This document shows positions 1 to 64,000 of a stretch of 64,000 nucleotides of DNA, in pieces. Location of the stretch: contig ONNQ01000011.1 in assembly GCA_900319245.1 (NCBI GenBank), positions 1 through 64,000 on the forward strand, written 5' to 3'. The notes beneath the pieces were generated by a model. The model was not told the origin of the DNA and made no database searches. It saw nothing but the letters and a program-made list of their open reading frames with translations. Position numbers and translations under genes: made by a program. The first letter of the stretch is position 1. Every line of letters starts with the position of its first letter. This stretch comes from an uncultured Lachnospiraceae bacterium (GTDB taxonomy: Bacteria > Bacillota > Clostridia > Lachnospirales > Lachnospiraceae).

Positions 1-47
1 TCGGAGAGCCTTCCGTTTTCAATATCTACAGATTTTCAAGGTTCGTT

Positions 48-75
48 AGAGCCTTTTTCTTTGGCTCTGGTTTTT
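48..75 (+). terminator. Rho-independent-type hairpin at left edge
   Basis: AGAGCC and GGCTCT arms (48-53 and 63-68) with a pyrimidine-rich loop are followed by a T run, as in an intrinsic terminator read on the plus strand. No plus-strand gene is visible before it in the window, so it would belong to something to the left. It may instead be a structure in the leader transcribed leftward from the promoter at 156-184. Confidence 0.4.
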
Positions 76-155
76 CATAGGTCACTTGACACTACCTTCC
101 GGTCGATTCTATCCAAAATCGCTATGCGATTCATCGTCAGTCTAAGGTAAGTACG

Positions 156-184
156 ATTATAAGACCTTTGCAAGTTCTTTGCAA
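156..184 (-). promoter_or_regulatory. Sigma-A-type promoter firing leftward out of the window
   Basis: On the minus strand a TTGCAA -35 box and a TATAAT -10 box are separated by exactly 17 bases. The transcript would run left over positions 150 to 1, which hold only a possible 19-codon reading frame and a hairpin. Long structured leaders before rRNA or tRNA operons look like this, but the target gene is outside the window. Confidence 0.55.
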
Positions 185-237
185 TGAATATTTGTACTCC
201 GGTATACAATTTTCTTTCGTTTTTTGATCGCTTTTCT

Positions 238-807
238 TTACTGCGGCAGTTTTTCCAACATTTTCTTCTCGCCTCCGTTGAACTTATGGATGGCCGCGAG
301 GAACTCTTCGCCGTACAGAGCGGCGTTCTTTTCACCGACGCCATAGACCGCCAGCAGTTCCTCCCTGTCGGCCGGCTGCTTGCAGCACATCTCATAGAGC
401 GAGCGATTGATGAACAAAAAGTAGGGCGGAAGACCCCTCTTGGCCGCCATCGAGGCGCGCAGCGATTTGAGGTCTTTATATAAAAGCACCCCTTCTTCGT
501 TGAGGCGCTCTTCATACTCGACGCCCCGGAATCGTCTCCCGCCGCGCTTTTCATAGCGCGTATACAGATCCAGCGCATTGAGCACGGCGTTCCAGCCCTC
601 CCCTTTGTAGGTCTTGTAGAGCTGCTTGACGCCGATCGTGACGAGTTCATAGAAAGCGCCCTGCTCCTGCTGCAAAACAATGAATTCCTCCAGGTCCTCG
701 ACTCCGTCCCCGGCCGGGAGATCCTCCTCCCAGTCCTTTTCCAGCTCCCACTCCTTTCTCTCCGACAAAAGAGAACACACTGCACTTCTGAATGTTGCGT
801 AATCCAT
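238..807 (-). CDS. HRDC domain-containing protein
   Basis: A 189-residue soluble protein. Residues about 110-180 form an HRDC-like helical domain: LYKDLKSLRASMAAKRG, then PPYFLFINRSLYEMC, then ELLAVYGVGEKNAALYG. HRDC domains bind nucleic acid in RecQ helicases and RNase D. Here no helicase or nuclease motif accompanies it, so this is a stand-alone HRDC protein with an acidic N-terminal region of about 100 residues. The ATG at 807 is preceded by a good GGAG ribosome site. It lies downstream of psuG but is separated from it by a strong hairpin, so it is probably its own unit. The HRDC call is from motif appearance; the cellular role is unknown. Confidence 0.75.
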   Translation of the reverse strand: MDYATFRSAVCSLLSERKEWELEKDWEEDLPAGDGVEDLEEFIVLQQEQGAFYELVTIGVKQLYKTYKGEGWNAVLNALDLYTRYEKRGGRRFRGVEYEERLNEEGVLLYKDLKSLRASMAAKRGLPPYFLFINRSLYEMCCKQPADREELLAVYGVGEKNAALYGEEFLAAIHKFNGGEKKMLEKLPQ

Positions 808-902
808 TTTTCTCCTTTCAAAACTGTGAATTGGAATCTGTCACCGCAAAAGAACTCTGCGGCCTGCCGGAAGAATACCGGTACTTTTATGGTAGAAGCA
901 AA

Positions 903-937
903 CAGGGAGGAATGCAATTTTTTTGCATTCCTCCCTG
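903..937 (-). terminator. Perfect 15-bp hairpin between psuG and the HRDC gene
   Basis: Positions 903-917 and 923-937 are perfect inverted arms around a five-base loop. The hairpin sits about 75 bases past the psuG stop, so it probably terminates psuG. The T tract after it on the minus strand is weak (TTTGCTTC), so it could also serve as an mRNA-stabilising 3' structure. Confidence 0.55.
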
Positions 938-1013
938 CGTGTATTCATCATTTTAGGGCGATTTCACTGCTGTGAGCGCCTGTTTTCAATATTTTGACTG
1001 CGCATATTCCGCT

Positions 1014-2621
1014 TCAGCCCTTTTTCTGGGCACAGATGGCCTCGGCGATCCTGGACGCCAGCTGCGCGTTGTTGATCAGGAAGGCCTTCTGGGATTCCAC
1101 GCTCTCGCCGCCCAGATATTCCTTGATCCTGCCCATCATGTAGCCTGTGATCGCTTTGCCCATGACGTTGTTCTTCTTGACGTCCTGCATGGCTTCGTCC
1201 ACCGCCTTCTTGGTGCGTATGGGATCGAGCTCATACTCTTCGGGCACCGGATTGACGACCAGAACGCCTCCCGGAATGTCCATCTGGTCCTTAATGTGCA
1301 TGACCTCCGCCAGGTCCTCCGGCGTATCCATGCGGTAGGTGAGGCGGAAGCCGCTGCCGCGGACCATATATTCAGGCATCCTGTCTGTGCAGTAGCCAAC
1401 GACCGGCACGCCCGCCGTCTCCAGATATTCCATGGTCAGCGACAGGTCCAGAATGGGCTTTGTGCCCGAGCAGACGACCATGACCTTGTTTCTGGCAAGG
1501 GATTCCAGATCGGTCGAAATATCCATAGTCTTCTCCGCGCCGATCTGCGCGCCGCCGATGCCGCTTCCGCAGGCAATCGGAATCCCTACCCGCGCTGCTG
1601 TCTGTACAACGGCGGCGATCGTCATGACGCCATCCGATTTTTTGGCAAGAAGGATCGGAATATCGCGGGCGGAGGCCTTGAAGATGGAGCCTCGTCTCTC
1701 CTCCAGATACAGGATCTCCTCGTCGGTGAGTCCGACGTGGATCTGGCCGTTTAAGATGGCGATGAAAGCGGGCACTGCGCCGGCGTCTCGCACCGTCTGC
1801 CGCATGCGGAACGCAAACTCGGCGATGCCGGGATACATCATGCCGCCGAAGGTCGCCGCGCTCTCGATGGCAACGACGGGCCTTCCCTCTGCCATAGCCT
1901 TCTCCACCTCGTCGGAGAACACGATATAGCCCTCTTTCTTGTCGCCCACGGGCGCTTTGCTGTCGGAAAGCGCTGCCGTCGAATCTGCCGCCGTCGCCTC
2001 TTCGTGCACGGCGGAGAACATATCGACGAAGTCCATCCAGGCCTCGAGGTCATAGCGAATGTCCGGCGACGCGATGAGTTCGCCCTCCGAATCGATCAGG
2101 TAGCTGGCCGCCGCCTCCGGCGTGCCTTCCTCCATCGCCTGGTCGTCCTCATCCCAGTCCGTATCCATCATTCGCTCCGTCTCGATGCCGACCCATCCGT
2201 TGGCAAACACGTACAGACCGCTGACCCACTCCTTGGTGCCCGAGAGAATACTCTCGATGCTGTACGTCATTTCCTCCGATTTTTCATAGAAGGCAAGGAC
2301 GTTCTCCCGCACGTCATCCGGCGTAAGACCCATGCGGACCGCATGTGCCGTTTTGCACGCCAGCGTCGCGCCGCTGAGCACCACGTACTCGCCGCCGTCG
2401 ACGATCTCCATCAGCTGGGCCCAGAAAGCCCGGTCCTCCAAAAGCGCTGTCAGGATCTCGGCCGGTATGTACCCCGCGTCCTCGTTCTCCGCCGTCCATG
2501 CGGCAAACTGCCCCTGCACATCGATGGAAGCCATGCTCATCAGTTCCCCAACACTGAACGGCGCCTCCACGATGTCGAGCTTTGTAAACCTGCTGTAGAA
2601 ATCAGACGAGATCATCCCCAT
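1014..2621 (-). CDS. psuG: Pseudouridine-5'-phosphate glycosidase with extra N-terminal domain
   Basis: Residues about 233-535 match the PsuG/indigoidine-synthase-A family, which cleaves pseudouridine 5'-phosphate to uracil and ribose 5-phosphate. The conserved segments are present: AIES (catalytic Glu), FKASARDIP (Lys), GSGIGGAQIGAEKTMDIS (Asp), CSGTKPILDL (Lys), and VVNPVPEEYELD. About 230 residues precede this core and match nothing I recognise; usual PsuG proteins are about 300 residues. The start at 2621 is chosen because AGGAGG lies 7 bases upstream; ATGs at 2648 and 2627 are poorly placed. No pseudouridine kinase (PsuK) gene is adjacent. The enzyme identity is firm; the N-terminal domain is unknown. 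Confidence 0.9.
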   Translation of the reverse strand: MGMISSDFYSRFTKLDIVEAPFSVGELMSMASIDVQGQFAAWTAENEDAGYIPAEILTALLEDRAFWAQLMEIVDGGEYVVLSGATLACKTAHAVRMGLTPDDVRENVLAFYEKSEEMTYSIESILSGTKEWVSGLYVFANGWVGIETERMMDTDWDEDDQAMEEGTPEAAASYLIDSEGELIASPDIRYDLEAWMDFVDMFSAVHEEATAADSTAALSDSKAPVGDKKEGYIVFSDEVEKAMAEGRPVVAIESAATFGGMMYPGIAEFAFRMRQTVRDAGAVPAFIAILNGQIHVGLTDEEILYLEERRGSIFKASARDIPILLAKKSDGVMTIAAVVQTAARVGIPIACGSGIGGAQIGAEKTMDISTDLESLARNKVMVVCSGTKPILDLSLTMEYLETAGVPVVGYCTDRMPEYMVRGSGFRLTYRMDTPEDLAEVMHIKDQMDIPGGVLVVNPVPEEYELDPIRTKKAVDEAMQDVKKNNVMGKAITGYMMGRIKEYLGGESVESQKAFLINNAQLASRIAEAICAQKKG

Positions 2622-2712
2622 ACTCATACCTCCTGCTATACGCATCACGTCATTGCATTTTCTATCAAATCTGTTGTTCGCAGATCATCGCAAGTTGTCA
2701 AAATATAGTTCT

Positions 2713-2718
2713 ATTATA
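2713..2718 (-). promoter_or_regulatory. Possible -10 box for psuG
   Basis: A TATAAT on the minus strand about 90 bases upstream of the psuG start codon. No convincing -35 box lies at 16-18 bases, so this is a weak promoter candidate. Confidence 0.3.
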
Positions 2719-2761
2719 GCACAATCAGTAGTCCGCCTCTTTGGATTATCGCCAAATACGC

Positions 2762-2801
2762 AAATAAAAACGGACGAAAACCCGTATTAGGTCTTCGTCC
2801 G
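2762..2801 (-). terminator. Terminator of the DxDxDG-repeat membrane protein gene
   Basis: On the minus strand CGGACGAA and TTCGTCCG pair and are followed directly by a T-rich tract (TTTTTATTTG). It lies about 80 bases after the stop codon of the upstream gene and before psuG, as expected for an intrinsic terminator. Confidence 0.8.
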
Positions 2802-2881
2802 CCTGCAGCGCGCCCGGCGCGCTGTCATCGTATTTGGATTCTCGCTCTGATTTCTGCGCGCACGGTGTCCGCGCCGCCGCT

Positions 2882-3382
2882 TTATTCCGTGAGTACCGTG
2901 TCCGCCACGCCGTCGCCGTCTGTATCGACGATCAGCTTGTCGGCCTTTCCGTCGTCGTCTGTGTCGACCGCGACGGCGTCGATCTTGCCGTCGTGGTCAA
3001 GGTCTACGGTCACTGCATCGGACTTGCCGTCGCCATCGAGATCCAGGACCTTGCTCTCCTCGCAGGGCACTGCTGCTTTCTCTTCCTCGACGACTTCCGC
3101 CTCCACTGCTTCCGCAGCGGGTTCTTCTGCCGGTGCCTCTGCGGCGGGCTCCTCCACAGGCGCTGCCTCTGCGGCTGCGTCCTCTGCCGGTGCGGGCTCC
3201 TCAGCGGCTTCTTCCGCAGCCTCTTCTACCGGCGCCTCCGCCTCTTCCTCGTCCTCCTCGAAGTCCTCGTCGAACTCATCGAGGTCGTACGCGTCGTCCT
3301 CGCGCTTTTTGAGAAAATATACGACGCCTGCTGCTGCCGCTGCGCCAACTGCTGTAAAGAAAAGTCTTGTCCAAGCTGACAT
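2882..3382 (-). CDS. Membrane-anchored acidic protein with four DxDxDG repeats
   Basis: A 166-residue protein in three parts. Residues about 3-25 are a hydrophobic Ala/Val-rich segment ending in KKRED, a likely membrane anchor. Residues about 30-110 are almost only Glu, Ala, Pro and Asp, an extended acidic stalk. The C-terminus has four 13-residue units of the form VDLDHDGKIDAVA, each with a DxDxDG calcium-loop pattern as in dockerin, EF-hand-like or thrombospondin type 3 repeats. The start at 3382 follows GGAGGA by 7 bases. It is a single gene ended by the hairpin at 2762-2801. Calcium binding is inferred; no enzymatic domain is visible. Confidence 0.75.
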   Translation of the reverse strand: MSAWTRLFFTAVGAAAAAGVVYFLKKREDDAYDLDEFDEDFEEDEEEAEAPVEEAAEEAAEEPAPAEDAAAEAAPVEEPAAEAPAEEPAAEAVEAEVVEEEKAAVPCEESKVLDLDGDGKSDAVTVDLDHDGKIDAVAVDTDDDGKADKLIVDTDGDGVADTVLTE

Positions 3383-3503
3383 AATCTGATCCTCCATTTC
3401 TAATTGATTGGTTTTGTGACTCACCTCTGTTATTGTACACGCAATGGCGTCAATAAGATATTACCAAACTATGAATTTATTATGAAATCTGTGGGCGGCC
3501 GCA

Positions 3504-6500
3504 TCAGCTGATCTGCCAGTGCACCTTGCTGCCATGTTCGTCCTTGGTGACGATGAGCTGGTCCTCCATCTCGTTCTTGAGCTCCGTCACGTGGGAGATA
3601 ATGCCGATGAGCTTGGAGCCGCCTGCCATTCTCTGCAGTACTTTGACCGCCTGGCTCCTCGCGTGGTCGTCCAGAGAGCCAAAGCCCTCGTCGATGAACA
3701 TGACGTCCAGATTGATGGCCGCGGAACCGGCCTGGATCTGGTCTGCCATGCCGAGCGCCAGAGAGAGCGCCGCCATGAAGGACTCGCCGCCGGACAGGGT
3801 TCTGACTTCGCGCGCTTTGCCGGTCACCTCAGAGTAGACCATCAGGTCCAGCCCGTGGTTTCGGCCCTCGCCGGCTTTGTCGAGGTCGTACATGCGAAGC
3901 TCGAACTGGCCCGAGGACATCTCCAAAAACCTCCTGTTGGCCGCTGTGAGGATCCTTCTGAGGTAATCGCGCTGGACGTAGGTCTCGATGTCCATTCTGG
4001 CACCCGGGACCTTGCCGGACAGGCGGTTGTAGAGGGAGTCGATCATGGTATGCTCTCTGACGATTGCGCTTCGCTCTTCCCGGCGGGGCGCCAGCGCATC
4101 CAGAACGCCCTGGTCTGCCGCAAGATCCGCCCGGTGCCTTTCCAGCACCTGCTGGGCCTCGATGAGCTGCGCCTCCGCTTCCTTTCTGGCTTTGTCCAGT
4201 GCCGCAAGATCCGGCCTGGTCCGCCCGCCGATCGCCGAGGCCGCGGCTTCGCGCCGCCCGGCCGCAGAGGCCTTTTGCCTATAATAGGCGTCCATCTCCT
4301 TGCGGAACTGATCGGCCGTCTCCCGCTTATACTGCGAGGCGATGGCTTTCCATTCCTCCCCGGCGTCGTTCTTGGCGGTCAAAAGCGCGATGTATTCGCC
4401 TTTTCTCGCCTCCGCTTCCTCTGTCATGCCCGGCAGATCGCCATCCAGCTGCTGCATCATAGCCTGGGTCTGTTCTCTATTGGTCCGCGCCATCCGGGCG
4501 TCCCCGGACGCCTTTGTGAGCGCCGCATCCTTCTCCATGCGCTGCTGCTCCTGGGCGCGCAGCACATCGCGCGCCTCTTTTTCCGACCCGTAATCTTTGG
4601 TCGCTTCCAGCTCCTCCAGGGCCTGCTTCGCCGCTGCCAGGTCCGCTGCCGCGCGGGACGCCTGCTCCGCCGTCGCCTCCTTGCGGGTGCGAAGGTCCGC
4701 TTTGCGCTCCTCGATGCCTGCCAGTGAGCGGCGGACCGTCTGGAGCCTGCGCGCATCGTTCTGCAGCTTGGCGCCCTCCTCCTGCAGTGCATGCATCTGC
4801 GCCTCGAGCAGGGTTTTGGCCTCGGGCAGCGTCGTGATCTCATCCTTGAGGGCATCGCCCATGGCTTCTTTCATGCGGGCGTGGAGCTTGTGATACGCCG
4901 CCTTCAGGCTCTCCTTCTTCTCCTTGTAGCGGCTGTTTGCCGCGCTGTGCGCCTGCGCCTTCTGCTGCGTCGCCGCAAGAAGGAGGTCCACCTGCGCCTT
5001 TTTCTCCTCCAGCGATTCTCTGGAAAGCACGCCGACCGCGCCTGTAATCCGGCAGGGATGCGGGTGGTCCACCGATCCGCAGACCGGGCAGGGGACGCCG
5101 GGCGTAAGCTCTGCCGCGAGGATTCCCGCCTGCTGGTCCAGATAGGCGTTATTGGCCTCCTGATAGGCTGTGCTCGCAAGATTATACGCATCCCGGCTCT
5201 GTACATACTCTTCTGCCAGCTGCCGCACCTGCGCCGCCAGGGTGCCGGCCTCCTCCCGGGCCTGCAGCGCCGCCTGGGTCTCTGTCAGAATCTGGTTCAG
5301 TTCCCTGTAGCGGACCGCACACAGTTCCAGGCGCTGATCGGCGCCGTCGAGTCCGGCCGCCTCATCTCTCCAGGCCTGTTCCTGCTTTTCCAGCGTGCGC
5401 AGAGCCTCCGCAGCCCTGGCTGCCTCGTCGGCCGCTTTCTGACGATCCTGCGCGCGCTGTTGGGCCGTTTGGCCGGCCTCCTTAATCCTTGTAAGGATCT
5501 GCAACGCACGGTTCACCCGCTCCTGTACGGCCGTAAACTGCGAGAGTGCGGCTTCCTGCTCCTTGCGGGCGCTGCTCTCTGCCTGGGCAGCGGCCTCCTC
5601 CGCGGCGATCAGCCCGGGAAGACTCTCCTTGAGCGCCTCTCTTCGTGCGCGCGCTTTCGTGAGCTTATCGAGGGCGTCCTCATAACGCACATACATGGCC
5701 TTGATCTCATAGGCGTCCGTGATCTTTGTAAGCAGCACTCTTTTGGCCTCGATCGCATCATGCTGCGCGCCCAGCATGGCCAATTCCTTGTCCGCCTGGT
5801 CCAGCTGGTTGAACAGTCCCTGCAGTTCATTCGCCTGCGTGCAGGCGTCCCGCTTCCGGTCGCGCACGGCCCGCTTCTCCGCAAAAGCCGCCGACGCCGT
5901 CTCCACCTCCTTGGTAAGGGCCTCGCAAAGCGTGTGCAGCTCCTCGATCAGGCGGTCTATGACATCGCCCGAGAGCCTGTCGGATCCCACGATCCGGTCC
6001 CGCAGCATGGTGACCTGCGGCGCCCGCGCATAATCCGCGGGAATCGATACGTGGCCGGCCTCCGTCTGGCAGATGCTGCGGATCCTTGCCATATCCGACA
6101 GCTTCTCCTTGCGCCGCCGGTCCAGCTCGTCGGTCATTTTCTGGTAGAGATCTGTGCCGAAGAGCTTCCGGAAGATCAGTTTTTTGTCGTTGGATTTGGC
6201 GCGCAGAAGCTCCATGAACTCGCCCTGGGCGATCATGGCGACCTGCATGAACTGGTCCTTGGTGAGGCCCACGATCTCCTCGATCTTGGCATTGATCTGC
6301 GCCGTGCCGCCCTGCTCTGCGGTGCCGTCCGGCAGGGTCAGTTCGACGGTCTCCTTCTCGTCCTTGAAAGCGTTCTGGGTCTTTCTCTTGAGGGGCCGCA
6401 CATGGCGGGGAGACCGGCGGATGGTGTAGATCCCGTCGCCCTCGCTTCCTCTCTCCGAGAAGGTCAGCTGCACATAGGGCTCCACCGTAAGGGCGGAGAA

Positions 6501-6710
6501 CTGGCTCTGCAGCTCCGCGCCGTCCTTTCTATTGGTGCCCGAACTCGCCTCCCCGTACAGGGCAAAAACCAGCGCGTCAAAGATGGTCGTCTTACCGGCG
6601 CCCGTATCGCCCGTGATCAGGAAGAAATTCTGGTTCGGAATTGTAAAATCGATATCGGTTCGCTCCGCATAGGAGCCAAAAGCCTGCATGGATAACTGCA
6701 GTGGTCTCAT
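3504..6710 (-). CDS. sbcC: SbcC, ATPase subunit of the SbcCD exonuclease
   Basis: A 1068-residue SMC-like ATPase. Near the N-terminus are Walker A (GDTGAGKTT) and the Q-loop region (AMIAQGEFMELL). Long coiled coils flank a zinc-hook CPVC around residue 540. The C-terminal half of the nucleotide-binding head carries the signature LSGGESFMAALSLALGMAD and Walker B (LDVMFIDEGFGSLD). SbcC with SbcD opens hairpins and processes DNA ends at palindromes and breaks. The start codon lies 3 bases after the sbcD stop, with its ribosome site inside the end of sbcD, so the two are translated together. Length and order fit the family. Confidence 0.96.
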   Translation of the reverse strand: MRPLQLSMQAFGSYAERTDIDFTIPNQNFFLITGDTGAGKTTIFDALVFALYGEASSGTNRKDGAELQSQFSALTVEPYVQLTFSERGSEGDGIYTIRRSPRHVRPLKRKTQNAFKDEKETVELTLPDGTAEQGGTAQINAKIEEIVGLTKDQFMQVAMIAQGEFMELLRAKSNDKKLIFRKLFGTDLYQKMTDELDRRRKEKLSDMARIRSICQTEAGHVSIPADYARAPQVTMLRDRIVGSDRLSGDVIDRLIEELHTLCEALTKEVETASAAFAEKRAVRDRKRDACTQANELQGLFNQLDQADKELAMLGAQHDAIEAKRVLLTKITDAYEIKAMYVRYEDALDKLTKARARREALKESLPGLIAAEEAAAQAESSARKEQEAALSQFTAVQERVNRALQILTRIKEAGQTAQQRAQDRQKAADEAARAAEALRTLEKQEQAWRDEAAGLDGADQRLELCAVRYRELNQILTETQAALQAREEAGTLAAQVRQLAEEYVQSRDAYNLASTAYQEANNAYLDQQAGILAAELTPGVPCPVCGSVDHPHPCRITGAVGVLSRESLEEKKAQVDLLLAATQQKAQAHSAANSRYKEKKESLKAAYHKLHARMKEAMGDALKDEITTLPEAKTLLEAQMHALQEEGAKLQNDARRLQTVRRSLAGIEERKADLRTRKEATAEQASRAAADLAAAKQALEELEATKDYGSEKEARDVLRAQEQQRMEKDAALTKASGDARMARTNREQTQAMMQQLDGDLPGMTEEAEARKGEYIALLTAKNDAGEEWKAIASQYKRETADQFRKEMDAYYRQKASAAGRREAAASAIGGRTRPDLAALDKARKEAEAQLIEAQQVLERHRADLAADQGVLDALAPRREERSAIVREHTMIDSLYNRLSGKVPGARMDIETYVQRDYLRRILTAANRRFLEMSSGQFELRMYDLDKAGEGRNHGLDLMVYSEVTGKAREVRTLSGGESFMAALSLALGMADQIQAGSAAINLDVMFIDEGFGSLDDHARSQAVKVLQRMAGGSKLIGIISHVTELKNEMEDQLIVTKDEHGSKVHWQIS

Positions 6711-6713
6711 CCC

Positions 6714-7871
6714 TTACCTGCCTCCTTCCTGTATCTGGTTGATCACATCCTCCAGGATTGCCTTCTCCTCTTCGGTGAGATCCGAGAGAAAGCTGCAGCA
6801 CAGTGCGAACGGATCCGGCGCTTCCTCGCGGTCGGCGCCTGCTTCCGCGCTGTAATCCGCCGTCCGCACCACTTCGCGCCGGATCTCCAGAAGGCCCGGG
6901 AAGGCCTCCCGCAGCCGCTCCTGCATATCCAGCACGTCCAGATCGACCTTGTCCGTGAGCCGTATGCTCACATAATCGGCGCAGGTCTCCCGCAGGACCT
7001 CTTCGAGTGTGCCCCGGATCACTTTCACGCCTCGCAGAGGCGTCAGGGGGAGTACGGTCGTTGTGAGCTCTCCCTTCCCTGCCATATCGACCATGATCAC
7101 GCCCTTTTGCTGCGCCGCTTCACTCACAGAGCATGCGAGCGGCGTGCCGCAGTAGCGGTAGTTTTCCTGCCCGACCTTCATAGGTTTGTGGATATGCCCT
7201 AACGCCGCATAATCAAACGGTTCCAGTGCGTCCGCCTTCACTTCGTCGATGTTGCCGACGGTCCGGATCTCCGAATCCATGCGCTCGACCTTGGACGCAT
7301 CGACCCCCGCGGGCAGATAGAACTGGTGACTGACAAGGACGTTTCGTTCCTCGCGGCAGAGATCCTCCCGCTCGATCATCTTGTGGATGGCTGCGTCGTA
7401 GCTCAGCGCGTTTCCGTTTTCATCACTCCCCGTGATCTCGCGCACCATCGAAGGGCGCACGAAGGGCAGCAAATAGAAATGGACAGGTCCGTAGGCGTCG
7501 GTCAGCGTCACCTTTTCGATGGTCTCTTCCGGCTTCACGGGCGGCATCCCGATCATATGGATCTTCTGCCTTTTCAGCACGCTCCGAAAGACGTTGACCC
7601 TGGGTCCGCTGTCATGGTTTCCGCTGATCATCATCAGCTCCGCGTGGGGCGCCGCCGCTGTCAGAGACTGGACAAAGCGGTCGAACAGGTCCACGGCCTC
7701 CGCAGAGGGGATGGATTTGTCATAGATGTCCCCTGCGATCACGATGGCGTCCGGCGCATACTGCCTTGCATAGTCCGCGATCTCGTCAAAGATGTATGCC
7801 TGGTCCTCCCGAAGATCCCGTCCCATGAGCTTGAGGCCAATATGCAGATCTGATAGATGGAAAAATCTCAT
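6714..7871 (-). CDS. sbcD: SbcD, nuclease subunit of SbcCD
   Basis: A 385-residue metallophosphoesterase of the Mre11/SbcD family. The metal-binding motifs are all present in order: HLSDLHIG at the N-terminus, AGDIYDKSIPSAEA, ISGNHDSGPR, LVSHQFYLPAG and ALGHIHKP. SbcD supplies nuclease activity to the SbcC ATPase. The start at 7871 (MRFFHLSD) is preferred over an upstream in-frame start at 7940 because it matches the family N-terminus and has a GGAAAGG site. It is directly upstream of sbcC in one transcription unit. Confidence 0.96.
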   Translation of the reverse strand: MRFFHLSDLHIGLKLMGRDLREDQAYIFDEIADYARQYAPDAIVIAGDIYDKSIPSAEAVDLFDRFVQSLTAAAPHAELMMISGNHDSGPRVNVFRSVLKRQKIHMIGMPPVKPEETIEKVTLTDAYGPVHFYLLPFVRPSMVREITGSDENGNALSYDAAIHKMIEREDLCREERNVLVSHQFYLPAGVDASKVERMDSEIRTVGNIDEVKADALEPFDYAALGHIHKPMKVGQENYRYCGTPLACSVSEAAQQKGVIMVDMAGKGELTTTVLPLTPLRGVKVIRGTLEEVLRETCADYVSIRLTDKVDLDVLDMQERLREAFPGLLEIRREVVRTADYSAEAGADREEAPDPFALCCSFLSDLTEEEKAILEDVINQIQEGGR

Positions 7872-7923
7872 TGCAGTGCCTTTCCGCGCGGCATGCCGCG
7901 CTGCTCTTTGCATTGTTTGCAAG

Positions 7924-7956
7924 AATCGGGCAGAAGGCACGTCCTTCTACCCGATA
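7924..7956 (-). terminator. Hairpin between DUF1292 gene and sbcD
   Basis: ATCGGGCAGAAGG (7925-7937) pairs with CCTTCTACCCGAT (7943-7955) with one mismatch around a five-base loop. It lies between the DUF1292 gene and sbcD on the minus strand. No clear T tract follows, so it may be a weak terminator or a processing site. Confidence 0.4.
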
Positions 7957-8007
7957 TCCGTCGTTTCGTTTATGAATGATAAGCGCTTATGAATTCTCAG
8001 CGCTTTT

Positions 8008-8280
8008 TTAGAGCTTCATATAGGCGCGGCTGACCCGCTCGAACTCCTTGGGGTCCAGGATGGGCTCCACCGTGAAGTCGTCGTCCTTGATGTGGCACTG
8101 GTAAATGTACTGTCCCTCTGTCTGGATCTCGTCATTTTCCACCACCGAACTGACCACGTAGTGGCGGTTCTCGATGTCAAATTCATCGACGACTGCCATT
8201 TCCACGTCCCGGCCGTCTCTTGCGGTAATGTGAAAGGTCACATATTCGCCGCTCTCGTATGCGTCTTTTTGAATATCCAT
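8008..8280 (-). CDS. DUF1292 family protein
   Basis: A 90-residue acidic protein resembling DUF1292 proteins common in Firmicutes: a short beta-rich fold with DGRDVEMAVVDEFDIENRHYV, a middle EGQYIYQCHIKDDD and the C-terminal DPKEFERVSRAYMKL. Function is unknown; in other Firmicutes these genes often sit beside yrrK and yrzL-type genes, which are not seen here. The start at 8280 has GGAGGA 5 bases upstream. It follows the lipid kinase gene by about 70 bases, in the same direction, and may be co-transcribed with it. Confidence 0.75.
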   Translation of the reverse strand: MDIQKDAYESGEYVTFHITARDGRDVEMAVVDEFDIENRHYVVSSVVENDEIQTEGQYIYQCHIKDDDFTVEPILDPKEFERVSRAYMKL

Positions 8281-8349
8281 ACTCTCCTCCTGTTTTCGAA
8301 CTGATGCCCGCCGGGTCAAAATATTGCCCTGCACCTTCTATCCATCGCT

Positions 8350-9315
8350 TCACTTATCGCGGGGCACAAGGATCTTAAATGACTCGCGCAGGTTGGTGAT
8401 CTCCACCCGCTTGTAGGTGCCTCCGTATTCGCCGTCCCGGGTCCATTTGACCAGTTCCTGCGACTCCATGACGATATGGGAAGTCTTGAACTGGTAAACA
8501 AAATCCGACGTGTCAATGGTCCTGTTGAGATACTGCACGATCTCGCCCAGCTCCAGGATATTGGTCGGCATTTTTATGAGGGTCACTTCGAACAGGCCGT
8601 CGCACATATCGACGCGGTTTCCCGTGATGTCCATGAAGCCTCCGACCGACTTGGAATTTGTGATCATGCCAAATACAAATTCATCGGAAATAGAGAGCTC
8701 ATCCGACTCTACCGAAAAATGGTACGTGCGGATCTTTCCCAGATCCATCACGCCCTGCATGATGTAGGCCATATGGCCCAGCAGGTTCTTGAGGTCCTGG
8801 GGCGTCTCGTAGGAGGTCTCTGTAAAGATTCCGAACGCCGCCACATAAGTAAAGTACATGTCATCGTTGAACCTGCCCAGGTCGCAGTCGAATCGCTTTC
8901 CTCTGGCCACGACTCTGGCAGCTTCCTTCATATCAGAGGGAATCCCCAGACTGTTCGCGAAATCATTCGTCGTTCCCGCGGGAATATAACCAATCGGCAC
9001 AAACGGCTTGTCCTGGTTCTCCATCATGCCTGTGACTACCTCGTCGAGCGTCCCATCGCCGCCTGCGCAGATCACATACAGATAATCCTCCCTTCTGCTT
9101 CTGACCACGTTTCTGGCGTCGCCCCGGCATTTGGTGGGATAGCATGTGACGACATAGGCGTCCCGGGAGAGAATATCCAGAATGTCTACGATATCTGTCC
9201 GGATCTGCGATTTCCCGGCGACCGGATTAAATATAAAGAGCACCTTCTTCCATGGCTCTACAACTGCTTTATAAAGACTCTCGTGCGGATTACTCTCCAA
9301 ACTCGTACTCATCAT
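8350..9315 (-). CDS. Diacylglycerol kinase-family lipid kinase
   Basis: A 321-residue protein of the DagK/YegS/BmrU lipid kinase family, which phosphorylates diacylglycerol or a related lipid in membrane recycling. The diagnostic features are FIFNPVAGKS near residue 30, the nucleotide-binding CAGGDGTLDEVV at about 84-93, PAGTTNDFANSLGIP at about 113, and a C-terminal beta domain containing KWTRDGEYGG. The start codon overlaps the end of the P-type ATPase gene by 26 bases, indicating translational coupling. The exact lipid substrate cannot be read from sequence. A second ATG three bases in is an equally good start. Confidence 0.9.
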   Translation of the reverse strand: MMSTSLESNPHESLYKAVVEPWKKVLFIFNPVAGKSQIRTDIVDILDILSRDAYVVTCYPTKCRGDARNVVRSRREDYLYVICAGGDGTLDEVVTGMMENQDKPFVPIGYIPAGTTNDFANSLGIPSDMKEAARVVARGKRFDCDLGRFNDDMYFTYVAAFGIFTETSYETPQDLKNLLGHMAYIMQGVMDLGKIRTYHFSVESDELSISDEFVFGMITNSKSVGGFMDITGNRVDMCDGLFEVTLIKMPTNILELGEIVQYLNRTIDTSDFVYQFKTSHIVMESQELVKWTRDGEYGGTYKRVEITNLRESFKILVPRDK

Positions 9316-11752
9316 CCTGTTCTCCGTGTCTCAGTCTTTCCTCCGCTTCCTCCAGCTTTCGGTCTACGAGATCAAACAGTCGTCCCAGATAGCGCATGGC
9401 CGGCTCGGTCGCGATCGCGAACAGGACGAACAGCATAATGCACTCGGTGGAGATATTCTTGATCGAAAACAGCCAGCTGAAGAAGTAGGCAAAAAAGCAA
9501 AGACCGACAATGCATCCCGAGATGACGATCCAGTGATACCGGTTCATAGGCGTGCTGATCCGGAACAGGATCATAAACCCTACAATGGCCAGAAGGAAGG
9601 TCGCCGCGACAGAAATATCCACTTCTGCCACCTTGAAGGTGCTGCCGAATACGACCAGCGCCGCGATCGCGAAGAAATCCGTAAGGGCCGCCGGCATCGC
9701 CTTGCAGAAGACCTTGCGCAGGAAATTGCCCTCGATGCGCCGGTTGTTGGGCTCCATGGCCAGGAAAAAGGCCGGGATGCCGATATTAAACATACTGATC
9801 AGCGAAATCTGCGAGGGCTGCAGCGGATAGACCAGCACGTTAATAATAGAGAAGATCGACAGCAGCAGGGAGAAGATGTTTTTGACAAGGAACAGCGTCG
9901 CGGAGCGCTCCACGTTGTTGATGATCCTGCGTCCCTGGTTCACGATCTGCGGCATGTGGGCAAAATCGGAATCCAGAAGGACCACCTGTGCGGCCTGGAC
10001 CGCCGCGTCGGAGCCCGCCGCCATCGCGATACTGCAGTCGGCGCTCTTCATGGCCAGAATGTCGTTGACGCCGTCGCCGGTCATGGCGACCGTGTGTCCC
10101 TCCTCCTGCAGGGCCTTTACGATCTTCTGCTTTTGTTCCGGCGTCACGCGCCCGAAGACCGTGTATTTGCGCACCGCTTCCTTGATATCGTCATCGCTGC
10201 TGAGCCAGGAGGCGTCCACATATTTCTCCGAATCCGCGATGCCCGCCTGCCTTGCCACTTCCGATACCGTCAGCGCGTTGTCACCGGATATGACGCGCAC
10301 GTTGACGCCCTGTCTGGCAAAATAGCCAAAAATCTTCTGTGCATTCTCCCTGAGCGGGTTCTGCAAAAGGACGAAAAAGATTGGCTCGACTTTCATGCCG
10401 TACAAGCCGTTTTTTGGCACAGGGAGTGAACGCCGCACCTGTCCGCCGGCACCTGCGCCGTCTCCTAAGAATCTGCCAAAAACCAGCACACGCAATCCCT
10501 TCTGCGCATACTCGTCTACTGTATCACTGTATTTGTCAAACTCTTCGCAGAGCACAAACTCCGGCGCACCCAGCACATAGGTGGAGTCCGTAAACTGCAC
10601 ACTGCTGTACTTGTAGCGGGAACTGAAGGGGAAAATGGAGAGCGGCTCCCGGTTCCCTCTTCCGCGGAAGTAATCGCGCATGGCCCGCATTGTGATATTG
10701 TCATCCGGCAGGGCGTTCAGATACTCGCCCACAAGCGCCTTGTAGCGCCTTGTCTGGTCGTCCGTCAGTTTCTGCGCGGGAACCGCGTCCGCGACCAGCA
10801 TACTGTTGTCCGTCACTGTGCCCGTCTTGTCGACGCAAAGCGTATCGACCCGTGCCAGCGTCTCAATACTCTTCATGTCATGGAGCATGACGTGGCGTCT
10901 TGCCAGCAGCACAGTACTCGTCGCCAGTGTGACGCTCACCAGAAGGTAGAGGCCCTCCGGGATCATGCCGATGACGGCGGCGACCATGCCGACGACACTG
11001 TCGCTGAAGTTGATGCCCTGCGTCACATAGCTTTGCAGGAACAGCGTGATCCCGATAGGAATGATCATGACGCCCGCTGCAATGACGATCTTGTTGATCG
11101 CGCGGACCATTTCCGACTGCTCGCCGGTGGGCATTTTCCGCGCCTTGAGCATGAGCTTGGAGATGTAGGAGTCGTTGCCGACCTTGGTGAGCTCCGCGAC
11201 GCACTCGCCGGAGACCACAAAGCTGCCCGACATCAGTTCGCTCCCCTCTCCCTTGACGATCTCGTCGGCTTCACCGGTGAGGAGTGCCTCGTTGACAGCC
11301 ACTTCGCCCGATAAGACAACGGCGTCCGCCGGGATCTGATTGCCGCCCTTAAGGACGATCACGTCGCCCAGCACCAGCTTGTCGATGGGGACGTTGGTGT
11401 TCTCGCCGTCCCGGATCGCGACTGCATTGGGCTCGTTCAAAATACTCAGCCCGTCCAATACCTTCTTGGCATGCAGCTCCTGGAAGATACCGATCAGCAT
11501 GTTGGCGATGACAACCGGCAAAAAGGTCAGGCTGTTGAAGGCGCCTGCCACGATCAGCAGCAAACTGATGATCAGAAAGATCAGGTTGAAGTATGTAAAT
11601 ACGTTTTCTTTGATAATATCCTTGGTCGTCTTCGCAGTGCGGTCCACCTGCACATTGACCTTGCCGCGGGAAGTCAGTTCCCGCACCTGCGAGGATTCCA
11701 GTCCATATTGAATGATAGTGATCACCTCAGATTCGTTCAAAATATAGTGCAT
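9290..11752 (-). CDS. Cation-translocating P-type ATPase (CtpE/Exp7-like)
   Basis: An 820-residue HAD-type P-type ATPase with the actuator LLTGEAD, the phosphorylation motif CVDKTGT (Asp near residue 307), the membrane motif MIPEGL in M4, and the hinge TGDGVNDILAMKSADCSIAM. There are two N-terminal membrane spans, two around M3-M4 and about six at the C-terminus. The TGEAD variant and overall layout resemble the CtpE/Exp7 group linked to calcium transport; no N-terminal heavy-metal CxxC domain is present. The substrate is inferred only. The start is uncertain: the ATG at 11752 has no ribosome site, while GAGGTGATC lies inside codons 9-11 just before the conserved YGL. It overlaps the lipid kinase gene downstream. 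Confidence 0.92.
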   Translation of the reverse strand: MHYILNESEVITIIQYGLESSQVRELTSRGKVNVQVDRTAKTTKDIIKENVFTYFNLIFLIISLLLIVAGAFNSLTFLPVVIANMLIGIFQELHAKKVLDGLSILNEPNAVAIRDGENTNVPIDKLVLGDVIVLKGGNQIPADAVVLSGEVAVNEALLTGEADEIVKGEGSELMSGSFVVSGECVAELTKVGNDSYISKLMLKARKMPTGEQSEMVRAINKIVIAAGVMIIPIGITLFLQSYVTQGINFSDSVVGMVAAVIGMIPEGLYLLVSVTLATSTVLLARRHVMLHDMKSIETLARVDTLCVDKTGTVTDNSMLVADAVPAQKLTDDQTRRYKALVGEYLNALPDDNITMRAMRDYFRGRGNREPLSIFPFSSRYKYSSVQFTDSTYVLGAPEFVLCEEFDKYSDTVDEYAQKGLRVLVFGRFLGDGAGAGGQVRRSLPVPKNGLYGMKVEPIFFVLLQNPLRENAQKIFGYFARQGVNVRVISGDNALTVSEVARQAGIADSEKYVDASWLSSDDDIKEAVRKYTVFGRVTPEQKQKIVKALQEEGHTVAMTGDGVNDILAMKSADCSIAMAAGSDAAVQAAQVVLLDSDFAHMPQIVNQGRRIINNVERSATLFLVKNIFSLLLSIFSIINVLVYPLQPSQISLISMFNIGIPAFFLAMEPNNRRIEGNFLRKVFCKAMPAALTDFFAIAALVVFGSTFKVAEVDISVAATFLLAIVGFMILFRISTPMNRYHWIVISGCIVGLCFFAYFFSWLFSIKNISTECIMLFVLFAIATEPAMRYLGRLFDLVDRKLEEAEERLRHGEQDDEYEFGE

Positions 11753-11845
11753 GCGCGCAAGAGCCGCATGCTAAGAATAGATTATAGCATGCGGCTCTCT
11801 AAATTCGATTGCCAGTTTGTGAATTTTGTATTAAAATTCCGGCGC

Positions 11846-14191
11846 CTACGCATCCGTCCCGATTTCGTCCGTCTCGATCACGAATCGGACGCTGCCCTTC
11901 TGGCCGTCCAGAATACCGGAGAAATTATTGTAGCGGTGCTCTGCATCTCTGGCCGCCTTGACGCGCCGGATGACTTCCATGTATTCCGGCCCTGTCAGCT
12001 CCGCGAGACTCTGAATGCCCTCCTCGTCAAATTCACTGACGCCGTCCGCGAAGGCGTTCATACCGTCTACCAGCTGCCAGTATGTGCTGCCGAGCTTGCC
12101 GCCTGCTGCGGACACCTGGCTGAGCGCTGTATTTAGCTGCGAGGAACCTTCTGCCGCGGTGCCGATCGCTGTCTCAAACTGTGTGAGCCCCTCTGTGAGA
12201 CCCTGGCTTCCCTGCGAGAGCGCTGTGACGCCGGTCTTCATCTGTTCCATGCCCTGTGCCAGCTGTTCGAGCGAGTCCTGCACGGTGGACAGGCCCTGCG
12301 CATATTCGCCGATCACGCCGAGCGCACCCTGCATCTCTTGCATCGTTGCGGACAAAGCCTCTAGCTGCGCCGGATCCAGTGTACTGAGGTCCGGCATCTC
12401 CATATCCGGCACTTCGTCTCTTGCTTCCTTGATGCTGCCATACCGCGCATCCAGCTCCGTCTGTATGCCTGCCAGCGTCTCTGCGAGAAGGTCGTCCAGG
12501 CTGATCTCAATCTCCTCTGCCTCCACGTTGATTTCCGGCAGGTCGCCGGTATTGGCCGCGATATCCCCGCGAATTTCTTCGATCAGCTGCGATTTGACCG
12601 CACCAATCTGCTCGTCCGTGAGCCCCAGTCCGTCCAGCGCGCCACTTTGTCGTATGCGCTGCTCCGCCGCGTCCTTCGCGCCATCCGCGGTCGCGTTGGC
12701 GGCCTGCTCTGCCGCCTCCTGGACGGCGTCCGCCGCCGCATTCTGCGCGGCTTCCTGCGCCTGTTCGCGCGCCTGTTCTTTGGCTGCGTCCTCCAGCGAC
12801 TGCGCCAGGTCTTCCGCCTGCCCTGTGAGGTCCGGCGCCGGATTCTCGTCGACGGCGGTCTTGAGGCCTTCCGTCTTTTCGACATAGCTCTGCAAGGTCT
12901 CGAAAAGGCTCTGCAGTCCTTCCACCGAGGCGCTGATCCCTTCTAATTGGCCGGCAAGATCTCCGCCCGCCTGCGCCAAAGTCTGCAGGGCTTCCTGCGC
13001 CTGCGCGGACGCCTCCTTGCTCTCTTCAGAAGACAGGGAGGACAGGTCGATCTTGCCGAGCGACTGCTCCATCTGGCCAAGGCCCTTCTCCAGCTGGCCA
13101 GCGCCTTTTGTGAGTTTGCCGATGTTTTGACCCAGAAGTGTTAAGCCCTCGTCCAGTGCGCTGCTGCCCTCGCTGATCTTGGACAGCCCGCCAAAATACT
13201 GATCCAAATACTCGCCAAACGTCGCGCCGCCATCCGCCAGCTCCCCGGCCGCGTCGGCAAGCTCGGAGGATGCGTCGGTCAGTTCGTCCATGTCATCGGC
13301 CATGTCCTCAAGATCCTTCAGATCTTCATCCTCCAGCTCGTCAAACAGGCCGGTGCTCACGACGGTCGCCGTAAAGTCCAGCGCAAAATCCACCGCGCGC
13401 GCCTCGATCTCCACATATTCAGGCAGCTCGATCTCCTCGGTCGGCTCATAATTGGCAAGCTGCAGGCTGTCCATAAGCCCCGGGAAAGCGAATCCGATCA
13501 CCGCCTTCTGGTTGCCCAGATCCAGAATGCGCCCGTTGGTCACTTCGATGTCGCTGAACACGTCGCCGGACAGGATCGCAGAAGACAGGACCATGAAGGG
13601 GACATCCGTGTGGTTGTCGTAATCGAAGCGGATGCGGACCGCGCCGGTCTTGCCGGCAATCTCCGCCGGCGTCACTTCGGTGCCCTCCAGGTAATAGGTG
13701 ATCTTGACGTCCACCGGAAGCGGCTGGTCGGATTCGCCCTTATAGCGGATTTCTTCACCGTGGTTTTCCCACAGATAGCGTCCCTCGCCTGCCTCGCTGA
13801 ATTCTTCGTCGCCCTCGGTGTTCTTGATGTCCCGCAGGTTGGAGCAGTCCTCGATGGGATCCTCGCCGCGGATCTTTTTCAGGGCCACTTCGACAGTCTT
13901 CTTCGTCGGTCTGCCGGCCGCGTCCGCCTGCACATACACCGTCTCTTCCTTCTCTTCCGGCACCACGGTGGGCGTATCCACCGGCGGGTGAAAGACAACC
14001 TCCTGCGCCGCGGCGTTTCCACCGTTTGCGTCGCTGCCTGCGGCGTTTGCATCTGTGGTTTGTGAGACGCCATTGCCGGCTTGTTCAGCCTTGCTCCCGC
14101 TGCCTGCGCAGCCCGTCATCCCGACCACAAGACTTGCGCTCATTGCGATAGCCATCAGTTTATAAAACAAGCCTCGTTGCCTATTTTCCAT
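11846..14191 (-). CDS. Lipoprotein with helical tape-measure repeats, ABC-transporter partner
   Basis: A 781-residue exported protein. The N-terminus has a basic stretch, a hydrophobic segment and a lipobox ending VVGMTGC (Cys about 27). Residues about 60-260 are beta-rich. The C-terminal two thirds is coiled coil made of short units such as GAGQLEKGLGQMEQSLGKI and GMEQMKTGVTALSQGSQGL, the heptad/undecad pattern seen in YhgE/Pip-type proteins. The start at 14191 has AAGGAG at proper spacing. It is the last gene of the AraC-ATPase-permease-lipoprotein unit. I infer it works with the ABC complex at the cell surface, perhaps bridging to the wall or exporting a substrate; no direct homologue is recognised. 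Confidence 0.75.
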   Translation of the reverse strand: MENRQRGLFYKLMAIAMSASLVVGMTGCAGSGSKAEQAGNGVSQTTDANAAGSDANGGNAAAQEVVFHPPVDTPTVVPEEKEETVYVQADAAGRPTKKTVEVALKKIRGEDPIEDCSNLRDIKNTEGDEEFSEAGEGRYLWENHGEEIRYKGESDQPLPVDVKITYYLEGTEVTPAEIAGKTGAVRIRFDYDNHTDVPFMVLSSAILSGDVFSDIEVTNGRILDLGNQKAVIGFAFPGLMDSLQLANYEPTEEIELPEYVEIEARAVDFALDFTATVVSTGLFDELEDEDLKDLEDMADDMDELTDASSELADAAGELADGGATFGEYLDQYFGGLSKISEGSSALDEGLTLLGQNIGKLTKGAGQLEKGLGQMEQSLGKIDLSSLSSEESKEASAQAQEALQTLAQAGGDLAGQLEGISASVEGLQSLFETLQSYVEKTEGLKTAVDENPAPDLTGQAEDLAQSLEDAAKEQAREQAQEAAQNAAADAVQEAAEQAANATADGAKDAAEQRIRQSGALDGLGLTDEQIGAVKSQLIEEIRGDIAANTGDLPEINVEAEEIEISLDDLLAETLAGIQTELDARYGSIKEARDEVPDMEMPDLSTLDPAQLEALSATMQEMQGALGVIGEYAQGLSTVQDSLEQLAQGMEQMKTGVTALSQGSQGLTEGLTQFETAIGTAAEGSSQLNTALSQVSAAGGKLGSTYWQLVDGMNAFADGVSEFDEEGIQSLAELTGPEYMEVIRRVKAARDAEHRYNNFSGILDGQKGSVRFVIETDEIGTDA

Positions 14192-14250
14192 GCATTCTCT
14201 CCTTATGTATCTCTTCATACGACGCTTGCCTTCTTTCCATGTTTGATCAA

Positions 14251-14325
14251 CACCTAAGGATATGGGTCCGGAAGGGCGACTCCAGCTCTCGAGCGTGGAG
14301 CCCTGCAGGACCCATATCCGAGGTG
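14251..14325 (-). repeat. Long imperfect inverted repeat between permease and lipoprotein genes
   Basis: Arms at 14251-14269 and 14307-14325 share CACCT and a 12-base perfect pairing GGATATGGGTCC with GGACCCATATCC. An inner, weaker stem (AGGGC with a gap to GCCCT) continues towards the centre. It fills most of the 157-base gap between two genes of one apparent operon. No T tract follows on either strand, so it is not a standard terminator; it may stop decay or attenuate transcription. Confidence 0.7.
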
Positions 14326-14348
14326 CTTATGGACATTCGAAGTGCTCA

Positions 14349-16778
14349 TCACTCCGCATTCTTCAGTGCCTCATCCATCGGCACCTTTCCGATCTTCCGG
14401 TATTCGAACGCCGCCACGACCGCGTAAGCGAGGACGCCCAGGACCGCCATCTGGACGTAGACGGGCGTTCCCACATACAATTCGATCCACCCCGTCATCT
14501 CCAGGCGGATCATGACCTTCATCAGATAGCGGATGAGGGTCGAAACAAGCGGGATGGTCGCCGCGAAGCACACAAGGTAGACCACTGTGGTGGACCGGAT
14601 GTAGAGCCGGCCGATCTCGCCGCCTGTGTAGCCCAGGATTTTGGCCATGGAGATGGACTGGGCGTTCTTCTCGATGATGATCTTGGACAGGATGTAGATG
14701 AGGACCAGGAAGATCATCACCGCGAAGAAGTCCACCAGATACATCATGCTGCCCATGGAGATGGTCAGCTGCCGCGAGACCTTGGTCAGCGACTCGAAGT
14801 CGCTCTCCGTGCCGATATATTTGTCGTCGATGTCCGTGATCGGCGTCTCGGACATATATCCCGAGAAGTAGTCCTTCCCGAGGTCAAAACACTGATTGAG
14901 CGCGCTCTGCTCCATAAAGACACAAATTGACGCCTGATAGTCATAGACGCCCGCCACCGTGAAGCGGTATTTGTCCGCGCCATACTTCTCCTGCAGCTCA
15001 ATCGCATCGCCCGGGAACACGTCATATTTGTCGGAATAGGCCGACGAGATCAGGACCCGGGGATCCTCCCCCTTCACGGACGCCGGCACGCCCTGCACAT
15101 AGCGGCTGTCCGTGGGCATACCGTAGAGCATGACGTCCTCGCTCCGGTAGGGCCCATCCGAAGGCGTCCGGAGGTTGTAGGCGCTGAATTTCTCCGCCGT
15201 CTCGTTTTCCGTCTCCACCTCCGACATGAACTGCATCATGTGGAGCGCGCTCGTGAGCTTGTGGTCCTCGTCCATAGCCTCCAGCGGGATCTGCAGGATA
15301 TACTGGTGCTCCGCCAGAAGATTGTCGCTGATGACCTGCTGGTAGTGATCCAGCGCCTGCGGCAGCGCGAGGCCAAAAATCAGCAGGATGTTGGCAAAAA
15401 AGACGCCGAATAATAACACCAGATAATTGGGCAGATTCTGCGCGATCACGCGGATGCGGAAGCGGTCCATGAAAGGAATGCCCGGGCTTAGCGGGAAAGC
15501 TCTTTTCATCCGGCGCCGTTTCAGGTCTCTTCTGAGAAACCGCAGAGGCGTAAGACCCAGTGAATACCTTAGGACAGCCCAGGTCACGACCGCCATGATG
15601 AGGATCGGAATGACCGTCGTCAGCACAAAGGCCTCCGCGTTCCATATCGTGACATATTTGGTCAGGCTGTAGCTGTTGTAATACATGTTGGCGCAGACCT
15701 TCTTAAGCCATGTGTAGCCCAAGATATTGCCGATCAAAGCACTGATCAGCGTCACAAGAAGCGGCATGGCCATATAATGGCGGATCAGCTCGCCTTTGGT
15801 GAAGCCCATGGCGCGGAGCGTGCCGATGACCGGCGCCTCCTTGCTGATCGTGTTGCTGATCGTGATGCCGAATACGAATGCGATGATCCCGATCATAATA
15901 TAAAGAAGAAGCTCCATCATCGCGCGGTCGCTTCCCATGTCTTCGCCCGCAAAGCGGATGGCCTGGTTGGCGTAGCGGGGAATATAGTTCTCTAGTTTCA
16001 CTTCTTTGGCGAGGTCCTTCATGAGCTGCTCGCCGCAGTCGTTTTCCTCCGCCTCGTCCGCCGGCGGATCGTTGTACTGGAAGGCATAGTTAAACATAAG
16101 CGTCTGGTCCGGATACTGTGCGAACTCCTCCGGGCAGCACACCGCCACGCCGAACATCAGCGCATCAAACATGGTGTCGTTGTTGTCCGAAAACATTGTG
16201 CTGTAATCCGAGAGCGCCACGAGGCCGGTGATCACCCAGCCGTCCTGCGCGCTTCCCTGCGCGTCGGCGCTTTGCCCGCTGTCCTGCGCGCCAGCGGCGT
16301 GCCCGTCGGCAGACGCATCGGCCTGCGCACCGCCTTCCGCCGGTCGAATCCTGTCCCCGACCTTGAATCCGTTGTTATCGGCGTACATGCGGTCCACGGC
16401 GATCTCGCCCGGCGCCTGCGGAAACGCGCCCTCCATCAGGCAGACCAGGTCCACCTGGTCTCGATTTTGAAAGACGCGGAGCGTACTGCCGTTCTCCAGT
16501 TTGAACTCCCGATAAAAAAGCTCATACAAAGAAAGGCCCAGTCCTTCTACGGATTTCCACTGCGCCTTATTCATTCTCTTCTGTGTGCGGAAGTTGCCGT
16601 CTTCCACATTGTATTTGGTGAAGCTTTCGCTATAGGCCTTTACCATACTGCCGTCCGCCACCAGAAAGCCGGATATGAATCCGATGGTAAAGATCATGAG
16701 CAGGGCGATCACCACATATTTGCCGAGGTCGTCCCGCAGGTCGCGGAGAAACCTCTTATTGAGGGGATTCTTGTTCAT
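14349..16778 (-). CDS. FtsX-like ABC transporter permease
   Basis: An 809-residue membrane protein of the MacB/FtsX type. One N-terminal span (YVVIALLMIFTIGFISGFL) is followed by a large extracellular domain, a first FtsX core with three spans including GTLRAMGFTKGELIRHYMA, a further span pair (LVLLFGVFFANILLIFGLALP), a second extracellular domain, and a second FtsX core with the mirrored AKILGYTGGEIGRLYI. The two FTKGEL/YTGGEI cytoplasmic loops are the contact sites for the ATPase. An insert of Ala/Asp/Gln-rich sequence sits near residue 165. The start at 16778 has an AAAGG site; an ATG at 16817 overlaps the end of the ATPase gene but lacks a site. Confidence 0.92.
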   Translation of the reverse strand: MNKNPLNKRFLRDLRDDLGKYVVIALLMIFTIGFISGFLVADGSMVKAYSESFTKYNVEDGNFRTQKRMNKAQWKSVEGLGLSLYELFYREFKLENGSTLRVFQNRDQVDLVCLMEGAFPQAPGEIAVDRMYADNNGFKVGDRIRPAEGGAQADASADGHAAGAQDSGQSADAQGSAQDGWVITGLVALSDYSTMFSDNNDTMFDALMFGVAVCCPEEFAQYPDQTLMFNYAFQYNDPPADEAEENDCGEQLMKDLAKEVKLENYIPRYANQAIRFAGEDMGSDRAMMELLLYIMIGIIAFVFGITISNTISKEAPVIGTLRAMGFTKGELIRHYMAMPLLVTLISALIGNILGYTWLKKVCANMYYNSYSLTKYVTIWNAEAFVLTTVIPILIMAVVTWAVLRYSLGLTPLRFLRRDLKRRRMKRAFPLSPGIPFMDRFRIRVIAQNLPNYLVLLFGVFFANILLIFGLALPQALDHYQQVISDNLLAEHQYILQIPLEAMDEDHKLTSALHMMQFMSEVETENETAEKFSAYNLRTPSDGPYRSEDVMLYGMPTDSRYVQGVPASVKGEDPRVLISSAYSDKYDVFPGDAIELQEKYGADKYRFTVAGVYDYQASICVFMEQSALNQCFDLGKDYFSGYMSETPITDIDDKYIGTESDFESLTKVSRQLTISMGSMMYLVDFFAVMIFLVLIYILSKIIIEKNAQSISMAKILGYTGGEIGRLYIRSTTVVYLVCFAATIPLVSTLIRYLMKVMIRLEMTGWIELYVGTPVYVQMAVLGVLAYAVVAAFEYRKIGKVPMDEALKNAE

Positions 16779-16810
16779 GCTGTTGTGCCTTTGCCGGTCC
16801 TTACCATTCC

Positions 16811-17509
16811 TTACCATTCGAGCGCGTCCGCGCTCACTCTGCTTGTATTGACGACAGTGTCGCGGATCTGCCCGTCGCGCAGCCGCACGACTGTGTCCGC
16901 CATATATTTGATAGCGTCATTGTGGGTGACCATGATCACCGTATTGCCGTAAGTTCGGTTCACCTGCTCGATCAATTTGAGGATTTCCTTGGACGTCTTA
17001 TAGTCCAGTGCGCCGGTTGGCTCATCGCAGAGCAGGATGTCCGGGTTTTTGACCACCGCGCGGCCAATGGCCGTCCTCTGCTGCTGTCCGCCGGAGAGCT
17101 GACTGGGGACCTTGCCCCTGTGCTCCCACAGTCCCAGGAGTTTTAGCAACTCGTCCACATCCAGCGCCTTGTCGCTCAGGTAGGCGCCGACCTCGATGTT
17201 CTCCCGCACGGTCAGATTGGGAATTAAGTTATACATTTGAAAGATGTATCCCAGATGCTTTCTGCGATACATTGTGAGTTGCCGTTCGTTCATATGGGAC
17301 ATGGACTCGCCGTCGATCACGATTTCGCCCGCGTCCGCGCTGTCGATCCCGCCGATGATATTGAGAAGGGTCGATTTGCCCGATCCCGAAGGCCCAAGGA
17401 GGACACAGAAACTGCCCTTTGCAAGGGACAGATCGATTCCCTTTAAAACTTCGACGCGGCTGTCCCCCTGTCCGAAGGACTTATATAGCCCATTGATTTC
17501 AAGAAACAT
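16811..17509 (-). CDS. ABC transporter ATP-binding protein (MacB/LolD type)
   Basis: A 232-residue ATPase with Walker [10 protein letters not shown] (residues about 38-46), Q-loop [13 protein letters not shown], signature [14 protein letters not shown], Walker [13 protein letters not shown] and the H-loop MVTHN. This sequence pattern is that of ATPases pairing with FtsX/MacB-type permeases, which act as mechanotransmitters and not as classical importers. It lies 3 bases downstream of the AraC-type regulator stop and upstream of the permease, so all are one unit. The substrate is unknown. Confidence 0.95.
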
Positions 17510-17511
17510 GA

Positions 17512-17886
17512 TTATGCCTCACTGATGCCTTTCCTATGCTGTTTGCGATATCCGCTCGGAGAGACTCCATACTCGCCCCGGAACGCAGCCGCGAACTTGC
17601 TGCAGTTCTCGTAGCCGACCATGCCGGCGATCTCCATCACGGAGAGCTCCTCCTGCGCCAGCTTCTCCGCCGCCATTTCCATCTTTCTCGCGCGGATGTA
17701 TTTGTACATGGACTCGCCGTAATAGTTGCGGAAGCTGTTCTTGAGTTGTGTCTGCGACACATGCATCTTGTCCGCCATCTCCCTGATCGTAATGTGTTTG
17801 TCTACCCGCTCCAAAATATAGCTGCTGGCGTTCTTTGCAAGCTCAACCTGGGATTTGGTGCAATTCTGTGTCCTGTCCGTGCTCAT
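17512..17886 (-). CDS. AraC-type HTH regulator of the ABC operon
   Basis: A 124-residue protein that is essentially only the AraC DNA-binding domain: first helix-turn-helix ITIREMADKMHVSQTQLKNSF and second LSVMEIAGMVGYENCSKFAAA followed by FRGEYGVSPSGYRK. There is no ligand-binding domain, only about 30 residues in front. The start at 17886 has GGAGAG upstream; an earlier ATG at 17949 would lie inside the promoter. It is the first gene of the operon with the ABC ATPase, permease and lipoprotein and probably controls them and itself through the inverted repeat in its promoter. Confidence 0.88.
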   Translation of the reverse strand: MSTDRTQNCTKSQVELAKNASSYILERVDKHITIREMADKMHVSQTQLKNSFRNYYGESMYKYIRARKMEMAAEKLAQEELSVMEIAGMVGYENCSKFAAAFRGEYGVSPSGYRKQHRKGISEA

Positions 17887-17937
17887 CTTCTTACTCTCCG
17901 TCAAAAACCACAAATGGTTAGCACTTATTAACTCTGT

Positions 17938-17968
17938 AAAGTTTAGCATCGCTAACTTTCGGTGTCAA
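17938..17968 (-). promoter_or_regulatory. Promoter of the AraC-ABC operon with overlapping inverted repeat
   Basis: On the minus strand TTGACA (17963-17968) and TAAACT (17940-17945) are 17 bases apart. An imperfect inverted repeat with arms AAAGTT(T)AGC and GCTAACTTT covers 17938-17959, the spacer and -10 region. This is where an autoregulator could bind. About 50 bases of leader separate it from the start codon. Confidence 0.65.
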
Positions 17969-18037
17969 GACAAGGCGTCCAGAAAGTTGCATCCAGACAA
18001 TGCATCTTCGCGGAGCACGAGCTGCGCTTACCGGCTG

Positions 18038-18075
18038 ATCAAACAAATAGAGCGCGCCGCCAACGCGACGCGCTC
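18038..18075 (-). terminator. Terminator after the ROK kinase gene
   Basis: On the minus strand GAGCGCG and CGCGCTC arms (18050-18075) form a GC-rich hairpin followed by TATTTGTTT. It lies about 150 bases past the kinase stop. The 340 bases between the kinase stop and the AraC gene start hold no gene: besides this hairpin there are a second small palindrome (GGCCGATTCGGCC near 18107), an ATTGTGT/ACACAAT repeat near 18168, and the AraC promoter. Confidence 0.65.
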
Positions 18076-18226
18076 CTTCCTAAATCCCCCCGGATCAGTC
18101 GGCCGATTCGGCCGTCCCCTGTAAATCTGATCCTTCGCCCGGATAATCCAGCGCTTTTTCCTATTCTATTGTGTCAGTGCACACAATTCATCTGCACAAA
18201 TCCTGTTCGAATGTGCTGCGAACAGA

Positions 18227-19192
18227 TTATTTCTGCATCTCCTCGATCATGGCCAGTGCGCCGTAGATGTTGGAATCATCGCCCAGCTCAGCGATCTTGA
18301 GCTCGACTGTGTCTCTGATGGAAGGCATGCAGTAGCGGTCTACTTCCGCCTCGATCTTCTCAAGGAAGGTCTGTCCAACGGCCTCGATGACGCCGCCGCC
18401 ATAGACAACGACCTGCGGGCTGATGGTGTTGATCATATTGCCGGTTGCGATGGCCAGATAATGGCACGCTCTGTCGACTGCCTCAACTGTGACAGCGTCC
18501 TGTTTCTTGAGCGCTTTCTTGAGGAATTTGCTTCTAAAGACGCCTTCCTGCACATGCTCAGCCATCATGGTCTCTCTGCCGCGGCTCGCCTGTATGCGAA
18601 TGTAGGAGGACATACCCTTCTTACTGGAGAAGGCCTCCAGGCATCCTCTCTGTCCGCATCCGCAGAGCGGTCCCTCGGGATCCAGGATCATATGGCCATA
18701 CTCAGCGCCTTTGTACATATGGCCGGAGTAGAGCTCGCCGTTCAGGATCAGGCCGCCGCCCATGCCGGTACCTACGAAGAAGCCGACGACATCCTTGTAG
18801 CCTCTAGCTGCGCCGTACTTGTACTCGCCAAGAACGCCGACGTTGACGTCGTTGCCGATATAGAAGGGCACGCCGAATTTCTTCTCCATGGAGGACTTGA
18901 TGTCATAATTTCTCCAGGGAAGGTTGGGGGAAAACAGGATGATTCCCTTTGCCTGGTCGATGACGCCCGGTGCACCGGCTGCGATCGCCGCAACTTCCTT
19001 CTTGCTGATACCGGATCCTTCCAGCATCTCTTCCACAACGCTGACGATCACGTTCTCAACGTTGTCCTGGGAATCGCCGTCCTTCTTGGTTTTCTTCTTA
19101 ATGCGGTAAACGATATTCTTCTCCTGGTCAAAGATCACGCCGAGGATCTTGGTTCCGCCGATGTCGAGACAGATATTATACTTTTTAGCCAT
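18227..19192 (-). CDS. ROK-family sugar kinase, glucokinase-like
   Basis: A 321-residue ROK kinase. The N-terminal phosphate loop is LDIGGTKILGVIFD, and the ROK signature with its zinc ligands is intact: EYGHMILDPEGPLCGCGQRG followed by CLEAF. The catalytic Asp lies in IGNDVNVGVLGEY. ROK proteins phosphorylate glucose, N-acetylglucosamine, mannose or fructose, or are repressors; with no N-terminal HTH, this one is an enzyme, most likely a glucokinase. It is a single-gene unit with its own promoter and terminator. The preferred sugar cannot be set from sequence. Confidence 0.9.
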   Translation of the reverse strand: MAKKYNICLDIGGTKILGVIFDQEKNIVYRIKKKTKKDGDSQDNVENVIVSVVEEMLEGSGISKKEVAAIAAGAPGVIDQAKGIILFSPNLPWRNYDIKSSMEKKFGVPFYIGNDVNVGVLGEYKYGAARGYKDVVGFFVGTGMGGGLILNGELYSGHMYKGAEYGHMILDPEGPLCGCGQRGCLEAFSSKKGMSSYIRIQASRGRETMMAEHVQEGVFRSKFLKKALKKQDAVTVEAVDRACHYLAIATGNMINTISPQVVVYGGGVIEAVGQTFLEKIEAEVDRYCMPSIRDTVELKIAELGDDSNIYGALAMIEEMQK

Positions 19193-19230
19193 GTGAGCCC
19201 CCTTGAAATGAAGTGAAAATTATCATCTCT

Positions 19231-19250
19231 ATTATATGGCAATTATGCCA
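19231..19250 (-). promoter_or_regulatory. ROK kinase promoter -10 with adjacent palindrome
   Basis: A minus-strand TATAAT (19231-19236) lies about 40 bases before the start codon. Immediately upstream, 19237-19250 reads TGGCAATTATGCCA, a palindrome with TGGCA/TGCCA arms inside the promoter spacer. No strong -35 box is seen, so an activator or repressor site is plausible. Confidence 0.5.
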
Positions 19251-19294
19251 AAAAATACACCTTTTTGCACAAAACGGCAATAAATAGGCACAAA

Positions 19295-20413
19295 CTATTC
19301 GACAATTTTCACAGGAAGCACCACCCTGAAAGTTATGCTCTCGTTTTCGCTCTCTGCGGTGATCCTTCCGCCGTGCAGCTCTGCGATTTCCTTGGCAATG
19401 GCAAGTCCCAGGCCGGCTCCGCCGCTTTCCGTCCCCCTCGCCTCGTCGAGACGGTAGAACTGTTCGAAGAGCAGTTTCAGCTTCTCTTTGGGGATGGTCG
19501 GTCCGCTGTTACGCAGGGAAATCTCGACGCTGCCAGCGGTATTTTGGCGCATGGTGAGACGCAGCGCCGTGTCCGGATAACTGTAGCTGACCGCGTTGCG
19601 GATCAGGTTGTCCATGACTCGCTGCAGCTTGTCCGCATCGCCCTCAATGTAGACGTCCGGCATGATGTCCGCCTGCCAGTGCACGCCCTTTTCCACAAGG
19701 AGCGGCTCGGACTCCGAGACGATCTGCTCCAGCATCCGGCTCAGGTGGACCTGGGACCGGTTCAGCGTCATGGTCGTCAGCGTCAGCCTCGTGATGTCAA
19801 AAAATTCACCGATCAGCTCTTCCAGTCTCTCCGCCTTGTTTCTGGCAATGCCTATGTATTTGGCTCTCTGCTCGGCCGACAGCTCCGGATTCTCCTCCAG
19901 AAGGACCAGATAGCCCAGTACGCTGGTCAATGGCGTCTTGAGGTCGTGGGCCAGATACATGATCAGGTTGTTCTTTTTCTCCTCGTTTTCGAGGAGCCGC
20001 CGCTCGTCCAAAATCGCCTGCAGGCGCACCTCGTTGAGCTTGTTCTCCGCTTCTTTCATGACATCCGGCAGCACGATGGGCTGCTCCTTGTCGGCGGCCA
20101 GCTGCGCGGTCGCGCCTAAAAGATCATCCAGATAGCGCAGCGGCTTCTGCAGAAATAGAATCGTATATAGAAACCACACAGCGACCGGAAGCCCAAATCC
20201 GATCAAAAACAGGACGATCCGCGGCAGTTCGATCCGGCCGCCGCTCCCGGGGCCGATCCGGTTCCAGATATGTGTCATGTAATAGTAGAGCCACCCCATT
20301 ACCAGGACCATGTAAATTGCCGCATGCGTCACATACTGTAAGGCCAGATGCCGGCTCAGGCGGATGCGGAGTGATGACGGGGCGCGCAGTATTGTTCTCT
20401 TTCTTTCGTTCAA
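19295..20413 (-). CDS. VanS-like sensor histidine kinase
   Basis: A 372-residue membrane kinase. Two spans (YMVLVMGWLYYY and RIVLFLIGFGLPVAVWFLY) enclose only about 20 outside residues, so little extracellular sensing is possible. The H box is YLAHDLKTPLTSVLGYL, the N box DNLIRNAVSYS, and the G box GGAGLGLAIAKEIAELHGG. This is the arrangement of the VanS/intramembrane-sensing group. TTG at 20413 is taken as start because GAGG lies 8 bases ahead; a TTG at 20431 overlaps the regulator's end but has no site. It is translationally coupled to the response regulator. The signal is unknown. Confidence 0.9.
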   Translation of the reverse strand: MNERKRTILRAPSSLRIRLSRHLALQYVTHAAIYMVLVMGWLYYYMTHIWNRIGPGSGGRIELPRIVLFLIGFGLPVAVWFLYTILFLQKPLRYLDDLLGATAQLAADKEQPIVLPDVMKEAENKLNEVRLQAILDERRLLENEEKKNNLIMYLAHDLKTPLTSVLGYLVLLEENPELSAEQRAKYIGIARNKAERLEELIGEFFDITRLTLTTMTLNRSQVHLSRMLEQIVSESEPLLVEKGVHWQADIMPDVYIEGDADKLQRVMDNLIRNAVSYSYPDTALRLTMRQNTAGSVEISLRNSGPTIPKEKLKLLFEQFYRLDEARGTESGGAGLGLAIAKEIAELHGGRITAESENESITFRVVLPVKIVE

Positions 20414-20423
20414 AACGTATTCC

Positions 20424-21113
20424 TCACTCAATCGTATAGCCCACGCCCCAAACCGTCTTGATATAGCGGGGATGGCGGGCCGGCTCCTTCATCTTGGAAC
20501 GAAGGCGCGCGATGTGGGCCATGACCGTATTATTGCAGTCCAAAAACTCCTCGCCCCACACCTTTTCGTACAGTTCCTCGGATGAGACCACCTTGCCGCG
20601 ATGCTCGCACAAATAGCGCAGGATGGAAAACTCCATGGGCGTCAGTACCAGCTCGCTTCCGTTGAGCCTTGCCTTGTGGGTGTCCCGATCAATCGTAAGA
20701 CCCCGGATCGTCAGCTCCGAGGGCGCTTCCTCCGGTGCGCCGCCCACGTTGTAGCGGGTGTAGCGGCGGAGCTGTGTTTTGACACGGGCCATGAGTTCCA
20801 GCGGGTTGAAGGGCTTGGTGATATAGTCGTCGGCGCCGAGTGTCAGGCCTGTGATCTTGTCCGTATCCTGGATTTTGGCCGTCAGCATGATCACAGGAAA
20901 ATAGTGCTCGCGGCGGATCTGCCGCAGAAGCTCCAGGCCATCTCCATCCGGAAGCATCACGTCCAAAATGGCCAGCGAGATGTTCTCGCTCTCCACAATG
21001 TCCATCACGCCCGCCGCGCGATTGCATTTCTTTACGTTGTAGCCCTCATTCTGCAGATAGATTTCGATCAGGTCCGCGATTTCCTTTTCATCGTCCACAA
21101 CAAGAATATTCAT
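20424..21113 (-). CDS. VanR/OmpR-family response regulator
   Basis: A 229-residue regulator: a receiver domain (MNILVVDDEKEIADLI; phosphoacceptor Asp in LAILDVMLPDGDGLELL; conserved Lys in LTAKIQD) followed by an OmpR winged-helix domain (LTPMEFSILRYLCEHRGKVV and CNNTVMAHIARLRSKM). The start at 21113 matches the family and has AGAGG 9 bases upstream. It is the first gene of the pair and lies just after the terminator of the giant surface-protein gene, with a TATAAT at 21145-21150. It may control that gene, but nothing in the sequence proves it. Confidence 0.93.
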   Translation of the reverse strand: MNILVVDDEKEIADLIEIYLQNEGYNVKKCNRAAGVMDIVESENISLAILDVMLPDGDGLELLRQIRREHYFPVIMLTAKIQDTDKITGLTLGADDYITKPFNPLELMARVKTQLRRYTRYNVGGAPEEAPSELTIRGLTIDRDTHKARLNGSELVLTPMEFSILRYLCEHRGKVVSSEELYEKVWGEEFLDCNNTVMAHIARLRSKMKEPARHPRYIKTVWGVGYTIE

Positions 21114-21144
21114 ACTTGTAAACCTCTTTCTCCAAATCCCGCCG

Positions 21145-21150
21145 ATTATA
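21145..21150 (-). promoter_or_regulatory. -10 box of the two-component operon
   Basis: A minus-strand TATAAT lies 32 bases before the regulator start and directly after the T tract of the upstream terminator, so the pair has its own promoter. No good -35 box is present at 17 bases (TTTTCT). Confidence 0.5.
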
Positions 21151-21164
21151 CCGCATTTTGGCCG

Positions 21165-21204
21165 CAAAGAAAACCCCTCCCCGGCATCACTGCCGGGAAG
21201 GGGT
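21165..21204 (-). terminator. Strong terminator of the giant surface-protein gene
   Basis: ACCCCTTCCCGGCA pairs with TGCCGGGGAGGGGT with one mismatch, and TTTTCTTT follows on the minus strand. It lies about 60 bases after the stop codon of the giant gene and insulates the two-component operon. Confidence 0.9.
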
Positions 21205-21263
21205 ACTTCTTATGGGTTATTGTGTCTTGGCAGTCTACTCACTGCATATCTCACACTTCAGAA

Positions 21264-24200
21264 TCAAGCTCTGCGCTTTTTCTTCTGTGCCAGGACTGCT
21301 GCAAGGCCTGCAACACCGAGTGCGAATGCGCCGCCTGCTGCTGCAAGAGGTGCTTCATCGCCGGTTCTTGCATCCTTAGGATCTCTCATGATGAAGATCG
21401 CATTTCCATTGTCGTCATAGATATGGTCATACGTGCTGGAGAACTCTCCGTCCTCGCTCATCGTAAACTCAATATTCTTGGCGAGATGGTATCCGCTCGG
21501 GGACTTGACCTCTACGAAGCGGAATGTGCCGGTTCCGATCTCGATCAGGTTGATCATGTGGACCGATCCATCTGTTGTCCACTCGTCGATGACCTTTCCA
21601 TCGTCCACTCTTACCAGACGGATCACTGCTCCCTTGAGCGCTTCGCCGGAATTCTCGCTTACCTTGTACAGGCCAGCCTTGAAGTACTGTCTGTTCACGA
21701 AGTCGACTGCGGTATTCGGCAGTGCTACAACATTCAGGATCGACTGGTCTTCATCATCCGCTACTGCTGTAACAGTGATATCGTACTCCAGTTTCTCGCC
21801 TACGTTGTAAGCCATATCCTCGATATCGCCCTCTACCTCGGTCACTTTGTACCTGTAGACTTCTGCAAGATCTTCATATGCGTTAACGGTTACTGTGTAA
21901 ACATTTTCTTCCTCATCATATACGGCACCTGCCTCCGCGTCAGGATTCACCACATATCTGAATGTAGGATACAGGATGTTGCCCTCTGCGTCATTGGTGA
22001 CGGTCGTGATGAGATTTCCTTCGCTGTCACTTACTGTGAAGCTGAAGAGTCCTTCGTAGTCCTTAATATCAGCACCCTTGAGGATCTTCTTACCGACGAC
22101 GGTATCTTCACCTTTCGCCCTGTAAGCATTGCTGAAATCAAGTCCTTCCTTGTTATCGATACTGACATCCAGGATGCCCATATCGTCTGCGTTGACGGCT
22201 ACCGTTGCTGTCAGCGTGTAATCGTTGACCAGCTCGTTGTAGGTCACGCCCTTGTAAGTATAGGTTCCGTCTCCATTGTCCGTTGCGCCTTCAGGGATCA
22301 CTTCATCGATCGTGTAGATGTAATCCTTGGACTCATAGGTCACAGGATCAGCGGTAATGTCAACAGGCGTCACCATATCTTCAAGGTTGCTGGTTGTCAG
22401 TGTCAGTGTGTTGTTGGTCTCGTCAAATGCGTAGCTGTTTTCCTCAGCCAGGTGGTTTACAACGTACCGGAATACAGGATAGTTGATGGTTCCGTCTGCA
22501 TTGTTGGAAACAGTTGCCAGGACATTTCCGTCCGCATCCTTGATCTCGAACTGGTACTCACCATCTGTCAGGTTGCGTCCTCTGAGAGTCTTGGTACCGC
22601 TGATTGTATCCTCACCCTCTGCGTGGTAGAAGTTCACAAATGCGTTTCCAAACTTGAACTCATAGCCGAGGAGCTTCTCGACAAATGTCAGCTCTCCTTC
22701 AGGTTTTGCATCTACGCTAACTTCGATCAGACCCTTCTTGTTGTCATGGAGCGTTGCTGTGATCTGGAAGACTGCGGGATCATATGTCACACCGTTGTAG
22801 GTGTATGTTCCGTCCTCGTTCTCCACAGCGCCTTCAGGAACGACCTCGCTGACTGTGTAATAGTACTTAGTATCTTTTACAAAGCCATGCTCGTCCTTAT
22901 CCATGCTGTCAAGGTCATACTCGATCAGGTCGAATGTGACCGATCCATCCTTGGCATTTTCCTTGGTGTCTACATTTTCAATGATGTTTTCGAATGTCTC
23001 ATCCGTGCGGTTGAGTTCGAATGTAAATTCTTTGGAGTTCAGGATCCTTCCAAGCAGAGTCTTTTCTGCATACAGCTGCAGTGCGCCTTTTGCATAGTAC
23101 TTGTTATGGAAGTCATTTCCTTCGCTGTCCTCGATTTCGACATCGAGCTTCTCTACGCGAGGTTCGATCTCTTCTCCCGTAGGTGTAACAGTTACGTTCA
23201 GAGTGATCTCTGTCGTGTCATACGTAAAGTATGTCTGACCGTCATTGACCTCGGTGATCGTGTAGGTGAAGCCATTCTCAAGATCCTCGGCCCAGTTGAC
23301 TGTGACGATGATCACGTTGTTCTTGGCATCATATACGGTGCCAGGGGTTGCCTGGTAGTCCACAATGTATCTGAATGTAGGATACTTGATGGTCTTTCCG
23401 GTGTAGTCCTCATTGATCATGTCAGAGCTCTTGACTCTTGCGATCTCATGGCTGCCTCTCTGATCCGGGATCTTCTCGCTGATGACGAACTCAAATTCTT
23501 CGTCCTCAGGCAGGCGGTATGTGAGCTCCTTGGAGCCGCTGATACTCTTCTCGCCCCTTGCCTTGTAGTAGTTCGTGAACTCAGCGCCGGTGTCTGTTTC
23601 CACTGCAACTCCCAGCTTGGCTACGCCTGGCTCGAGCTCGTCTTTGGTCACAACCACAGATACTTTGATGGTATCCACTGTTGTGCCGTCATAAGTGATT
23701 CCGGGCTCGCTGCCGATAACCTCTTTCACTTTGTACTCAGCTGTCAGGTCTTTCTCAAGATCTTCCTTGCTGGCGTAGGTCTTGATGATCTCGGTCAGGT
23801 TTCCGTCCTCATCTGTTTTTGTCGTCAGTCCCAGATTGTCTGCATCCGGATCTACAACATATCTGAAAACAGGATAGTAAACTACGCCGAATGCATCATT
23901 GACTACCGTTCCAAGGACTTTTCCGGCCTTATCCGTGATCTCAAACGTGAACTCTTTATCCTGAAGCTCACGGCCATACAGGAATTTAACTGCTTTTCCT
24001 GTACCTTCGCCTCTTGCTCTGTAGGTGTTAATGAAGTTCGCATTCTTCTCAGGTTTCACCTCTACATTCACGTCGAGTTTACCCTGATCATCTTCGTTGA
24101 GAGAGACTGTTGCTGTCACTGTGTATTCAGTAGTGTCATACGTAATACCAGCTGCATTGCCAGTTTCCTCAGTCACCGTGAATACATAATCCTTAGGCTC

Positions 24201-27200
24201 ATACTCTACAGGATCAGCAGTAGCATCTTTTACATTGATGATGTTTTCAAGATCTGCTGCCTTCACCACGATCGATTCGTGGTTCTCATTCTCCCAGTTG
24301 GGAAGCATGACGGTTCCCGGCTCAAGAGAGCTGTCGACCACAAACTTCAGACTGGGATACTTGATCTGGTTTCCGGTGTTGGTGAGTGTAAACTCTTTGT
24401 CTCCGATCTTGATCTTGAAGGTGAATACAGTTTCGTCGTCACCTTCCTTGATCTCGCGGCCTCTGAGGGTCTTGGTTCCGCTGAACGTTCCTTCTCCCTT
24501 TGCATCATAGAAGTTCTTAAACGCATTCTTGAACTTGTATTTTGCAAGGATCGCTTCGATCAGACTGCCAAAATCATCCTCGACCTTGACGTTGATCGTG
24601 CCGTCTTTGTTGTCATGGAGTGTGACCTTGATTCCGTAAACGTTCTCATCATACGTCACGCCGCCGGCGTTTCCTTTCACTTCGCTGACAGTGTATTTGT
24701 AAACAGTATCTTTTACAAATCCATGGTCATCTCTGTCCATGTTGTCCAGCGTGTAGGTGATCTTGTCAAAGGTGATCGCATTCTTGACGTTCTTCTTCTC
24801 CTGCAGGGTGTTGCCCTGCTCATCCTTGAGCCGGAACGTAAACTCGCCGCTGTTCAGGATTCTTCCGAGCAGAGTCTTTTCTGCAGTGAGCTCCATAGCG
24901 CCCGTTGCTTCATACTCGTTCTTGAAATCATTACCTATCGGCTTGTTGATCGTTACATCCAGTCTGGACTGGTCGTTCAGGTTCACAGCTACGTTGACTG
25001 TCAGATCAATGACTGTCGTATCGTAGGTTACGCCCTTATAGATGAACTTTCCGTCAGTTGTTTCATCTGCACCCTCAGGAATGACTTCGCTGATCGTGTA
25101 CTTGTACGGACTCTCAATATCCTCAACCTTCTGTACGTTGACGGTGATCGTGTTGCTCTCTTCGTCATACGTAGTTCCTGCTTCTTTGTTGGCGTCTACT
25201 GTGTACTTGAAAGTAGGATAATCGATCGTCTTCATGTTCTGCCCGTCATTGAGCTCATCCGTGTTCTTGACGGTAGCGATGACTGTATCGCCTTCCTTGA
25301 TCTCAAACTCGAATTCTTCATTATCGGGCAGACGGTTTGTAAGTTCCTTAAATCCGCTGGGCTTAGCCTGTCCTGCTGCAGTATAAGTGTTGGTAAATTT
25401 CTTTCCTTCTTCTGCTTCTGCAGTGACTTTCAGCTTGGATTCATCATCCGGGTCAACCTCAGGTGTAACCTTGATAGTCTGTGTCGTAGACGTATCATAT
25501 GTGATACCTGCTTCGGACTGCTCAATCTCTTTTACCGTATAAGAAGTTGCTTCCAGATCCTCAACTTTGTTTACGGTAATGATGACAGCTGTCAGCTGAC
25601 CGTTTGCAGTTTCCAGCTTTCTTCCGGCTGTCGCCTTGGGATCAACGATATATTTGAATGTAGGATACTGGATCTTTCCATTCAGGTCATTAGCAACTCT
25701 TCCGATCGGATTGACGCTATCGCTCTCATCGAAAATCGCAAACCAGAACTCGCTGTCTTTCAGCTTACGGCCTTCAAGGATCTTCTTGCCTTCGGCAGTA
25801 TCCTGGCCCTCTGCGCCATACGTATTGACGAAACTAAGCGCATCTGCATCAGTCAGTGTGACTTCAATTTCCGTATTGCTGCCCTCTTTCATCTTGGCTG
25901 TCGCAGTAAAGGTCTTGCGGTCTTCCGGATACAGAGGATAAACAATACCGGGGCTCGGATTGTCTTTGTTCTCCATCACCGTGAACTCATAAGGTCCTTT
26001 AAGTTTCTGCGGGCTTCTGACAGTAATGGTAACTAAAGTCGTATCAGTCTCACTGTCAACTGTGACGCCTTCGGTTCCGCCTGCATCCAGGACAAATTTG
26101 ATCGTAGGATACTTGATCTTTCCGCCGGCTTCATTTGTGACGTGTCCGATCACCTTAGTGCCGTAATAGAGATCAAATGTGAATTCTCCTTCTTTCAGTG
26201 TTCTTCCGTTCAGGACCTTCGTGCCCTTAGGCGTCGCCTCTCCTTCTGCTTCCATAGGAGTGTTGATAAAGTCAAATTTCTCTGCCGTCTTTTCCAGATT
26301 GACATCCAGCTTAGACTCATCTTTGCTGTTCATCGCAACTGTTGCGGTCACTCCATAGCTTGCATCGGAATACTGGATGCCGTCTCTGACCTCGCCGCCG
26401 TGCAGCTCGTTGAATTTGAACTTAAATTCTTTGGGCGTTTTGCCGTCTTCCTTCAGGAAGTCTTCGTAATTGCGGTAGGTAATAACGATCTCTTTCACAT
26501 AGCCGCTGTTGCCGGTGACAACCTTCATTCCAAGCTCGTCATCCGTTGCAGTCGGTTTGACCACTGCCTTAATGGTCGGGAACTGGATTGCTGCTCCTAC
26601 GTTGCCTGCAGTCGCTGCTGCGTGTGTCACCTTTCCAATAAGCGTCTCACCATCTGTCATATCATAGACGTTGAACTCGTAGGTTCCTGCCGCAAGCTCC
26701 TGCTCGTCATTCTCGACGATCTTGTCACCTGTCAGCGTCGCCTCTCCGTCAGCCTTATAGACGTTGACAAACGTGAAATTGGAGAAGAAATCGGTAATAA
26801 CATTGCCATTCTTCAGAACTTTGATCTGAAGTTCTCCATTGTCGAGGTCTGTCACACGGACAGTTACAGGATACTCAGTTCCATCATATGTGACACCTTT
26901 GATCGGGGTCTTTGTGTCCTCTTTAATTGTGTACTGATAATCCACATAGCGGTGTCCGTCTCCGTCTGTCTTGTTCATGACATCGGGATCAATGTGGACC
27001 GTGTAGGTGTCATTTTCTTTGACTACCTTTGTCGTATCCTTGTATCCGGCTTCATCGCTTTCATCAAGGACATAGTCGATCTGAGGGAATACGATATCGC
27101 AGTCATATACATTTTCAGCCGCGTTCTTCGCAGATACTACGGTATTATCCGCGTCGTTCAGAGCCGCTTCAAATGTAAACTCTTCTACTCTGAGTTTTCT

Positions 27201-30200
27201 GCCCTTGATGGTCTTCTTGGCGCCAAGCACCAGGCTTCCCTCAGCATTGTACTCATTCGAAATATTTGCAAAATAGACATCGTTCTCGCCGGCGGTTACA
27301 ACCTTACCATCGATCTTGACCTCTACATCGAGAGTATCATCCTCATCGTTACTGGTGACTTTGACTTCCACTGTATGCTCGGTCGTATCATACGTAACGC
27401 CGTCCTTGTCGCCCGGTTCTTCTTTGATCGTGTACTTGAATGTAGTAGGTTCATAACCGGTAATAACGCCATTAGCATCTCTGATCGGAGTAAGGTCAGT
27501 GGTTCTGAACACGATCTCTCCGAATCTGACCTTGCCGTTTGCATCATTTGCCTTTGTGACCGGTGCCGTAGGAGCAGGCTCACTATCACTTGCTGCCTTT
27601 CCTGTCGGTGCACCGTCTATGCCGGTCAGCGTAAACTCGTAGTCCCCAGCTGCAACATCTACATTGCTTCCGATCAGCTCTTTAAGTGCGCCGAGCTCAA
27701 CTTTGCCCTCATAAGGTTTATCCTTAACGCCAACTGCTGTAGACGGCAGGAAGATAAACTGGCTAGGGTCAGCCGTTTCTCCCTTCGTACGATTTGCAAG
27801 TCTTACCTGTACGATGTAGTTGATCAGCTCATATCCGGGAGGGGCCACAACTTCTTTCAGGGCCCATACTTTATCCTTATTGGCATAGATATGGCCTGTT
27901 TTTTCAACACCGTCTTCATCCGTATAGGAGTAATCCTGGATTATGCAAATGCCGTTTGCACCGGTTGTATAGGTTCCCATGCAGTTCCTGCCTGCTTCCG
28001 CATCAGCAACGCTGCCATAGAGCTCAAACTGTGCACCCGCAAGAGTCACATTGCTCTTTACTCTATCCGTTTTACGCAGCTTGATGTAATCGACACTCGC
28101 ATCACCAAGGCTCTCCGGCACGAACTCAGGATTGGGTCTGACCCACTTGTTGTTCATCTGCATTTTGTTCCAGACTTCCATAGTGTGGTGCAGATCATCC
28201 GCTGTGTAGAGGATTTCTGCATGATACGTCATTTCGTATCGCTTACCATTGTCGATCTTGAATGTGATTACATTACCCGACATATTATAATCAACTGTTG
28301 TTTCGACCAGCTGATCATTTTCATCATAGGTGTAGAATTTAATAGTAGACTCATCAACATACTGGTTGTCAGAGAACTCATCCTTACAGTCGACCTGTGT
28401 CTGGTTCTGATCTCCCATCCACTTGGCCTCTGGATTCATAACAATCCTATACACCGCATAGTTGACTACCTGATCCGGATTAGCAGGATCAAAGAAGCTC
28501 TTCTTCTCAGCATCGTAGTTTTCAGCCTCTTTATGCAGCATCTCATACCTGTAGTTGTATTCTACCGGTGTCTTCTGCGTGGTCCAATCACTCAGGGGAA
28601 GTTCCTTGTACTGAATGTTATTGTTGAAAGACTTAACAACTTCTGTAGATTCTTCACCTGCCTCGTCCTGATCATCAGAGAGGTTCAGAAGGCCGAGGGA
28701 ATCTGCATCCTTGGGCATCAGGTAGAAGGTCAGTGTGTGATGCGGTGTTGTAGTCTCACTCACGCCTTCGATCTTGATCGTGGAACCGTCTGTTCCATTC
28801 TCGGAGATTGTGACAGTAACGCCATTCGCGTTTCCGTTTGTGTCCACCGGGATCAGCTTGTTTGCATCGGCATCGCCCACATACTGGGCTGCCTCTGCTG
28901 CTGTCAGTGTTTTGAAATACTCAGGTCTGATACCAAGATCAGAATCTCCGAACAGAACATCGTAGGTATCCTTGATCTCGGTCGTTCCATTCGTGGTCGT
29001 TGCAACAGAGAGGTTGGAAATATCCAGCGTGAACTTCCAGATGGGGTATTCCAAGCCGCCAATTCCGGTAGTCTTTGTCGGATATCCACCCCCACGCTTT
29101 ACAACCGTAAGCGGAGGTACATCCGCATATGTATTGGTAACCAATACATTCGTATTGTCTTTTGTGACATTAAAGTCTGCTTCAAGACCGTTTGTCTTGT
29201 CCGTGCCCACTGTGATTGTGGTCGTGCGGACCAGGCCATAGAACGGGTTGGCCTGATCGTCGCCTTCGTGCAGCACTTCCTCCTTGATGTGGTAGGTTCC
29301 TGCGGGAAGGTTCTCAAAGGTCATGGTTCCGACCTTGCCGGTGCTGTTCTTGACCATGTCAAAATAGGTGAACACACCGATTTCATTGCCGTCGGCATCC
29401 TTAAGGACATTGCCGTCAGGATCTGTCACTGTGAACTTGAACTCTTTCTGCTGCTCTTCAGTCAGGTTACCGGTATACGAGATACTCTTGGTAACGACCA
29501 GTTTGCCGGCTTCCTTGTACTCATTCGTAAAGTCAACTGTAGACGAAGTAAACTTGTCAACATGTGCAAAAACGCCTGTTGTCTCATCATAGTCTGCAGT
29601 CTGTGCGTTTACTTTGACCGTCGTAGTTCTTTCATAACCTGCAATGTCAGCACTCTCAATAATGGTGTAATCGGCAGGTGCGTCAACCAGGATCTTATAC
29701 CCGGGCTCGCCTGCAGCCTTGATCTGTGCATATGTGATTGTAGCAATAGTCGCTCCTGTGCTGTCTTTGACAGTGAAAGCAACCGCTGCCTTCTGCTCAG
29801 GGGTCAGCTTATTGATCGCTTCATCGTCGATAAAGGACTTTTTGAAGATGAGCGCGCCGACTTCCTTATAACTGTTGATCAGTTCAACGTGCAGTGTCTT
29901 TTTATCCTCCACTGCTCCGGATACACCCGCCGCGTCGTCATACGCCGTTTCTGCGTCGGTGCCCACTTTAACAGTTGTCGTTCTCTCGTAATACTGATCC
30001 TCGTAATCTGCCCCTGTCTCTTTGACCGTGTAGGTACCGGTAGGCAGGTTGTTGATAGTCCATTTACCGTCAGTAAACTCATCATAAGTCTTAGTGGCAG
30101 TATATCCATCCGGACCAGTCACAGTGAAAGTCATCTTGGACAGGTCGCAGTCGCTATTCAGAGGATCTCCCGCAAAGGTCTTAATAATTTCCAGATTTCC

Positions 30201-33200
30201 GAGCTTGCGTGTATAGGTGTTCTCAAAGGCAATTTCTTTCTCACTCTTGATTTCGACCACAATATTACCGTCTGGTCTTGTTATGGTCGTGCAGTTATAG
30301 ATCGAAGTAATACTCTCTGCGTTCGTCTCCTTAACAATATAGACACCGGTGGGAACCTTTTCGAATTTCTTCTGGCCGTCTGTCATATCAAAATAGGAGA
30401 AAGTTGTAGGTTCAAAAATAATCCTATTGCCTTCTTTAGGAGTTCCATCTGCGTTGATGTTTGAATCCCTATAGCCGGTCACTGTAAATTGGATAGCCTT
30501 TTTCTGGTCATCCGTCAGGTTTTCATCTTTGAGTTGGGAATTCTTTCCGAATGTCTTTTTGACAATCAGATTGCCGTAACCCATATATCCATTAGTAACA
30601 TCAATGCCTATACTGGTACCACCAGCGACAACTGTGAAGGTTACCTGATGCGTTTTACTCGATACTGTGCCACCCTTAATCGATCCAGAGACATAGAACA
30701 AAACAGAAGCTGTGTAGTCGTCCACATCATAGTTTGTCTCTACAATCGTATATGTGCCAGGCTCAAGCTTAATGTTAGAAGCAGGCAAGACACCAGCCTG
30801 TCTTTCGGCTTCAGTTATGCTGCTCGCATCATACGCATATGTGCCGACAGGTGTACCGGTCGCAGAGCTTCCTTTATAGATAACGAAACGAATACTCTTT
30901 TTAACAAGATTCTCAACCCGTTTCTGTTCCTTGTCGAACTCGACAGGATCTGCGATAGATTGTCCGTCGAGGATGACGGTCTTCGTAATTCCTACGCCTA
31001 CGCCGACCTTAGAATACCTGTTCCAGAAATAAATGTAGGATCTGTTGCCATGTGTGACTTCTTTCGATGCCGAAGTATGACCATATGTGCGATTGATCTC
31101 GCTCTCTTCGTCCACAATCTGACTCCAGACGTCTTTATCGCCATGCGTGTAGACATCTTGCTTGTATTCATCGCCGCTCTCTACGACCTGGTAGTGGCCG
31201 ACGGGAAGGTCGATACCAGCTTCCATCTCAGCCAGCGTAAACTCACTCTTTCCATTAACTGTGACTTCCACGTTACCATGATCAACGTCTATGATCTTAA
31301 AACGGAGTTTGCCGCGAAGTTCAGTTTTCTCAACGTCAGTAAGTCCAGTAATAGTCTTATCAATCATCAGCTTACCGCTGTTGACATAGTTGTTGTTAAA
31401 GACAGCTGTATGCTCCTGCCCTTTCGCACTCACGGTTGCGCTCGTCGGATTGTCGCTAGCGCTGCCATCCAGGGCGACTGTAGTTGTCCTGATATACTTA
31501 TCGAGATCCGCATTAACCTCTGTGATCTTATATGCGGTGCTGCTCACAGGGACCTCAACAGAATACTCTCCATTAGCGTCCAAGTCAGACAGTTTTACCT
31601 TATAGGAGTTGGTACCATTCGAAATCGTGAACAGAACAGTATCCGGATCACTAAACTTAGCCTTAAATGCTGCCAGAGATTTAATATCTCCTGAGAGGGT
31701 CTTCTTCACCTTGATCGTACCCTTGTCCTGGCTGTAGTCATTGTTGACCGTTATTTCAGCTGTCTCGCCGAATATCACTTTCGATGTACCAGGCGTAGAA
31801 GTACCTCTGCCGGAAACGTCACCGTCATAGGTTGTTACGCGGGTGAAATTCGTGAAATCCGCATTTCCGCCCTCAGTGACGGTATAGTTGCCGATGGGAA
31901 GATTATCGATTGTACAAACTCCGTCGGCTCCAGTTCCAAAATTCGTGCTATTGATCGTGACCGTTTTGGTATATCCGTTGGGTCCTGTGATCGTCACAGT
32001 GGCTTTGGACCTCTTCTCGCGGAAGTTTTTGTAGTTCTTGTCACCCGTGACCTTTTTAATGATCTTCAGTGATCCGACCTTTGTATAGACATTCTTGTAG
32101 GTCGTTTGCGCGGTCTCTCCGTCTGTGACAGACGCAGTGGTCTGTAGCGTAGTAGACGCAGTCGCTTCGCCATTGATAAAGGTCTCTACCTTTGTGCCGT
32201 TTCCGCTGGCTACACCATTTTCTTTGATCGTATAGGTGCCAACTGGAAGATCGCTGATAGTAATAGATCCGCTCGCGATTTCGGCATATGTGACCGTACG
32301 GGAATAGTTATTGGGTCCGGTAATGGTGAAGGTTACATCTTTCTTTAATGCATCTGTCACACCATCGCCGTCAAATTCTTTGGTCAGCTTCAGAGCGCCT
32401 TTCTTCTGTCTGTAATTATTTGTAAAGAGGGCTTCCGAATTTTTATCCTTCTCTACAGCGATATCACCGCCGATATTGCCTGTGCCGCTATTCTGACCAT
32501 CCACTGTAAACGAATAAGTAGCGGATGTGCATTCATAACCATCAACATTTCCAGCGTTTTCAACCACATGATACTTACCTACAGGCAACTCGCTCAGGGT
32601 AAGCGCTCCACCCGCTTTGTAGATATCTTCATAGGTATAAACATGTCTGTAATTATTAGGGCCTGTGACAGTGAATGTAATCTTCTCCCGCTGCGCCTTA
32701 GTCATATTGTTGCTGTTCAGCGCAGAACCGTTAGCAAAATTCTTCTTAAGGACAAGATTTCCACTGTCCTGCACATAGATATTCTTCAGATGGAAAGTTC
32801 TCTCATCGCTGGCAGGGATAGGCTGAGTCACCTCTGTTACAGATGAAGAACTGAGAGTATAATCAGGGATTTTCAGGGTAGAAGTCTCCCTGACTGTATA
32901 TGTTCCCTTAACAAGACCTTTAAACTCTTTTTTCGCCTGGTTGTTTCCCTGATCTACCATGTCGGCATAGGTAAATTCAGGAATCACATTTCCATCCTTA
33001 TCCTTTGCCCTGGCGCCGTTGGAATCAAAGATAGCAAAGACCATCTTCTCTTTTTCGGCTGCTGTCAAAACATGGTCGCCATTGATTTGGTTTTCCTTGA
33101 TGACATTAATGCCGACAGTAAGATCGACAGGAATTAACGTATCATCGTCAAACTCAAAATCGTCGCCATCCCCATTAACCATCATCTGAAGACTAATTGT

Positions 33201-34247
33201 AAGTCTGGCGTTCTCCGCGATGCAAAGTGCGTCATAAGATTCTTCCGGCTCATGGTTCCACTCATACACAATCACATCGGGCACGCTAGGGTCATCACTC
33301 TGCTCAATCCTAAACCTTGTAGTCAGATATAACCGTTTATCGGTTCCAGTTGCCTCATCTGTAACTATAACACTGACTGTGGAATCGCCATAGAGAGGCG
33401 GCACCGCTTTGGCTCCGTTAGGCAGTTTATAGCGGAGGGTATCCATACTAAACTGAATACCTTCCTCTTTTTCATGGAACTCCAATTTCAAATTGAACAG
33501 GTCACCAGCATGAAGGGGTTCGGTAATAGCAGAACCGTCAGGATGTGTTATGGTGACACTCATATTCTGCCCAAACTCATTTAATGAGCTCTTCTCGCGG
33601 CCGGTTACGGTTTCCGAGGGCTGAGGGGACTTCAGCGCATCCTTCTTGGCGCTCTCGACTTCCTCGGTCTCCTCCTCATCGGCGTTCTCCTCGGGAGTCG
33701 TCTCCTCCTCGGGAGCGATCTCTTCAGACTTGCCTTGGTCGGGGTCCTCGTCATCATCGCCGTCTTCATCCTCAGTCTTATTGACTTCGGGTGTTGTAGG
33801 CTCCGGCTCGGTCTCTGCCTCCTTAACCGTTACATGAACGGTAGGCATATTACTATAAGAAAGACTGCTGTCGTCGAACGAAGCCGTAAGGGCATACGTT
33901 CCGGCAGTACTTCCGTCATAGTCTCCATGCCAGGAAACAGATTTGTCTACTGTCTCCTCAGAAACCGCCGGTGCTGTCTCCTCGGTGGAGCCTTCAGCCG
34001 ATGTGACCGTCTCTAAAACAACGGACAGCGAAGAAGGCAGACCGATCTCGTCCTTGGACGTACCGTTGTCTACCTCGTATTCGGTCTGAATACCGCCGAT
34101 CGATTTGACAGTTGTTGTAGATGCAGCATGAACCACCAGTGATTCGTACGGCAGCATGGTAACCGTTACAAGAACGATCATGATCTGCGCAAGGATCCGG
34201 TCTCTCAAGCTGTATCTGCTTCCTGCTTTTCGATTCCTCTTTTCCAT
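21264..34247 (-). CDS. Giant multidomain surface protein with Cna-B-like and FctA-like repeats
   Basis: A 4327-residue predicted adhesin or stalk. A long signal peptide (basic start, hydrophobic IMIVLVTVTMLP, cleavage after VVHAA) is followed by an acidic, proline-rich stretch at residues about 140-220. Then come about 11 repeats of ~120 residues with FTVTGPNNY, LPVGTYTVKE and a final N.Y (DUF5979/Cna-B-like), a ~340-residue unique domain (29115-28095), a SpaA-like domain, 13 repeats of ~155 residues resembling FctA/Spy0128 isopeptide domains (GRKLKDSEFWF, YPTFKYIVD, GITYDTT, FxNxY), and a last SpaA-like domain. The C-terminus has ARTGDEAP, a hydrophobic span and KKKRRA, sorting-signal-like without LPXTG. 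Its start follows GGAGGAGG. Codon use looks AT-richer than neighbours, especially in the 5' half, suggesting acquisition. Confidence 0.85.
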   Translation of the reverse strand: MEKRNRKAGSRYSLRDRILAQIMIVLVTVTMLPYESLVVHAASTTTVKSIGGIQTEYEVDNGTSKDEIGLPSSLSVVLETVTSAEGSTEETAPAVSEETVDKSVSWHGDYDGSTAGTYALTASFDDSSLSYSNMPTVHVTVKEAETEPEPTTPEVNKTEDEDGDDDEDPDQGKSEEIAPEEETTPEENADEEETEEVESAKKDALKSPQPSETVTGREKSSLNEFGQNMSVTITHPDGSAITEPLHAGDLFNLKLEFHEKEEGIQFSMDTLRYKLPNGAKAVPPLYGDSTVSVIVTDEATGTDKRLYLTTRFRIEQSDDPSVPDVIVYEWNHEPEESYDALCIAENARLTISLQMMVNGDGDDFEFDDDTLIPVDLTVGINVIKENQINGDHVLTAAEKEKMVFAIFDSNGARAKDKDGNVIPEFTYADMVDQGNNQAKKEFKGLVKGTYTVRETSTLKIPDYTLSSSSVTEVTQPIPASDERTFHLKNIYVQDSGNLVLKKNFANGSALNSNNMTKAQREKITFTVTGPNNYRHVYTYEDIYKAGGALTLSELPVGKYHVVENAGNVDGYECTSATYSFTVDGQNSGTGNIGGDIAVEKDKNSEALFTNNYRQKKGALKLTKEFDGDGVTDALKKDVTFTITGPNNYSRTVTYAEIASGSITISDLPVGTYTIKENGVASGNGTKVETFINGEATASTTLQTTASVTDGETAQTTYKNVYTKVGSLKIIKKVTGDKNYKNFREKRSKATVTITGPNGYTKTVTINSTNFGTGADGVCTIDNLPIGNYTVTEGGNADFTNFTRVTTYDGDVSGRGTSTPGTSKVIFGETAEITVNNDYSQDKGTIKVKKTLSGDIKSLAAFKAKFSDPDTVLFTISNGTNSYKVKLSDLDANGEYSVEVPVSSTAYKITEVNADLDKYIRTTTVALDGSASDNPTSATVSAKGQEHTAVFNNNYVNSGKLMIDKTITGLTDVEKTELRGKLRFKIIDVDHGNVEVTVNGKSEFTLAEMEAGIDLPVGHYQVVESGDEYKQDVYTHGDKDVWSQIVDEESEINRTYGHTSASKEVTHGNRSYIYFWNRYSKVGVGVGITKTVILDGQSIADPVEFDKEQKRVENLVKKSIRFVIYKGSSATGTPVGTYAYDASSITEAERQAGVLPASNIKLEPGTYTIVETNYDVDDYTASVLFYVSGSIKGGTVSSKTHQVTFTVVAGGTSIGIDVTNGYMGYGNLIVKKTFGKNSQLKDENLTDDQKKAIQFTVTGYRDSNINADGTPKEGNRIIFEPTTFSYFDMTDGQKKFEKVPTGVYIVKETNAESITSIYNCTTITRPDGNIVVEIKSEKEIAFENTYTRKLGNLEIIKTFAGDPLNSDCDLSKMTFTVTGPDGYTATKTYDEFTDGKWTINNLPTGTYTVKETGADYEDQYYERTTTVKVGTDAETAYDDAAGVSGAVEDKKTLHVELINSYKEVGALIFKKSFIDDEAINKLTPEQKAAVAFTVKDSTGATIATITYAQIKAAGEPGYKILVDAPADYTIIESADIAGYERTTTVKVNAQTADYDETTGVFAHVDKFTSSTVDFTNEYKEAGKLVVTKSISYTGNLTEEQQKEFKFTVTDPDGNVLKDADGNEIGVFTYFDMVKNSTGKVGTMTFENLPAGTYHIKEEVLHEGDDQANPFYGLVRTTTITVGTDKTNGLEADFNVTKDNTNVLVTNTYADVPPLTVVKRGGGYPTKTTGIGGLEYPIWKFTLDISNLSVATTTNGTTEIKDTYDVLFGDSDLGIRPEYFKTLTAAEAAQYVGDADANKLIPVDTNGNANGVTVTISENGTDGSTIKIEGVSETTTPHHTLTFYLMPKDADSLGLLNLSDDQDEAGEESTEVVKSFNNNIQYKELPLSDWTTQKTPVEYNYRYEMLHKEAENYDAEKKSFFDPANPDQVVNYAVYRIVMNPEAKWMGDQNQTQVDCKDEFSDNQYVDESTIKFYTYDENDQLVETTVDYNMSGNVITFKIDNGKRYEMTYHAEILYTADDLHHTMEVWNKMQMNNKWVRPNPEFVPESLGDASVDYIKLRKTDRVKSNVTLAGAQFELYGSVADAEAGRNCMGTYTTGANGICIIQDYSYTDEDGVEKTGHIYANKDKVWALKEVVAPPGYELINYIVQVRLANRTKGETADPSQFIFLPSTAVGVKDKPYEGKVELGALKELIGSNVDVAAGDYEFTLTGIDGAPTGKAASDSEPAPTAPVTKANDANGKVRFGEIVFRTTDLTPIRDANGVITGYEPTTFKYTIKEEPGDKDGVTYDTTEHTVEVKVTSNDEDDTLDVEVKIDGKVVTAGENDVYFANISNEYNAEGSLVLGAKKTIKGRKLRVEEFTFEAALNDADNTVVSAKNAAENVYDCDIVFPQIDYVLDESDEAGYKDTTKVVKENDTYTVHIDPDVMNKTDGDGHRYVDYQYTIKEDTKTPIKGVTYDGTEYPVTVRVTDLDNGELQIKVLKNGNVITDFFSNFTFVNVYKADGEATLTGDKIVENDEQELAAGTYEFNVYDMTDGETLIGKVTHAAATAGNVGAAIQFPTIKAVVKPTATDDELGMKVVTGNSGYVKEIVITYRNYEDFLKEDGKTPKEFKFKFNELHGGEVRDGIQYSDASYGVTATVAMNSKDESKLDVNLEKTAEKFDFINTPMEAEGEATPKGTKVLNGRTLKEGEFTFDLYYGTKVIGHVTNEAGGKIKYPTIKFVLDAGGTEGVTVDSETDTTLVTITVRSPQKLKGPYEFTVMENKDNPSPGIVYPLYPEDRKTFTATAKMKEGSNTEIEVTLTDADALSFVNTYGAEGQDTAEGKKILEGRKLKDSEFWFAIFDESDSVNPIGRVANDLNGKIQYPTFKYIVDPKATAGRKLETANGQLTAVIITVNKVEDLEATSYTVKEIEQSEAGITYDTSTTQTIKVTPEVDPDDESKLKVTAEAEEGKKFTNTYTAAGQAKPSGFKELTNRLPDNEEFEFEIKEGDTVIATVKNTDELNDGQNMKTIDYPTFKYTVDANKEAGTTYDEESNTITVNVQKVEDIESPYKYTISEVIPEGADETTDGKFIYKGVTYDTTVIDLTVNVAVNLNDQSRLDVTINKPIGNDFKNEYEATGAMELTAEKTLLGRILNSGEFTFRLKDEQGNTLQEKKNVKNAITFDKITYTLDNMDRDDHGFVKDTVYKYTVSEVKGNAGGVTYDENVYGIKVTLHDNKDGTINVKVEDDFGSLIEAILAKYKFKNAFKNFYDAKGEGTFSGTKTLRGREIKEGDDETVFTFKIKIGDKEFTLTNTGNQIKYPSLKFVVDSSLEPGTVMLPNWENENHESIVVKAADLENIINVKDATADPVEYEPKDYVFTVTEETGNAAGITYDTTEYTVTATVSLNEDDQGKLDVNVEVKPEKNANFINTYRARGEGTGKAVKFLYGRELQDKEFTFEITDKAGKVLGTVVNDAFGVVYYPVFRYVVDPDADNLGLTTKTDEDGNLTEIIKTYASKEDLEKDLTAEYKVKEVIGSEPGITYDGTTVDTIKVSVVVTKDELEPGVAKLGVAVETDTGAEFTNYYKARGEKSISGSKELTYRLPEDEEFEFVISEKIPDQRGSHEIARVKSSDMINEDYTGKTIKYPTFRYIVDYQATPGTVYDAKNNVIIVTVNWAEDLENGFTYTITEVNDGQTYFTYDTTEITLNVTVTPTGEEIEPRVEKLDVEIEDSEGNDFHNKYYAKGALQLYAEKTLLGRILNSKEFTFELNRTDETFENIIENVDTKENAKDGSVTFDLIEYDLDSMDKDEHGFVKDTKYYYTVSEVVPEGAVENEDGTYTYNGVTYDPAVFQITATLHDNKKGLIEVSVDAKPEGELTFVEKLLGYEFKFGNAFVNFYHAEGEDTISGTKTLRGRNLTDGEYQFEIKDADGNVLATVSNNADGTINYPVFRYVVNHLAEENSYAFDETNNTLTLTTSNLEDMVTPVDITADPVTYESKDYIYTIDEVIPEGATDNGDGTYTYKGVTYNELVNDYTLTATVAVNADDMGILDVSIDNKEGLDFSNAYRAKGEDTVVGKKILKGADIKDYEGLFSFTVSDSEGNLITTVTNDAEGNILYPTFRYVVNPDAEAGAVYDEEENVYTVTVNAYEDLAEVYRYKVTEVEGDIEDMAYNVGEKLEYDITVTAVADDEDQSILNVVALPNTAVDFVNRQYFKAGLYKVSENSGEALKGAVIRLVRVDDGKVIDEWTTDGSVHMINLIEIGTGTFRFVEVKSPSGYHLAKNIEFTMSEDGEFSSTYDHIYDDNGNAIFIMRDPKDARTGDEAPLAAAGGAFALGVAGLAAVLAQKKKRRA
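21690..27715 (-). repeat. Array of 13 FctA/Spy0128-like domain repeats
   Basis: Thirteen consecutive coding repeats of about 460 bases. Each runs from a motif like GTKTLRGR to a closing FINTY-ARG type junction. The last eight form two blocks of four (about 25380-23563 and 23562-21690) in which each domain is closest to the domain four places on: compare TLHDNK and DEHGFVKDT in the second domain of both blocks, and ADPVEYEPKDY with ADPVTYESKDY in the third. Confidence 0.8.
29115..33130 (-). repeat. Array of about 11 DUF5979/Cna-B-like domain repeats
   Basis: About eleven coding repeats of roughly 365 bases, each with a strand like GSLKIIKKVTGD, a central TVTGPNGYT or equivalent, LPxGTYTVKE and a terminal NxY. 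They are more diverged from one another than the FctA-like units. Several lack the TGPN motif (fifth, sixth, seventh and tenth copies). Confidence 0.75.
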
Positions 34248-34463
34248 GTTTCCTCCTCCTTTGCGTTCCCCCGCAAAAGATTTGCCAGTACAACAGTTAC
34301 TAAAATCTATTAAAAATGTGGTTAACATTTCTCCACATTTTTTACGAATAATGTCAAAATAGAGCCTATTATCCCCACTCCCTTCGAAGGTTTTCGGGAA
34401 TAATGCTCTGCAAAAGAAAATCACGCTGAATGTGTGACAAAAAAGTTAAGTCCCATAAAATAA

Positions 34464-34502
34464 ATTTAACATTTTTCTGCAAGATGTCAACGGTAACCGT
34501 TA
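34464..34502 (-). promoter_or_regulatory. Putative promoter and operator of the giant surface-protein gene
   Basis: On the minus strand TTGACA (34486-34491) is followed after 16 bases by TAAATT. A perfect 13-base palindrome AACGGTAACCGTT covers 34490-34502 and abuts the -35 box, a good place for a regulator. The leader is about 215 bases and AT-rich. The 446 bases between this gene's start and the dus stop contain no convincing gene. Confidence 0.5.
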
Positions 34503-34693
34503 AATAAACAGTCTGAAAATTATGCTTGGGCCAAAAACCGCCCAGGCAGAGTATTTTCAATGTCGGTCAACCATCAACGGCAATTATATATGATACATAT
34601 TTTAATTGATAATTACAATATTCATATAACTATTACCGTAATTGTTGTCCCTTTTTTGGCCTGATCAGCGCACTTTGCTTTCACAGATCGTCT

Positions 34694-35677
34694 TCAGTGC
34701 ACTTCGCAGGTACTGAGGAGCACTCTCACCGCTGCCTCGTATTCAGTTCTTCTGGTTGCCCTGCGGATCTCCTTGAGGCATTTGGCCCCGTCCGGAAAGA
34801 GATTTCCCATATAAAACCACAGTTCTTTCATGTGACTGAGCACCACTGCGTCCCCTGGGAGGGTCTCCTGAAAGCGCTTATAGAGCGCGTCATGGAAGGC
34901 GCCGAGCTCCTCGGCCGTTACTTTGGCACCGCCGCGGCACTGCCGAACCAGCGACGGGTCCGCCAGAAGGCCTCGCCCGATCATGATGCTGTCCATACTT
35001 CTGCCCACTTTGGCGCAGGTTTCCGTAATCTCTGCGGCGTCACGCGGAGTTTTGATATCCCCGTTATAGACAACAGGATTGGTGCTCTCTCGAAGGACCA
35101 GAAGAAAGGCCTCGCGGTCCGCTTTGCCCCTGTAGAGGTCCTTCTGGGAACGCGGATGCACGATGAGTTCGCTGAGGGGATAGCGGTTATAGATGTGAAT
35201 AAGGCCCTCTGCCTCGTCGGTGCTGTCGGTTCCCAGCCTTGTTTTGACCGAGATTGCGACCTGGGGGCGGCCCGTTTCTCTCCTGGAGAGCCCTTCAAAG
35301 ACGCCATCCAGATAGGCGTCCAGTTCATTGGTGTACTTGAGGAGGCCGGAGCCCTTCTTTTTCTTCGCTACCGTGGGCATAGGGCAGCCCAGGTTGAGGT
35401 TGATCTCTTCATAGCCCAAGGCTGCCATCTCTTCGATGGCCCAAAGAGTCTCGTCCGCCTTGTTGGAGAGGATCTGCGGCACGGCGTGAAGGCCTGTATT
35501 GTTGGCGGGGTCCATATCCTGCTTCTCTTTATTCTTAAAATGCTTGGTGTAGTTGGGCGCCGCGAAGGGGATATAATAGCGGTCGACGCCGGGGAAAAAC
35601 GCATGATGCGTCGTCCTGTATACGTAGCCTGTGATCCCTTCCAGCGGGGCAAAATAGTACTGCATGCCGTTCTCCAT
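34694..35677 (-). CDS. dus: tRNA-dihydrouridine synthase
   Basis: A 327-residue flavoenzyme of the Dus family, which reduces uridines in the tRNA D-loop. The family motifs are present: YYFAPLEGITGYVYR at the N-terminus, INLNLGCPMPTVAKKKKG with the catalytic Cys, SVKTRLGTD, IVHPRSQKDLYRGKAD, VVYNGDIKTP and SIMIGRGLLADPSLVRQ. The start at 35677 has GAGGAG 8 bases upstream. It is divergent from the tRNA-Leu gene next to it. Which D-loop position it modifies cannot be said. Confidence 0.93.
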   Translation of the reverse strand: MENGMQYYFAPLEGITGYVYRTTHHAFFPGVDRYYIPFAAPNYTKHFKNKEKQDMDPANNTGLHAVPQILSNKADETLWAIEEMAALGYEEINLNLGCPMPTVAKKKKGSGLLKYTNELDAYLDGVFEGLSRRETGRPQVAISVKTRLGTDSTDEAEGLIHIYNRYPLSELIVHPRSQKDLYRGKADREAFLLVLRESTNPVVYNGDIKTPRDAAEITETCAKVGRSMDSIMIGRGLLADPSLVRQCRGGAKVTAEELGAFHDALYKRFQETLPGDAVVLSHMKELWFYMGNLFPDGAKCLKEIRRATRRTEYEAAVRVLLSTCEVH

Positions 35678-35752
35678 TTCATGCTCCTCTTTTCTTATAG
35701 CGGTACTGTCTATTGTAACACTTGAAGGCGGCATCCTCCATGCAGATTTTTA

Positions 35753-35781
35753 TTTACAAATCATATGCTTGCGTCTATAAT
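35753..35781 (+). promoter_or_regulatory. Promoter of tRNA-Leu
   Basis: TTTACA (35753-35758) and a perfect TATAAT (35776-35781) are 17 bases apart, placing the transcription start about 30 bases before the mature tRNA. Confidence 0.8.
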
Positions 35782-35817
35782 TGACATGTTAAGTCGTGGC
35801 ACATCGTCACACAGTAA

Positions 35818-35901
35818 GCCGGCGTGTCGGAATTGGCAGACGAGACAGACTCAAAATCTGTTGTCCGTGAGGGCGTGTGGGTCCGAGTCCCACCGCCGGC
35901 A
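35818..35901 (+). tRNA. tRNA-Leu (anticodon CAA)
   Basis: An 84-base class II tRNA. The acceptor stem is GCCGGCG/CGCCGGC with discriminator A. The anticodon arm is ACAGA-CTCAAAA-TCTGT, giving CAA at positions 34-36, which reads UUG. A long variable arm (TCCGTGAGGGCG) and a T-arm GTGGG/CCCAC are present. The 3' CCA is not encoded. Confidence 0.95.
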
Positions 35902-35913
35902 GTATTATAATAA

Positions 35914-35944
35914 GAAAACCCGCGCATGATTGCGCGGGTTTTTC
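35914..35944 (+). terminator. Bidirectional terminator between tRNA-Leu and xdhA
   Basis: AAAACCCGCGCA pairs with TGCGCGGGTTTTT around a short loop, with T tracts on both strands. It ends the tRNA on the plus strand and probably the selD-xdh transcript on the minus strand. Confidence 0.88.
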
Positions 35945-35985
35945 TGGGTGCAGCGGAGCGCCTCTGGCGCTGTGCGGGAGCTTTT

Positions 35986-38394
35986 TTACTCATGTTTCTG
36001 CGCTCCTTTCTCCTTAAATGCCATACAGATCTGTTCCGGTGTGATCGGCAGCTCATAGAACCGCTTTCCTGTGGCCTGATAGATTGCCTCCTGGATCGCG
36101 GGTCCCGGCGTATTGATGACTACTTCACCAATGGATTTGGCGCCAAAGGGCCCTCTCTCCTCATAACTGCTCACCAGCTCGACCTCGATGTGACCGATAT
36201 CCTGCCTTGTAGGAATTCTGTACTGCATCAGGCTGTTCTCAATCGGTTTTCCTCTGTCGTTGTAGGTGATGCTCTCCGTCAGTGCCATGCCGATTCCCTG
36301 CAGGATGCCGCCTTCCGCCTGTACCTTGGCAAGGTTGGAATTGAGCGGTGTTCCGCAGTCCACGGCGCTGACATAACGGCGGACCTTGGTCTCTCCTGTC
36401 GCCTTATCGATTTCAAGCTCGACCGCGCCTACCATAAAGGGCGGCGGCGAAGTGGGCGAGCTATTGGTCTCTGTGACTTCCAGCGCCAGGTTATTGGATA
36501 CCTGCGTGCCGTAGCCAATCTGCTCGAGAGATATACTGTTCTTGCCTTCTCCGTACACTTTATTTCCGTCAAAATACAGTTCGTTCACATTCTGTCCCAA
36601 CATCTGGGATGCCTTCTCGAGAATCAGCTCACGCAGCTGCCGCGCCGCTTTTTCGACCGCTTTTCCTGTGACATAGGCGGTACTGGAGGCATAGGATCCC
36701 GAATCGTAAGGAGAAATATCTGTATCTGCCTCAAAAACCACAATGCGGTCGGGGCTGCAATCCAGCACTTCTGCCGCCACCTGGGCCAGCGTAGTGTCGC
36801 TGCCGGTTCCCATGTCCGCAGAGCCGACGGTCAATGTATAATAGCCGTCATCTTCCAGCTTGATTCTCGCGCTGCCTACGTCTACGCCAGAAATGCCGGA
36901 TCCCTGCATGGACATTCCTATGCCGTAGGCCAGTATTTTGCCATTACCAAGATCTTTGACAGGGGCGTTTTCCTCCCATCCGATCCGTCTCTTGACATCA
37001 GAAAGACACCTGTCGAGGGCGCAGCTCTCCGTCGCTTCCCCGTAGTAAGAGGCCATTCTCTGGCCCTCGCGGACCATGTTCTTCTCACGCAGCCACACCG
37101 GGTCTACACCCAGCTCCTGGGCCAGCTCATTGACTGCCGATTCCACGGCAAAAATACCCTGCGTCGCGCCATAACCTCTGTAGGCGCCGGAGGACATGTG
37201 GTTGGTATAGACCACATCGTCCACGAAGCGATAGGCCTCCGCACTGCCGTACAGGGAGATAGATTTGTGACCTGACAGGCCGACTGTCGTCGGTCCGTGC
37301 TCGCCATAAGCTCCCGTATTGGACAAAGTATAGAGGTCAATGCCACGGATCAATCCATCTTTCATGGCGCCGATCCGTACGTGCATCTGCATTTGGTGTC
37401 TGGGCGAGGAGGCTGTCAGGGACTCCTCTCTGGTGAAGTTCAGCATGCTGGGCTTCTTGGTCATCCAGGTGACAAATGCCGGATAGACTTCCGAGATGGC
37501 AGTCTGCTTGGCACCAAATCCACCGCCAATCCTGGGCTTTCTTACCCGGATCATTCTCTGCGGGATGTGCAGCGCATTGGATACGATCCTTCGAACGTGG
37601 AAAACAATCTGCGTAGACGATGTAATATCCAATCGACCGAATTGGTCAATGGTGCAAAACGTGCGGAAAGTCTCCATCATGGCCTGCTGACAAGCCTGGG
37701 TCCTATATGTACGATCCACTACGACATCGCAATCATCCAGCACTGCATCAATATCGCCCTCGCTGAATTCCTCGTGGGATACAAGGTTTCGCCTGGCATC
37801 TCCGCACACCTGCACCATAGGGAGCCAGTTCTCCTCGGGATGCACGATCACCGGGTTGTCCAGCGCCTTAGTGAAGTCCAGAACAGCCTCCATGACCTTA
37901 TATTTGACCTTGATCAGGCGCATCGCCTTCATACAGGTCTTCTCGTCTTCTCCAGCGATGATTGCGACAGGGTCTCCTGCAAAGCGAACATGCCGATCCA
38001 GCACCAGTCTGTCGTAAGGACTGAACTCCGGATAGGTCTGTCCCGCCTGCGTGTATCGTTGACCATCTTGGCCAACATCTTCCCAGGTGAAAATTGCCTC
38101 GATTCCCTTCACTTTCATGGCCGCCGATGTATCGATTTCTTCCACGAAAGCATTTGCGTGGGGCGAACGCAGGAGCTTGACCGTAAGGCAGTCCTGAGGA
38201 ACCAGATCATTGGTATATTTGGCCTGACCTAAGAGCAGCTGCATTGCATCCTTCTTGCGGATAGGCTTTCCCACCGCATGCAGCATCGAAGTGCGATTCT
38301 CGATCTCTACGCGGGCTTTCTCCTGCTCCTCGGGGGTTCTTGCGCCGAATACTCTCTCCGGCATCTGTGTGCTTGTCATTTTCTCATTACTCAT
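35986..38394 (-). CDS. xdhA: Xanthine dehydrogenase-family molybdenum-binding subunit
   Basis: An 802-residue molybdopterin subunit of the xanthine dehydrogenase family. It begins with the a/b hammerhead domain (AKYTNDLVPQDCLTVKLLRS) and continues into the molybdenum-binding domain: PRIGGGFGAKQTA, SSGAYRGYGATQGIFAVES, the later GSADMGTGSDTTLAQ, and the catalytic Glu in GAKSIGEVVIN. The start overlaps the xdhC stop as ATGA. Its setting beside selD, yqeB, yqeC and yedF makes it a candidate selenium-dependent molybdenum hydroxylase, in which a labile Se would replace the terminal sulfido ligand. The purine or other substrate is not determined. Confidence 0.92.
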   Translation of the reverse strand: MSNEKMTSTQMPERVFGARTPEEQEKARVEIENRTSMLHAVGKPIRKKDAMQLLLGQAKYTNDLVPQDCLTVKLLRSPHANAFVEEIDTSAAMKVKGIEAIFTWEDVGQDGQRYTQAGQTYPEFSPYDRLVLDRHVRFAGDPVAIIAGEDEKTCMKAMRLIKVKYKVMEAVLDFTKALDNPVIVHPEENWLPMVQVCGDARRNLVSHEEFSEGDIDAVLDDCDVVVDRTYRTQACQQAMMETFRTFCTIDQFGRLDITSSTQIVFHVRRIVSNALHIPQRMIRVRKPRIGGGFGAKQTAISEVYPAFVTWMTKKPSMLNFTREESLTASSPRHQMQMHVRIGAMKDGLIRGIDLYTLSNTGAYGEHGPTTVGLSGHKSISLYGSAEAYRFVDDVVYTNHMSSGAYRGYGATQGIFAVESAVNELAQELGVDPVWLREKNMVREGQRMASYYGEATESCALDRCLSDVKRRIGWEENAPVKDLGNGKILAYGIGMSMQGSGISGVDVGSARIKLEDDGYYTLTVGSADMGTGSDTTLAQVAAEVLDCSPDRIVVFEADTDISPYDSGSYASSTAYVTGKAVEKAARQLRELILEKASQMLGQNVNELYFDGNKVYGEGKNSISLEQIGYGTQVSNNLALEVTETNSSPTSPPPFMVGAVELEIDKATGETKVRRYVSAVDCGTPLNSNLAKVQAEGGILQGIGMALTESITYNDRGKPIENSLMQYRIPTRQDIGHIEVELVSSYEERGPFGAKSIGEVVINTPGPAIQEAIYQATGKRFYELPITPEQICMAFKEKGAQKHE

Positions 38395-38849
38395 TGGCTC
38401 TTTCTCCACTCGAGGAAACGCATAATGCCCCGCTGCTGTCCCTCGTATCCGCTGCAGCGACAGAGATTACCTGCCAGATACTCTCTGACTTCCTCTTCCG
38501 TCGGATCCGGATTCTCTCTAAAGAGGGCAATGGCGTTCATCACCGTCCCCGGATTGCAGAATCCGCACTGGTCTGCACCCTGATCCGCTATAAATCCCGC
38601 GAAATCATAGGCTTCTTCCCTGAGTCCTTCCAGCGTAGTCACATTTCTCCCCTGTGCCCGGGCTGCCGGCACCGAGCAGGACAAAACCGGCACATCGTCC
38701 AGGAAGACGGTGCACAGACCACAGCACGAAGTCTCGCAGCCGCATTTGACGCTCAGACATCCCTGGTCTCTGACAAATGTAAGGAGGCTTGTATCGTCCG
38801 CCACATGTCCGGAAACCGGCTTACCGTTTAATTTCATCTGTATTTCCAT
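38391..38849 (-). CDS. xdhC: Xanthine dehydrogenase-family 2Fe-2S subunit
   Basis: A 152-residue iron-sulfur subunit. The N-terminal plant-ferredoxin-type cluster uses Cys38, Cys43, Cys46 and Cys58 (KCGCETSCCGLCTVFLDD), and the helical second cluster uses Cys95, Cys98, Cys130 and Cys132 (QCGFCNPG and GNLCRCSGY). Extra cysteines at 31, 36 and 42 are unusual. It passes electrons from the molybdenum centre to FAD. It lies between xdhB and xdhA, overlapping the latter by four bases. Confidence 0.95.
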   Translation of the reverse strand: MEIQMKLNGKPVSGHVADDTSLLTFVRDQGCLSVKCGCETSCCGLCTVFLDDVPVLSCSVPAARAQGRNVTTLEGLREEAYDFAGFIADQGADQCGFCNPGTVMNAIALFRENPDPTEEEVREYLAGNLCRCSGYEGQQRGIMRFLEWRKSQ

Positions 38850-38865
38850 AGCCGTCTCCTTTCTG

Positions 38866-39696
38866 TCACTGGCAGCGGGCGGATTCTTCGCCGCTCTTGT
38901 TCATCAGCTTGCGTATGGATCTCTCCAGCAGGACGCCCATGAGGTGGGTGCGGTACTCTGCACTGCCGCGCATGTTTGTGCCGGTCTCGATGTTTTGGCA
39001 CATTGCGGTGATGATCTCGCCCATACTGTTCTCTGTGACGAGTCCTTGCTCCATTTCTGCGCGAACCGCGATGCCTGGTCTTGCACCGACAGCAAATCGC
39101 CACTCTCCGTTATCGAGCTTCGCTGCCGCCTCGGTCAGCATAGGAAAGTCCGTCGCCGTTCTTCTCACAGAGCGATAGTCAAAGGTGGCTTGCTCCTTGC
39201 GCACAATAATGCGGGTGAGAACGGCGCCCTTGGGCTGATCCTGACCAGCCTGGACGAAGTCATCGAGCGTCATGGTCTCGGTTCCTTCTTCCGGCCCGCA
39301 GTAGAGTTCTACGGTCGTCTCCATCGCCAGAAACAGTGTGATCACGTCCGAAAAGCCAAATCTCCCCCAGATGCTTCCTCCGACAGTCGCGCCGTTGCGG
39401 AACTGAACGCCGACAATGTGGCGAAGAGCCTCTTTCACCGCACCGTTTGTATAGCGGACAAATGGTTCCCAGGTTTCCAGCCTTCTAAGCGGAACCATGG
39501 CTCCGATGCGAAAAGCGTCCTCTGTCTCCTCGATCTGATCAAGGCCTAGGCCGCACAGGTCAATCAGCGTACCAATCTGACCATTGCCCATGCGCATCCA
39601 CATCGTGCCTGCTGCCAGTCGGGCACTTTTCTTCTTGTTGAGGGTCCAGGCTTCTTCCAGGCTCCCTGGCCGCTCGTACTTGTTAAATGTCAGCAT
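38866..39696 (-). CDS. xdhB: Xanthine dehydrogenase-family FAD-binding subunit
   Basis: A 276-residue FAD subunit of the CO-dehydrogenase/xanthine-dehydrogenase medium-chain type. The first FAD loop is KSARLAAGTMWM (usual form is AGGTD) and the second is QFRNGATVGGSIWGRFGFSDV (usual form RNxATxGGNI). The DACGP-like C-terminal domain follows. The start at 39696 has AAGGAG 7 bases upstream. It begins 23 bases after the selD stop, so selD and xdhBCA appear to be one transcript. Confidence 0.92.
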   Translation of the reverse strand: MLTFNKYERPGSLEEAWTLNKKKSARLAAGTMWMRMGNGQIGTLIDLCGLGLDQIEETEDAFRIGAMVPLRRLETWEPFVRYTNGAVKEALRHIVGVQFRNGATVGGSIWGRFGFSDVITLFLAMETTVELYCGPEEGTETMTLDDFVQAGQDQPKGAVLTRIIVRKEQATFDYRSVRRTATDFPMLTEAAAKLDNGEWRFAVGARPGIAVRAEMEQGLVTENSMGEIITAMCQNIETGTNMRGSAEYRTHLMGVLLERSIRKLMNKSGEESARCQ

Positions 39697-39719
39697 AGAA
39701 TCTCCTTTATATAACAAGC

Positions 39720-40886
39720 TTATACCAGCAGTATCCTTTTTCCGCCTTCATAGGGACCGACTGTCCCAATTACAGCACATTTCATGCCCTCATTACCGAG
39801 CTGTTTCTCTGCTTCCTTAAGGTCGCTTAACAGCTGCTGTGCATCCTCGGGGTCCACCGCCATCAGGAGACCTCCCGATGTCTGCGGGTCGTAGAGCAGA
39901 TCCTGCATGGTTTGCATCCACTGCTGCGACCGCATGGGTACCTTGTGATCCACTCCGCCAGCCGACTCCAGCGCCTCCTGTGACCACAGGGGTACCTTGT
40001 AATCCGCCCCATCGCGGTCCGTCCCTTCGCCCACTTGGACTTGGTCCTGTGCGAAATGCCGGTTGCGGTACATGCCCGCCGGCAGGATGCCCATCTCGGC
40101 AAACTCCCAGGCCTCCGGGATCACCTGCGCCTGCGCTGCCTGTAAATCCACATGAATCTGCACATCACTGCCCGATGCCATCTCCAGCATGTGTCCCAGC
40201 ATGCCGAATCCGGTCACGTCCGTGCAAGCGTGCACCCTATAGCGCACCATCACGTCCCTCGCGGCCCGGTTCAGCGTCATCATAATCTGCTCCATCCGCT
40301 CCGTGAGCGCCGCATCGCACATCTCCGCCTTGGCCGCCGTCGTCAGAACACCGATTCCCAAGGGCTTGGTATAGATCAACACATCCCCTGCCTTAGCCCC
40401 CGAGTTGGTCAAAATCCTGTCCGGATGCACGAATCCTGTGACTGCCAGGCCGTATTTTGGCTCTTTGTCGTAAATGCTGTGGCCGCCTGTGATCATGGCG
40501 CCTGCTTCGTACACCTTGGCGTAGCCGCCCCGCAGGATCTCGTGGACATGTGTCTTGTCCATGTCCTCGGGCACCATCATGATATTGAGGGCCAGCTTGG
40601 GCTCCCCGCCCATGGCGTAGACGTCGGACAGCGCATTAGCTGCCGCGATTGCACCGAATCTGTAGGGATCGTCCGCAATCGGTGGGAAGAAGTCGACGGT
40701 CTGCACGATGGCCAGCTCGTCGCTGATCTTATATACCGAGGCATCGTCACTCTTGTCAAACCCCACTAAAAGCCGTGGATCTTTGCGCACCTGCAGATCG
40801 CCCAGCAGGGCCTGAAGCTCACCGGCGCCGACCTTGGCACCGCAGCCGGCACATTCCGTGAGTTTGGTCAGTTTGATTGAATTCAT
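39720..40886 (-). CDS. selD: Selenide, water dikinase (selenophosphate synthase)
   Basis: A 388-residue SelD that makes selenophosphate from selenide and ATP. Catalytic Cys15 and Lys18 lie in ECAGCGAK, corresponding to Cys17 and Lys20 of E. coli; it is a Cys form, not Sec. DKSDDASVY, VDFFPPIADDPYRFG, GGHSI, DVTGFGMLGH and DPQTSGGLL are intact. Residues about 293-328 are an insertion of two 18-residue units (GADYKVPLWSQEALESAG and GVDHKVPMRSQQWMQTMQ) before the DPQTSGG motif. No selA, selB or selC is in the window. It sits between the DUF3343 gene and xdhB, in the SDMH context. Confidence 0.95.
   Translation of the reverse strand: MNSIKLTKLTECAGCGAKVGAGELQALLGDLQVRKDPRLLVGFDKSDDASVYKISDELAIVQTVDFFPPIADDPYRFGAIAAANALSDVYAMGGEPKLALNIMMVPEDMDKTHVHEILRGGYAKVYEAGAMITGGHSIYDKEPKYGLAVTGFVHPDRILTNSGAKAGDVLIYTKPLGIGVLTTAAKAEMCDAALTERMEQIMMTLNRAARDVMVRYRVHACTDVTGFGMLGHMLEMASGSDVQIHVDLQAAQAQVIPEAWEFAEMGILPAGMYRNRHFAQDQVQVGEGTDRDGADYKVPLWSQEALESAGGVDHKVPMRSQQWMQTMQDLLYDPQTSGGLLMAVDPEDAQQLLSDLKEAEKQLGNEGMKCAVIGTVGPYEGGKRILLV
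39903..40010 (-). repeat. Two-copy 54-base in-frame repeat in selD
   Basis: Two units, each with GGTACC embedded in a similar context (near 39938 and 39992), lie 54 bases apart and encode the two DYKVP / DHKVP units. The reading frame is kept. Confidence 0.65.
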
Positions 40887-40889
40887 CGT

Positions 40890-41228
40890 TTACTCTTTTC
40901 CTCGCACTTCATACATCATGACTTCATGCACGCCGGCGATCGTGAAGTTTCCTTCGGAAGCCGCTGTGAAAGCCTGCAGTGTCCCCGGCGCAATGATCCA
41001 CGCAAGGCCGCAGTCCGCCCGGATCGTTCCTGGAAGGGGAATGATCCTGCCTGCGATTCCGCGCGCCCGGCAGACAGATTCTGCCACCATCGCATCCGCT
41101 GTGGTCGGGAAGGAGGCAACTTGGTGGAGGGTTTTGCGGCGGCGGGGTCGCCGACTACCTGCGGTGACATCTGCAGAGGCCGCTTCTGAACTGTTCCTGG
41201 CTGTCGTATTCTCTGGCTGTCCGCTCAT
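40890..41228 (-). CDS. DUF3343 family protein, putative Se/S carrier
   Basis: A 112-residue protein. The C-terminal ~75 residues fit DUF3343 (ASFPTTADAMVAESVCRARG, then IPLPGTIRADCGLAW with one conserved Cys). Members often sit beside selD and yedF and are named putative Se/S carriers; that role is not proven. The N-terminal 38 residues are low-complexity (Ser/Ala/Thr, then RRPRRRK) and not part of the family. The start at 41228 overlaps the MATE stop as ATGA with GGAGG 7 bases before it. Confidence 0.82.
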   Translation of the reverse strand: MSGQPENTTARNSSEAASADVTAGSRRPRRRKTLHQVASFPTTADAMVAESVCRARGIAGRIIPLPGTIRADCGLAWIIAPGTLQAFTAASEGNFTIAGVHEVMMYEVRGKE

Positions 41229-42610
41229 TGGGCGCCTCCATACAGCCGGTCGATCTCCGACACCTGGTCCTCGTCGGGCGTCTCCTTCATAAATTGCGCC
41301 ACAAACGGGATGCAAGTCAGCGTCGTGAGCATGTCCGCAACCATCTGCGCACACTCGATACCGGTCAATCCCAGAAACAGGGGCAAAACAATGAGCGCCG
41401 GAATGTAATAGAGTCCGCTGCGCAGCATAGCCATAAACGAAGCTTCTTTACTGCGGCCGATGCTTTGGAACATCATGTTGGACGATACACTGAACGGCTG
41501 CATCACAACCGCGATACATTGAAAGCGCAGCGCACGGCTGCCAATCTCCACAACCTGCGGATCGTCGCGGAATATTTGTACTATTGGTGCGGGAAACAGG
41601 AAGCCGGCGATGGCGAGAATGCCTAGGACGGCGGTTCCTATTTTGACCGTGAAGAAGAAACTGTCGCGCAGTCTTTTGAACTTGCGCGCGCCATAGTTAT
41701 AAGCGGAAACCGGCTGAAAGCCCTGCCCGAGGCCGATCATGGCCGATCCGATGAACATGACAATTCGCCCGACGATCGCCATGGCCGCAATGGCCGCGTC
41801 GCCGTAAGGCATTGCGCAGTGGTTGAGAGTAATGGTCGAAATGCTGTTGAGCATCTGCCGGATCAGGCTCGGGAAACCCACGCGCATAATGGACAGCGTG
41901 ACTTCCGGATCATTGGAGCGGCAGCGCAGCGACAGGCGGCTGATGGTCCGCTTGCTAAACACCATGTACAACAAAATGCCAAAGCTGATATACTGCGAAA
42001 TCGCAGTCGACAGCCCCGCACCGTCGATGCCCAGCCCCAGGCCGAACATCAGAATGGGATCCCCAATCATATTGAGGACGCCGCCCGTCACCAGTCCAAA
42101 CATGGCCAAAACAGCACGCCCCTCATAGCGCATCACGTTATTGAGCACGCAACTTCCCACCAGCGCCGGCCCTGAGATCAGGATATAGAAGCCGTAGTTC
42201 TTGGAAAACGGCAAAATCGTATCCGTGCTTCCCATGAGCCGCATTAGGGGCTCCAGCCCAACCAGACACACCGCGCTGACAACCACGCTGATGACCATTG
42301 CATGAAAGAAAGCTGTCGAAAACAGCCGATCCGCTGTGTCCCGGTCGCCCTCTCCCAGCCGTATGCTGATCTGGCTTCCTGCGCCGTGTCCCATCATAAA
42401 GCCAAAAGCCTGAAAAATTGACTGCACGCCCAGCACAACGCCAATCGCGGCGCTGGCGCTGGTCCCCAGCTTGCCCACAAAATAGGCGTCCACCAGGTTG
42501 TAAATCATTGTGATCATCATGCTGAAGATCGTTGGCACGGCCAGCCGTGGGATCAGCTTCTCCACGGGCGTCATGACTAGTTTTCTGTATTGCTGTTGCT
42601 CTTTGCTCAT
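41225..42610 (-). CDS. MATE-family efflux transporter
   Basis: A 461-residue membrane protein with twelve predicted spans in the MATE pattern (IPRLAVPTIFSMMITMIYNLVDAYFVG at its start is typical, also LGQGFQPVSAYNYGAR in the second half). MATE proteins export organic cations or other small molecules using Na+ or H+ gradients. It is translationally coupled to the DUF3343 gene and so belongs to the selenium operon by position; a link to selenium or molybdenum chemistry is only inferred. The ribosome site is weak. Confidence 0.92.
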   Translation of the reverse strand: MSKEQQQYRKLVMTPVEKLIPRLAVPTIFSMMITMIYNLVDAYFVGKLGTSASAAIGVVLGVQSIFQAFGFMMGHGAGSQISIRLGEGDRDTADRLFSTAFFHAMVISVVVSAVCLVGLEPLMRLMGSTDTILPFSKNYGFYILISGPALVGSCVLNNVMRYEGRAVLAMFGLVTGGVLNMIGDPILMFGLGLGIDGAGLSTAISQYISFGILLYMVFSKRTISRLSLRCRSNDPEVTLSIMRVGFPSLIRQMLNSISTITLNHCAMPYGDAAIAAMAIVGRIVMFIGSAMIGLGQGFQPVSAYNYGARKFKRLRDSFFFTVKIGTAVLGILAIAGFLFPAPIVQIFRDDPQVVEIGSRALRFQCIAVVMQPFSVSSNMMFQSIGRSKEASFMAMLRSGLYYIPALIVLPLFLGLTGIECAQMVADMLTTLTCIPFVAQFMKETPDEDQVSEIDRLYGGAQ

Positions 42611-42728
42611 TTTTATTTTGTTACCTGCTTGTTATTTTTTCTAAACTAGTTGTATTCCTTCATTTTTGTGGTGGTTATGCTTTGTTTTTGCCTTGGTTTG
42701 TCTTGGTTTGTCTTAACTACCCGCCTTG

Positions 42729-43106
42729 TTTGGGCACAGACGAGAACTTTTCAGATTTAGTTCCAATTGATTTCTTGCTCTTTTGCTACTTTTAGGTACA
42801 GGCTGAGATTTTTCTTCATTCAGCTCCCAATGCCTGCTTCTCTTTCGTGACGTTTGGGCACAGAAACTCTTTCTCAGAAAAAAGTTCCAAAAAGCTTAGC
42901 TTGCTTTGGAGACTATTTCTCGAAAATCCTTGTGTGTACCCAAAACGGCCAGTAGGCCTCCAGAATTATGGAGACCATCTTGTCAAAATACATCTTCTGT
43001 GCCCAAAATGTCCAAAATCCATTGGAACTTTTTTTAAAAAAATAGCTTCTGTACCCAGTCCATCTCTATGGCTCCATTTTTAGAAAAAAGAGCTTCTGTA
43101 CCTAAC
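42729..43106. repeat. Degenerate ~62-base repeat array in two facing orientations
   Basis: The 578 bases between the MATE and desulfurase genes contain no convincing gene. Three plus-oriented units start at 42729, 42791 and 42853, exactly 62 bases apart, each with TTTGGGCACAGA or TTTAGGTACAGG and a later GTTCCAA-like segment. Four minus-oriented cores (TGTGTACCCAAA, TCTGTGCCCAAA, TCTGTACCCAGT, TCTGTACCTAAC) lie at 42933, 42996, 43048 and 43095. T- or A-rich tracts follow each core. Confidence 0.75.
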
Positions 43107-43188
43107 AAATCACCAATGCAGCTACCCTCAATAACCAAACCTCTGCTTTTCCCAGTTAAGCCCACAGGTCGACCTGCGTTCGCCCGCT

Positions 43189-44625
43189 TCAAATCGATTC
43201 CGCAATCTCCCGCAGCGCCCGCGCGGCAGTCTCCACTTCCTCCGGGGTGTTGAACAGCCCAAAGGAGAATCGCACCGCGCCACTCTTCTCTGTGCCAAGC
43301 GCCCTGTGCATCCGCGGCGCACAGTGTGCGCCAGCCCGCACCGCAATTCCATACTCTTGTGCCAAAAGATCGGCCAACTCCCAGGACTCCAGCCCCGCAA
43401 GATTCAAAGCCACAATCGGCATGCTCTCACTTCCGATTCCTGGTCCGTATATCTCAATTCCCGGAATGTCCGACACCGCCTCGATGAACCGATCTCGCAA
43501 AGCAAGTTCCTTAGCATGAATAGCAACTGGTCCTTGCAAATCAAGCTTCATACCATGAATAGCTCCCGGTCCCTGCGATACAAGCTCCATACCATGAATA
43601 GCTCCCGGTCCTTGCAAAGCATCTCCATCCTTCCACTCCTGAATGAACTCCACCGCTGCGGAAAGTCCCGCAATCCCGTGCCCATTCAGCGTCCCTGCTT
43701 CCAGATGAGCCGGATAAGCCTCCGGCTGCCTCTCTTCATAGGAAGAAACACCGGTCCCGCCCGTCACGAGCGGCACTACATCGATTCCTGGCGACACACA
43801 CAAGCCGCCGGTTCCCTGCGGCCCGAGCAAGCTTTTGTGCCCGGTGAAGCAGAGCACGTCGATTCCCATTGCCTCCATGTCAATCGGATACGCGCCCGCA
43901 GTCTGCGCCGCGTCCACGATCAGCACCGCACCGCTCCGATGCGCCGCCTGTGCCACTCTGCGGATGTCCACCAGCGCCCCGGTCAAGTTGGAGGCGTGTG
44001 TGCACACGACCAGATCCACCTCCGGCGTGCAGAGCGCCTCCAACTCCTCATACCGAAGCCGCCCAGTCCGGTCCACCCCCGCAAACCGCAGCTCCGCGCC
44101 ACACTCGTCCCGCAATCTATAAAGCGGCCGCAGCACACTATTATGCTCCATCTCCGTTGTCAAAACAGTGAGCACCCGACATCCGTCGCAATGTTCCCCA
44201 GCTGCCAACCGGCCCGCACCCGCCGGCTTTCTCTCCATGATCTCTGCAGCCACGCCATAAATCGCCATATTCAGCGCCTGCGTTGCACCCGACGCAAAGA
44301 CCACCCTCTCCGGATGGGAAAATCCAAACAGAGAAGCCAGTCTCCTTCGCGCCTCCATGATTGTCCGGTCCGCTCCCAGGTCGCGCTCCGCGTTGCCGCG
44401 CGACGCATTGCCAAGAGACCCCAGGGCCTCCACCACCGCCTGCGCGACGCAGGGCGGCTTCTGCAGAGAAGTCGCCGCCGTATTGAGGTAGATAGACTTC
44501 TTAGCGGAAGTCGCCACTGTATTGGGATGTACAGACTTCTTAGCGGAAGTCGCCACTGTATTGGGATGTACAGACTTCTTAGCGAAAGTCGCCGCCGTAT
44601 TGAGATAAATGGGTTGGTGGGTCAT
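43189..44625 (-). CDS. Class-V aminotransferase fold cysteine desulfurase
   Basis: A 478-residue PLP enzyme of the NifS/CsdB type that takes sulfur (or selenium) from cysteine (or selenocysteine). The PLP Lys is Lys264 in CFTGHKSLLGPQGTGG, the PLP-contact motif is VLIVDAAQTAG, and the reactive Cys is Cys435 in VRAGAHCAPRMH. It is longer than the usual ~380-400 residues because of two in-frame repeat tracts: residues 6-57, four 13-residue units around the normal IYLNTAATS start, and residues 337-375, three 13-residue units around QGPGAIHG. The start overlaps the yedF stop as ATGA. Context suggests it feeds selenium to SelD; this is inferred. Confidence 0.93.
   Translation of the reverse strand: MTHQPIYLNTAATFAKKSVHPNTVATSAKKSVHPNTVATSAKKSIYLNTAATSLQKPPCVAQAVVEALGSLGNASRGNAERDLGADRTIMEARRRLASLFGFSHPERVVFASGATQALNMAIYGVAAEIMERKPAGAGRLAAGEHCDGCRVLTVLTTEMEHNSVLRPLYRLRDECGAELRFAGVDRTGRLRYEELEALCTPEVDLVVCTHASNLTGALVDIRRVAQAAHRSGAVLIVDAAQTAGAYPIDMEAMGIDVLCFTGHKSLLGPQGTGGLCVSPGIDVVPLVTGGTGVSSYEERQPEAYPAHLEAGTLNGHGIAGLSAAVEFIQEWKDGDALQGPGAIHGMELVSQGPGAIHGMKLDLQGPVAIHAKELALRDRFIEAVSDIPGIEIYGPGIGSESMPIVALNLAGLESWELADLLAQEYGIAVRAGAHCAPRMHRALGTEKSGAVRFSFGLFNTPEEVETAARALREIAESI
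43501..43617 (-). repeat. Three-copy 39-base in-frame repeat in the desulfurase gene
   Basis: Three 13-codon units LQGPGAIHGMELV, SQGPGAIHGMKLD and LQGPVAIHAKELA follow one another with high identity at DNA level in the first two. Confidence 0.85.
44455..44610 (-). repeat. Four-copy 39-base in-frame repeat at the desulfurase N-terminus
   Basis: Units IYLNTAATFAKKS, VHPNTVATSAKKS (twice, almost identical DNA) and IYLNTAATSLQKP. The last unit is the family's normal N-terminus; the first three are extra copies. Confidence 0.9.
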
Positions 44626-45479
44626 ATTTTGACCACGTTGCCGGCCTCGGCCATGGTCTGCGCGATCACGTACATGTTTGTGATGCCGCCCACGCGCAGC
44701 TTGTCCTTGAGGCCATAGAAATCCAGACATGTGCCGCAGCTGAGGATCTCCACGCCCTGCGCTTCCAGCGCCTTGAGGTCCTCGATGGACTCGCTGCCCT
44801 CGGTCGTCATGCGCACGCCGCCGTTGAAGAAAAGCACGGTCTGCGGCAGCGCGTCCAGCTGGGTGAGGGAATAGAGGAAGCTCTTCATCAAAATTTTGCC
44901 CAGTTTGGGATCGCCGTTCCCCATCTCGGCGGAACCAATCGCAACGATCACCGGGCCGCGGGCGGGCGCTGCGCAAATCTGCTGAGCCTGCTCTTCAGCA
45001 GACAGGCTACTCTGTGCGCCGCCAGAAAGAGCCGCGCCACTCTGCGCTCCGCCCGAAAGAGCCGCACCACTCTGCGCTCCGCCTGTAGCAACTGCGCCAG
45101 AAAGAGCCGCGCCACTCTGCGCTCCGCCTGTAGCAACTGCACCAGAAAGAGCCGCGCCACTCTGCGCTCCGCCTGTAGCAACTGCGCCAGAAAGCCCCGC
45201 GCCACTCTGCGCTCCGCCTGTAGCAACTGCGCCAGAAAGCCCCGCGCCGCTCTGTGCCGCCGGCGCCCCTGCCGGCACGATCTCCACGATCCAGCAGCTG
45301 CCGTCCGCCTTCACATCCGCTGCCGCGCCCTTTTTCTGCGCCATTCTCTTAAGGTTCTCAACTGCCGCCTCGTTGTCCACCTGCACCTGCAGCGTCTCGC
45401 CGGCCTGCAGCGCATCCAGCGCGCGAATGGCCAGAATCACAGGCTGCGGACAGGGTTTTCCCTTCGCGTCTATAAACAT
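44622..45479 (-). CDS. yedF: YedF-like selenium metabolism protein (TusA + DsrE-like domains)
   Basis: A 285-residue two-domain protein. Residues 1-70 are a TusA/SirA-like domain with the CPxP motif (KPCPQPVILAIRALD, Cys10). Residues about 172-285 are a DsrE-like domain (PVIVAIGSAEMGNGD, then ILSCGTCLDFYGL). Two-domain proteins of this kind are markers of selenium metabolism, usually next to selD. The two domains are joined by an unusual 80-residue Ala/Gly/Ser linker made of 15-residue units (AQSGAALSGAVATGG). The start at 45479 has GAGGAG upstream. It is translationally coupled to the desulfurase gene. Confidence 0.92.
   Translation of the reverse strand: MFIDAKGKPCPQPVILAIRALDALQAGETLQVQVDNEAAVENLKRMAQKKGAAADVKADGSCWIVEIVPAGAPAAQSGAGLSGAVATGGAQSGAGLSGAVATGGAQSGAALSGAVATGGAQSGAALSGAVATGGAQSGAALSGGAQSGAALSGGAQSSLSAEEQAQQICAAPARGPVIVAIGSAEMGNGDPKLGKILMKSFLYSLTQLDALPQTVLFFNGGVRMTTEGSESIEDLKALEAQGVEILSCGTCLDFYGLKDKLRVGGITNMYVIAQTMAEAGNVVKI
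45009..45254 (-). repeat. 45-base minisatellite in the yedF linker
   Basis: Four nearly identical 45-base units are followed by about two truncated 27-30-base units, all in frame, encoding the AQSGAxLSGAVATGG linker. Differences between units are mostly single bases. Confidence 0.92.
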
Positions 45480-45643
45480 AATGCTTGCTCCTCTGCTGTC
45501 AACTATATTGTATGGCCAAGCCGTGCGCACCTTGGGACGTGCGTCTTGCACGTGCTTACGGTGTCCACTCGCCACATTCGTGTTACAATGACTCTACAGA
45601 GTTATTATATTCATGTACGATACATCGTGCATAGCAATTTTTT

Positions 45644-45655
45644 GACAAGCTTGTC
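45644..45655. promoter_or_regulatory. Palindrome between yedF and yqeC
   Basis: GACAAGCTTGTC is a perfect 12-base palindrome in the 272-base divergent gap between yedF and yqeC. TTGACA (45642-45647) overlaps it and could be a -35 box for yqeC, though the following -10 is poor (CTATAC at long spacing). On the other strand a TATAAT at 45604-45609 could serve yedF. Confidence 0.4.
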
Positions 45656-45751
45656 TCACATTACCTCTATACGATTGGTCAAAATACTCCCACCACAACA
45701 TTTGTACCAATCCCGTTCCCTGGCCTGTGAAATTGCCTGTGAGGTGCTCCC

Positions 45752-46720
45752 ATGACAAACGACGATAAACGAACATTGACCGCACAGGGCGGCCAACCTT
45801 TCTATTATGAACTTGCGCATGCGGCGCAGTCCTCTTTGCAGCCCGCCTCCTTGGCGGACGCACTCGGCGTGCGCCCCGGCATCACGGCCATCATCGGCAG
45901 CGGCGGCAAAACATCGCTCCTCCGCTCACTTTCCCGCGACCTGTCTCACGAACTGCCCAGCGAGGTGTCCCGCGAGATGTCTCACGAACTGCCCAGCGAG
46001 GTGTCTCGCGAGATGCCCTGCGAGATGCCCTGCGAACAGGCCCGGCAACTCTCTCACGGATCCTCCCACAGCCGATCGGGCCGCGGCAGCCGCATTCTTC
46101 TGACAACCACCACACACATCCTGCCATTTCAGGATCTGCCGTGTCTGCGGGTCTCATCGGAAGAGACTTCTTCCTGGGTGCGGGAGCAGCTTGCCGAATT
46201 TGATGTATCTGTGAAGGAAGTCTGTTTTGGAAGTGGGCTTTTACCAGAGAATAGTGACTCCCGTTTATCTTTCAACCCCAAACTCTCCGCGCCGGGATTT
46301 CCCCTGTATGAGCTGCTGCCTGCGGCGGACTATATTTTGACAGAGGCGGATGGGGCCCGGCATCACTATATGAAGGCGCACGCGCACTACGAGCCGGTGA
46401 TTCCGGATCGGTGCGGGCGGACGATTCTGGTCATAGGGGCGCAGGGATTCGGGATGAAAGTGGCGGAGGCGGTGCACCGGCCGGAGCTTTTCTGCCGGTT
46501 GACCGGAACGCAGCCAGGCGACATCGTGACGCCGGCCCTCTATGCAGAGTTCCTGCGACGGGAAGTGGAAGGTGGACTCGCTTTCGACTGTATCCTCATG
46601 AATGGGGTCAGTTGCGAGCAAAGACGTGATTGCGCGGCAGAATTTGCCGCAGAATTTACAGAAAAAATGGCAGGCCAATTCAGCGGGCCCGTCGTCCTGG
46701 CGGCGCTCCCGCTGGCGTGA
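45752..46720 (+). CDS. yqeC: YqeC-like selenium cofactor biosynthesis protein
   Basis: A 322-residue protein of the YqeC family, a marker of selenium-dependent molybdenum hydroxylase systems. It shows LGVRPGITAIIGSGGKTSLL (a P-loop-like motif, residues about 39-57), ILLTTTTHI, and LTEADGARHHYMKAHAHYEPVIP. Its biochemical activity is unknown. Between the P-loop helix and the next strand, residues 65-100, lies a 36-residue insertion made of SHELPSEVSREM twice and a diverged third unit. The start has GAGGTG 5 bases upstream. It is the only plus-strand gene of the module. Confidence 0.9.
   Translation: MTNDDKRTLTAQGGQPFYYELAHAAQSSLQPASLADALGVRPGITAIIGSGGKTSLLRSLSRDLSHELPSEVSREMSHELPSEVSREMPCEMPCEQARQLSHGSSHSRSGRGSRILLTTTTHILPFQDLPCLRVSSEETSSWVREQLAEFDVSVKEVCFGSGLLPENSDSRLSFNPKLSAPGFPLYELLPAADYILTEADGARHHYMKAHAHYEPVIPDRCGRTILVIGAQGFGMKVAEAVHRPELFCRLTGTQPGDIVTPALYAEFLRREVEGGLAFDCILMNGVSCEQRRDCAAEFAAEFTEKMAGQFSGPVVLAALPLA
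45944..46051 (+). repeat. 36-base in-frame repeat in yqeC
   Basis: Two almost identical 36-base units (45944-45979 and 45980-46015) and a diverged third (46016-46051) encode SHELPSEVSREM twice and PCEMPCEQARQL. Confidence 0.9.
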
Positions 46721-46737
46721 CCCATTCTCCTACAAGG

Positions 46738-46860
46738 TCATTTCATCTCGATCGTGATCTGCAGCATTGCCTTTTCCTCCTCGCTTTCTGAATCCTCAAT
46801 TTCCTGTGTTGTATACGTACCTGCGGACACACTCTCTTCTCCTTCTGCCTCCTGCTGCAT
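46738..46860 (-). CDS. Small acidic hypothetical peptide
   Basis: A 40-codon frame, Glu-rich (EEKAMLQITIEMK at its end), convergent with yqeC. An AAGGA lies about 9 bases before the ATG at 46860. It follows the small membrane protein gene closely. Longer starts upstream overlap that gene. I recognise no family; it may not be a gene. Confidence 0.25.
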   Translation of the reverse strand: MQQEAEGEESVSAGTYTTQEIEDSESEEEKAMLQITIEMK

Positions 46861-46909
46861 GGCCTCCATTCCTTGTCGATATATCAAGCAATAATGGCCG
46901 TTTATAGAT

Positions 46910-47137
46910 TCACACGACTCTGCCTGCCAGGGCAGCAATTCCTGCGATGCCGATGATCACAATCAGCGGCAGGAAGGCAAGTGCCATGCCGAATGCTGCA
47001 ACTGAAAGGACGCCGAGCAGCACATAACCGATGATTCCAAACACGATGCCGAGCATCTTGCCCACTATTTTGAACAGGAATCCGGTCACTTTAAAAAGCA
47101 CAAACATCATTAAAACAAGAATCATAATTTCCATCAT
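46910..47137 (-). CDS. Small hydrophobic membrane protein
   Basis: A 75-residue protein that is almost wholly hydrophobic, with two or three predicted spans (MILVLMMFVLFKVTGFLF, GIIGYVLLGVLSVAAFGM and FLPLIVIIGIAGIAALAG). AAGGAGG lies 8 bases before the start, so it is very likely translated. It starts 38 bases after the MocA-like gene stop and may be in that operon. No family is recognised. Confidence 0.75.
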   Translation of the reverse strand: MMEIMILVLMMFVLFKVTGFLFKIVGKMLGIVFGIIGYVLLGVLSVAAFGMALAFLPLIVIIGIAGIAALAGRVV

Positions 47138-47175
47138 TATTGAGTCCTCCTTGACTATCTATTCATAGACTTTTG

Positions 47176-47988
47176 TCAAATTCTTCTGCGATCACAGGGT
47201 CGCCCTATGATCGCTCCCTCGCACACTGCCTCCAATTCTGCCAGTGCCTCTGGCGTGTCCACGTCCATCAGCTCGTACGGGCTGCCGGCTTCCACAACCA
47301 GCACTTGCATTCCCGCGCCTCGCGCGGCTTCGTCTCGCAGCAAACTCGCACCGCCCCGGTTTCCTTCTAGCGCGCAAAGTGCGTCGAACATCGCTGCCGG
47401 GAACAAGATCGGATTTCCGCCCTCCTGCTTCCATCCCAACCTGCAGACTACGCATTTTCCAGCGTTCTCATTGCCAAAACACTGCTCTTTAGCACTTCCT
47501 TGGGCCTGCTTCCAAGCTTTTTCCCAAACTTGCAGCATCTTTCTTACAGACTCCTCTGTCAGAAGCGGCTGATCGCCCGCCACGAACAGGCAGGCATCCG
47601 GATTGTGCTGATTGTCCGTCTCATTCAAATTGCCCGATTTGTCCAGATTGCTCTGCACATCACGGCCAATCAGGCCATTCGAAGCGCCCCTGCTTCCAGC
47701 TGTCACCGCACACAGCCCTGCGCGAATTGTATCGCTGCGCAGCGCGCCGTCGTGCCGCACGCAGGGAATCTGCAAGTTCCTGCACAAGGCTTCCACCGCC
47801 GGCCAGCGGGTCACGACCACCATCTCACAGAATTCTTCTGCGGGGAGGACCTGCAAAACCCGCGCCAATACAGCCATCCCACCGAGCGGTGCAAGAAGCT
47901 TGCCGCCCCTCTGCGGGCCGAATCGCTTTCCCTCGCCCGAAGCCATGACGACGCATGCAATTTGAGGGTTCTTCTCGCTCATCTTCAT
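47176..47988 (-). CDS. MocA/MobA-like nucleotidyltransferase
   Basis: A 270-residue GT-A fold nucleotidyltransferase of the MocA/MobA type, which attaches a nucleotide to molybdopterin or, in this setting, may act in the selenium-dependent hydroxylase pathway. Motifs: IACVVMASGEGKRFG, KLLAPLGG, SDTIRAGL, ACLFVAGDQPLLT and GGNPILFPAAMF. Two insertions are visible relative to the family: about 30 residues (GSRGASNGLIGRDVQSNLDK and onward) before the GDQP strand, and about 15 residues (AQGSAKEQCFGNENAGK). The start shares TGATG with the yqeB stop; an ATG six bases on has a better AGGTG site. Confidence 0.85.
   Translation of the reverse strand: MKMSEKNPQIACVVMASGEGKRFGPQRGGKLLAPLGGMAVLARVLQVLPAEEFCEMVVVTRWPAVEALCRNLQIPCVRHDGALRSDTIRAGLCAVTAGSRGASNGLIGRDVQSNLDKSGNLNETDNQHNPDACLFVAGDQPLLTEESVRKMLQVWEKAWKQAQGSAKEQCFGNENAGKCVVCRLGWKQEGGNPILFPAAMFDALCALEGNRGGASLLRDEAARGAGMQVLVVEAGSPYELMDVDTPEALAELEAVCEGAIIGRPCDRRRI
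47190..47212. repeat. Palindromic element, copy 1
   Basis: GATCACAGGG and CCCTATGATC pair with one mismatch around TCG. It lies in the last codons of the MocA-like gene and supplies its final residues. A related copy is at 48949-48970. Confidence 0.6.
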
Positions 47989-48932
47989 CACCTGCGAAGC
48001 CTTCCGCTTCTCCACGCCTCAATCGCCATCAAAACACTGTTCCCTATACTTCTCGACTTATCCGAAATTGTAAAGCAGTTCTGCCGCTGATCCGGCCTGG
48101 GATCAATATCCGCCGCCTTCATGTGCACAGGAACGATCGTCCCGTCTCGAAGAATGCCCCGAAGGATGCCGGTCAGCGTCGCCTCTACCGGCACACGCTC
48201 TCCTTTTTCTGTCTCTACGAACGCGATCACATCGCCTTTGTTCACGCTGTCGCCAATTGCGCGAACACATCTGAAAACGCCGGCCGTTGTCGTATGCATA
48301 ACCCGGTCCGCCGCATGGCCGGCAATGGATCCCGGCACACCAGTATTGGGAAGTGCGCTTCCCGAGAGAATCAGCCGGCCCAGGTTGTGGCCGCGCATGG
48401 TCTCAATGACCACGTCCACGTCTGCGATGCTTCTCGCTGACATGCTTTCTGCTGCCGCCTCCGCGTTTTCCGGCTCGGCGCTTCCCAGCTCCGAACTCCC
48501 TGGCTCCGCGCTGTCTGCTTCCGCGCTTCCCGCAACAAATCCCGGTCCCAGCGCAATCGTAAGCGGTGCCATATCATGGTGCGTACCAAGATTTCTTTTG
48601 GCAAGGATCGCGTCCACGACGACCGTCGGCTGCAAAGTCCGAATAAATGATCCATCGGGGTCGACCATAACAGCCACTTTGCCGGAACTGATGATCTGCA
48701 GAGCCTCTTCCGTACTGTTCGCCAGGATTCCTTCCATGCCTTCAACCACAGCGCTTCCATCATATACGGCTTCGCTGATCGCAACTGCGTGGCGAATTGC
48801 CGTCGGCTGCGCGACCTCCAGCGCAATCACCGGATAGCCCGCCATCCACAGGGCGTAGATCACGCCGGTCGCCAGATCGCCCGCACCTCTCACAATAATC
48901 AACGAGTCTTCATTTTTAGTGCCATTTCCCAT
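47988..48932 (-). CDS. yqeB: YqeB/EF2563-family SDMH maturation protein
   Basis: A 314-residue protein of the EF2563/YqeB family found with orphan SelD and selenium-dependent molybdenum hydroxylases. Motifs: IIVRGAGDLATGVIYAL, EVAQPTAIRHAVAISEAVYDG, VVDAILAKRNLGT, ALGPGFVAG, VVIETMRGHNLGR, SALPNTGVPG, LRGILRDG and DIDPRPDQRQNCFTISDKSR. Its activity is unknown. Residues about 135-170 are a low-complexity insertion (GSAEADSAEPGSSELGSAEP) inside the otherwise continuous GPGF...DVDVVIETMRGH segment. The start has GGGAG 6 bases upstream. It is followed directly by the MocA-like gene. Confidence 0.92.
   Translation of the reverse strand: MGNGTKNEDSLIIVRGAGDLATGVIYALWMAGYPVIALEVAQPTAIRHAVAISEAVYDGSAVVEGMEGILANSTEEALQIISSGKVAVMVDPDGSFIRTLQPTVVVDAILAKRNLGTHHDMAPLTIALGPGFVAGSAEADSAEPGSSELGSAEPENAEAAAESMSARSIADVDVVIETMRGHNLGRLILSGSALPNTGVPGSIAGHAADRVMHTTTAGVFRCVRAIGDSVNKGDVIAFVETEKGERVPVEATLTGILRGILRDGTIVPVHMKAADIDPRPDQRQNCFTISDKSRSIGNSVLMAIEAWRSGRLRR
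48423..48530 (-). repeat. Low-complexity in-frame insertion in yqeB
   Basis: About 108 bases made of diverged copies of a GCTTCCGCGCTTCCC-like unit encode Gly-Ser-Ala-Glu-rich sequence that interrupts a conserved family segment. Confidence 0.7.
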
Positions 48933-48948
48933 CTCTGTCTCCCGCTTC

Positions 48949-48970
48949 GATCACAGGGTCGCTCTGTGAG
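48949..48970. repeat. Palindromic element, copy 2
   Basis: It starts with the same GATCACAGGGTCG as copy 1 and continues CTCTGTGA, giving paired TCACAG/CTGTGA arms. It is in the 52-base gap between yqeB and tcdA. Confidence 0.55.
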
Positions 48971-48984
48971 TTCACCCTGTGCGT

Positions 48985-49710
48985 TCACTGCCTTCCAAAA
49001 CCGATCAGGTCCTTCACCACCTCCGACGCGATCAGAAGGCCTGCGGCCGACGGCGTGAACGCCGAACTGCCCGGCACGTCCTTGCGGCCGGCCTCCGGGT
49101 CGGCCTCGATCCGGCCGAGCGGCTTCATGGGCTCTTCTTTGGAATAGACCACTTTGAGTTTTCGCACGCCGCGCTTTTTGAGCTCCCGCCGCATGACTCT
49201 CGCAAGCGGGTCCACCGACGTCTTGTAGATGTCCGCCACCTCGAATTTGGACGGGTCGAGCTTGTTGCCCGCGCCCATGCTGCTGATCACGGGGACGCCC
49301 GCCTGCTGCGCGCGCAGGATGATCTCGATTTTGGCCGTGACCGTGTCCACCGCGTCCACGACGTAATCGTACCGGCTAAAATCGAACTGGTCCGCCGTCT
49401 CGGGCAGGAAAAAGCACTTGCGCAGCGTCACCTGCGCCTCCGGATTGATGTCCGCGATCCGCTCCGCCATCGCCTCGGTCTTGTCCCGGCCGATGGTCTT
49501 CCAGGTCGCGATGATCTGCCGGTTCAGGTTCGTGACGCTGACCACGTCCCGGTCCACGAGCTCGAACGCCCCGACGCCGCTCCGCGCGAGCGCCTCCGCC
49601 ACATAGCCGCCGACCCCGCCGACGCCAAAAATCACCACCCTGCTGCCCCACAGCTTCTCCATCGCATCCGCGCCGAGCAGCAGCTCCGTCCGTGTAAACT
49701 GATTCTCCAC
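48985..49710 (-). CDS. tcdA: tRNA threonylcarbamoyladenosine dehydratase
   Basis: A 241-residue E1-like enzyme of the TcdA/CsdL/YgdL group, which cyclises t6A37 in ANN-reading tRNAs. Features: RTELLLGADAMEKLWGSRV, nucleotide loop FGVGGVGGYVAEAL, VDRDVVSVTNLNRQI, VDAVDTVTAKIEII and the PGSSAFTPSAAGLLIASEVV end. GTG at 49710 is taken as start because AGGAGG lies 8 bases ahead; the ATG at 49737 has no site. It lies upstream of yqeB but is not part of the known selenium set. Confidence 0.9.
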   Translation of the reverse strand: MENQFTRTELLLGADAMEKLWGSRVVIFGVGGVGGYVAEALARSGVGAFELVDRDVVSVTNLNRQIIATWKTIGRDKTEAMAERIADINPEAQVTLRKCFFLPETADQFDFSRYDYVVDAVDTVTAKIEIILRAQQAGVPVISSMGAGNKLDPSKFEVADIYKTSVDPLARVMRRELKKRGVRKLKVVYSKEEPMKPLGRIEADPEAGRKDVPGSSAFTPSAAGLLIASEVVKDLIGFGRQ

Positions 49711-49967
49711 TGTACAATCCTCCTGGCCGCTGTGCACTCATAGAATGAAACGTAATTGATTCATCAAAATTACATTTGTTTGCATATCGTTCTCCGCCAT
49801 TGTAGCATGTTTTCGCGCACGGATGCACAACCATGTGGTATACTGGTTGCAGCAAATACCGGCATCGCACAGCTATGATGCGTGCTGCGGGCGACAAACA
49901 GCAGTTTTGAATTGACGTAAAACCAGACCACATTGCATTACGAACACCTTAGGAGGTTTTACTGAAC

Positions 49968-50990
49968 ATGCGAAAACATGCTGTTATTTTTATGCTTATA
50001 ATGTCTCTCATCGCTGCGTGCCTGCTCGCAGGGTGCGCTGGCCGCGGCGATTCTTCCCACACGCCGTCTTCACAGGGCGAACCCTCTTCCGAGGAGGCGT
50101 CAGGCGAATCGAACGGTGCATCAACCACCCCGTCATCCGGAGCGCCGTCCGGCGAAGTATCCAACGAATCCGCTGTGAGCGATTGGGGCACGGCCGGCAA
50201 TTATGACGCCTCCACCACGTCCAATGCCTCCGCCGCCTCCACCTTCAGCCAGGTTCTGGTCGACCGGGAGGATCTGTATTTTGCCATCCGGGATGTGAAG
50301 GAGGACAGCGTTCTCGGCTACAGCTGGCAGGTCTATGTGGAGAATCGCACGGCCAAAAATCTGATGTTTTCTTTTGAGAAGGTGGCCGTCAACGGCGTCA
50401 TGTGCGACCCCTATTGGGCTGAAGTCATCGCGGCCGGCAAGAAAGGCAACTGCGAGATCATCTGGCTCCAGGATTCTCTCACGCAGCGGCAGATTGCGGA
50501 CATTCGCAAGGTCGAATTCACGCTGAACATCTATAACGACGACGATTATACCGAAGCGCCGCTCATGCACGACCCATTTACGGTCTACCCGACTGGGCAT
50601 GACACCTCCTCTTTCACGCCCGACAGGCGCACCCCCGCTGCGTCGGACCACGTCCTTGTCGACAACGACGATTGCACGGTCACCGTGACGAGTTTTGACC
50701 CTGGCAACAGCTGGGGCTATGTCATGCATCTCTACATCGTCAACAAGACCGACCAGGATCTGGTTTTCAGTGCGCAGAACATGTCGCTGAACGATACGGC
50801 GTGCGACGCCTACTGGGCGGAGATCGTCACGGCCGGCAACGCCGCCTATTCCGCCGTCCTGTGGGACAAGGGCCTGCTCGCAGAGAATGCGATCACAGAG
50901 GTCCGGGAAATCACCTTCCCGCTTTGTGTCTTTTCGGATCAAAACATCGCCGAACCTCTCGTCGACGAGACCTTCCGCCTCGCTCCGTGA
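49968..50990 (+). CDS. Lipoprotein with two copies of an immunoglobulin-like domain
   Basis: A 340-residue lipoprotein. The signal peptide ends LLAGC (Cys23), followed by a ~70-residue Ser/Gly/Glu/Thr linker. Two related ~120-residue domains follow: DYxxxVLVDxEDLYFAI...WQVYVENRTAKNLMFSFE with CDPYWAEVIAAGK, and HVLVDNDDCTVTV...MHLYIVNKTDQDLVFSAQ with CDAYWAEIVTAGN. The shared CDxYWAE motif makes the internal duplication clear. The start has TAGGAGG upstream. No function is recognised; cell-surface placement is clear. Confidence 0.85.
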   Translation: MRKHAVIFMLIMSLIAACLLAGCAGRGDSSHTPSSQGEPSSEEASGESNGASTTPSSGAPSGEVSNESAVSDWGTAGNYDASTTSNASAASTFSQVLVDREDLYFAIRDVKEDSVLGYSWQVYVENRTAKNLMFSFEKVAVNGVMCDPYWAEVIAAGKKGNCEIIWLQDSLTQRQIADIRKVEFTLNIYNDDDYTEAPLMHDPFTVYPTGHDTSSFTPDRRTPAASDHVLVDNDDCTVTVTSFDPGNSWGYVMHLYIVNKTDQDLVFSAQNMSLNDTACDAYWAEIVTAGNAAYSAVLWDKGLLAENAITEVREITFPLCVFSDQNIAEPLVDETFRLAP

Positions 50991-51158
50991 CTTCGCAATT
51001 TTCAACGGCGGCTAACCTGTGGTATGATAGTGCCAACATCGAAGGGGCCCCGCATCAAAGGCCGTATGACAGTTCGACCATTTGGAGTATTTTGACATAG
51101 AGGACAGTCGTTGGAGGAACGAAAGCAGGTCGTTCGCTCCGAAATGAGAGGAGAAAAA

Positions 51159-51692
51159 ATGAAAAAGATTCTGGTTGTCATCGATATGCAGAATGATTTT
51201 ATTGACGGCGCGCTGGGCACGCCCGAGGCGGTTGCCATCGTGGAAAATGTGAAGGCCAAGATCCGCAGCTATCCCAAGGAGAACGTGTTCGCGACGCGCG
51301 ATACGCACCACAAGTATTATATGGATACGCAGGAAGGCCGCAACCTGCCGGTGCCCCACTGCATCCGCGGGACAGACGGCTGGGAGATTCGCCCCGAGAT
51401 CGCCGCGCTCATTTTCCCCGATCACGTCGTTGACAAACCTACCTTTGGCAGCACCCAGCTGGCCAAGCTGATGGAGATTCTGGAGCGCCGCGAGGAGGAT
51501 GGAATCGAGATCGAGCTGGTCGGTCTCTGCACCGATATCTGCGTCGTTTCCAACGCGCTCCTGCTCAAGGCCTCCATGCCGGAGACGCCGATTTCCTGCG
51601 ATGCGTCCTGCTGCGCCGGCGTCACGCCCGCCAAGCACGAAGCGGCGCTGGAGACCATGCGCTCCTGCCAGATCAAGATTCTGAACGCTTGA
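51159..51692 (+). CDS. Isochorismatase-fold cysteine hydrolase
   Basis: A 177-residue hydrolase of the isochorismatase/nicotinamidase family. The triad is visible: Asp9 in VVIDMQNDFIDG, Lys93 in VDKPTFGS, and Cys128 in GLCTDICVVSNAL. Metal-ligand-like Asp48 and His50 are in ATRDTHHKYY. Nicotinamidase (PncA) is plausible but not certain. The start at 51159 has AGGAG at 6 bases. A TATGAT at about 51022 could be the -10 box; a terminator follows the gene. Confidence 0.88.
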   Translation: MKKILVVIDMQNDFIDGALGTPEAVAIVENVKAKIRSYPKENVFATRDTHHKYYMDTQEGRNLPVPHCIRGTDGWEIRPEIAALIFPDHVVDKPTFGSTQLAKLMEILERREEDGIEIELVGLCTDICVVSNALLLKASMPETPISCDASCCAGVTPAKHEAALETMRSCQIKILNA

Positions 51693-51726
51693 TCCGGCTG
51701 CGCGATTCCAACAACACACAACAACG

Positions 51727-51762
51727 AAAAAAACCGACTGTAGGGAGCAGTCGGTTTTCTTC
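51727..51762 (+). terminator. Terminator after the cysteine hydrolase gene
   Basis: AAAACCGACTG pairs perfectly with CAGTCGGTTTT around TAGGGAG, with T runs after it. It lies about 40 bases past the stop. Confidence 0.9.
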
Positions 51763-51976
51763 ATAGGGGATGTTTAATATTTAGGGGGGTAATTTATGAA
51801 TGAAGCTTTGTATTGCTTACATGATGAATATACCATCCGCCATCTTTGTGCAATAGATAATTTTTTGACAAAGTTTCGGTCTTTTTTGACTTTTTGTTAT
51901 TTTTATAGCAATTTTTTTGTTCTTGCGCTCCCCGCTGCAAGATGGTAAAATGCGACAAATAACGAAAGGAATACAT

Positions 51977-52828
51977 ATGCCGGATAATCATTATAAGCAG
52001 AATTATGACATTCACGAGCAGGGAATCCTGATCGAATACAAGACAACCGGAGACTATCTCTCCGCCCATTGGCACGATTCCCTGGAGCTCGTCTATATTT
52101 TGAACGGGAACGCGGACTTCTTCCTGGAGGGAACCGAGCACAAGCTGGTGCCCGGCGAGTTCATTGTGACCGACGCTAACCAGATCCACGAGGCACGCTG
52201 CGCCCACACCTACATGATGATCGTCCTTCGCTACGACGACGACCTGATCCAGCGGCTCATGGGCAACAAGCGCAATTTCCAGATCATCTGCAGCCGTGCG
52301 GAGCTGACCGACGAACTGGTCCCCGCCTACCTGGAGATCTGCGAGTGCCTCAAGAAGCTGGCGCCGCTGCACGTCAAGCAGCCCAAGGGCTATCTGATTG
52401 CCGAGCAGTCGATCGCGCTGGACATCCTCTACCGGCTGATCAAGGATTTCTCGATCCCGCTCTACAAGGAGGATCTGCCGGAGCCCAGCCGCAACCAGCT
52501 CCGCATCAAGGAGATCGTCTCCTACATCGACAAGCACTACATGGAGTCCTTGTCTCTTGAGCAGATCGCGGACGTTTTTGGCCTCAACAGCGACTACTTC
52601 AGCCGCATGTTCCGTCAAAACATTGGCATCCCCTTCACGCAGCATGTCAACCACGTGCGCCTCACGCACATCTACCACGACATCTGCACGACGGACGAGC
52701 CCGTCCTGGAGATCCTGGACAAGCACGGCTTCACCAATTACAAGCTGTTCAGCCGCATGTTCAAGGAAATGTATGGCGACACGCCCCGCGAGATCCGGCG
52801 CCGCGCAAGGCTCGAGCAGATGGCGTAG
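51977..52828 (+). CDS. AraC-family regulator with cupin sensor domain
   Basis: A 283-residue regulator. The N-terminal cupin has HWHDSLELVYILNGNADFFLEG, a typical sugar- or metabolite-binding AraC arm. The C-terminal AraC domain has LSLEQIADVFGLNSDYFSRMF and PVLEILDKHGFTNYKLFSRMF followed by YGDTPREIRR. The start at 51977 has AAAGGA 7 bases before it. No adjacent sugar-use genes point to its target. The ~280 bases before it hold the previous gene's terminator and AT-rich DNA. Confidence 0.9.
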   Translation: MPDNHYKQNYDIHEQGILIEYKTTGDYLSAHWHDSLELVYILNGNADFFLEGTEHKLVPGEFIVTDANQIHEARCAHTYMMIVLRYDDDLIQRLMGNKRNFQIICSRAELTDELVPAYLEICECLKKLAPLHVKQPKGYLIAEQSIALDILYRLIKDFSIPLYKEDLPEPSRNQLRIKEIVSYIDKHYMESLSLEQIADVFGLNSDYFSRMFRQNIGIPFTQHVNHVRLTHIYHDICTTDEPVLEILDKHGFTNYKLFSRMFKEMYGDTPREIRRRARLEQMA

Positions 52829-52960
52829 TCCGAGCGGTCGGACACAGGGAGGCCTGTTTGGTTGCCCAACCGCCACGAGAAACCAAGCAGCAACAAAAGG
52901 CTGCCGCACCCGCCAAGGATGAACTCCTTTGCGAAATGCGGCAGCCCTTATTATGTCTCG

Positions 52961-53458
52961 TTAAAAATGATACTCCCCATCAAAGAATCCGTTCAGGAAG
53001 GCCTGCGCCAGCGACTTGTCCCGGATGTTGGCGCGCGCCTCTTCGATGCTGAACCACTTGTAGGCGTCAACCTCCGTGTTGGGGTGGGCCTCCTGCTCCT
53101 CCACGATCGCCGTGAAATTCAGCATCAGCGTGTTGGAGGGGGCAAAATAGTGACTTCTGTTGAAATGGCACTCCAAAACCTTCAGGTCAATCTCCTCTTT
53201 GATTTCCCGGCGGACGGCGTCCTCCGCGTCCTCTCCCTTATTGACATAGCCGGCGACGAGGATGTAGGAGTCCCTGCCATACTGCTTGATCAGAAGGACC
53301 TTGTCGAGTTCCTTGTTCATGACGATCATGCTGACCGCTGTGTTGTAAACGGGAAAGCGGAACTCCGCGCAGCTAGGACAATACGGGACCATTCCCTCCC
53401 CCATCAAATATTTCTCGTCCAGTTTGTGGCCGCAGTGCATACAATATCTCATTTCCAT
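52961..53458 (-). CDS. NUDIX hydrolase with zinc ribbon
   Basis: A 165-residue protein. The N-terminal CMHCG...CPSC is a zinc ribbon like that of NudC-type enzymes. The NUDIX box GYVNKGEDAEDAVRREIKEE is intact apart from the usual final Gly, which is Asp. It likely hydrolyses a nucleoside diphosphate-linked substrate such as NADH or capped RNA ends, although it is shorter than NudC. The start at 53458 follows GGGGG by 9 bases; a second ATG six bases on is possible. Confidence 0.88.
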   Translation of the reverse strand: MEMRYCMHCGHKLDEKYLMGEGMVPYCPSCAEFRFPVYNTAVSMIVMNKELDKVLLIKQYGRDSYILVAGYVNKGEDAEDAVRREIKEEIDLKVLECHFNRSHYFAPSNTLMLNFTAIVEEQEAHPNTEVDAYKWFSIEEARANIRDKSLAQAFLNGFFDGEYHF

Positions 53459-53518
53459 ATTTCCGATCCCCCTATAAAAAAAGAGCGTAATACGCTCTTT
53501 TTCAGGCAATTCCGTCCA

Positions 53519-53704
53519 CTATTTCCCGTCTTCTGATGTTCTGGGACGCAGACTCTGACGAATGCTCCCCACGATTGCAGTAACACTGATATGTTTCTTG
53601 AACAGCTTTCGGGAATCGTGACCGGCTTTCTCCAAGGTGCTGGCTGTTTTTCCGGCATCCGTTGCCGCAGTCCCCTCGAAGCTATAGAGTTCTGTATACA
53701 TCAT
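53519..53704 (-). CDS. Small hypothetical protein with strong ribosome site
   Basis: A 61-residue basic peptide (EGTAATDAGKTASTLEKAGH, then KLFKKHISVTAIVGSIRQS). GGAGG lies 9 bases ahead of the start and the DNA upstream is AT-rich as in a promoter. No family is recognised and there is no signal peptide. It lies just upstream of the NUDIX gene on the same strand. Confidence 0.55.
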   Translation of the reverse strand: MMYTELYSFEGTAATDAGKTASTLEKAGHDSRKLFKKHISVTAIVGSIRQSLRPRTSEDGK

Positions 53705-53790
53705 GTTACATTTCCTCCGGTTAGCAGTTACCTTTTAGCTGTGTATTATCATAACATTTTTGTAACAATTTGTAAATATTTTTAAATAAT

Positions 53791-54372
53791 TTATTTTTGC
53801 GTAATTACGGTGCAGAACGAAAACAGTTCCTGCCCGGCCGGCAGCTCATGAATGTGGCTGATCCAACCGTCCGCCGTCCGCAGCATCAGCTTTCCGTCCT
53901 TGAAGCGATACCCATAACAGAGCAGGTGATGGCTCCCGTACACCGGATGTCCGTGCATCTCCATATACAGGATCGCGCCGCGGTCCAGTTCCCTGCAAAT
54001 GCGCTTGCCAGTCGCCAGAAAGGGGCCCCGCACCTTGTAGCCACGAAGGCCATATGCCCGCAAACAGGCGGTGATCAGAAACGGCGCCAGCAGATCCGAC
54101 GTGCCCCCAAACCGCTTGAAGAGGTCGGCGTTCAGATACATCAAGCGCTTTCCGCCCATCCGCGCGATCTTCGTAAAGACGGCTTCCGGCTTTTCCTGGA
54201 TCGGTCTCCCCTCTCTCTGTGCCAAAGTATAGAGAAGGCTGGTAATCGCCGTCGGCCCGCAGTGACGTCGATAGCTGCGATCCAGTTTCGCGAACTGTCC
54301 TGTGGTGAAGCTGTAAGCTTCCTGGCGCCACGTGTCGGCTCCACGATGTTTTGACTCATCTACATTCATCAT
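53791..54372 (-). CDS. Papain-like / C39-type cysteine peptidase-like protein
   Basis: A 193-residue protein. HCGPTAITSLLYTL carries a candidate nucleophile Cys in the CGPTA context typical of C39 and papain-like folds; VYGSHHLLCYGYR supplies the His and LRTADGW a possible Asp/Asn position. No signal peptide is seen, so it is likely cytoplasmic. The start at 54372 lies past a hairpin that overlaps longer starts; its own ribosome site is weak. Substrate unknown; it could be an inactive relative. Confidence 0.65.
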   Translation of the reverse strand: MMNVDESKHRGADTWRQEAYSFTTGQFAKLDRSYRRHCGPTAITSLLYTLAQREGRPIQEKPEAVFTKIARMGGKRLMYLNADLFKRFGGTSDLLAPFLITACLRAYGLRGYKVRGPFLATGKRICRELDRGAILYMEMHGHPVYGSHHLLCYGYRFKDGKLMLRTADGWISHIHELPAGQELFSFCTVITQK

Positions 54373-54387
54373 ATTTATAGAAACGAC

Positions 54388-54413
54388 AGGCCGTCCCAAA
54401 GCTGGCACGGCCT
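54388..54413 (-). terminator. Hairpin after the SH3-type secreted protein gene
   Basis: AGGCCGT pairs with ACGGCCT on the minus strand around a 12-base loop, followed by GTCGTTTCT. It lies 18 bases past the stop; the T tract is poor. Confidence 0.45.
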
Positions 54414-54430
54414 ATGCATACGTATTTGAT

Positions 54431-55507
54431 TTACCAGGTCACTGCAATGTCAAGCTGGTGGGGATTGCCTGATGCAAATCCGCCCGTGTCGACAACAATG
54501 CAGGTGCCCAAGCTGCACTCCACGAGGGAGCCGAAAGGATGGACGCCCAGATTGGCGGCGCACATGATATAGTCGCCGAACATCTTGCAGCCGTCATTTC
54601 GTACCCACACATCGTAGTAATATCCTCTGCGGTTCATGTTTCTCACACAGCCGCTCATATTGAGGTTGTAGTAGGTCTCCTTGCCGGAAGGGCCGTACAC
54701 GGATCCTTTGCTGCGGCTGAGGACAGGGCCGTTCCAGTTCAGGCTCCTGGTCTGCTGGGCCAGTTCCTCTCTGCGGCTGTCCTTGAGGGCCTGGGCCCAC
54801 TCTTCGCCGGCTTCGGTCGTCTTCTCGACGATCGCCTCTTCCTGCTCCTGTCTGCTCTGCGCTTCCGTCTCTTCCTTGCGGATATCATCCGCCTTCAGGG
54901 CCTCGATCTCCGCGCGCTCTCTGACGATCACTGCGCTGTCGATGTATCCAATCTCACCGCCTACGGTCACTTCCCAGTACTTGAGATCGTTGCTGCCGGT
55001 CAGATGGACCGTTGCGTACTTGTCGATCGATGCGATGTCCTCGGCTTCGTCTGCGGGCTCCGCCTTGACGGCGACCGCCTGCGACACATACACGACCGCG
55101 TCTTCCTTGGTGAATGCATACGTGCTGTCAAACGCCGCATTGATCGTGCTCTTATTCATATCCGCATCGCCTGGATTCGCAGGCGCCTGGATCGCTTCTT
55201 CCGCAACGCCGGCGACGTCGTCCGCTGCCTGCTCCGCGTCTGTGATCTTCTCAAGATCTGTCACGCCTACGTCCGCGCTGTCAATGGCCTGCGCGACTTC
55301 CGGTGCGATCACATTTCCGGCGGCGTCCGTCGGTACACTCTCTTCTTCCTCCTGCGGAGCCGCGAACTCGGTCTCGGCAGGGACTGCTTCTATCACACTT
55401 GCGCCCTCCGCGGCTGTCTCGGTCGCGCTGGCCTGCATACCGAACGTTGCGCCGGATGCTGCCAGAATTGCCAGGGACAGACAGACGGAAAGTATCTGTT
55501 TTCTCAT
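54431..55507 (-). CDS. Secreted SH3-type protein with C-terminal double-psi-barrel-like domain
   Basis: A 358-residue exported protein. The signal peptide is typical and cleaved near FGMQASA. An acidic linker follows to about residue 130, then an SH3-like module (AVVYVSQAVAVKAEPADEAE with GEIGYIDSAVIVRER), a charged coiled coil at about 200-255, and a C-terminal domain (YYDVWVRNDGCKMFGDYIM, HPFGSLVECSLGTCIVVDTG, NPHQLDIAVTW) resembling 3D/RlpA-like barrels that act on or bind peptidoglycan. Cys residues in this domain may pair. A cell-wall role is inferred. Confidence 0.8.
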   Translation of the reverse strand: MRKQILSVCLSLAILAASGATFGMQASATETAAEGASVIEAVPAETEFAAPQEEEESVPTDAAGNVIAPEVAQAIDSADVGVTDLEKITDAEQAADDVAGVAEEAIQAPANPGDADMNKSTINAAFDSTYAFTKEDAVVYVSQAVAVKAEPADEAEDIASIDKYATVHLTGSNDLKYWEVTVGGEIGYIDSAVIVRERAEIEALKADDIRKEETEAQSRQEQEEAIVEKTTEAGEEWAQALKDSRREELAQQTRSLNWNGPVLSRSKGSVYGPSGKETYYNLNMSGCVRNMNRRGYYYDVWVRNDGCKMFGDYIMCAANLGVHPFGSLVECSLGTCIVVDTGGFASGNPHQLDIAVTW

Positions 55508-55622
55508 AAATCCTCCAATTGTCTAGACTCTTCACGTTCTTTCGTAAAAACAGTGCTATTTTATCATGCAGATAAAAAAAATGTAGGATTAATGATTTTC
55601 TTTATACTTTTTAATAAAAACT

Positions 55623-56546
55623 TTAGAATTGGGCCCTGTTTTGGCCGCTTTCCGCGCCCTTTGCGGTGTCTAAATGGACGTCCACCTGCGGGAACGGGAT
55701 TGTAATACCGTTTGCGTCATACGCCAGTTTGACGTTTTCCAGGACGTACCACTTGGCCGCGAGGAACTCCGATCCCTTGACCCATCCGAAGCCTTCAATG
55801 CCGACCGAACTGTCTCCGAGGCTGCTCACATGGACATTGACGCCCTTCTCCGGAAGGAAGCCCGGACTGCTCTTGTAGACCCCTTCCATGATCTCCTTGG
55901 CCCTGCGGATGTCCGAGTCATAGCTGATGCCCACCACCGTGTCCAGTCTTCTCTCGGCCATGGCGGATGCGTCGAACACAGCTGCATTGGAGAGCTCGCC
56001 GTTGGGGATGGTCAGCTTGCGGTTGTCGATCGTCGTCAGCGTCGTGTAGACCAGCCCGATGGCCTGGACCGTTCCATCGCCATAAGGCGTACTCACAAAG
56101 TCGCCCACCTTGAAGGGTTTCATGAGCAGGATCAAAATACCGCCGGCCACGTTGGACAAGCTCCCCTGCAGGGACATACTGATTGCTAAACCTCCGGCGC
56201 CGAGAATGGTGACGATCGACGCCGTATTGACGCCGAGCTGCCCCACGATCATGAAGACCAAAAGCGTGTAGAGCAGCATGCGGGCCGCCGCCTGCAGGAA
56301 CTTGTTGACGCCGATATCCATCTCCACATGGGACAGGAATTTGTTCAGGATCTTGAGAAGAAGGCTGATCAGCTTGCGCCCCACCAAAAAGATGATGATC
56401 GACACGATAATATTAAAGACCAGCTTCTGCACGGACGGCGCCGCGTTCTCAATCAGCTTTTCCAATGCGCTCGGATTGATAGCCGACGTGTCGATGGAGG
56501 ATGCGTCGATGGGCTCGACCCATCCTTGCAGCAATAATAAGTTCAT
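55623..56546 (-). CDS. MscS-family small-conductance mechanosensitive channel
   Basis: A 307-residue membrane protein. Three N-terminal spans lead into the pore helix (FLVGRKLISLLLKILNKFL and GAGGLAISMSLQGSLSNVAGGILILL), followed by the beta domain (FKVGDFVSTPYGDGTVQAIGLVYTTL, IPNGELSNAAV) and the alpha/beta C-terminal domain. The start follows AAAGGAA. It is predicted to protect against hypo-osmotic shock. Confidence 0.95.
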   Translation of the reverse strand: MNLLLLQGWVEPIDASSIDTSAINPSALEKLIENAAPSVQKLVFNIIVSIIIFLVGRKLISLLLKILNKFLSHVEMDIGVNKFLQAAARMLLYTLLVFMIVGQLGVNTASIVTILGAGGLAISMSLQGSLSNVAGGILILLMKPFKVGDFVSTPYGDGTVQAIGLVYTTLTTIDNRKLTIPNGELSNAAVFDASAMAERRLDTVVGISYDSDIRRAKEIMEGVYKSSPGFLPEKGVNVHVSSLGDSSVGIEGFGWVKGSEFLAAKWYVLENVKLAYDANGITIPFPQVDVHLDTAKGAESGQNRAQF

Positions 56547-56639
56547 AGAAGCGTTTCCTTTCTGATATTCTACCCGCGGGCGACTTCGTCGGCCGGGGTT
56601 TTACGCGCCTTTTCGATAATCCAGTCTGCTATTCCCGCC

Positions 56640-57455
56640 TTATCCGTTCCAGTTTCCTTCACTGTCAAAACTAAAGCTGAGCTGCTGCTCCTGCGGCTCC
56701 GACTGCGGTTCCTCCGGCACGGGCAGCGCTCTCCGGATCCGGAAGTTCTCCTCGTGAAGCGGCGTAAAGTCTTTCTTTAAATAAATCAGATACGCGTCTT
56801 CCGGGATGTCGTATTTGCCCAGAAGATTGGCGATCATTTTCTTTAAATAGCGCGCGCTGACGTGGGTCTCGACGTAGAGATCCGCATCCGGTATTTTGGC
56901 AGGGGTGTCCAGCCCGACGCCGTCTCTGGAAAAGTAGGGCCTTTTTCTGCCCTGCAGGTCCGGGTCGGATTCCAGGCTCGCGAACAGCATCGGATTCATG
57001 CGGTTGAGCAGCGCACAGGTCTGCAAAAGCATCTGCTTCCAGCTGTCCACCTCGAATTTCTGATCGTACAGGGAAAAGGCAGACGGCTTCTTGTTGGTGA
57101 GCACCGTCCCCAGGCTGTAGGGAATCGTCTCATCCACGCGATAGGCGTCATAATCAATGCGCTCCTGCGCATTCCGCTCTCTCTGCGCCCGCAGAAGATC
57201 CTGCTCCTGGCTGAACTGCTCCCGGCAGGCCTGCACGCTCTCCAGCTCCCGGCGGATGCCCCGATAGATCCTGCGGTATTCCTTGAGCTGCTCCGGATCC
57301 TTGTCCTTGCGGTACTTTTCCTTCTCGATCTCCATCATGACGGCCGCCCCGGTCTCCTCGAGAAGGCCGGTCAGGCGCTCCAACTCCCGGGAGAGCTTCT
57401 CTGCGTTTCGCGGAAATGCCCGGTAGAGATTCGACGCAATACGTTCCAGTTCCAT
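56640..57455 (-). CDS. Hypothetical protein with N-terminal coiled coil
   Basis: A 271-residue soluble protein. Residues 1-100 are strongly helical and charged (ELERLTGLLEETGAAVMMEIE, YRGIRRELESVQACREQF). A middle segment has PYSLGTVLTNKKPSAFSLYD and a C-terminal part YVETHVSARYLKKMIANLLG with KYDIPEDAYLIYLKKDF. No known family is recognised; the last segment looks like a small DNA- or peptide-binding helical domain. It lies upstream of mscS but with its own spacing of about 90 bases. Confidence 0.7.
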   Translation of the reverse strand: MELERIASNLYRAFPRNAEKLSRELERLTGLLEETGAAVMMEIEKEKYRKDKDPEQLKEYRRIYRGIRRELESVQACREQFSQEQDLLRAQRERNAQERIDYDAYRVDETIPYSLGTVLTNKKPSAFSLYDQKFEVDSWKQMLLQTCALLNRMNPMLFASLESDPDLQGRKRPYFSRDGVGLDTPAKIPDADLYVETHVSARYLKKMIANLLGKYDIPEDAYLIYLKKDFTPLHEENFRIRRALPVPEEPQSEPQEQQLSFSFDSEGNWNG

Positions 57456-57533
57456 TCTGACCTCCCTGTCAAAACATGCAACAATCCCTCATTTTTGGCA
57501 CGATTTTATTGTACAACAGATTAATTTCCGACG

Positions 57534-57578
57534 AAACAAAAAATCCGCCCGGAAGCCGCTTGTGTGCTTCCGGACGGG
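57534..57578 (-). terminator. Terminator of the hybrid histidine kinase gene
   Basis: On the minus strand CCGGAAGC and GCTTCCGG pair around a 9-base loop, and GATTTTTTGTTTCG follows. It is about 40 bases past the kinase stop. Confidence 0.88.
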
Positions 57579-57615
57579 GTGATTTCGTATTTTGGCACGT
57601 TGGCCTTCGTTCTGA

Positions 57616-59682
57616 TCAACGACCGCTGCGCAGTCTGTAGATCTCCCGATTGAGTTCCTTGATGTTGAGAGGCTTGGGAATGTGGGCGTTCATACCGCAG
57701 GCGAAGGAGCGCTCGACGTCCTCCTCCATGGTATCCGCCGTCATGGCGAGAATCGGGATGCCTGCGGCGTCCTCTCTCTCCAGTCCGCGGATCTCCGCCG
57801 TTGCCGCATAGCCATCCATCAGCGGCATGCGAATATCCATCAGGATCATATCGTAGTAGCCGGGTCTGGAGTTTCTGAACATGGCGACAGCCGCCTTGCC
57901 GTTGCCGGCGATCTCGCACCGCGCGCCTTCCACTTCCAGAAGCTCCTTGAGGACGTCCGCATTGATCTTGTTGTCCTCCGCGACAAGGAAGCGCAGTCCG
58001 CCGAGCGGATTGGTCGCAACTTCCTCCACGCCTGCATCCATTCTGTCCTTCGTGATGCTCATCTCTTCCACAATGCTGCGGAAAGTGGAGAAGAAGAAGG
58101 GCTTGGGCATAATGGCCGCAATGCCGGCCTTGTGCACGTTCTGTGTGAAGTGCTCCGCCTTGTCCGACATCAGGATGATCGACGGCGCCTTACTCCAGGG
58201 CATGGCGAGAATCTCATCTGCGAGTTCCCAATAACCCTTGTCCTGTATATCGCGGTCAAAGAGAAGGAGATTGAATGTGTGCTCCTCCACAATGGACTGC
58301 TCGACCAGCTGAAGCGCGCCATACGCACTAGCTGTATATTCCGCGTCAAGGCCGGTGTTGCGAAGCAGTTCGCAAATTCTTGCGGCCTCATTCATATTCT
58401 CTCCGACAACCAACACCCGGTCGATGCCGCGATCGCTCCAGAAATGATCCTCCGCGCCACCCACCGTCTGCAGTCGCAGACCGATGAAGAAGGTCGATCC
58501 CTGATCCGGCGCGCTCTGTACGGAGATCGTGCCGCCCATCTGGGCGACGAATTTTCTTGTCATGGCAATGCCGATTCCGGAACCGTGCATGCCGGGTATT
58601 TTGTCAAACCGTCCGACGTTCTCAAACAGCCTTTTCTGCAGCTCGCTGCTCATACCGATGCCGTTATCGCGAACCTCAAATGAAATATCTCTGTAACCGG
58701 GCTCATCGTCTCTGCCATAGACAGAGAGGGAAATCTCCCCGCCTTCCGGCGTATACTGAATCGCATTGTCGAGCAGATTCATGAGGGATTCCGTGATACG
58801 GACTCTGTCGCCCAGGAAAATATCATGTTCGATACCGTGCGTTGTGACTTCAAAGCGCTGGTGTTTGAGCTGTGCTTTGCTGCGAATGACATCGGCGATC
58901 TCTTCGATTGTCTGGCCCAGCGCAAACTCGCGGTGATCCGCCTCCACACTGCCGCTCTCTGTGCCGCTCACATCAATGATCTGGTTGATCACGACCAGCA
59001 GGTCCTGGCAGGACATGCCGATCCGGTGCGCGTATTCCATGACCTTGGCCGAATTGTCCGCATTCTTCATAAGAAGCATGACAAAGCCGGCAATGGAATT
59101 CAGCGGCGTCCGCAGATCGTGGCTCATTCCCTTGAGCATTCGATTGTGGACAGCGACGATCCCGGAGTACAGGATCTCATGCAGGCGGCTGTTATCCGCG
59201 GTCCCATCTTCGGAGTCCAGATATACCGTAAGAAACCGATCCGTCCCGTGGATTCCTTCGATGCGCGCGACGCTTCTCTGATACGCTCTGGCTCTTCCTG
59301 TCCTGCGGTCGATGCACTCCACTTCCGAGCGGATGATCATCCACTGATTCTCAGGATCTTCCGCGCCGCTCTTTTTGATAGCGTCTTCCTGCGCCGCAAA
59401 CATCTCGCTGCTGGGAATCTCTCCGGACGCCGGTCCCAGCTCACGCATATCGCTCATGACCAGCTCTCTGGGCAGTCCCAACACCTCTTCCACGTTCGGG
59501 GAGACATACACCGCGCTGCGGCTTCCGCCGTCCGAAAGAAGCAGCAGGTTTTTGGTGCCATACACCATTGTGTCGTACAGTCTGGCTGTCGCCTGCAGTT
59601 CCTCACTCGCTTCCGTAAAGCGCTGCTTCAATATTTGGTTTTCACGGATAATGTCCCGGATTTCTTCCTCAGTATATTGCAT
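57616..59682 (-). CDS. Hybrid histidine kinase with two receiver domains
   Basis: A 688-residue soluble sensor kinase. Order: a PAS-like domain (DGGSRSAVYVSPNVEEVLGLP), the H box MSHDLRTPLNSIAGF (His188), an ATPase domain with DNAIQYTPEGG and GSGIGIAMTRKFVAQMGG, a degenerate receiver (RVLVVGENMNEAARICELL), and a standard receiver (FLVAEDNKINADVLKELL; Asp in DMILMDIRMPLMDGYAA; Lys in AMTADTM region). No membrane span is seen. The start at 59682 has GGGAG 8 bases before it. No HPt or output protein is adjacent. The signal is unknown. Confidence 0.93.
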   Translation of the reverse strand: MQYTEEEIRDIIRENQILKQRFTEASEELQATARLYDTMVYGTKNLLLLSDGGSRSAVYVSPNVEEVLGLPRELVMSDMRELGPASGEIPSSEMFAAQEDAIKKSGAEDPENQWMIIRSEVECIDRRTGRARAYQRSVARIEGIHGTDRFLTVYLDSEDGTADNSRLHEILYSGIVAVHNRMLKGMSHDLRTPLNSIAGFVMLLMKNADNSAKVMEYAHRIGMSCQDLLVVINQIIDVSGTESGSVEADHREFALGQTIEEIADVIRSKAQLKHQRFEVTTHGIEHDIFLGDRVRITESLMNLLDNAIQYTPEGGEISLSVYGRDDEPGYRDISFEVRDNGIGMSSELQKRLFENVGRFDKIPGMHGSGIGIAMTRKFVAQMGGTISVQSAPDQGSTFFIGLRLQTVGGAEDHFWSDRGIDRVLVVGENMNEAARICELLRNTGLDAEYTASAYGALQLVEQSIVEEHTFNLLLFDRDIQDKGYWELADEILAMPWSKAPSIILMSDKAEHFTQNVHKAGIAAIMPKPFFFSTFRSIVEEMSITKDRMDAGVEEVATNPLGGLRFLVAEDNKINADVLKELLEVEGARCEIAGNGKAAVAMFRNSRPGYYDMILMDIRMPLMDGYAATAEIRGLEREDAAGIPILAMTADTMEEDVERSFACGMNAHIPKPLNIKELNREIYRLRSGR

Positions 59683-59727
59683 GAAACACTCCCTCAGTAA
59701 GTGAAGTACCTGTTTACAATCCACACT

Positions 59728-59756
59728 ATTGTATCCCAAATGTATTCTGAATACAA
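59728..59756 (-). promoter_or_regulatory. Promoter of the hybrid kinase gene with perfect inverted repeat
   Basis: TTGTAT and TACAAT on the minus strand are 17 bases apart. TGTATTCTGAATACA (59741-59755) is a perfect inverted repeat with 7-base arms, overlapping the -35 box and spacer. Confidence 0.65.
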
Positions 59757-59794
59757 TTCCTTTACAGACCCATTTAGTCTGAAAACCCTTTGTT

Positions 59795-60397
59795 TTAGCG
59801 CATAATCCCCGTTCTGGCCGCATACTTGCGGACGGCCATCGTCATCGCGCCGCCAATACCGTACTCCTCGATTGCGATGGCGTGCATCTGCGCGACCGCT
59901 TTCCGGGCCCGCACCACGTCTCCCGCCTGTGCCGCCGCTGTCGCAACCCGTTCAAAACAGTGAATCCCATACGGGTTATGAATTCCGATCAGCCGATCTG
60001 TCCGCTCCACCAGCTTTTCAAAAAGCGGCAGCGCCTTCGCCGCTTCTCCTGCCCTCAGCATCGAATTGGCATACCGGTACAAAATATAGAGATACAGGGG
60101 CATATACGTATCTTCCATGGCATAAACCGCGAAGTCGTATAGGTCCTTGTAGATCGGCGTCACGTCAGACGGGGCCTGCTCCAATTTCTGTATTCTGTCC
60201 ATGACTTCTTCGATCGAGCTCTCGAATTCAAAGAGCCAGCGGTCCTTGCGGATACCCGCCGCCTCATCCTTGCGCGCTCTCTCAATCACAAGTGCTGCTG
60301 CTTTGCGCACGTTCGTTAATGACAGCGGTTCCTGGTCGAGGAGTCGCCGGAGCTCTCTTTGTCTGTATGCTTTCTTCATGCGGTCATAGAGTTTCAT
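59795..60397 (-). CDS. Hypothetical helical-repeat protein
   Basis: A 200-residue, mostly helical protein. Segments AKALPLFEKLVERTDRLIG and CFERVATAAAQAGDVVRARK, then VAQMHAIAIEEYG look like two or three degenerate tetratricopeptide units. The start at 60397 is preceded by GAGGG. It lies just upstream of the hybrid kinase promoter and has the same direction. No family is recognised. Confidence 0.65.
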   Translation of the reverse strand: MKLYDRMKKAYRQRELRRLLDQEPLSLTNVRKAAALVIERARKDEAAGIRKDRWLFEFESSIEEVMDRIQKLEQAPSDVTPIYKDLYDFAVYAMEDTYMPLYLYILYRYANSMLRAGEAAKALPLFEKLVERTDRLIGIHNPYGIHCFERVATAAAQAGDVVRARKAVAQMHAIAIEEYGIGGAMTMAVRKYAARTGIMR

Positions 60398-60526
60398 GAC
60401 GCCCTCTTTCATCTCTTTTTTGACTCGTATATATGCTTCCGGAATGAAGAAAAGACTGCAGGTAAAACGGATCACCTGCAGTCCAGTTGCTGTTTGTTAC
60501 TGTTCGCTTTTCGTCTTCGTGAGCAT

Positions 60527-60964
60527 TCAGCTCTCTTTCTGCAGATCCGAAATCCAGCTCTCGCAATACTGAATTTCCTTCCTGAGCCTGGCCTGTTGAT
60601 TGTCCAGATCCAGCATCTTCCGGCAGCTCTCTGTTGCCTCTATGTCATCCACGGTCACACAGCCGCTGGCGATGACAAAAGGAAGCTTCTGTTTGCGGAT
60701 TCCCCGCGCATATTCTATGGTGAGAACTGCGTCCTGCTGGCCATTGACCTTGCCCTGTCCGTATTGCGAGTGCTCAACCGTTCTTCCCTCCAGATTCGGA
60801 AGGACCATCGCATCTCTTGCTTCTGTGACTTCTGTAAGTTTCCCGCGCAGCTCGTCAATTTGGAATGTCAGCTTTTTAATCTGGATCTTCTTTTGTTCTT
60901 CCCTCTGCTGCTTTGTCGTTGCTCTTCTACGCCTTACATTGATGCCCGTTACTCTTTGCGCCAT
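60527..60964 (-). CDS. Hypothetical protein with coiled coil and Tudor-like segment
   Basis: A 145-residue protein. Residues about 15-50 form a charged helix (KQQREEQKKIQIKKLTFQID). The middle has GRTVEHSQYGQGKVNGQQ and LTIEYARGIRKQKLPF, which resembles the HxxFGxGxV Tudor-like fold at the C-terminus of PcrA/UvrD. A second helix closes it (ARLRKEIQYCESWISDLQK). The start has AAGGTGG upstream. Function unknown; an RNA- or protein-contact role is a guess. Confidence 0.65.
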   Translation of the reverse strand: MAQRVTGINVRRRRATTKQQREEQKKIQIKKLTFQIDELRGKLTEVTEARDAMVLPNLEGRTVEHSQYGQGKVNGQQDAVLTIEYARGIRKQKLPFVIASGCVTVDDIEATESCRKMLDLDNQQARLRKEIQYCESWISDLQKES

Positions 60965-61242
60965 TCACTACCACCTTTCTTCGTATAGCTGACCTACCGG
61001 CCCAAGGCGCGCAGATACGCTTACTTCCATCACTTTTTATATATCTATTTTATCATAAAAGGCAAAACCAGGTCAAAAACGAATTGCCATTTTGTAAATA
61101 TAACGTAAAGAAATTTTGTCTATATTTCCGATAATTTTCATATTTCCATAACATTTTTATCGCTTTACCATGCTATACTTTGCATACATCATGACTGGCA
61201 TACAGTTGGCCGGCCTACCCAACAATCTTGAGAGGACAATCT

Positions 61243-62352
61243 ATGAACAAAACACCCATTGCGGCCGCCATGCTGGTTGCTATGTGTACGGCATCTGTCC
61301 TGTTTGCCTATGCCGAACCCGCAGCGCAGTCAGTGCCGCAGGAAGATGACGGCATACACTACTGCAGGACGCATCTTGCGGAGGAGGAGCAGCTGATTTA
61401 TGATGCGCTGCTTGCATGCACGCTTTCAGAGGATCCGACGCAAGCGGGCGATGAAATTCGCATTTCCATGGACCCTGCCAGCGACGAATTCAGAGCCTCT
61501 TTCAGACGATGCTATAACGCGCTGGTTTTTGACCACCCTGAACTCTTCTGGTTAAGCGTGGGCGACAGCGCGTTCCAATACATGTACCGCAGAAAGCTCT
61601 TTGATCATGAGATCTTCCAGGTCACCTTCCAGCTCGCAGAGGCCTTTCCGGACAAGGACAAGCAAATGAAAGAACTGGACAGCGCCGCAGACGAGCTGCT
61701 CGCCGGCATCGACCCGGACCTGTCTCCGGCCCAAAAATCGCTTGCCATCCACGACGCGCTCATCGCACTGGTCACCTATGACAAGGAAACCGCTTCCACC
61801 ATGGAAAAGGATCTTGCGCACACTGCCTACGGCGCACTCGTCGCCAATAGCAGCGGCGAGGCCAACACCGCCGTGTGCGACGGCTATTCCTTCGCCTACG
61901 AATATCTGCTGCAGAAGGCCGGCATCCGCAGTACCGTGATCGCAGGCATAGCCGGAGAAACCGAAGAGACCGCCGGCAGCCATTCCTGGAATCTGGTGGA
62001 ATTGTCCGGCGCGTGGTACGAAGTGGATCCCACTTGGAATGACATCTCCGCCGAGGAGGCGCTGGACTCTACGCAGGAATATAGCGCCATCGCCGAGGAA
62101 GCCATGCGCAACAAGTGGTACACCGACCGGCTCACACACTATCTATTCAATGTGACGACCGAGCAGATTTCTGATTTTGAACCGGACCAGTACTATCGCT
62201 ACACCAACGACCGGGGATGGGTAACCTTCCTGGGCGACTCCGTCCACATCCGCCACACCGATGCGGACTCGGAGGAGACCGGCGACTACATGACGCCGCT
62301 GGCGCCGGTTGCGGAGGGAACTGAGTTTCGTTATGAGGCGCTGCGGGAGTAG
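61243..62352 (+). CDS. Secreted transglutaminase-like protein
   Basis: A 369-residue exported protein. The N-terminal signal peptide is clear (AAAMLVAMCTASVLFAYAEP). The transglutaminase-like triad is present: Cys in AVCDGYSFAYEYLLQKAGI, His in GSHSWNLVEL, Asp in YEVDPTWND. Such proteins in gut Firmicutes act as surface proteases or cross-linkers; the role here is unknown. AGAGGA lies 7 bases before the start, and a TATACT (61174-61179) could be the -10 box. The 278 bases before the gene are AT-rich without another gene. Confidence 0.88.
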   Translation: MNKTPIAAAMLVAMCTASVLFAYAEPAAQSVPQEDDGIHYCRTHLAEEEQLIYDALLACTLSEDPTQAGDEIRISMDPASDEFRASFRRCYNALVFDHPELFWLSVGDSAFQYMYRRKLFDHEIFQVTFQLAEAFPDKDKQMKELDSAADELLAGIDPDLSPAQKSLAIHDALIALVTYDKETASTMEKDLAHTAYGALVANSSGEANTAVCDGYSFAYEYLLQKAGIRSTVIAGIAGETEETAGSHSWNLVELSGAWYEVDPTWNDISAEEALDSTQEYSAIAEEAMRNKWYTDRLTHYLFNVTTEQISDFEPDQYYRYTNDRGWVTFLGDSVHIRHTDADSEETGDYMTPLAPVAEGTEFRYEALRE

Positions 62353-62390
62353 ATGCAGTCAGAGCTTTCTTTAGGCTCCGCTCAGAACCA

Positions 62391-62423
62391 AATAAAAAAA
62401 TGAAGCCCGGGACCCCGGGCTTC
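62391..62423 (-). terminator. Terminator of the phasin-like gene
   Basis: GAAGCCCGGGG and CCCGGGCTTC pair and ATTTTTTTATTTGG follows on the minus strand. It also lies between the two convergent genes. Confidence 0.9.
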
Positions 62424-62458
62424 ACCAATATGTTCGTTCAGAATACCTTCTTCACCGC

Positions 62459-62890
62459 TTATTCAGCAGCCTCTTCTTTCTCTTCCTCGGCAGGTGCCTC
62501 AGCTGCCTCTTCGGCAGGCTCCTCAGCCGGCGCTTCCTCTGCGGGCGCCTCAGCTGCTTCCTCGCCAGCCTCCTCTTCGACCTTTTTAAGTCTCTCAGAA
62601 ACCAGCTTCTCTGCGTTTGCGAGCTGCTCTTTGATCTTCGCAAGTTCCTCGGAAGACATCTTGGAAACCCTCTCGCTGATCTCGTCAATGTCGATGCCTC
62701 TCTTGCCCATGCTCTCCTTGAAGCTGCGCTGCAGATCACTGCTCAGGTCTTTGCCCTGCTCCACTGTGATCTCGCCCTTCTTGACGAGCTCGCCAATGAT
62801 CTCCTGGCCCTTTTCTGCAGAATATGCAACTGCGCCTACGCCTGCCAGAATGATTGTCTTGATTCCATCACCAAACTTAAAATCTGCCAT
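62459..62890 (-). CDS. Phasin-like protein with acidic tail
   Basis: A 143-residue protein. Residues 1-95 resemble small phasin-like proteins: DGIKTIILAGVGAVAYSAEKG, then GELVKKGEITVEQGKDLSSD and helices after. The rest is Glu, Ala and Pro (EEAPAEEPAEEAAEAPAEEE), very like the stalk of the DxDxDG protein at 2882-3382. No polyhydroxyalkanoate synthase gene is nearby, so a granule role is not supported by context. The start is an ATG preceded by GGAGG. Confidence 0.75.
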   Translation of the reverse strand: MADFKFGDGIKTIILAGVGAVAYSAEKGQEIIGELVKKGEITVEQGKDLSSDLQRSFKESMGKRGIDIDEISERVSKMSSEELAKIKEQLANAEKLVSERLKKVEEEAGEEAAEAPAEEAPAEEPAEEAAEAPAEEEKEEAAE

Positions 62891-63114
62891 TTCATCCTCC
62901 TTATTTTTATGGAACTTTCCCCTAATGATTTGTTCAGAGCTGTCCCATTATGCTCGAGTTCCTTGCAGCACTGCGCTGTTGTTGTTTCTCTTATAGTTTA
63001 TTATTCTATTCTATTTCGTGTTTTCCTTGTGACAGCTTTCTTAAGAATTCCTAAAACGATTCTAAAATGATCTGTTCCTGTAAAGTCTGCTATGTGTTCC
63101 ACTGTGCCAAAACA

Positions 63115-63915
63115 TCATTTTGCCGGCACCGCACCGAGGTATTCCTCCAGCGTCACGCCCTTTTTCATGATCTCCTCGGCGGCTTCCGCGCCGACATAGC
63201 GGTAGTGCCAGGGTTCTCCTTTGACGCCGGTGATCTGCGACTTGCTGTTGGGATAGCGCTTGATGAAGCCGTATTTCCAGCAGTTCTCATCCAGCCAGGA
63301 CCAGACTTCATTGGCCGACGCATTGTCGCCCTCTTCGCTGGAGATGTCCACACAGATGCCGAGCTCATGCTCGCTTGTACCAGGGGCGGCTTCCCACTGC
63401 AGCGCAAGCTTTTCCGCTTCCTCCTTGCTCTTTCCGTATCCCATGTATTCGCTGATCTTATTCTTGAGGCGGCTTTCCTGCTCGCTGCTGGTCCGGTAGC
63501 CCTGCACAACGCGGGGTGACAGCCCGTTTGCCCGCATATCATCGAACATGTCCTGCAGATCCTGGTAGATCCGACTGTCCACGCTCTGCCCGTATCGAAG
63601 TTCTGTCAGTTCTCCGTCGAACGTCTTCTCAATGGGATGGTCATGATTGACCAGTACCAATTTCCAATCCGACGACTGCTTGAAGCCCACCGCATGTTTC
63701 CCACTGGCCGTGTCTTCATCCATGCCGGCGTTCGCTGTACCCGAAAGCGTGATCTGCGGCAGGTCAAACCCGTAGAAAATCTGGTTGACGCGGAACGCAA
63801 CCCCGATCACGAGCACGATGATGAGCAGTGCTGCCAGAATTTCTCCTCTATATGTGCGGCGCTCGTTTTTATAGCCATCGCCGTCCTTTTTCAAGTCTTT
63901 GTCCCTGTCTGCCAT
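63115..63915 (-). CDS. D-alanyl-D-alanine carboxypeptidase, VanY type (M15)
   Basis: A 266-residue membrane-anchored peptidase. One N-terminal span (ILAALLIIVLVIGVAFRV) holds it in the membrane. The M15B motifs are present: QGYRTSSEQE, SEHELGICVDI (zinc His and Asp) and EPWHYRYVG (catalytic Glu and zinc His). It trims the last D-Ala from peptidoglycan stem peptides. ATG at 63915 has AAAGGA 7 bases upstream. A resistance role is not implied: no vanH, vanA or vanX is present. Confidence 0.93.
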   Translation of the reverse strand: MADRDKDLKKDGDGYKNERRTYRGEILAALLIIVLVIGVAFRVNQIFYGFDLPQITLSGTANAGMDEDTASGKHAVGFKQSSDWKLVLVNHDHPIEKTFDGELTELRYGQSVDSRIYQDLQDMFDDMRANGLSPRVVQGYRTSSEQESRLKNKISEYMGYGKSKEEAEKLALQWEAAPGTSEHELGICVDISSEEGDNASANEVWSWLDENCWKYGFIKRYPNSKSQITGVKGEPWHYRYVGAEAAEEIMKKGVTLEEYLGAVPAK

Positions 63916-64000
63916 CAACGCGTCCTTTGCAGAGTGTGTTAACCGTGTTTTACGTATAATTTCTCTAATTTTAAGAAACTGTTACATTTTCAGTATACTC

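Follow-up and report, generated by a model that had tools for sequence, protein, structure and literature searches.

This locus raises the question of why several enzymes of one selenium pathway, encoded side by side, should carry in-frame repeats within conserved folds. The window analysed here is a stretch of 64,000 nt on a contig of 87 kb, and the gene set from SelD to YqeB lies between positions 39720 and 48932. SelD, the selenide water dikinase (388 aa, 39720..40886, minus strand), scores 383.5 bits with NCBIfam TIGR00476, above the cut-off of 125. It is joined in a putative selenium-dependent molybdenum hydroxylase module by three nearby proteins that also exceed their family cut-offs. 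These are YedF with TusA-like and DsrE-like domains (285 aa, 44622..45479, minus strand; TIGR03527, 210.8 bits vs 110), YqeC on the opposite strand (322 aa, 45752..46720, plus strand; TIGR03172, 116.1 bits vs 73.05), and YqeB (314 aa, 47988..48932, minus strand; TIGR03309, 307.2 bits vs 220). A Se/S carrier-like protein (40890..41354, minus strand; Pfam PF11823), in which no repeat was noted, and a MocA-like nucleotidyltransferase (279 aa, 47176..48015, minus strand; Pfam PF12804) are encoded in the same stretch. The latter stays under the MocA/YgfJ cut-off (TIGR03310, 76.3 bits vs 186.45).

The set is completed by a likely member of the EF2568 group, a cysteine desulfurase or selenocysteine lyase-like protein (478 aa, 43189..44625, minus strand). 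Its best NCBIfam model is TIGR01977, at 353.2 bits against a cut-off of 377, a score that the inserts described below may depress, and SufS heads the list of fold matches. Family-length and score cut-offs can thus miss insert-bearing enzymes such as this one. The adjoining XdhA-like hydroxylase scores 602 against 780 bits with its best model, NF043082, and 290 against 830 with TIGR03311 (Se_dep_XDH). The top match to the SelB profile in this assembly (87% complete) reaches 183.9 bits against a cut-off of 242.25. The orphan-SelD, or selenium-dependent molybdenum hydroxylase, module treated by Haft and Self (2008, PMC2276186) shares with this locus SelD, the TIGR03527 YedF, a desulfurase that is probably of the EF_2568 type, the TIGR03309 YqeB, the TIGR03172 YqeC, and a nearby molybdenum hydroxylase. 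Repeat insertions, which are seen here, are not mentioned in the text of that paper as available to us, where the word 'repeat' occurs 0 times.

The first-pass annotation of this DNA described repeat expansions across the module, with units of 54, 39, 39, 45, and 36 bases, and insertions in YqeB and the MocA-like protein; the observation was partly confirmed. Arrays were detected with Tandem Repeats Finder (TRF) and compared with 60 codon-shuffled versions of each gene. Four in-frame arrays in three adjacent genes, with units of 39, 39, 45, and 36 bp, beat all 60 shuffled versions of their gene. The N-terminal array of the desulfurase (44468..44606, minus strand; 39 bp x3.6) scores 67, with the shuffled versions reaching at most 12. 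Its units copy the conserved segment IYLNTAATS..K. The native segment is the last copy, and copies 2 and 3 are identical over 39 bp. The array has no counterpart in the named homologs, as 17/21 alignments begin at query residue 45 and the remaining 4/21 at residues 37, 42, 65, and 83. The middle array of the same protein, QGPxAIHxxxLxx (43497..43618, minus strand; 39 bp x3.1), scores 38 against a shuffle maximum of 12 when the N-terminal array is excluded, and the native segment again aligns with the last copy. A linker array in YedF (45009..45254, minus strand) combines 45 bp x4.6 at 45050-45254 with a 30-bp variant at 45009-45083 and scores 139 against 15. In YqeC, the array comes shortly after the P-loop GSGGKTS (45896-45916, plus strand). 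It comprises 36 bp x2.3 at 45932-46015, with weaker rows reaching 46035 (45932..46035, plus strand), and scores 39 against 10.

SelD contains an insertion at residues 287-323 (39918..40028, minus strand), containing a diverged 54-bp duplication (39921-39956 and 39975-40010) with two copies at 54 bp spacing and 81% identity over 36 nt. We count this repeat, and hence the 54-base unit, as weak because its score of 16 barely exceeds the shuffle maximum of 14. The insertion is missing from 10/10 named SelD proteins aligned. YqeB has an S/A/E-rich, low-complexity insertion at residues 134-170 (48423..48533, minus strand), and the MocA-like protein has two non-repetitive ones (47602..47694 and 47455..47520, minus strand). 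Both proteins exceed most relatives in length at these sites. Neither gene holds a tandem repeat beyond chance (scores of 10 against shuffle maxima of 12 and 13, respectively). A further non-repetitive insertion lies at about residues 126-145 of the desulfurase (44191..44250, minus strand), as judged by alignment with genus relatives. A desulfurase-like match in G002 (36%) was excluded from the alignments as a likely paralog. Reading frames are intact, and the motifs that we take to be catalytic are present in the insert-bearing enzymes, as the annotation had stated.

Predicted structures were used as a proxy for disorder; the homologs have no residues at the insert sites. The pLDDT is below 50 at residues 1-40 and 337-359 of the desulfurase and mostly below 50 at residues 289-319 of SelD. 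Low model confidence in these inserts is what disorder would be expected to give. In both models the inserts score as disordered, in line with what duplication products retained as loops would look like.

How far the repeats are confined to the module depends on the scale. In the neighbourhood, the MATE gene, which lies inside the claimed interval, has no repeat that outscores its own codon shuffles, nor do the genes for XdhA, XdhB, XdhC, and ThiF. The only other array in the window scoring at least 60 lies at 62482-62575 and forms an E/A-rich tail. The claim that genes outside lack such repeats is true of this neighbourhood only, because arrays of this kind are common elsewhere in the genome sample (1.03 Mb, 35% of the genome, 860 genes). 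In-frame repeats occur there in TilS, an ABC ATPase, a GntR-type protein, and others, and TilS and the ABC ATPase have inserts similar to those of the module. Exclusivity is therefore not supported. A local excess is supported: strong arrays (TRF score of at least 100) are found in 3/6 module genes versus 17/854 others (Fisher p=2e-4). In simulation, at least four arrays fall within 2.5 kb somewhere in the sample with a probability of 0.00035. Both tests are post hoc, on a region already picked. A homology-based count of insertions of at least 12 residues gave no excess (2/4 module genes versus 16/55 others, p=0.58); it has low power, with few comparators, 18 insert-bearing genes among 59 testable out of 860, and some likely misalignments. 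The earlier interpretation, a local mutational process or selection on these proteins as a group, is thus partly supported: the local excess stands, and exclusivity does not, as TilS and MutS loops vary across the genus and other genes of this genome have in-frame repeats.

We consider it probable that some lineages of the genus have a raised rate or retention of short tandem duplications that are blind to the reading frame, and that in-frame products survive as disordered loops. A lineage tendency is favoured over a selenium-specific one because other enzymes, here and in related species, also have extra loops. Duplication would strike genes and intergenic DNA alike. Within genes, the survivors would be units divisible by three, placed where an added arm or loop does not disturb the fold, as at termini, linkers, and surface loops. 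Among arrays scoring at least 100, periods are divisible by three in 22/22 intragenic versus 6/17 intergenic cases. Copies would arise locally, as suggested by the native segment being the last copy in both desulfurase arrays, and would then drift apart, giving the appearance of low-complexity insertions. The mutational step may be slippage or template switching. The inserts are probably neutral, and older non-repetitive ones may have started as repeats. The Se/Mo module would be a local concentration of duplications in otherwise intact-looking enzymes. This concentration is real, and the general process leaves it unexplained because chance hardly yields such a cluster.

The density of strong arrays per Mb of coding DNA is 24.7 in this genome, 63.7 in G028, 6.7 in G030, 7.9 in G015, and 8.1 in 64 named contigs. 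The density and period counts exclude arrays with a period below 9 and those partly across a gene edge. G030 and G015 are at ordinary density, though some of their proteins carry inserts. Many other arrays in the present genome sit in ordinary acidic or P/A-rich linkers, not in enzyme cores. Loss of mismatch repair was rejected as a cause, MutS1 being intact in this genome.

The loops of TilS and MutS differ between species of the genus, and such variation is commoner there than among the other sampled genera; p-values from such comparisons are too small because species within one genus are not independent. A net insertion of at least 12 residues in the TilS N-domain is found in 12/54 genus members (this genome excluded) versus 3/77 other genera of the family, leaving out G011, G022, and G080 in the genus and G125 outside it as partial. 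The family is probably of the Lachnospiraceae type, judging by named relatives of YedF and by its number of genera (298). Among 30 genus species, internal repeats (p<0.05) were detected in 6/10 and 6/15 long TilS loops, one of them borderline. The MutS match is split by an insertion at profile positions 368-375 in 10/46 genus members (this genome excluded) versus 0/51 outside, after cut or partial matches were dropped (11/58 genus genomes and 2/53 others). Since a detectable tandem array is present in only 2/10 expanded MutS loops, the insertions lacking one may have another origin. If the lineage process is real, these species would be natural replicates of loop growth in conserved enzymes, such as TilS and MutS, with different inserts at the same site and stages between fresh repeats and loops whose copies have drifted apart. 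One could then test directly how disordered loops originate and how far enzyme folds tolerate them.

A local hotspot, in which replication, transcription conflict, or the sequence at 43-46 kb raises duplication, is an unlikely cause. It would account for four arrays within 2.5 kb on both strands and for the excess over other genes, in a region that was chosen post hoc. No array beyond chance is present in the MATE, MocA, YqeB, and xdh genes, which lie within this stretch or next to it, and the inserts of G030 and of the named MAG contig L083 occur in other gene orders. Hairpin-forming units were rejected as well. The folding tendency is judged weak in genes because the mean fold z of intragenic units is -0.34 in this genome and -0.48 in G028; for intergenic units it is -0.75 and -1.72.

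Selection on the group, by which disordered repeat arms benefit selenium-handling proteins, for example by gathering them for reactive selenium transfer, seems decidedly improbable. Inserts do recur: in the desulfurase, YedF, YqeC, and weakly SelD here, as extra segments in SelD, YedF, and YqeB of G030, and as arrays in YqeC and YedF of L083. Arrays scoring at least 150 in the 64 named contigs are found in 2/133 module genes versus 0/752 others (p=0.02), both of them from the one contig L083; at lower thresholds module genes are not enriched (p=0.22 and 0.75). SelD is present in 8/61 genus genomes, this one included, and the inserts are absent from most relatives. Six other SelD-bearing members have no comparable set, G036 having only a smaller extra stretch in SelD. 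The YqeC match is split in frame, which roughly indicates an insertion, in only a few of 87 other YqeC-bearing genomes. Insert sequences and positions differ among lineages, and unrelated proteins such as TilS and MutS carry inserts too. YqeB of G030 has an insertion at the place seen here, with a different sequence. A broader version, in which tandem duplication keeps adding functional disordered arms to conserved enzymes, with selenium-transfer proteins a recurrent target and the arms gathering enzymes that pass reactive selenium, strikes us as highly doubtful; the recurrence cited for it is that in this genome, G030, and L083.

Relaxed selection on a rarely needed module that tolerates insertions would fit its patchy distribution (SelD in those 8/61 genomes) and the codon scores of YqeC, MocA, XdhC, and the desulfurase, which lie in the lowest 6%. 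It is nevertheless very improbable, given intact frames and presumed catalytic motifs and a YedF at the 90th percentile. Codon adaptation was itself rejected as a cause, array-bearing genes not differing from others in codon score (p 0.46 to 0.87). An assembly or binning artefact is hardly credible, even with 80 contigs, 87% completeness, and 2% contamination, as copies in all four arrays are diverged (79-95% matches) and in frame and inserts recur in separate assemblies.

Rickettsia palindromic elements are in-frame insertions in bacterial protein genes, as are the repeats here, but they belong to one dispersed mobile sequence family, whereas each array here looks copied from its own neighbourhood. 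The annotation knew of no description of such repeats, which is correct only in part: the archaeal Borg elements, with their amino-acid tandem repeats, have the same frame signature (Schoelmerich et al. 2023, PMC9879509). No account of such loop growth in a bacterial genus was met among the matches listed from open-licence papers. In the parts of the Borg study considered here, arrays are likewise genic and intergenic, locally derived, and disordered, and all genic unit lengths are divisible by three against 14-38% of intergenic ones. Borg copies are near-perfect, A-enriched, and extrachromosomal, and often lie in extracellular or membrane proteins. The four window arrays are imperfect (80-95% matches by TRF). 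The cluster thus resembles Borg repeats, but sits in a bacterial assembly inside conserved enzymes. Long-unit satellites in prokaryote genes are also mostly multiples of three that encode amino-acid repeats (PMC6749651), as here. The sections of that study considered give no account of species-specific loop growth in conserved enzymes across one genus, and its satellite-rich Firmicutes include Clostridioides difficile.

The selenium/molybdenum module was correctly identified in the first-pass annotation. Its genes encode SelD, YedF, YqeC and YqeB together with a desulfurase of the EF2568 type and proteins resembling a Se/S carrier and MocA, and it is adjoined by xdh-like genes. As that annotation also held, motifs that we take to be catalytic are present in SelD (CAGCGAK), the desulfurase (GHK and AHCAP), YedF (CPQP and CGTC) and YqeC (GSGGKTS). 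The module itself is already known (PMC2276186). In-frame tandem or low-complexity insertions had been proposed for SelD, the desulfurase, YedF, YqeC and YqeB, and two insertions for the MocA-like protein. Four tandem arrays are certain, and they lie in three adjacent genes, encoding the desulfurase, YedF and YqeC. SelD can be added weakly, as its diverged duplication scores barely above codon-shuffled versions of the gene, but the insertions in YqeB and MocA show no tandem repetition beyond chance in the shuffle comparison. In the desulfurase, the last copy of each of two arrays is the native segment. The units of its N-terminal array are copies of IYLNTAATS..K, the second and third matching each other exactly across 39 bp.

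Such arrays were thought to be confined to the module, but they also occur in TilS, an ABC ATPase, a GntR-type protein, a Fic protein and others. TilS (L118:7068-8744, on a contig of the same genome) has two repeat-bearing loops, one with a SAQPIAQK-type repeat. The ABC ATPase, incomplete at a contig end (L114:2-958), carries a YAGQN-type array of 15 bp x5.7 within the ABC domain. Many of the genome's arrays fall in ordinary low-complexity linkers. Our sample of 60 stretches, which total 1,033,673 bases (35% of the genome) with 860 called genes, contained 22 intragenic and 17 intergenic arrays with a Tandem Repeats Finder score of at least 100. The period was divisible by three in 22/22 intragenic versus 6/17 intergenic arrays. 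This rule is best explained by tandem duplication that is blind to frame, presumably by slippage, followed by loss of frame-breaking products. Local copying accounts for the unit sequences, and tolerance for the insert places.

Per Mb of coding sequence (samples of 0.29-0.88 Mb), array density was 24.7 in this genome, 63.7, 6.7 and 7.9 in the compared genomes G028, G030 and G015, and 8.1 in 64 named contigs. Since density differs among genus genomes, repeat-richness is not common to every member. Borg elements resemble this genome in both period rule and disorder (PMC9879509), and prokaryotes are already known to have coding satellites whose units are multiples of three (PMC6749651). Short variable in-frame segments are frequent in some species (PMC2884548). 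The phenomenon is thus not wholly undescribed, as had been supposed, but we found no account in the open-licence literature of such inserts recurring in conserved enzymes of one bacterial genus.

TilS matches were found in 59/61 genus genomes. In 30 aligned genus sequences, one loop is 8 to 55 residues long and the other 2 to 58; of those with at least 24 residues, 6/10 and 6/15 contain internal repeats. On the TilS N-domain model, a net insertion of at least 12 residues or an in-frame split occurs in 12/54 genus members (source genome excluded) versus 3/77 other family genera, and a MutS in-frame split at profile positions 368-375 in 10/46 full-length genus matches (source genome excluded) versus 0/51 genomes outside the genus, although p-values for both overstate the case because species share ancestry. 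For TilS, the main matches in the order-wide search showed an in-frame split in no other genome. The ten expanded MutS loops near profile position 370 (L265-L274) are low-complexity and, close pairs apart, unlike one another in sequence; a detectable array is present in 2/10. A MutS2-like match of 800 residues, a type that the other 14 of 15 genomes show, was not found in the source genome, whose assembly is incomplete.

Arrays are concentrated in the module, where 3/6 genes carry one versus 17/854 others (p=2e-4, post hoc). The chance of four arrays within 2.5 kb anywhere in the sample is 0.00035, also post hoc. A weaker test, the homology-based insertion count, gave 2/4 versus 16/55 (p=0.58), and codon score did not predict arrays. 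The concentration may be due to chance after choice of the region, a hotspot, tolerance or function. A functional reading is improbable, and is kept alive by recurrence in G030 and L083.

SelD is present in 8/61 genus genomes, the source included. Alignment with the other seven showed that G030 has two SelD insertions, a long YedF linker and a YqeB insertion at the same place; the remaining six lack a comparable set. G036 has a smaller extra stretch in SelD, and alignment rows of MocA from G004, G029 and G030 are also longer in places. Among named contigs, the SelD insertion is missing in 10/10 aligned SelD, and 0/21 desulfurase alignments reach residues 1-36, 17/21 starting at residue 45. One of them, the MAG contig L083 (CANDMV010000033.1, uncultured Eubacterium sp.), has the same kind of module, with arrays in YqeC (42 bp x4.6) and YedF (33 bp x3.5), its sole arrays scoring at least 70; the loci are L083:3792-4724 and 7989-8819. 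In Roseburia inulinivorans (L033:9552-11408), the first part of a 618-aa open frame matches the desulfurase and a YqeC-like match lies later in the stretch, which suggests a putative desulfurase/YqeC fusion.

AlphaFold2 models of SelD and the desulfurase, built from small alignments (11 and 19 rows), have confident cores (mean pLDDT 82.7 and 80.5), and SufS-type structures are the first matches of the desulfurase model. pLDDT falls below 50 at SelD residues 289-291, 297-304 and 308-319 and at desulfurase residues 1-40 and 337-359. This supports, but does not prove, disorder of the inserts, because low pLDDT is expected either way where homologs lack the residues.

A gene of 4305 residues was called at window positions 21264-34181. 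The sampled 1.03 Mb contains 33 occurrences of TTGGGCACAG, among them those at window 42730, 42854 and 42997; 32 of the 33 lie outside called genes. The sequence is absent from the samples of G015, G028 and G030. It accompanies intergenic tandem arrays of 62-63 bp and has the appearance of a dispersed intergenic repeat specific to this species.
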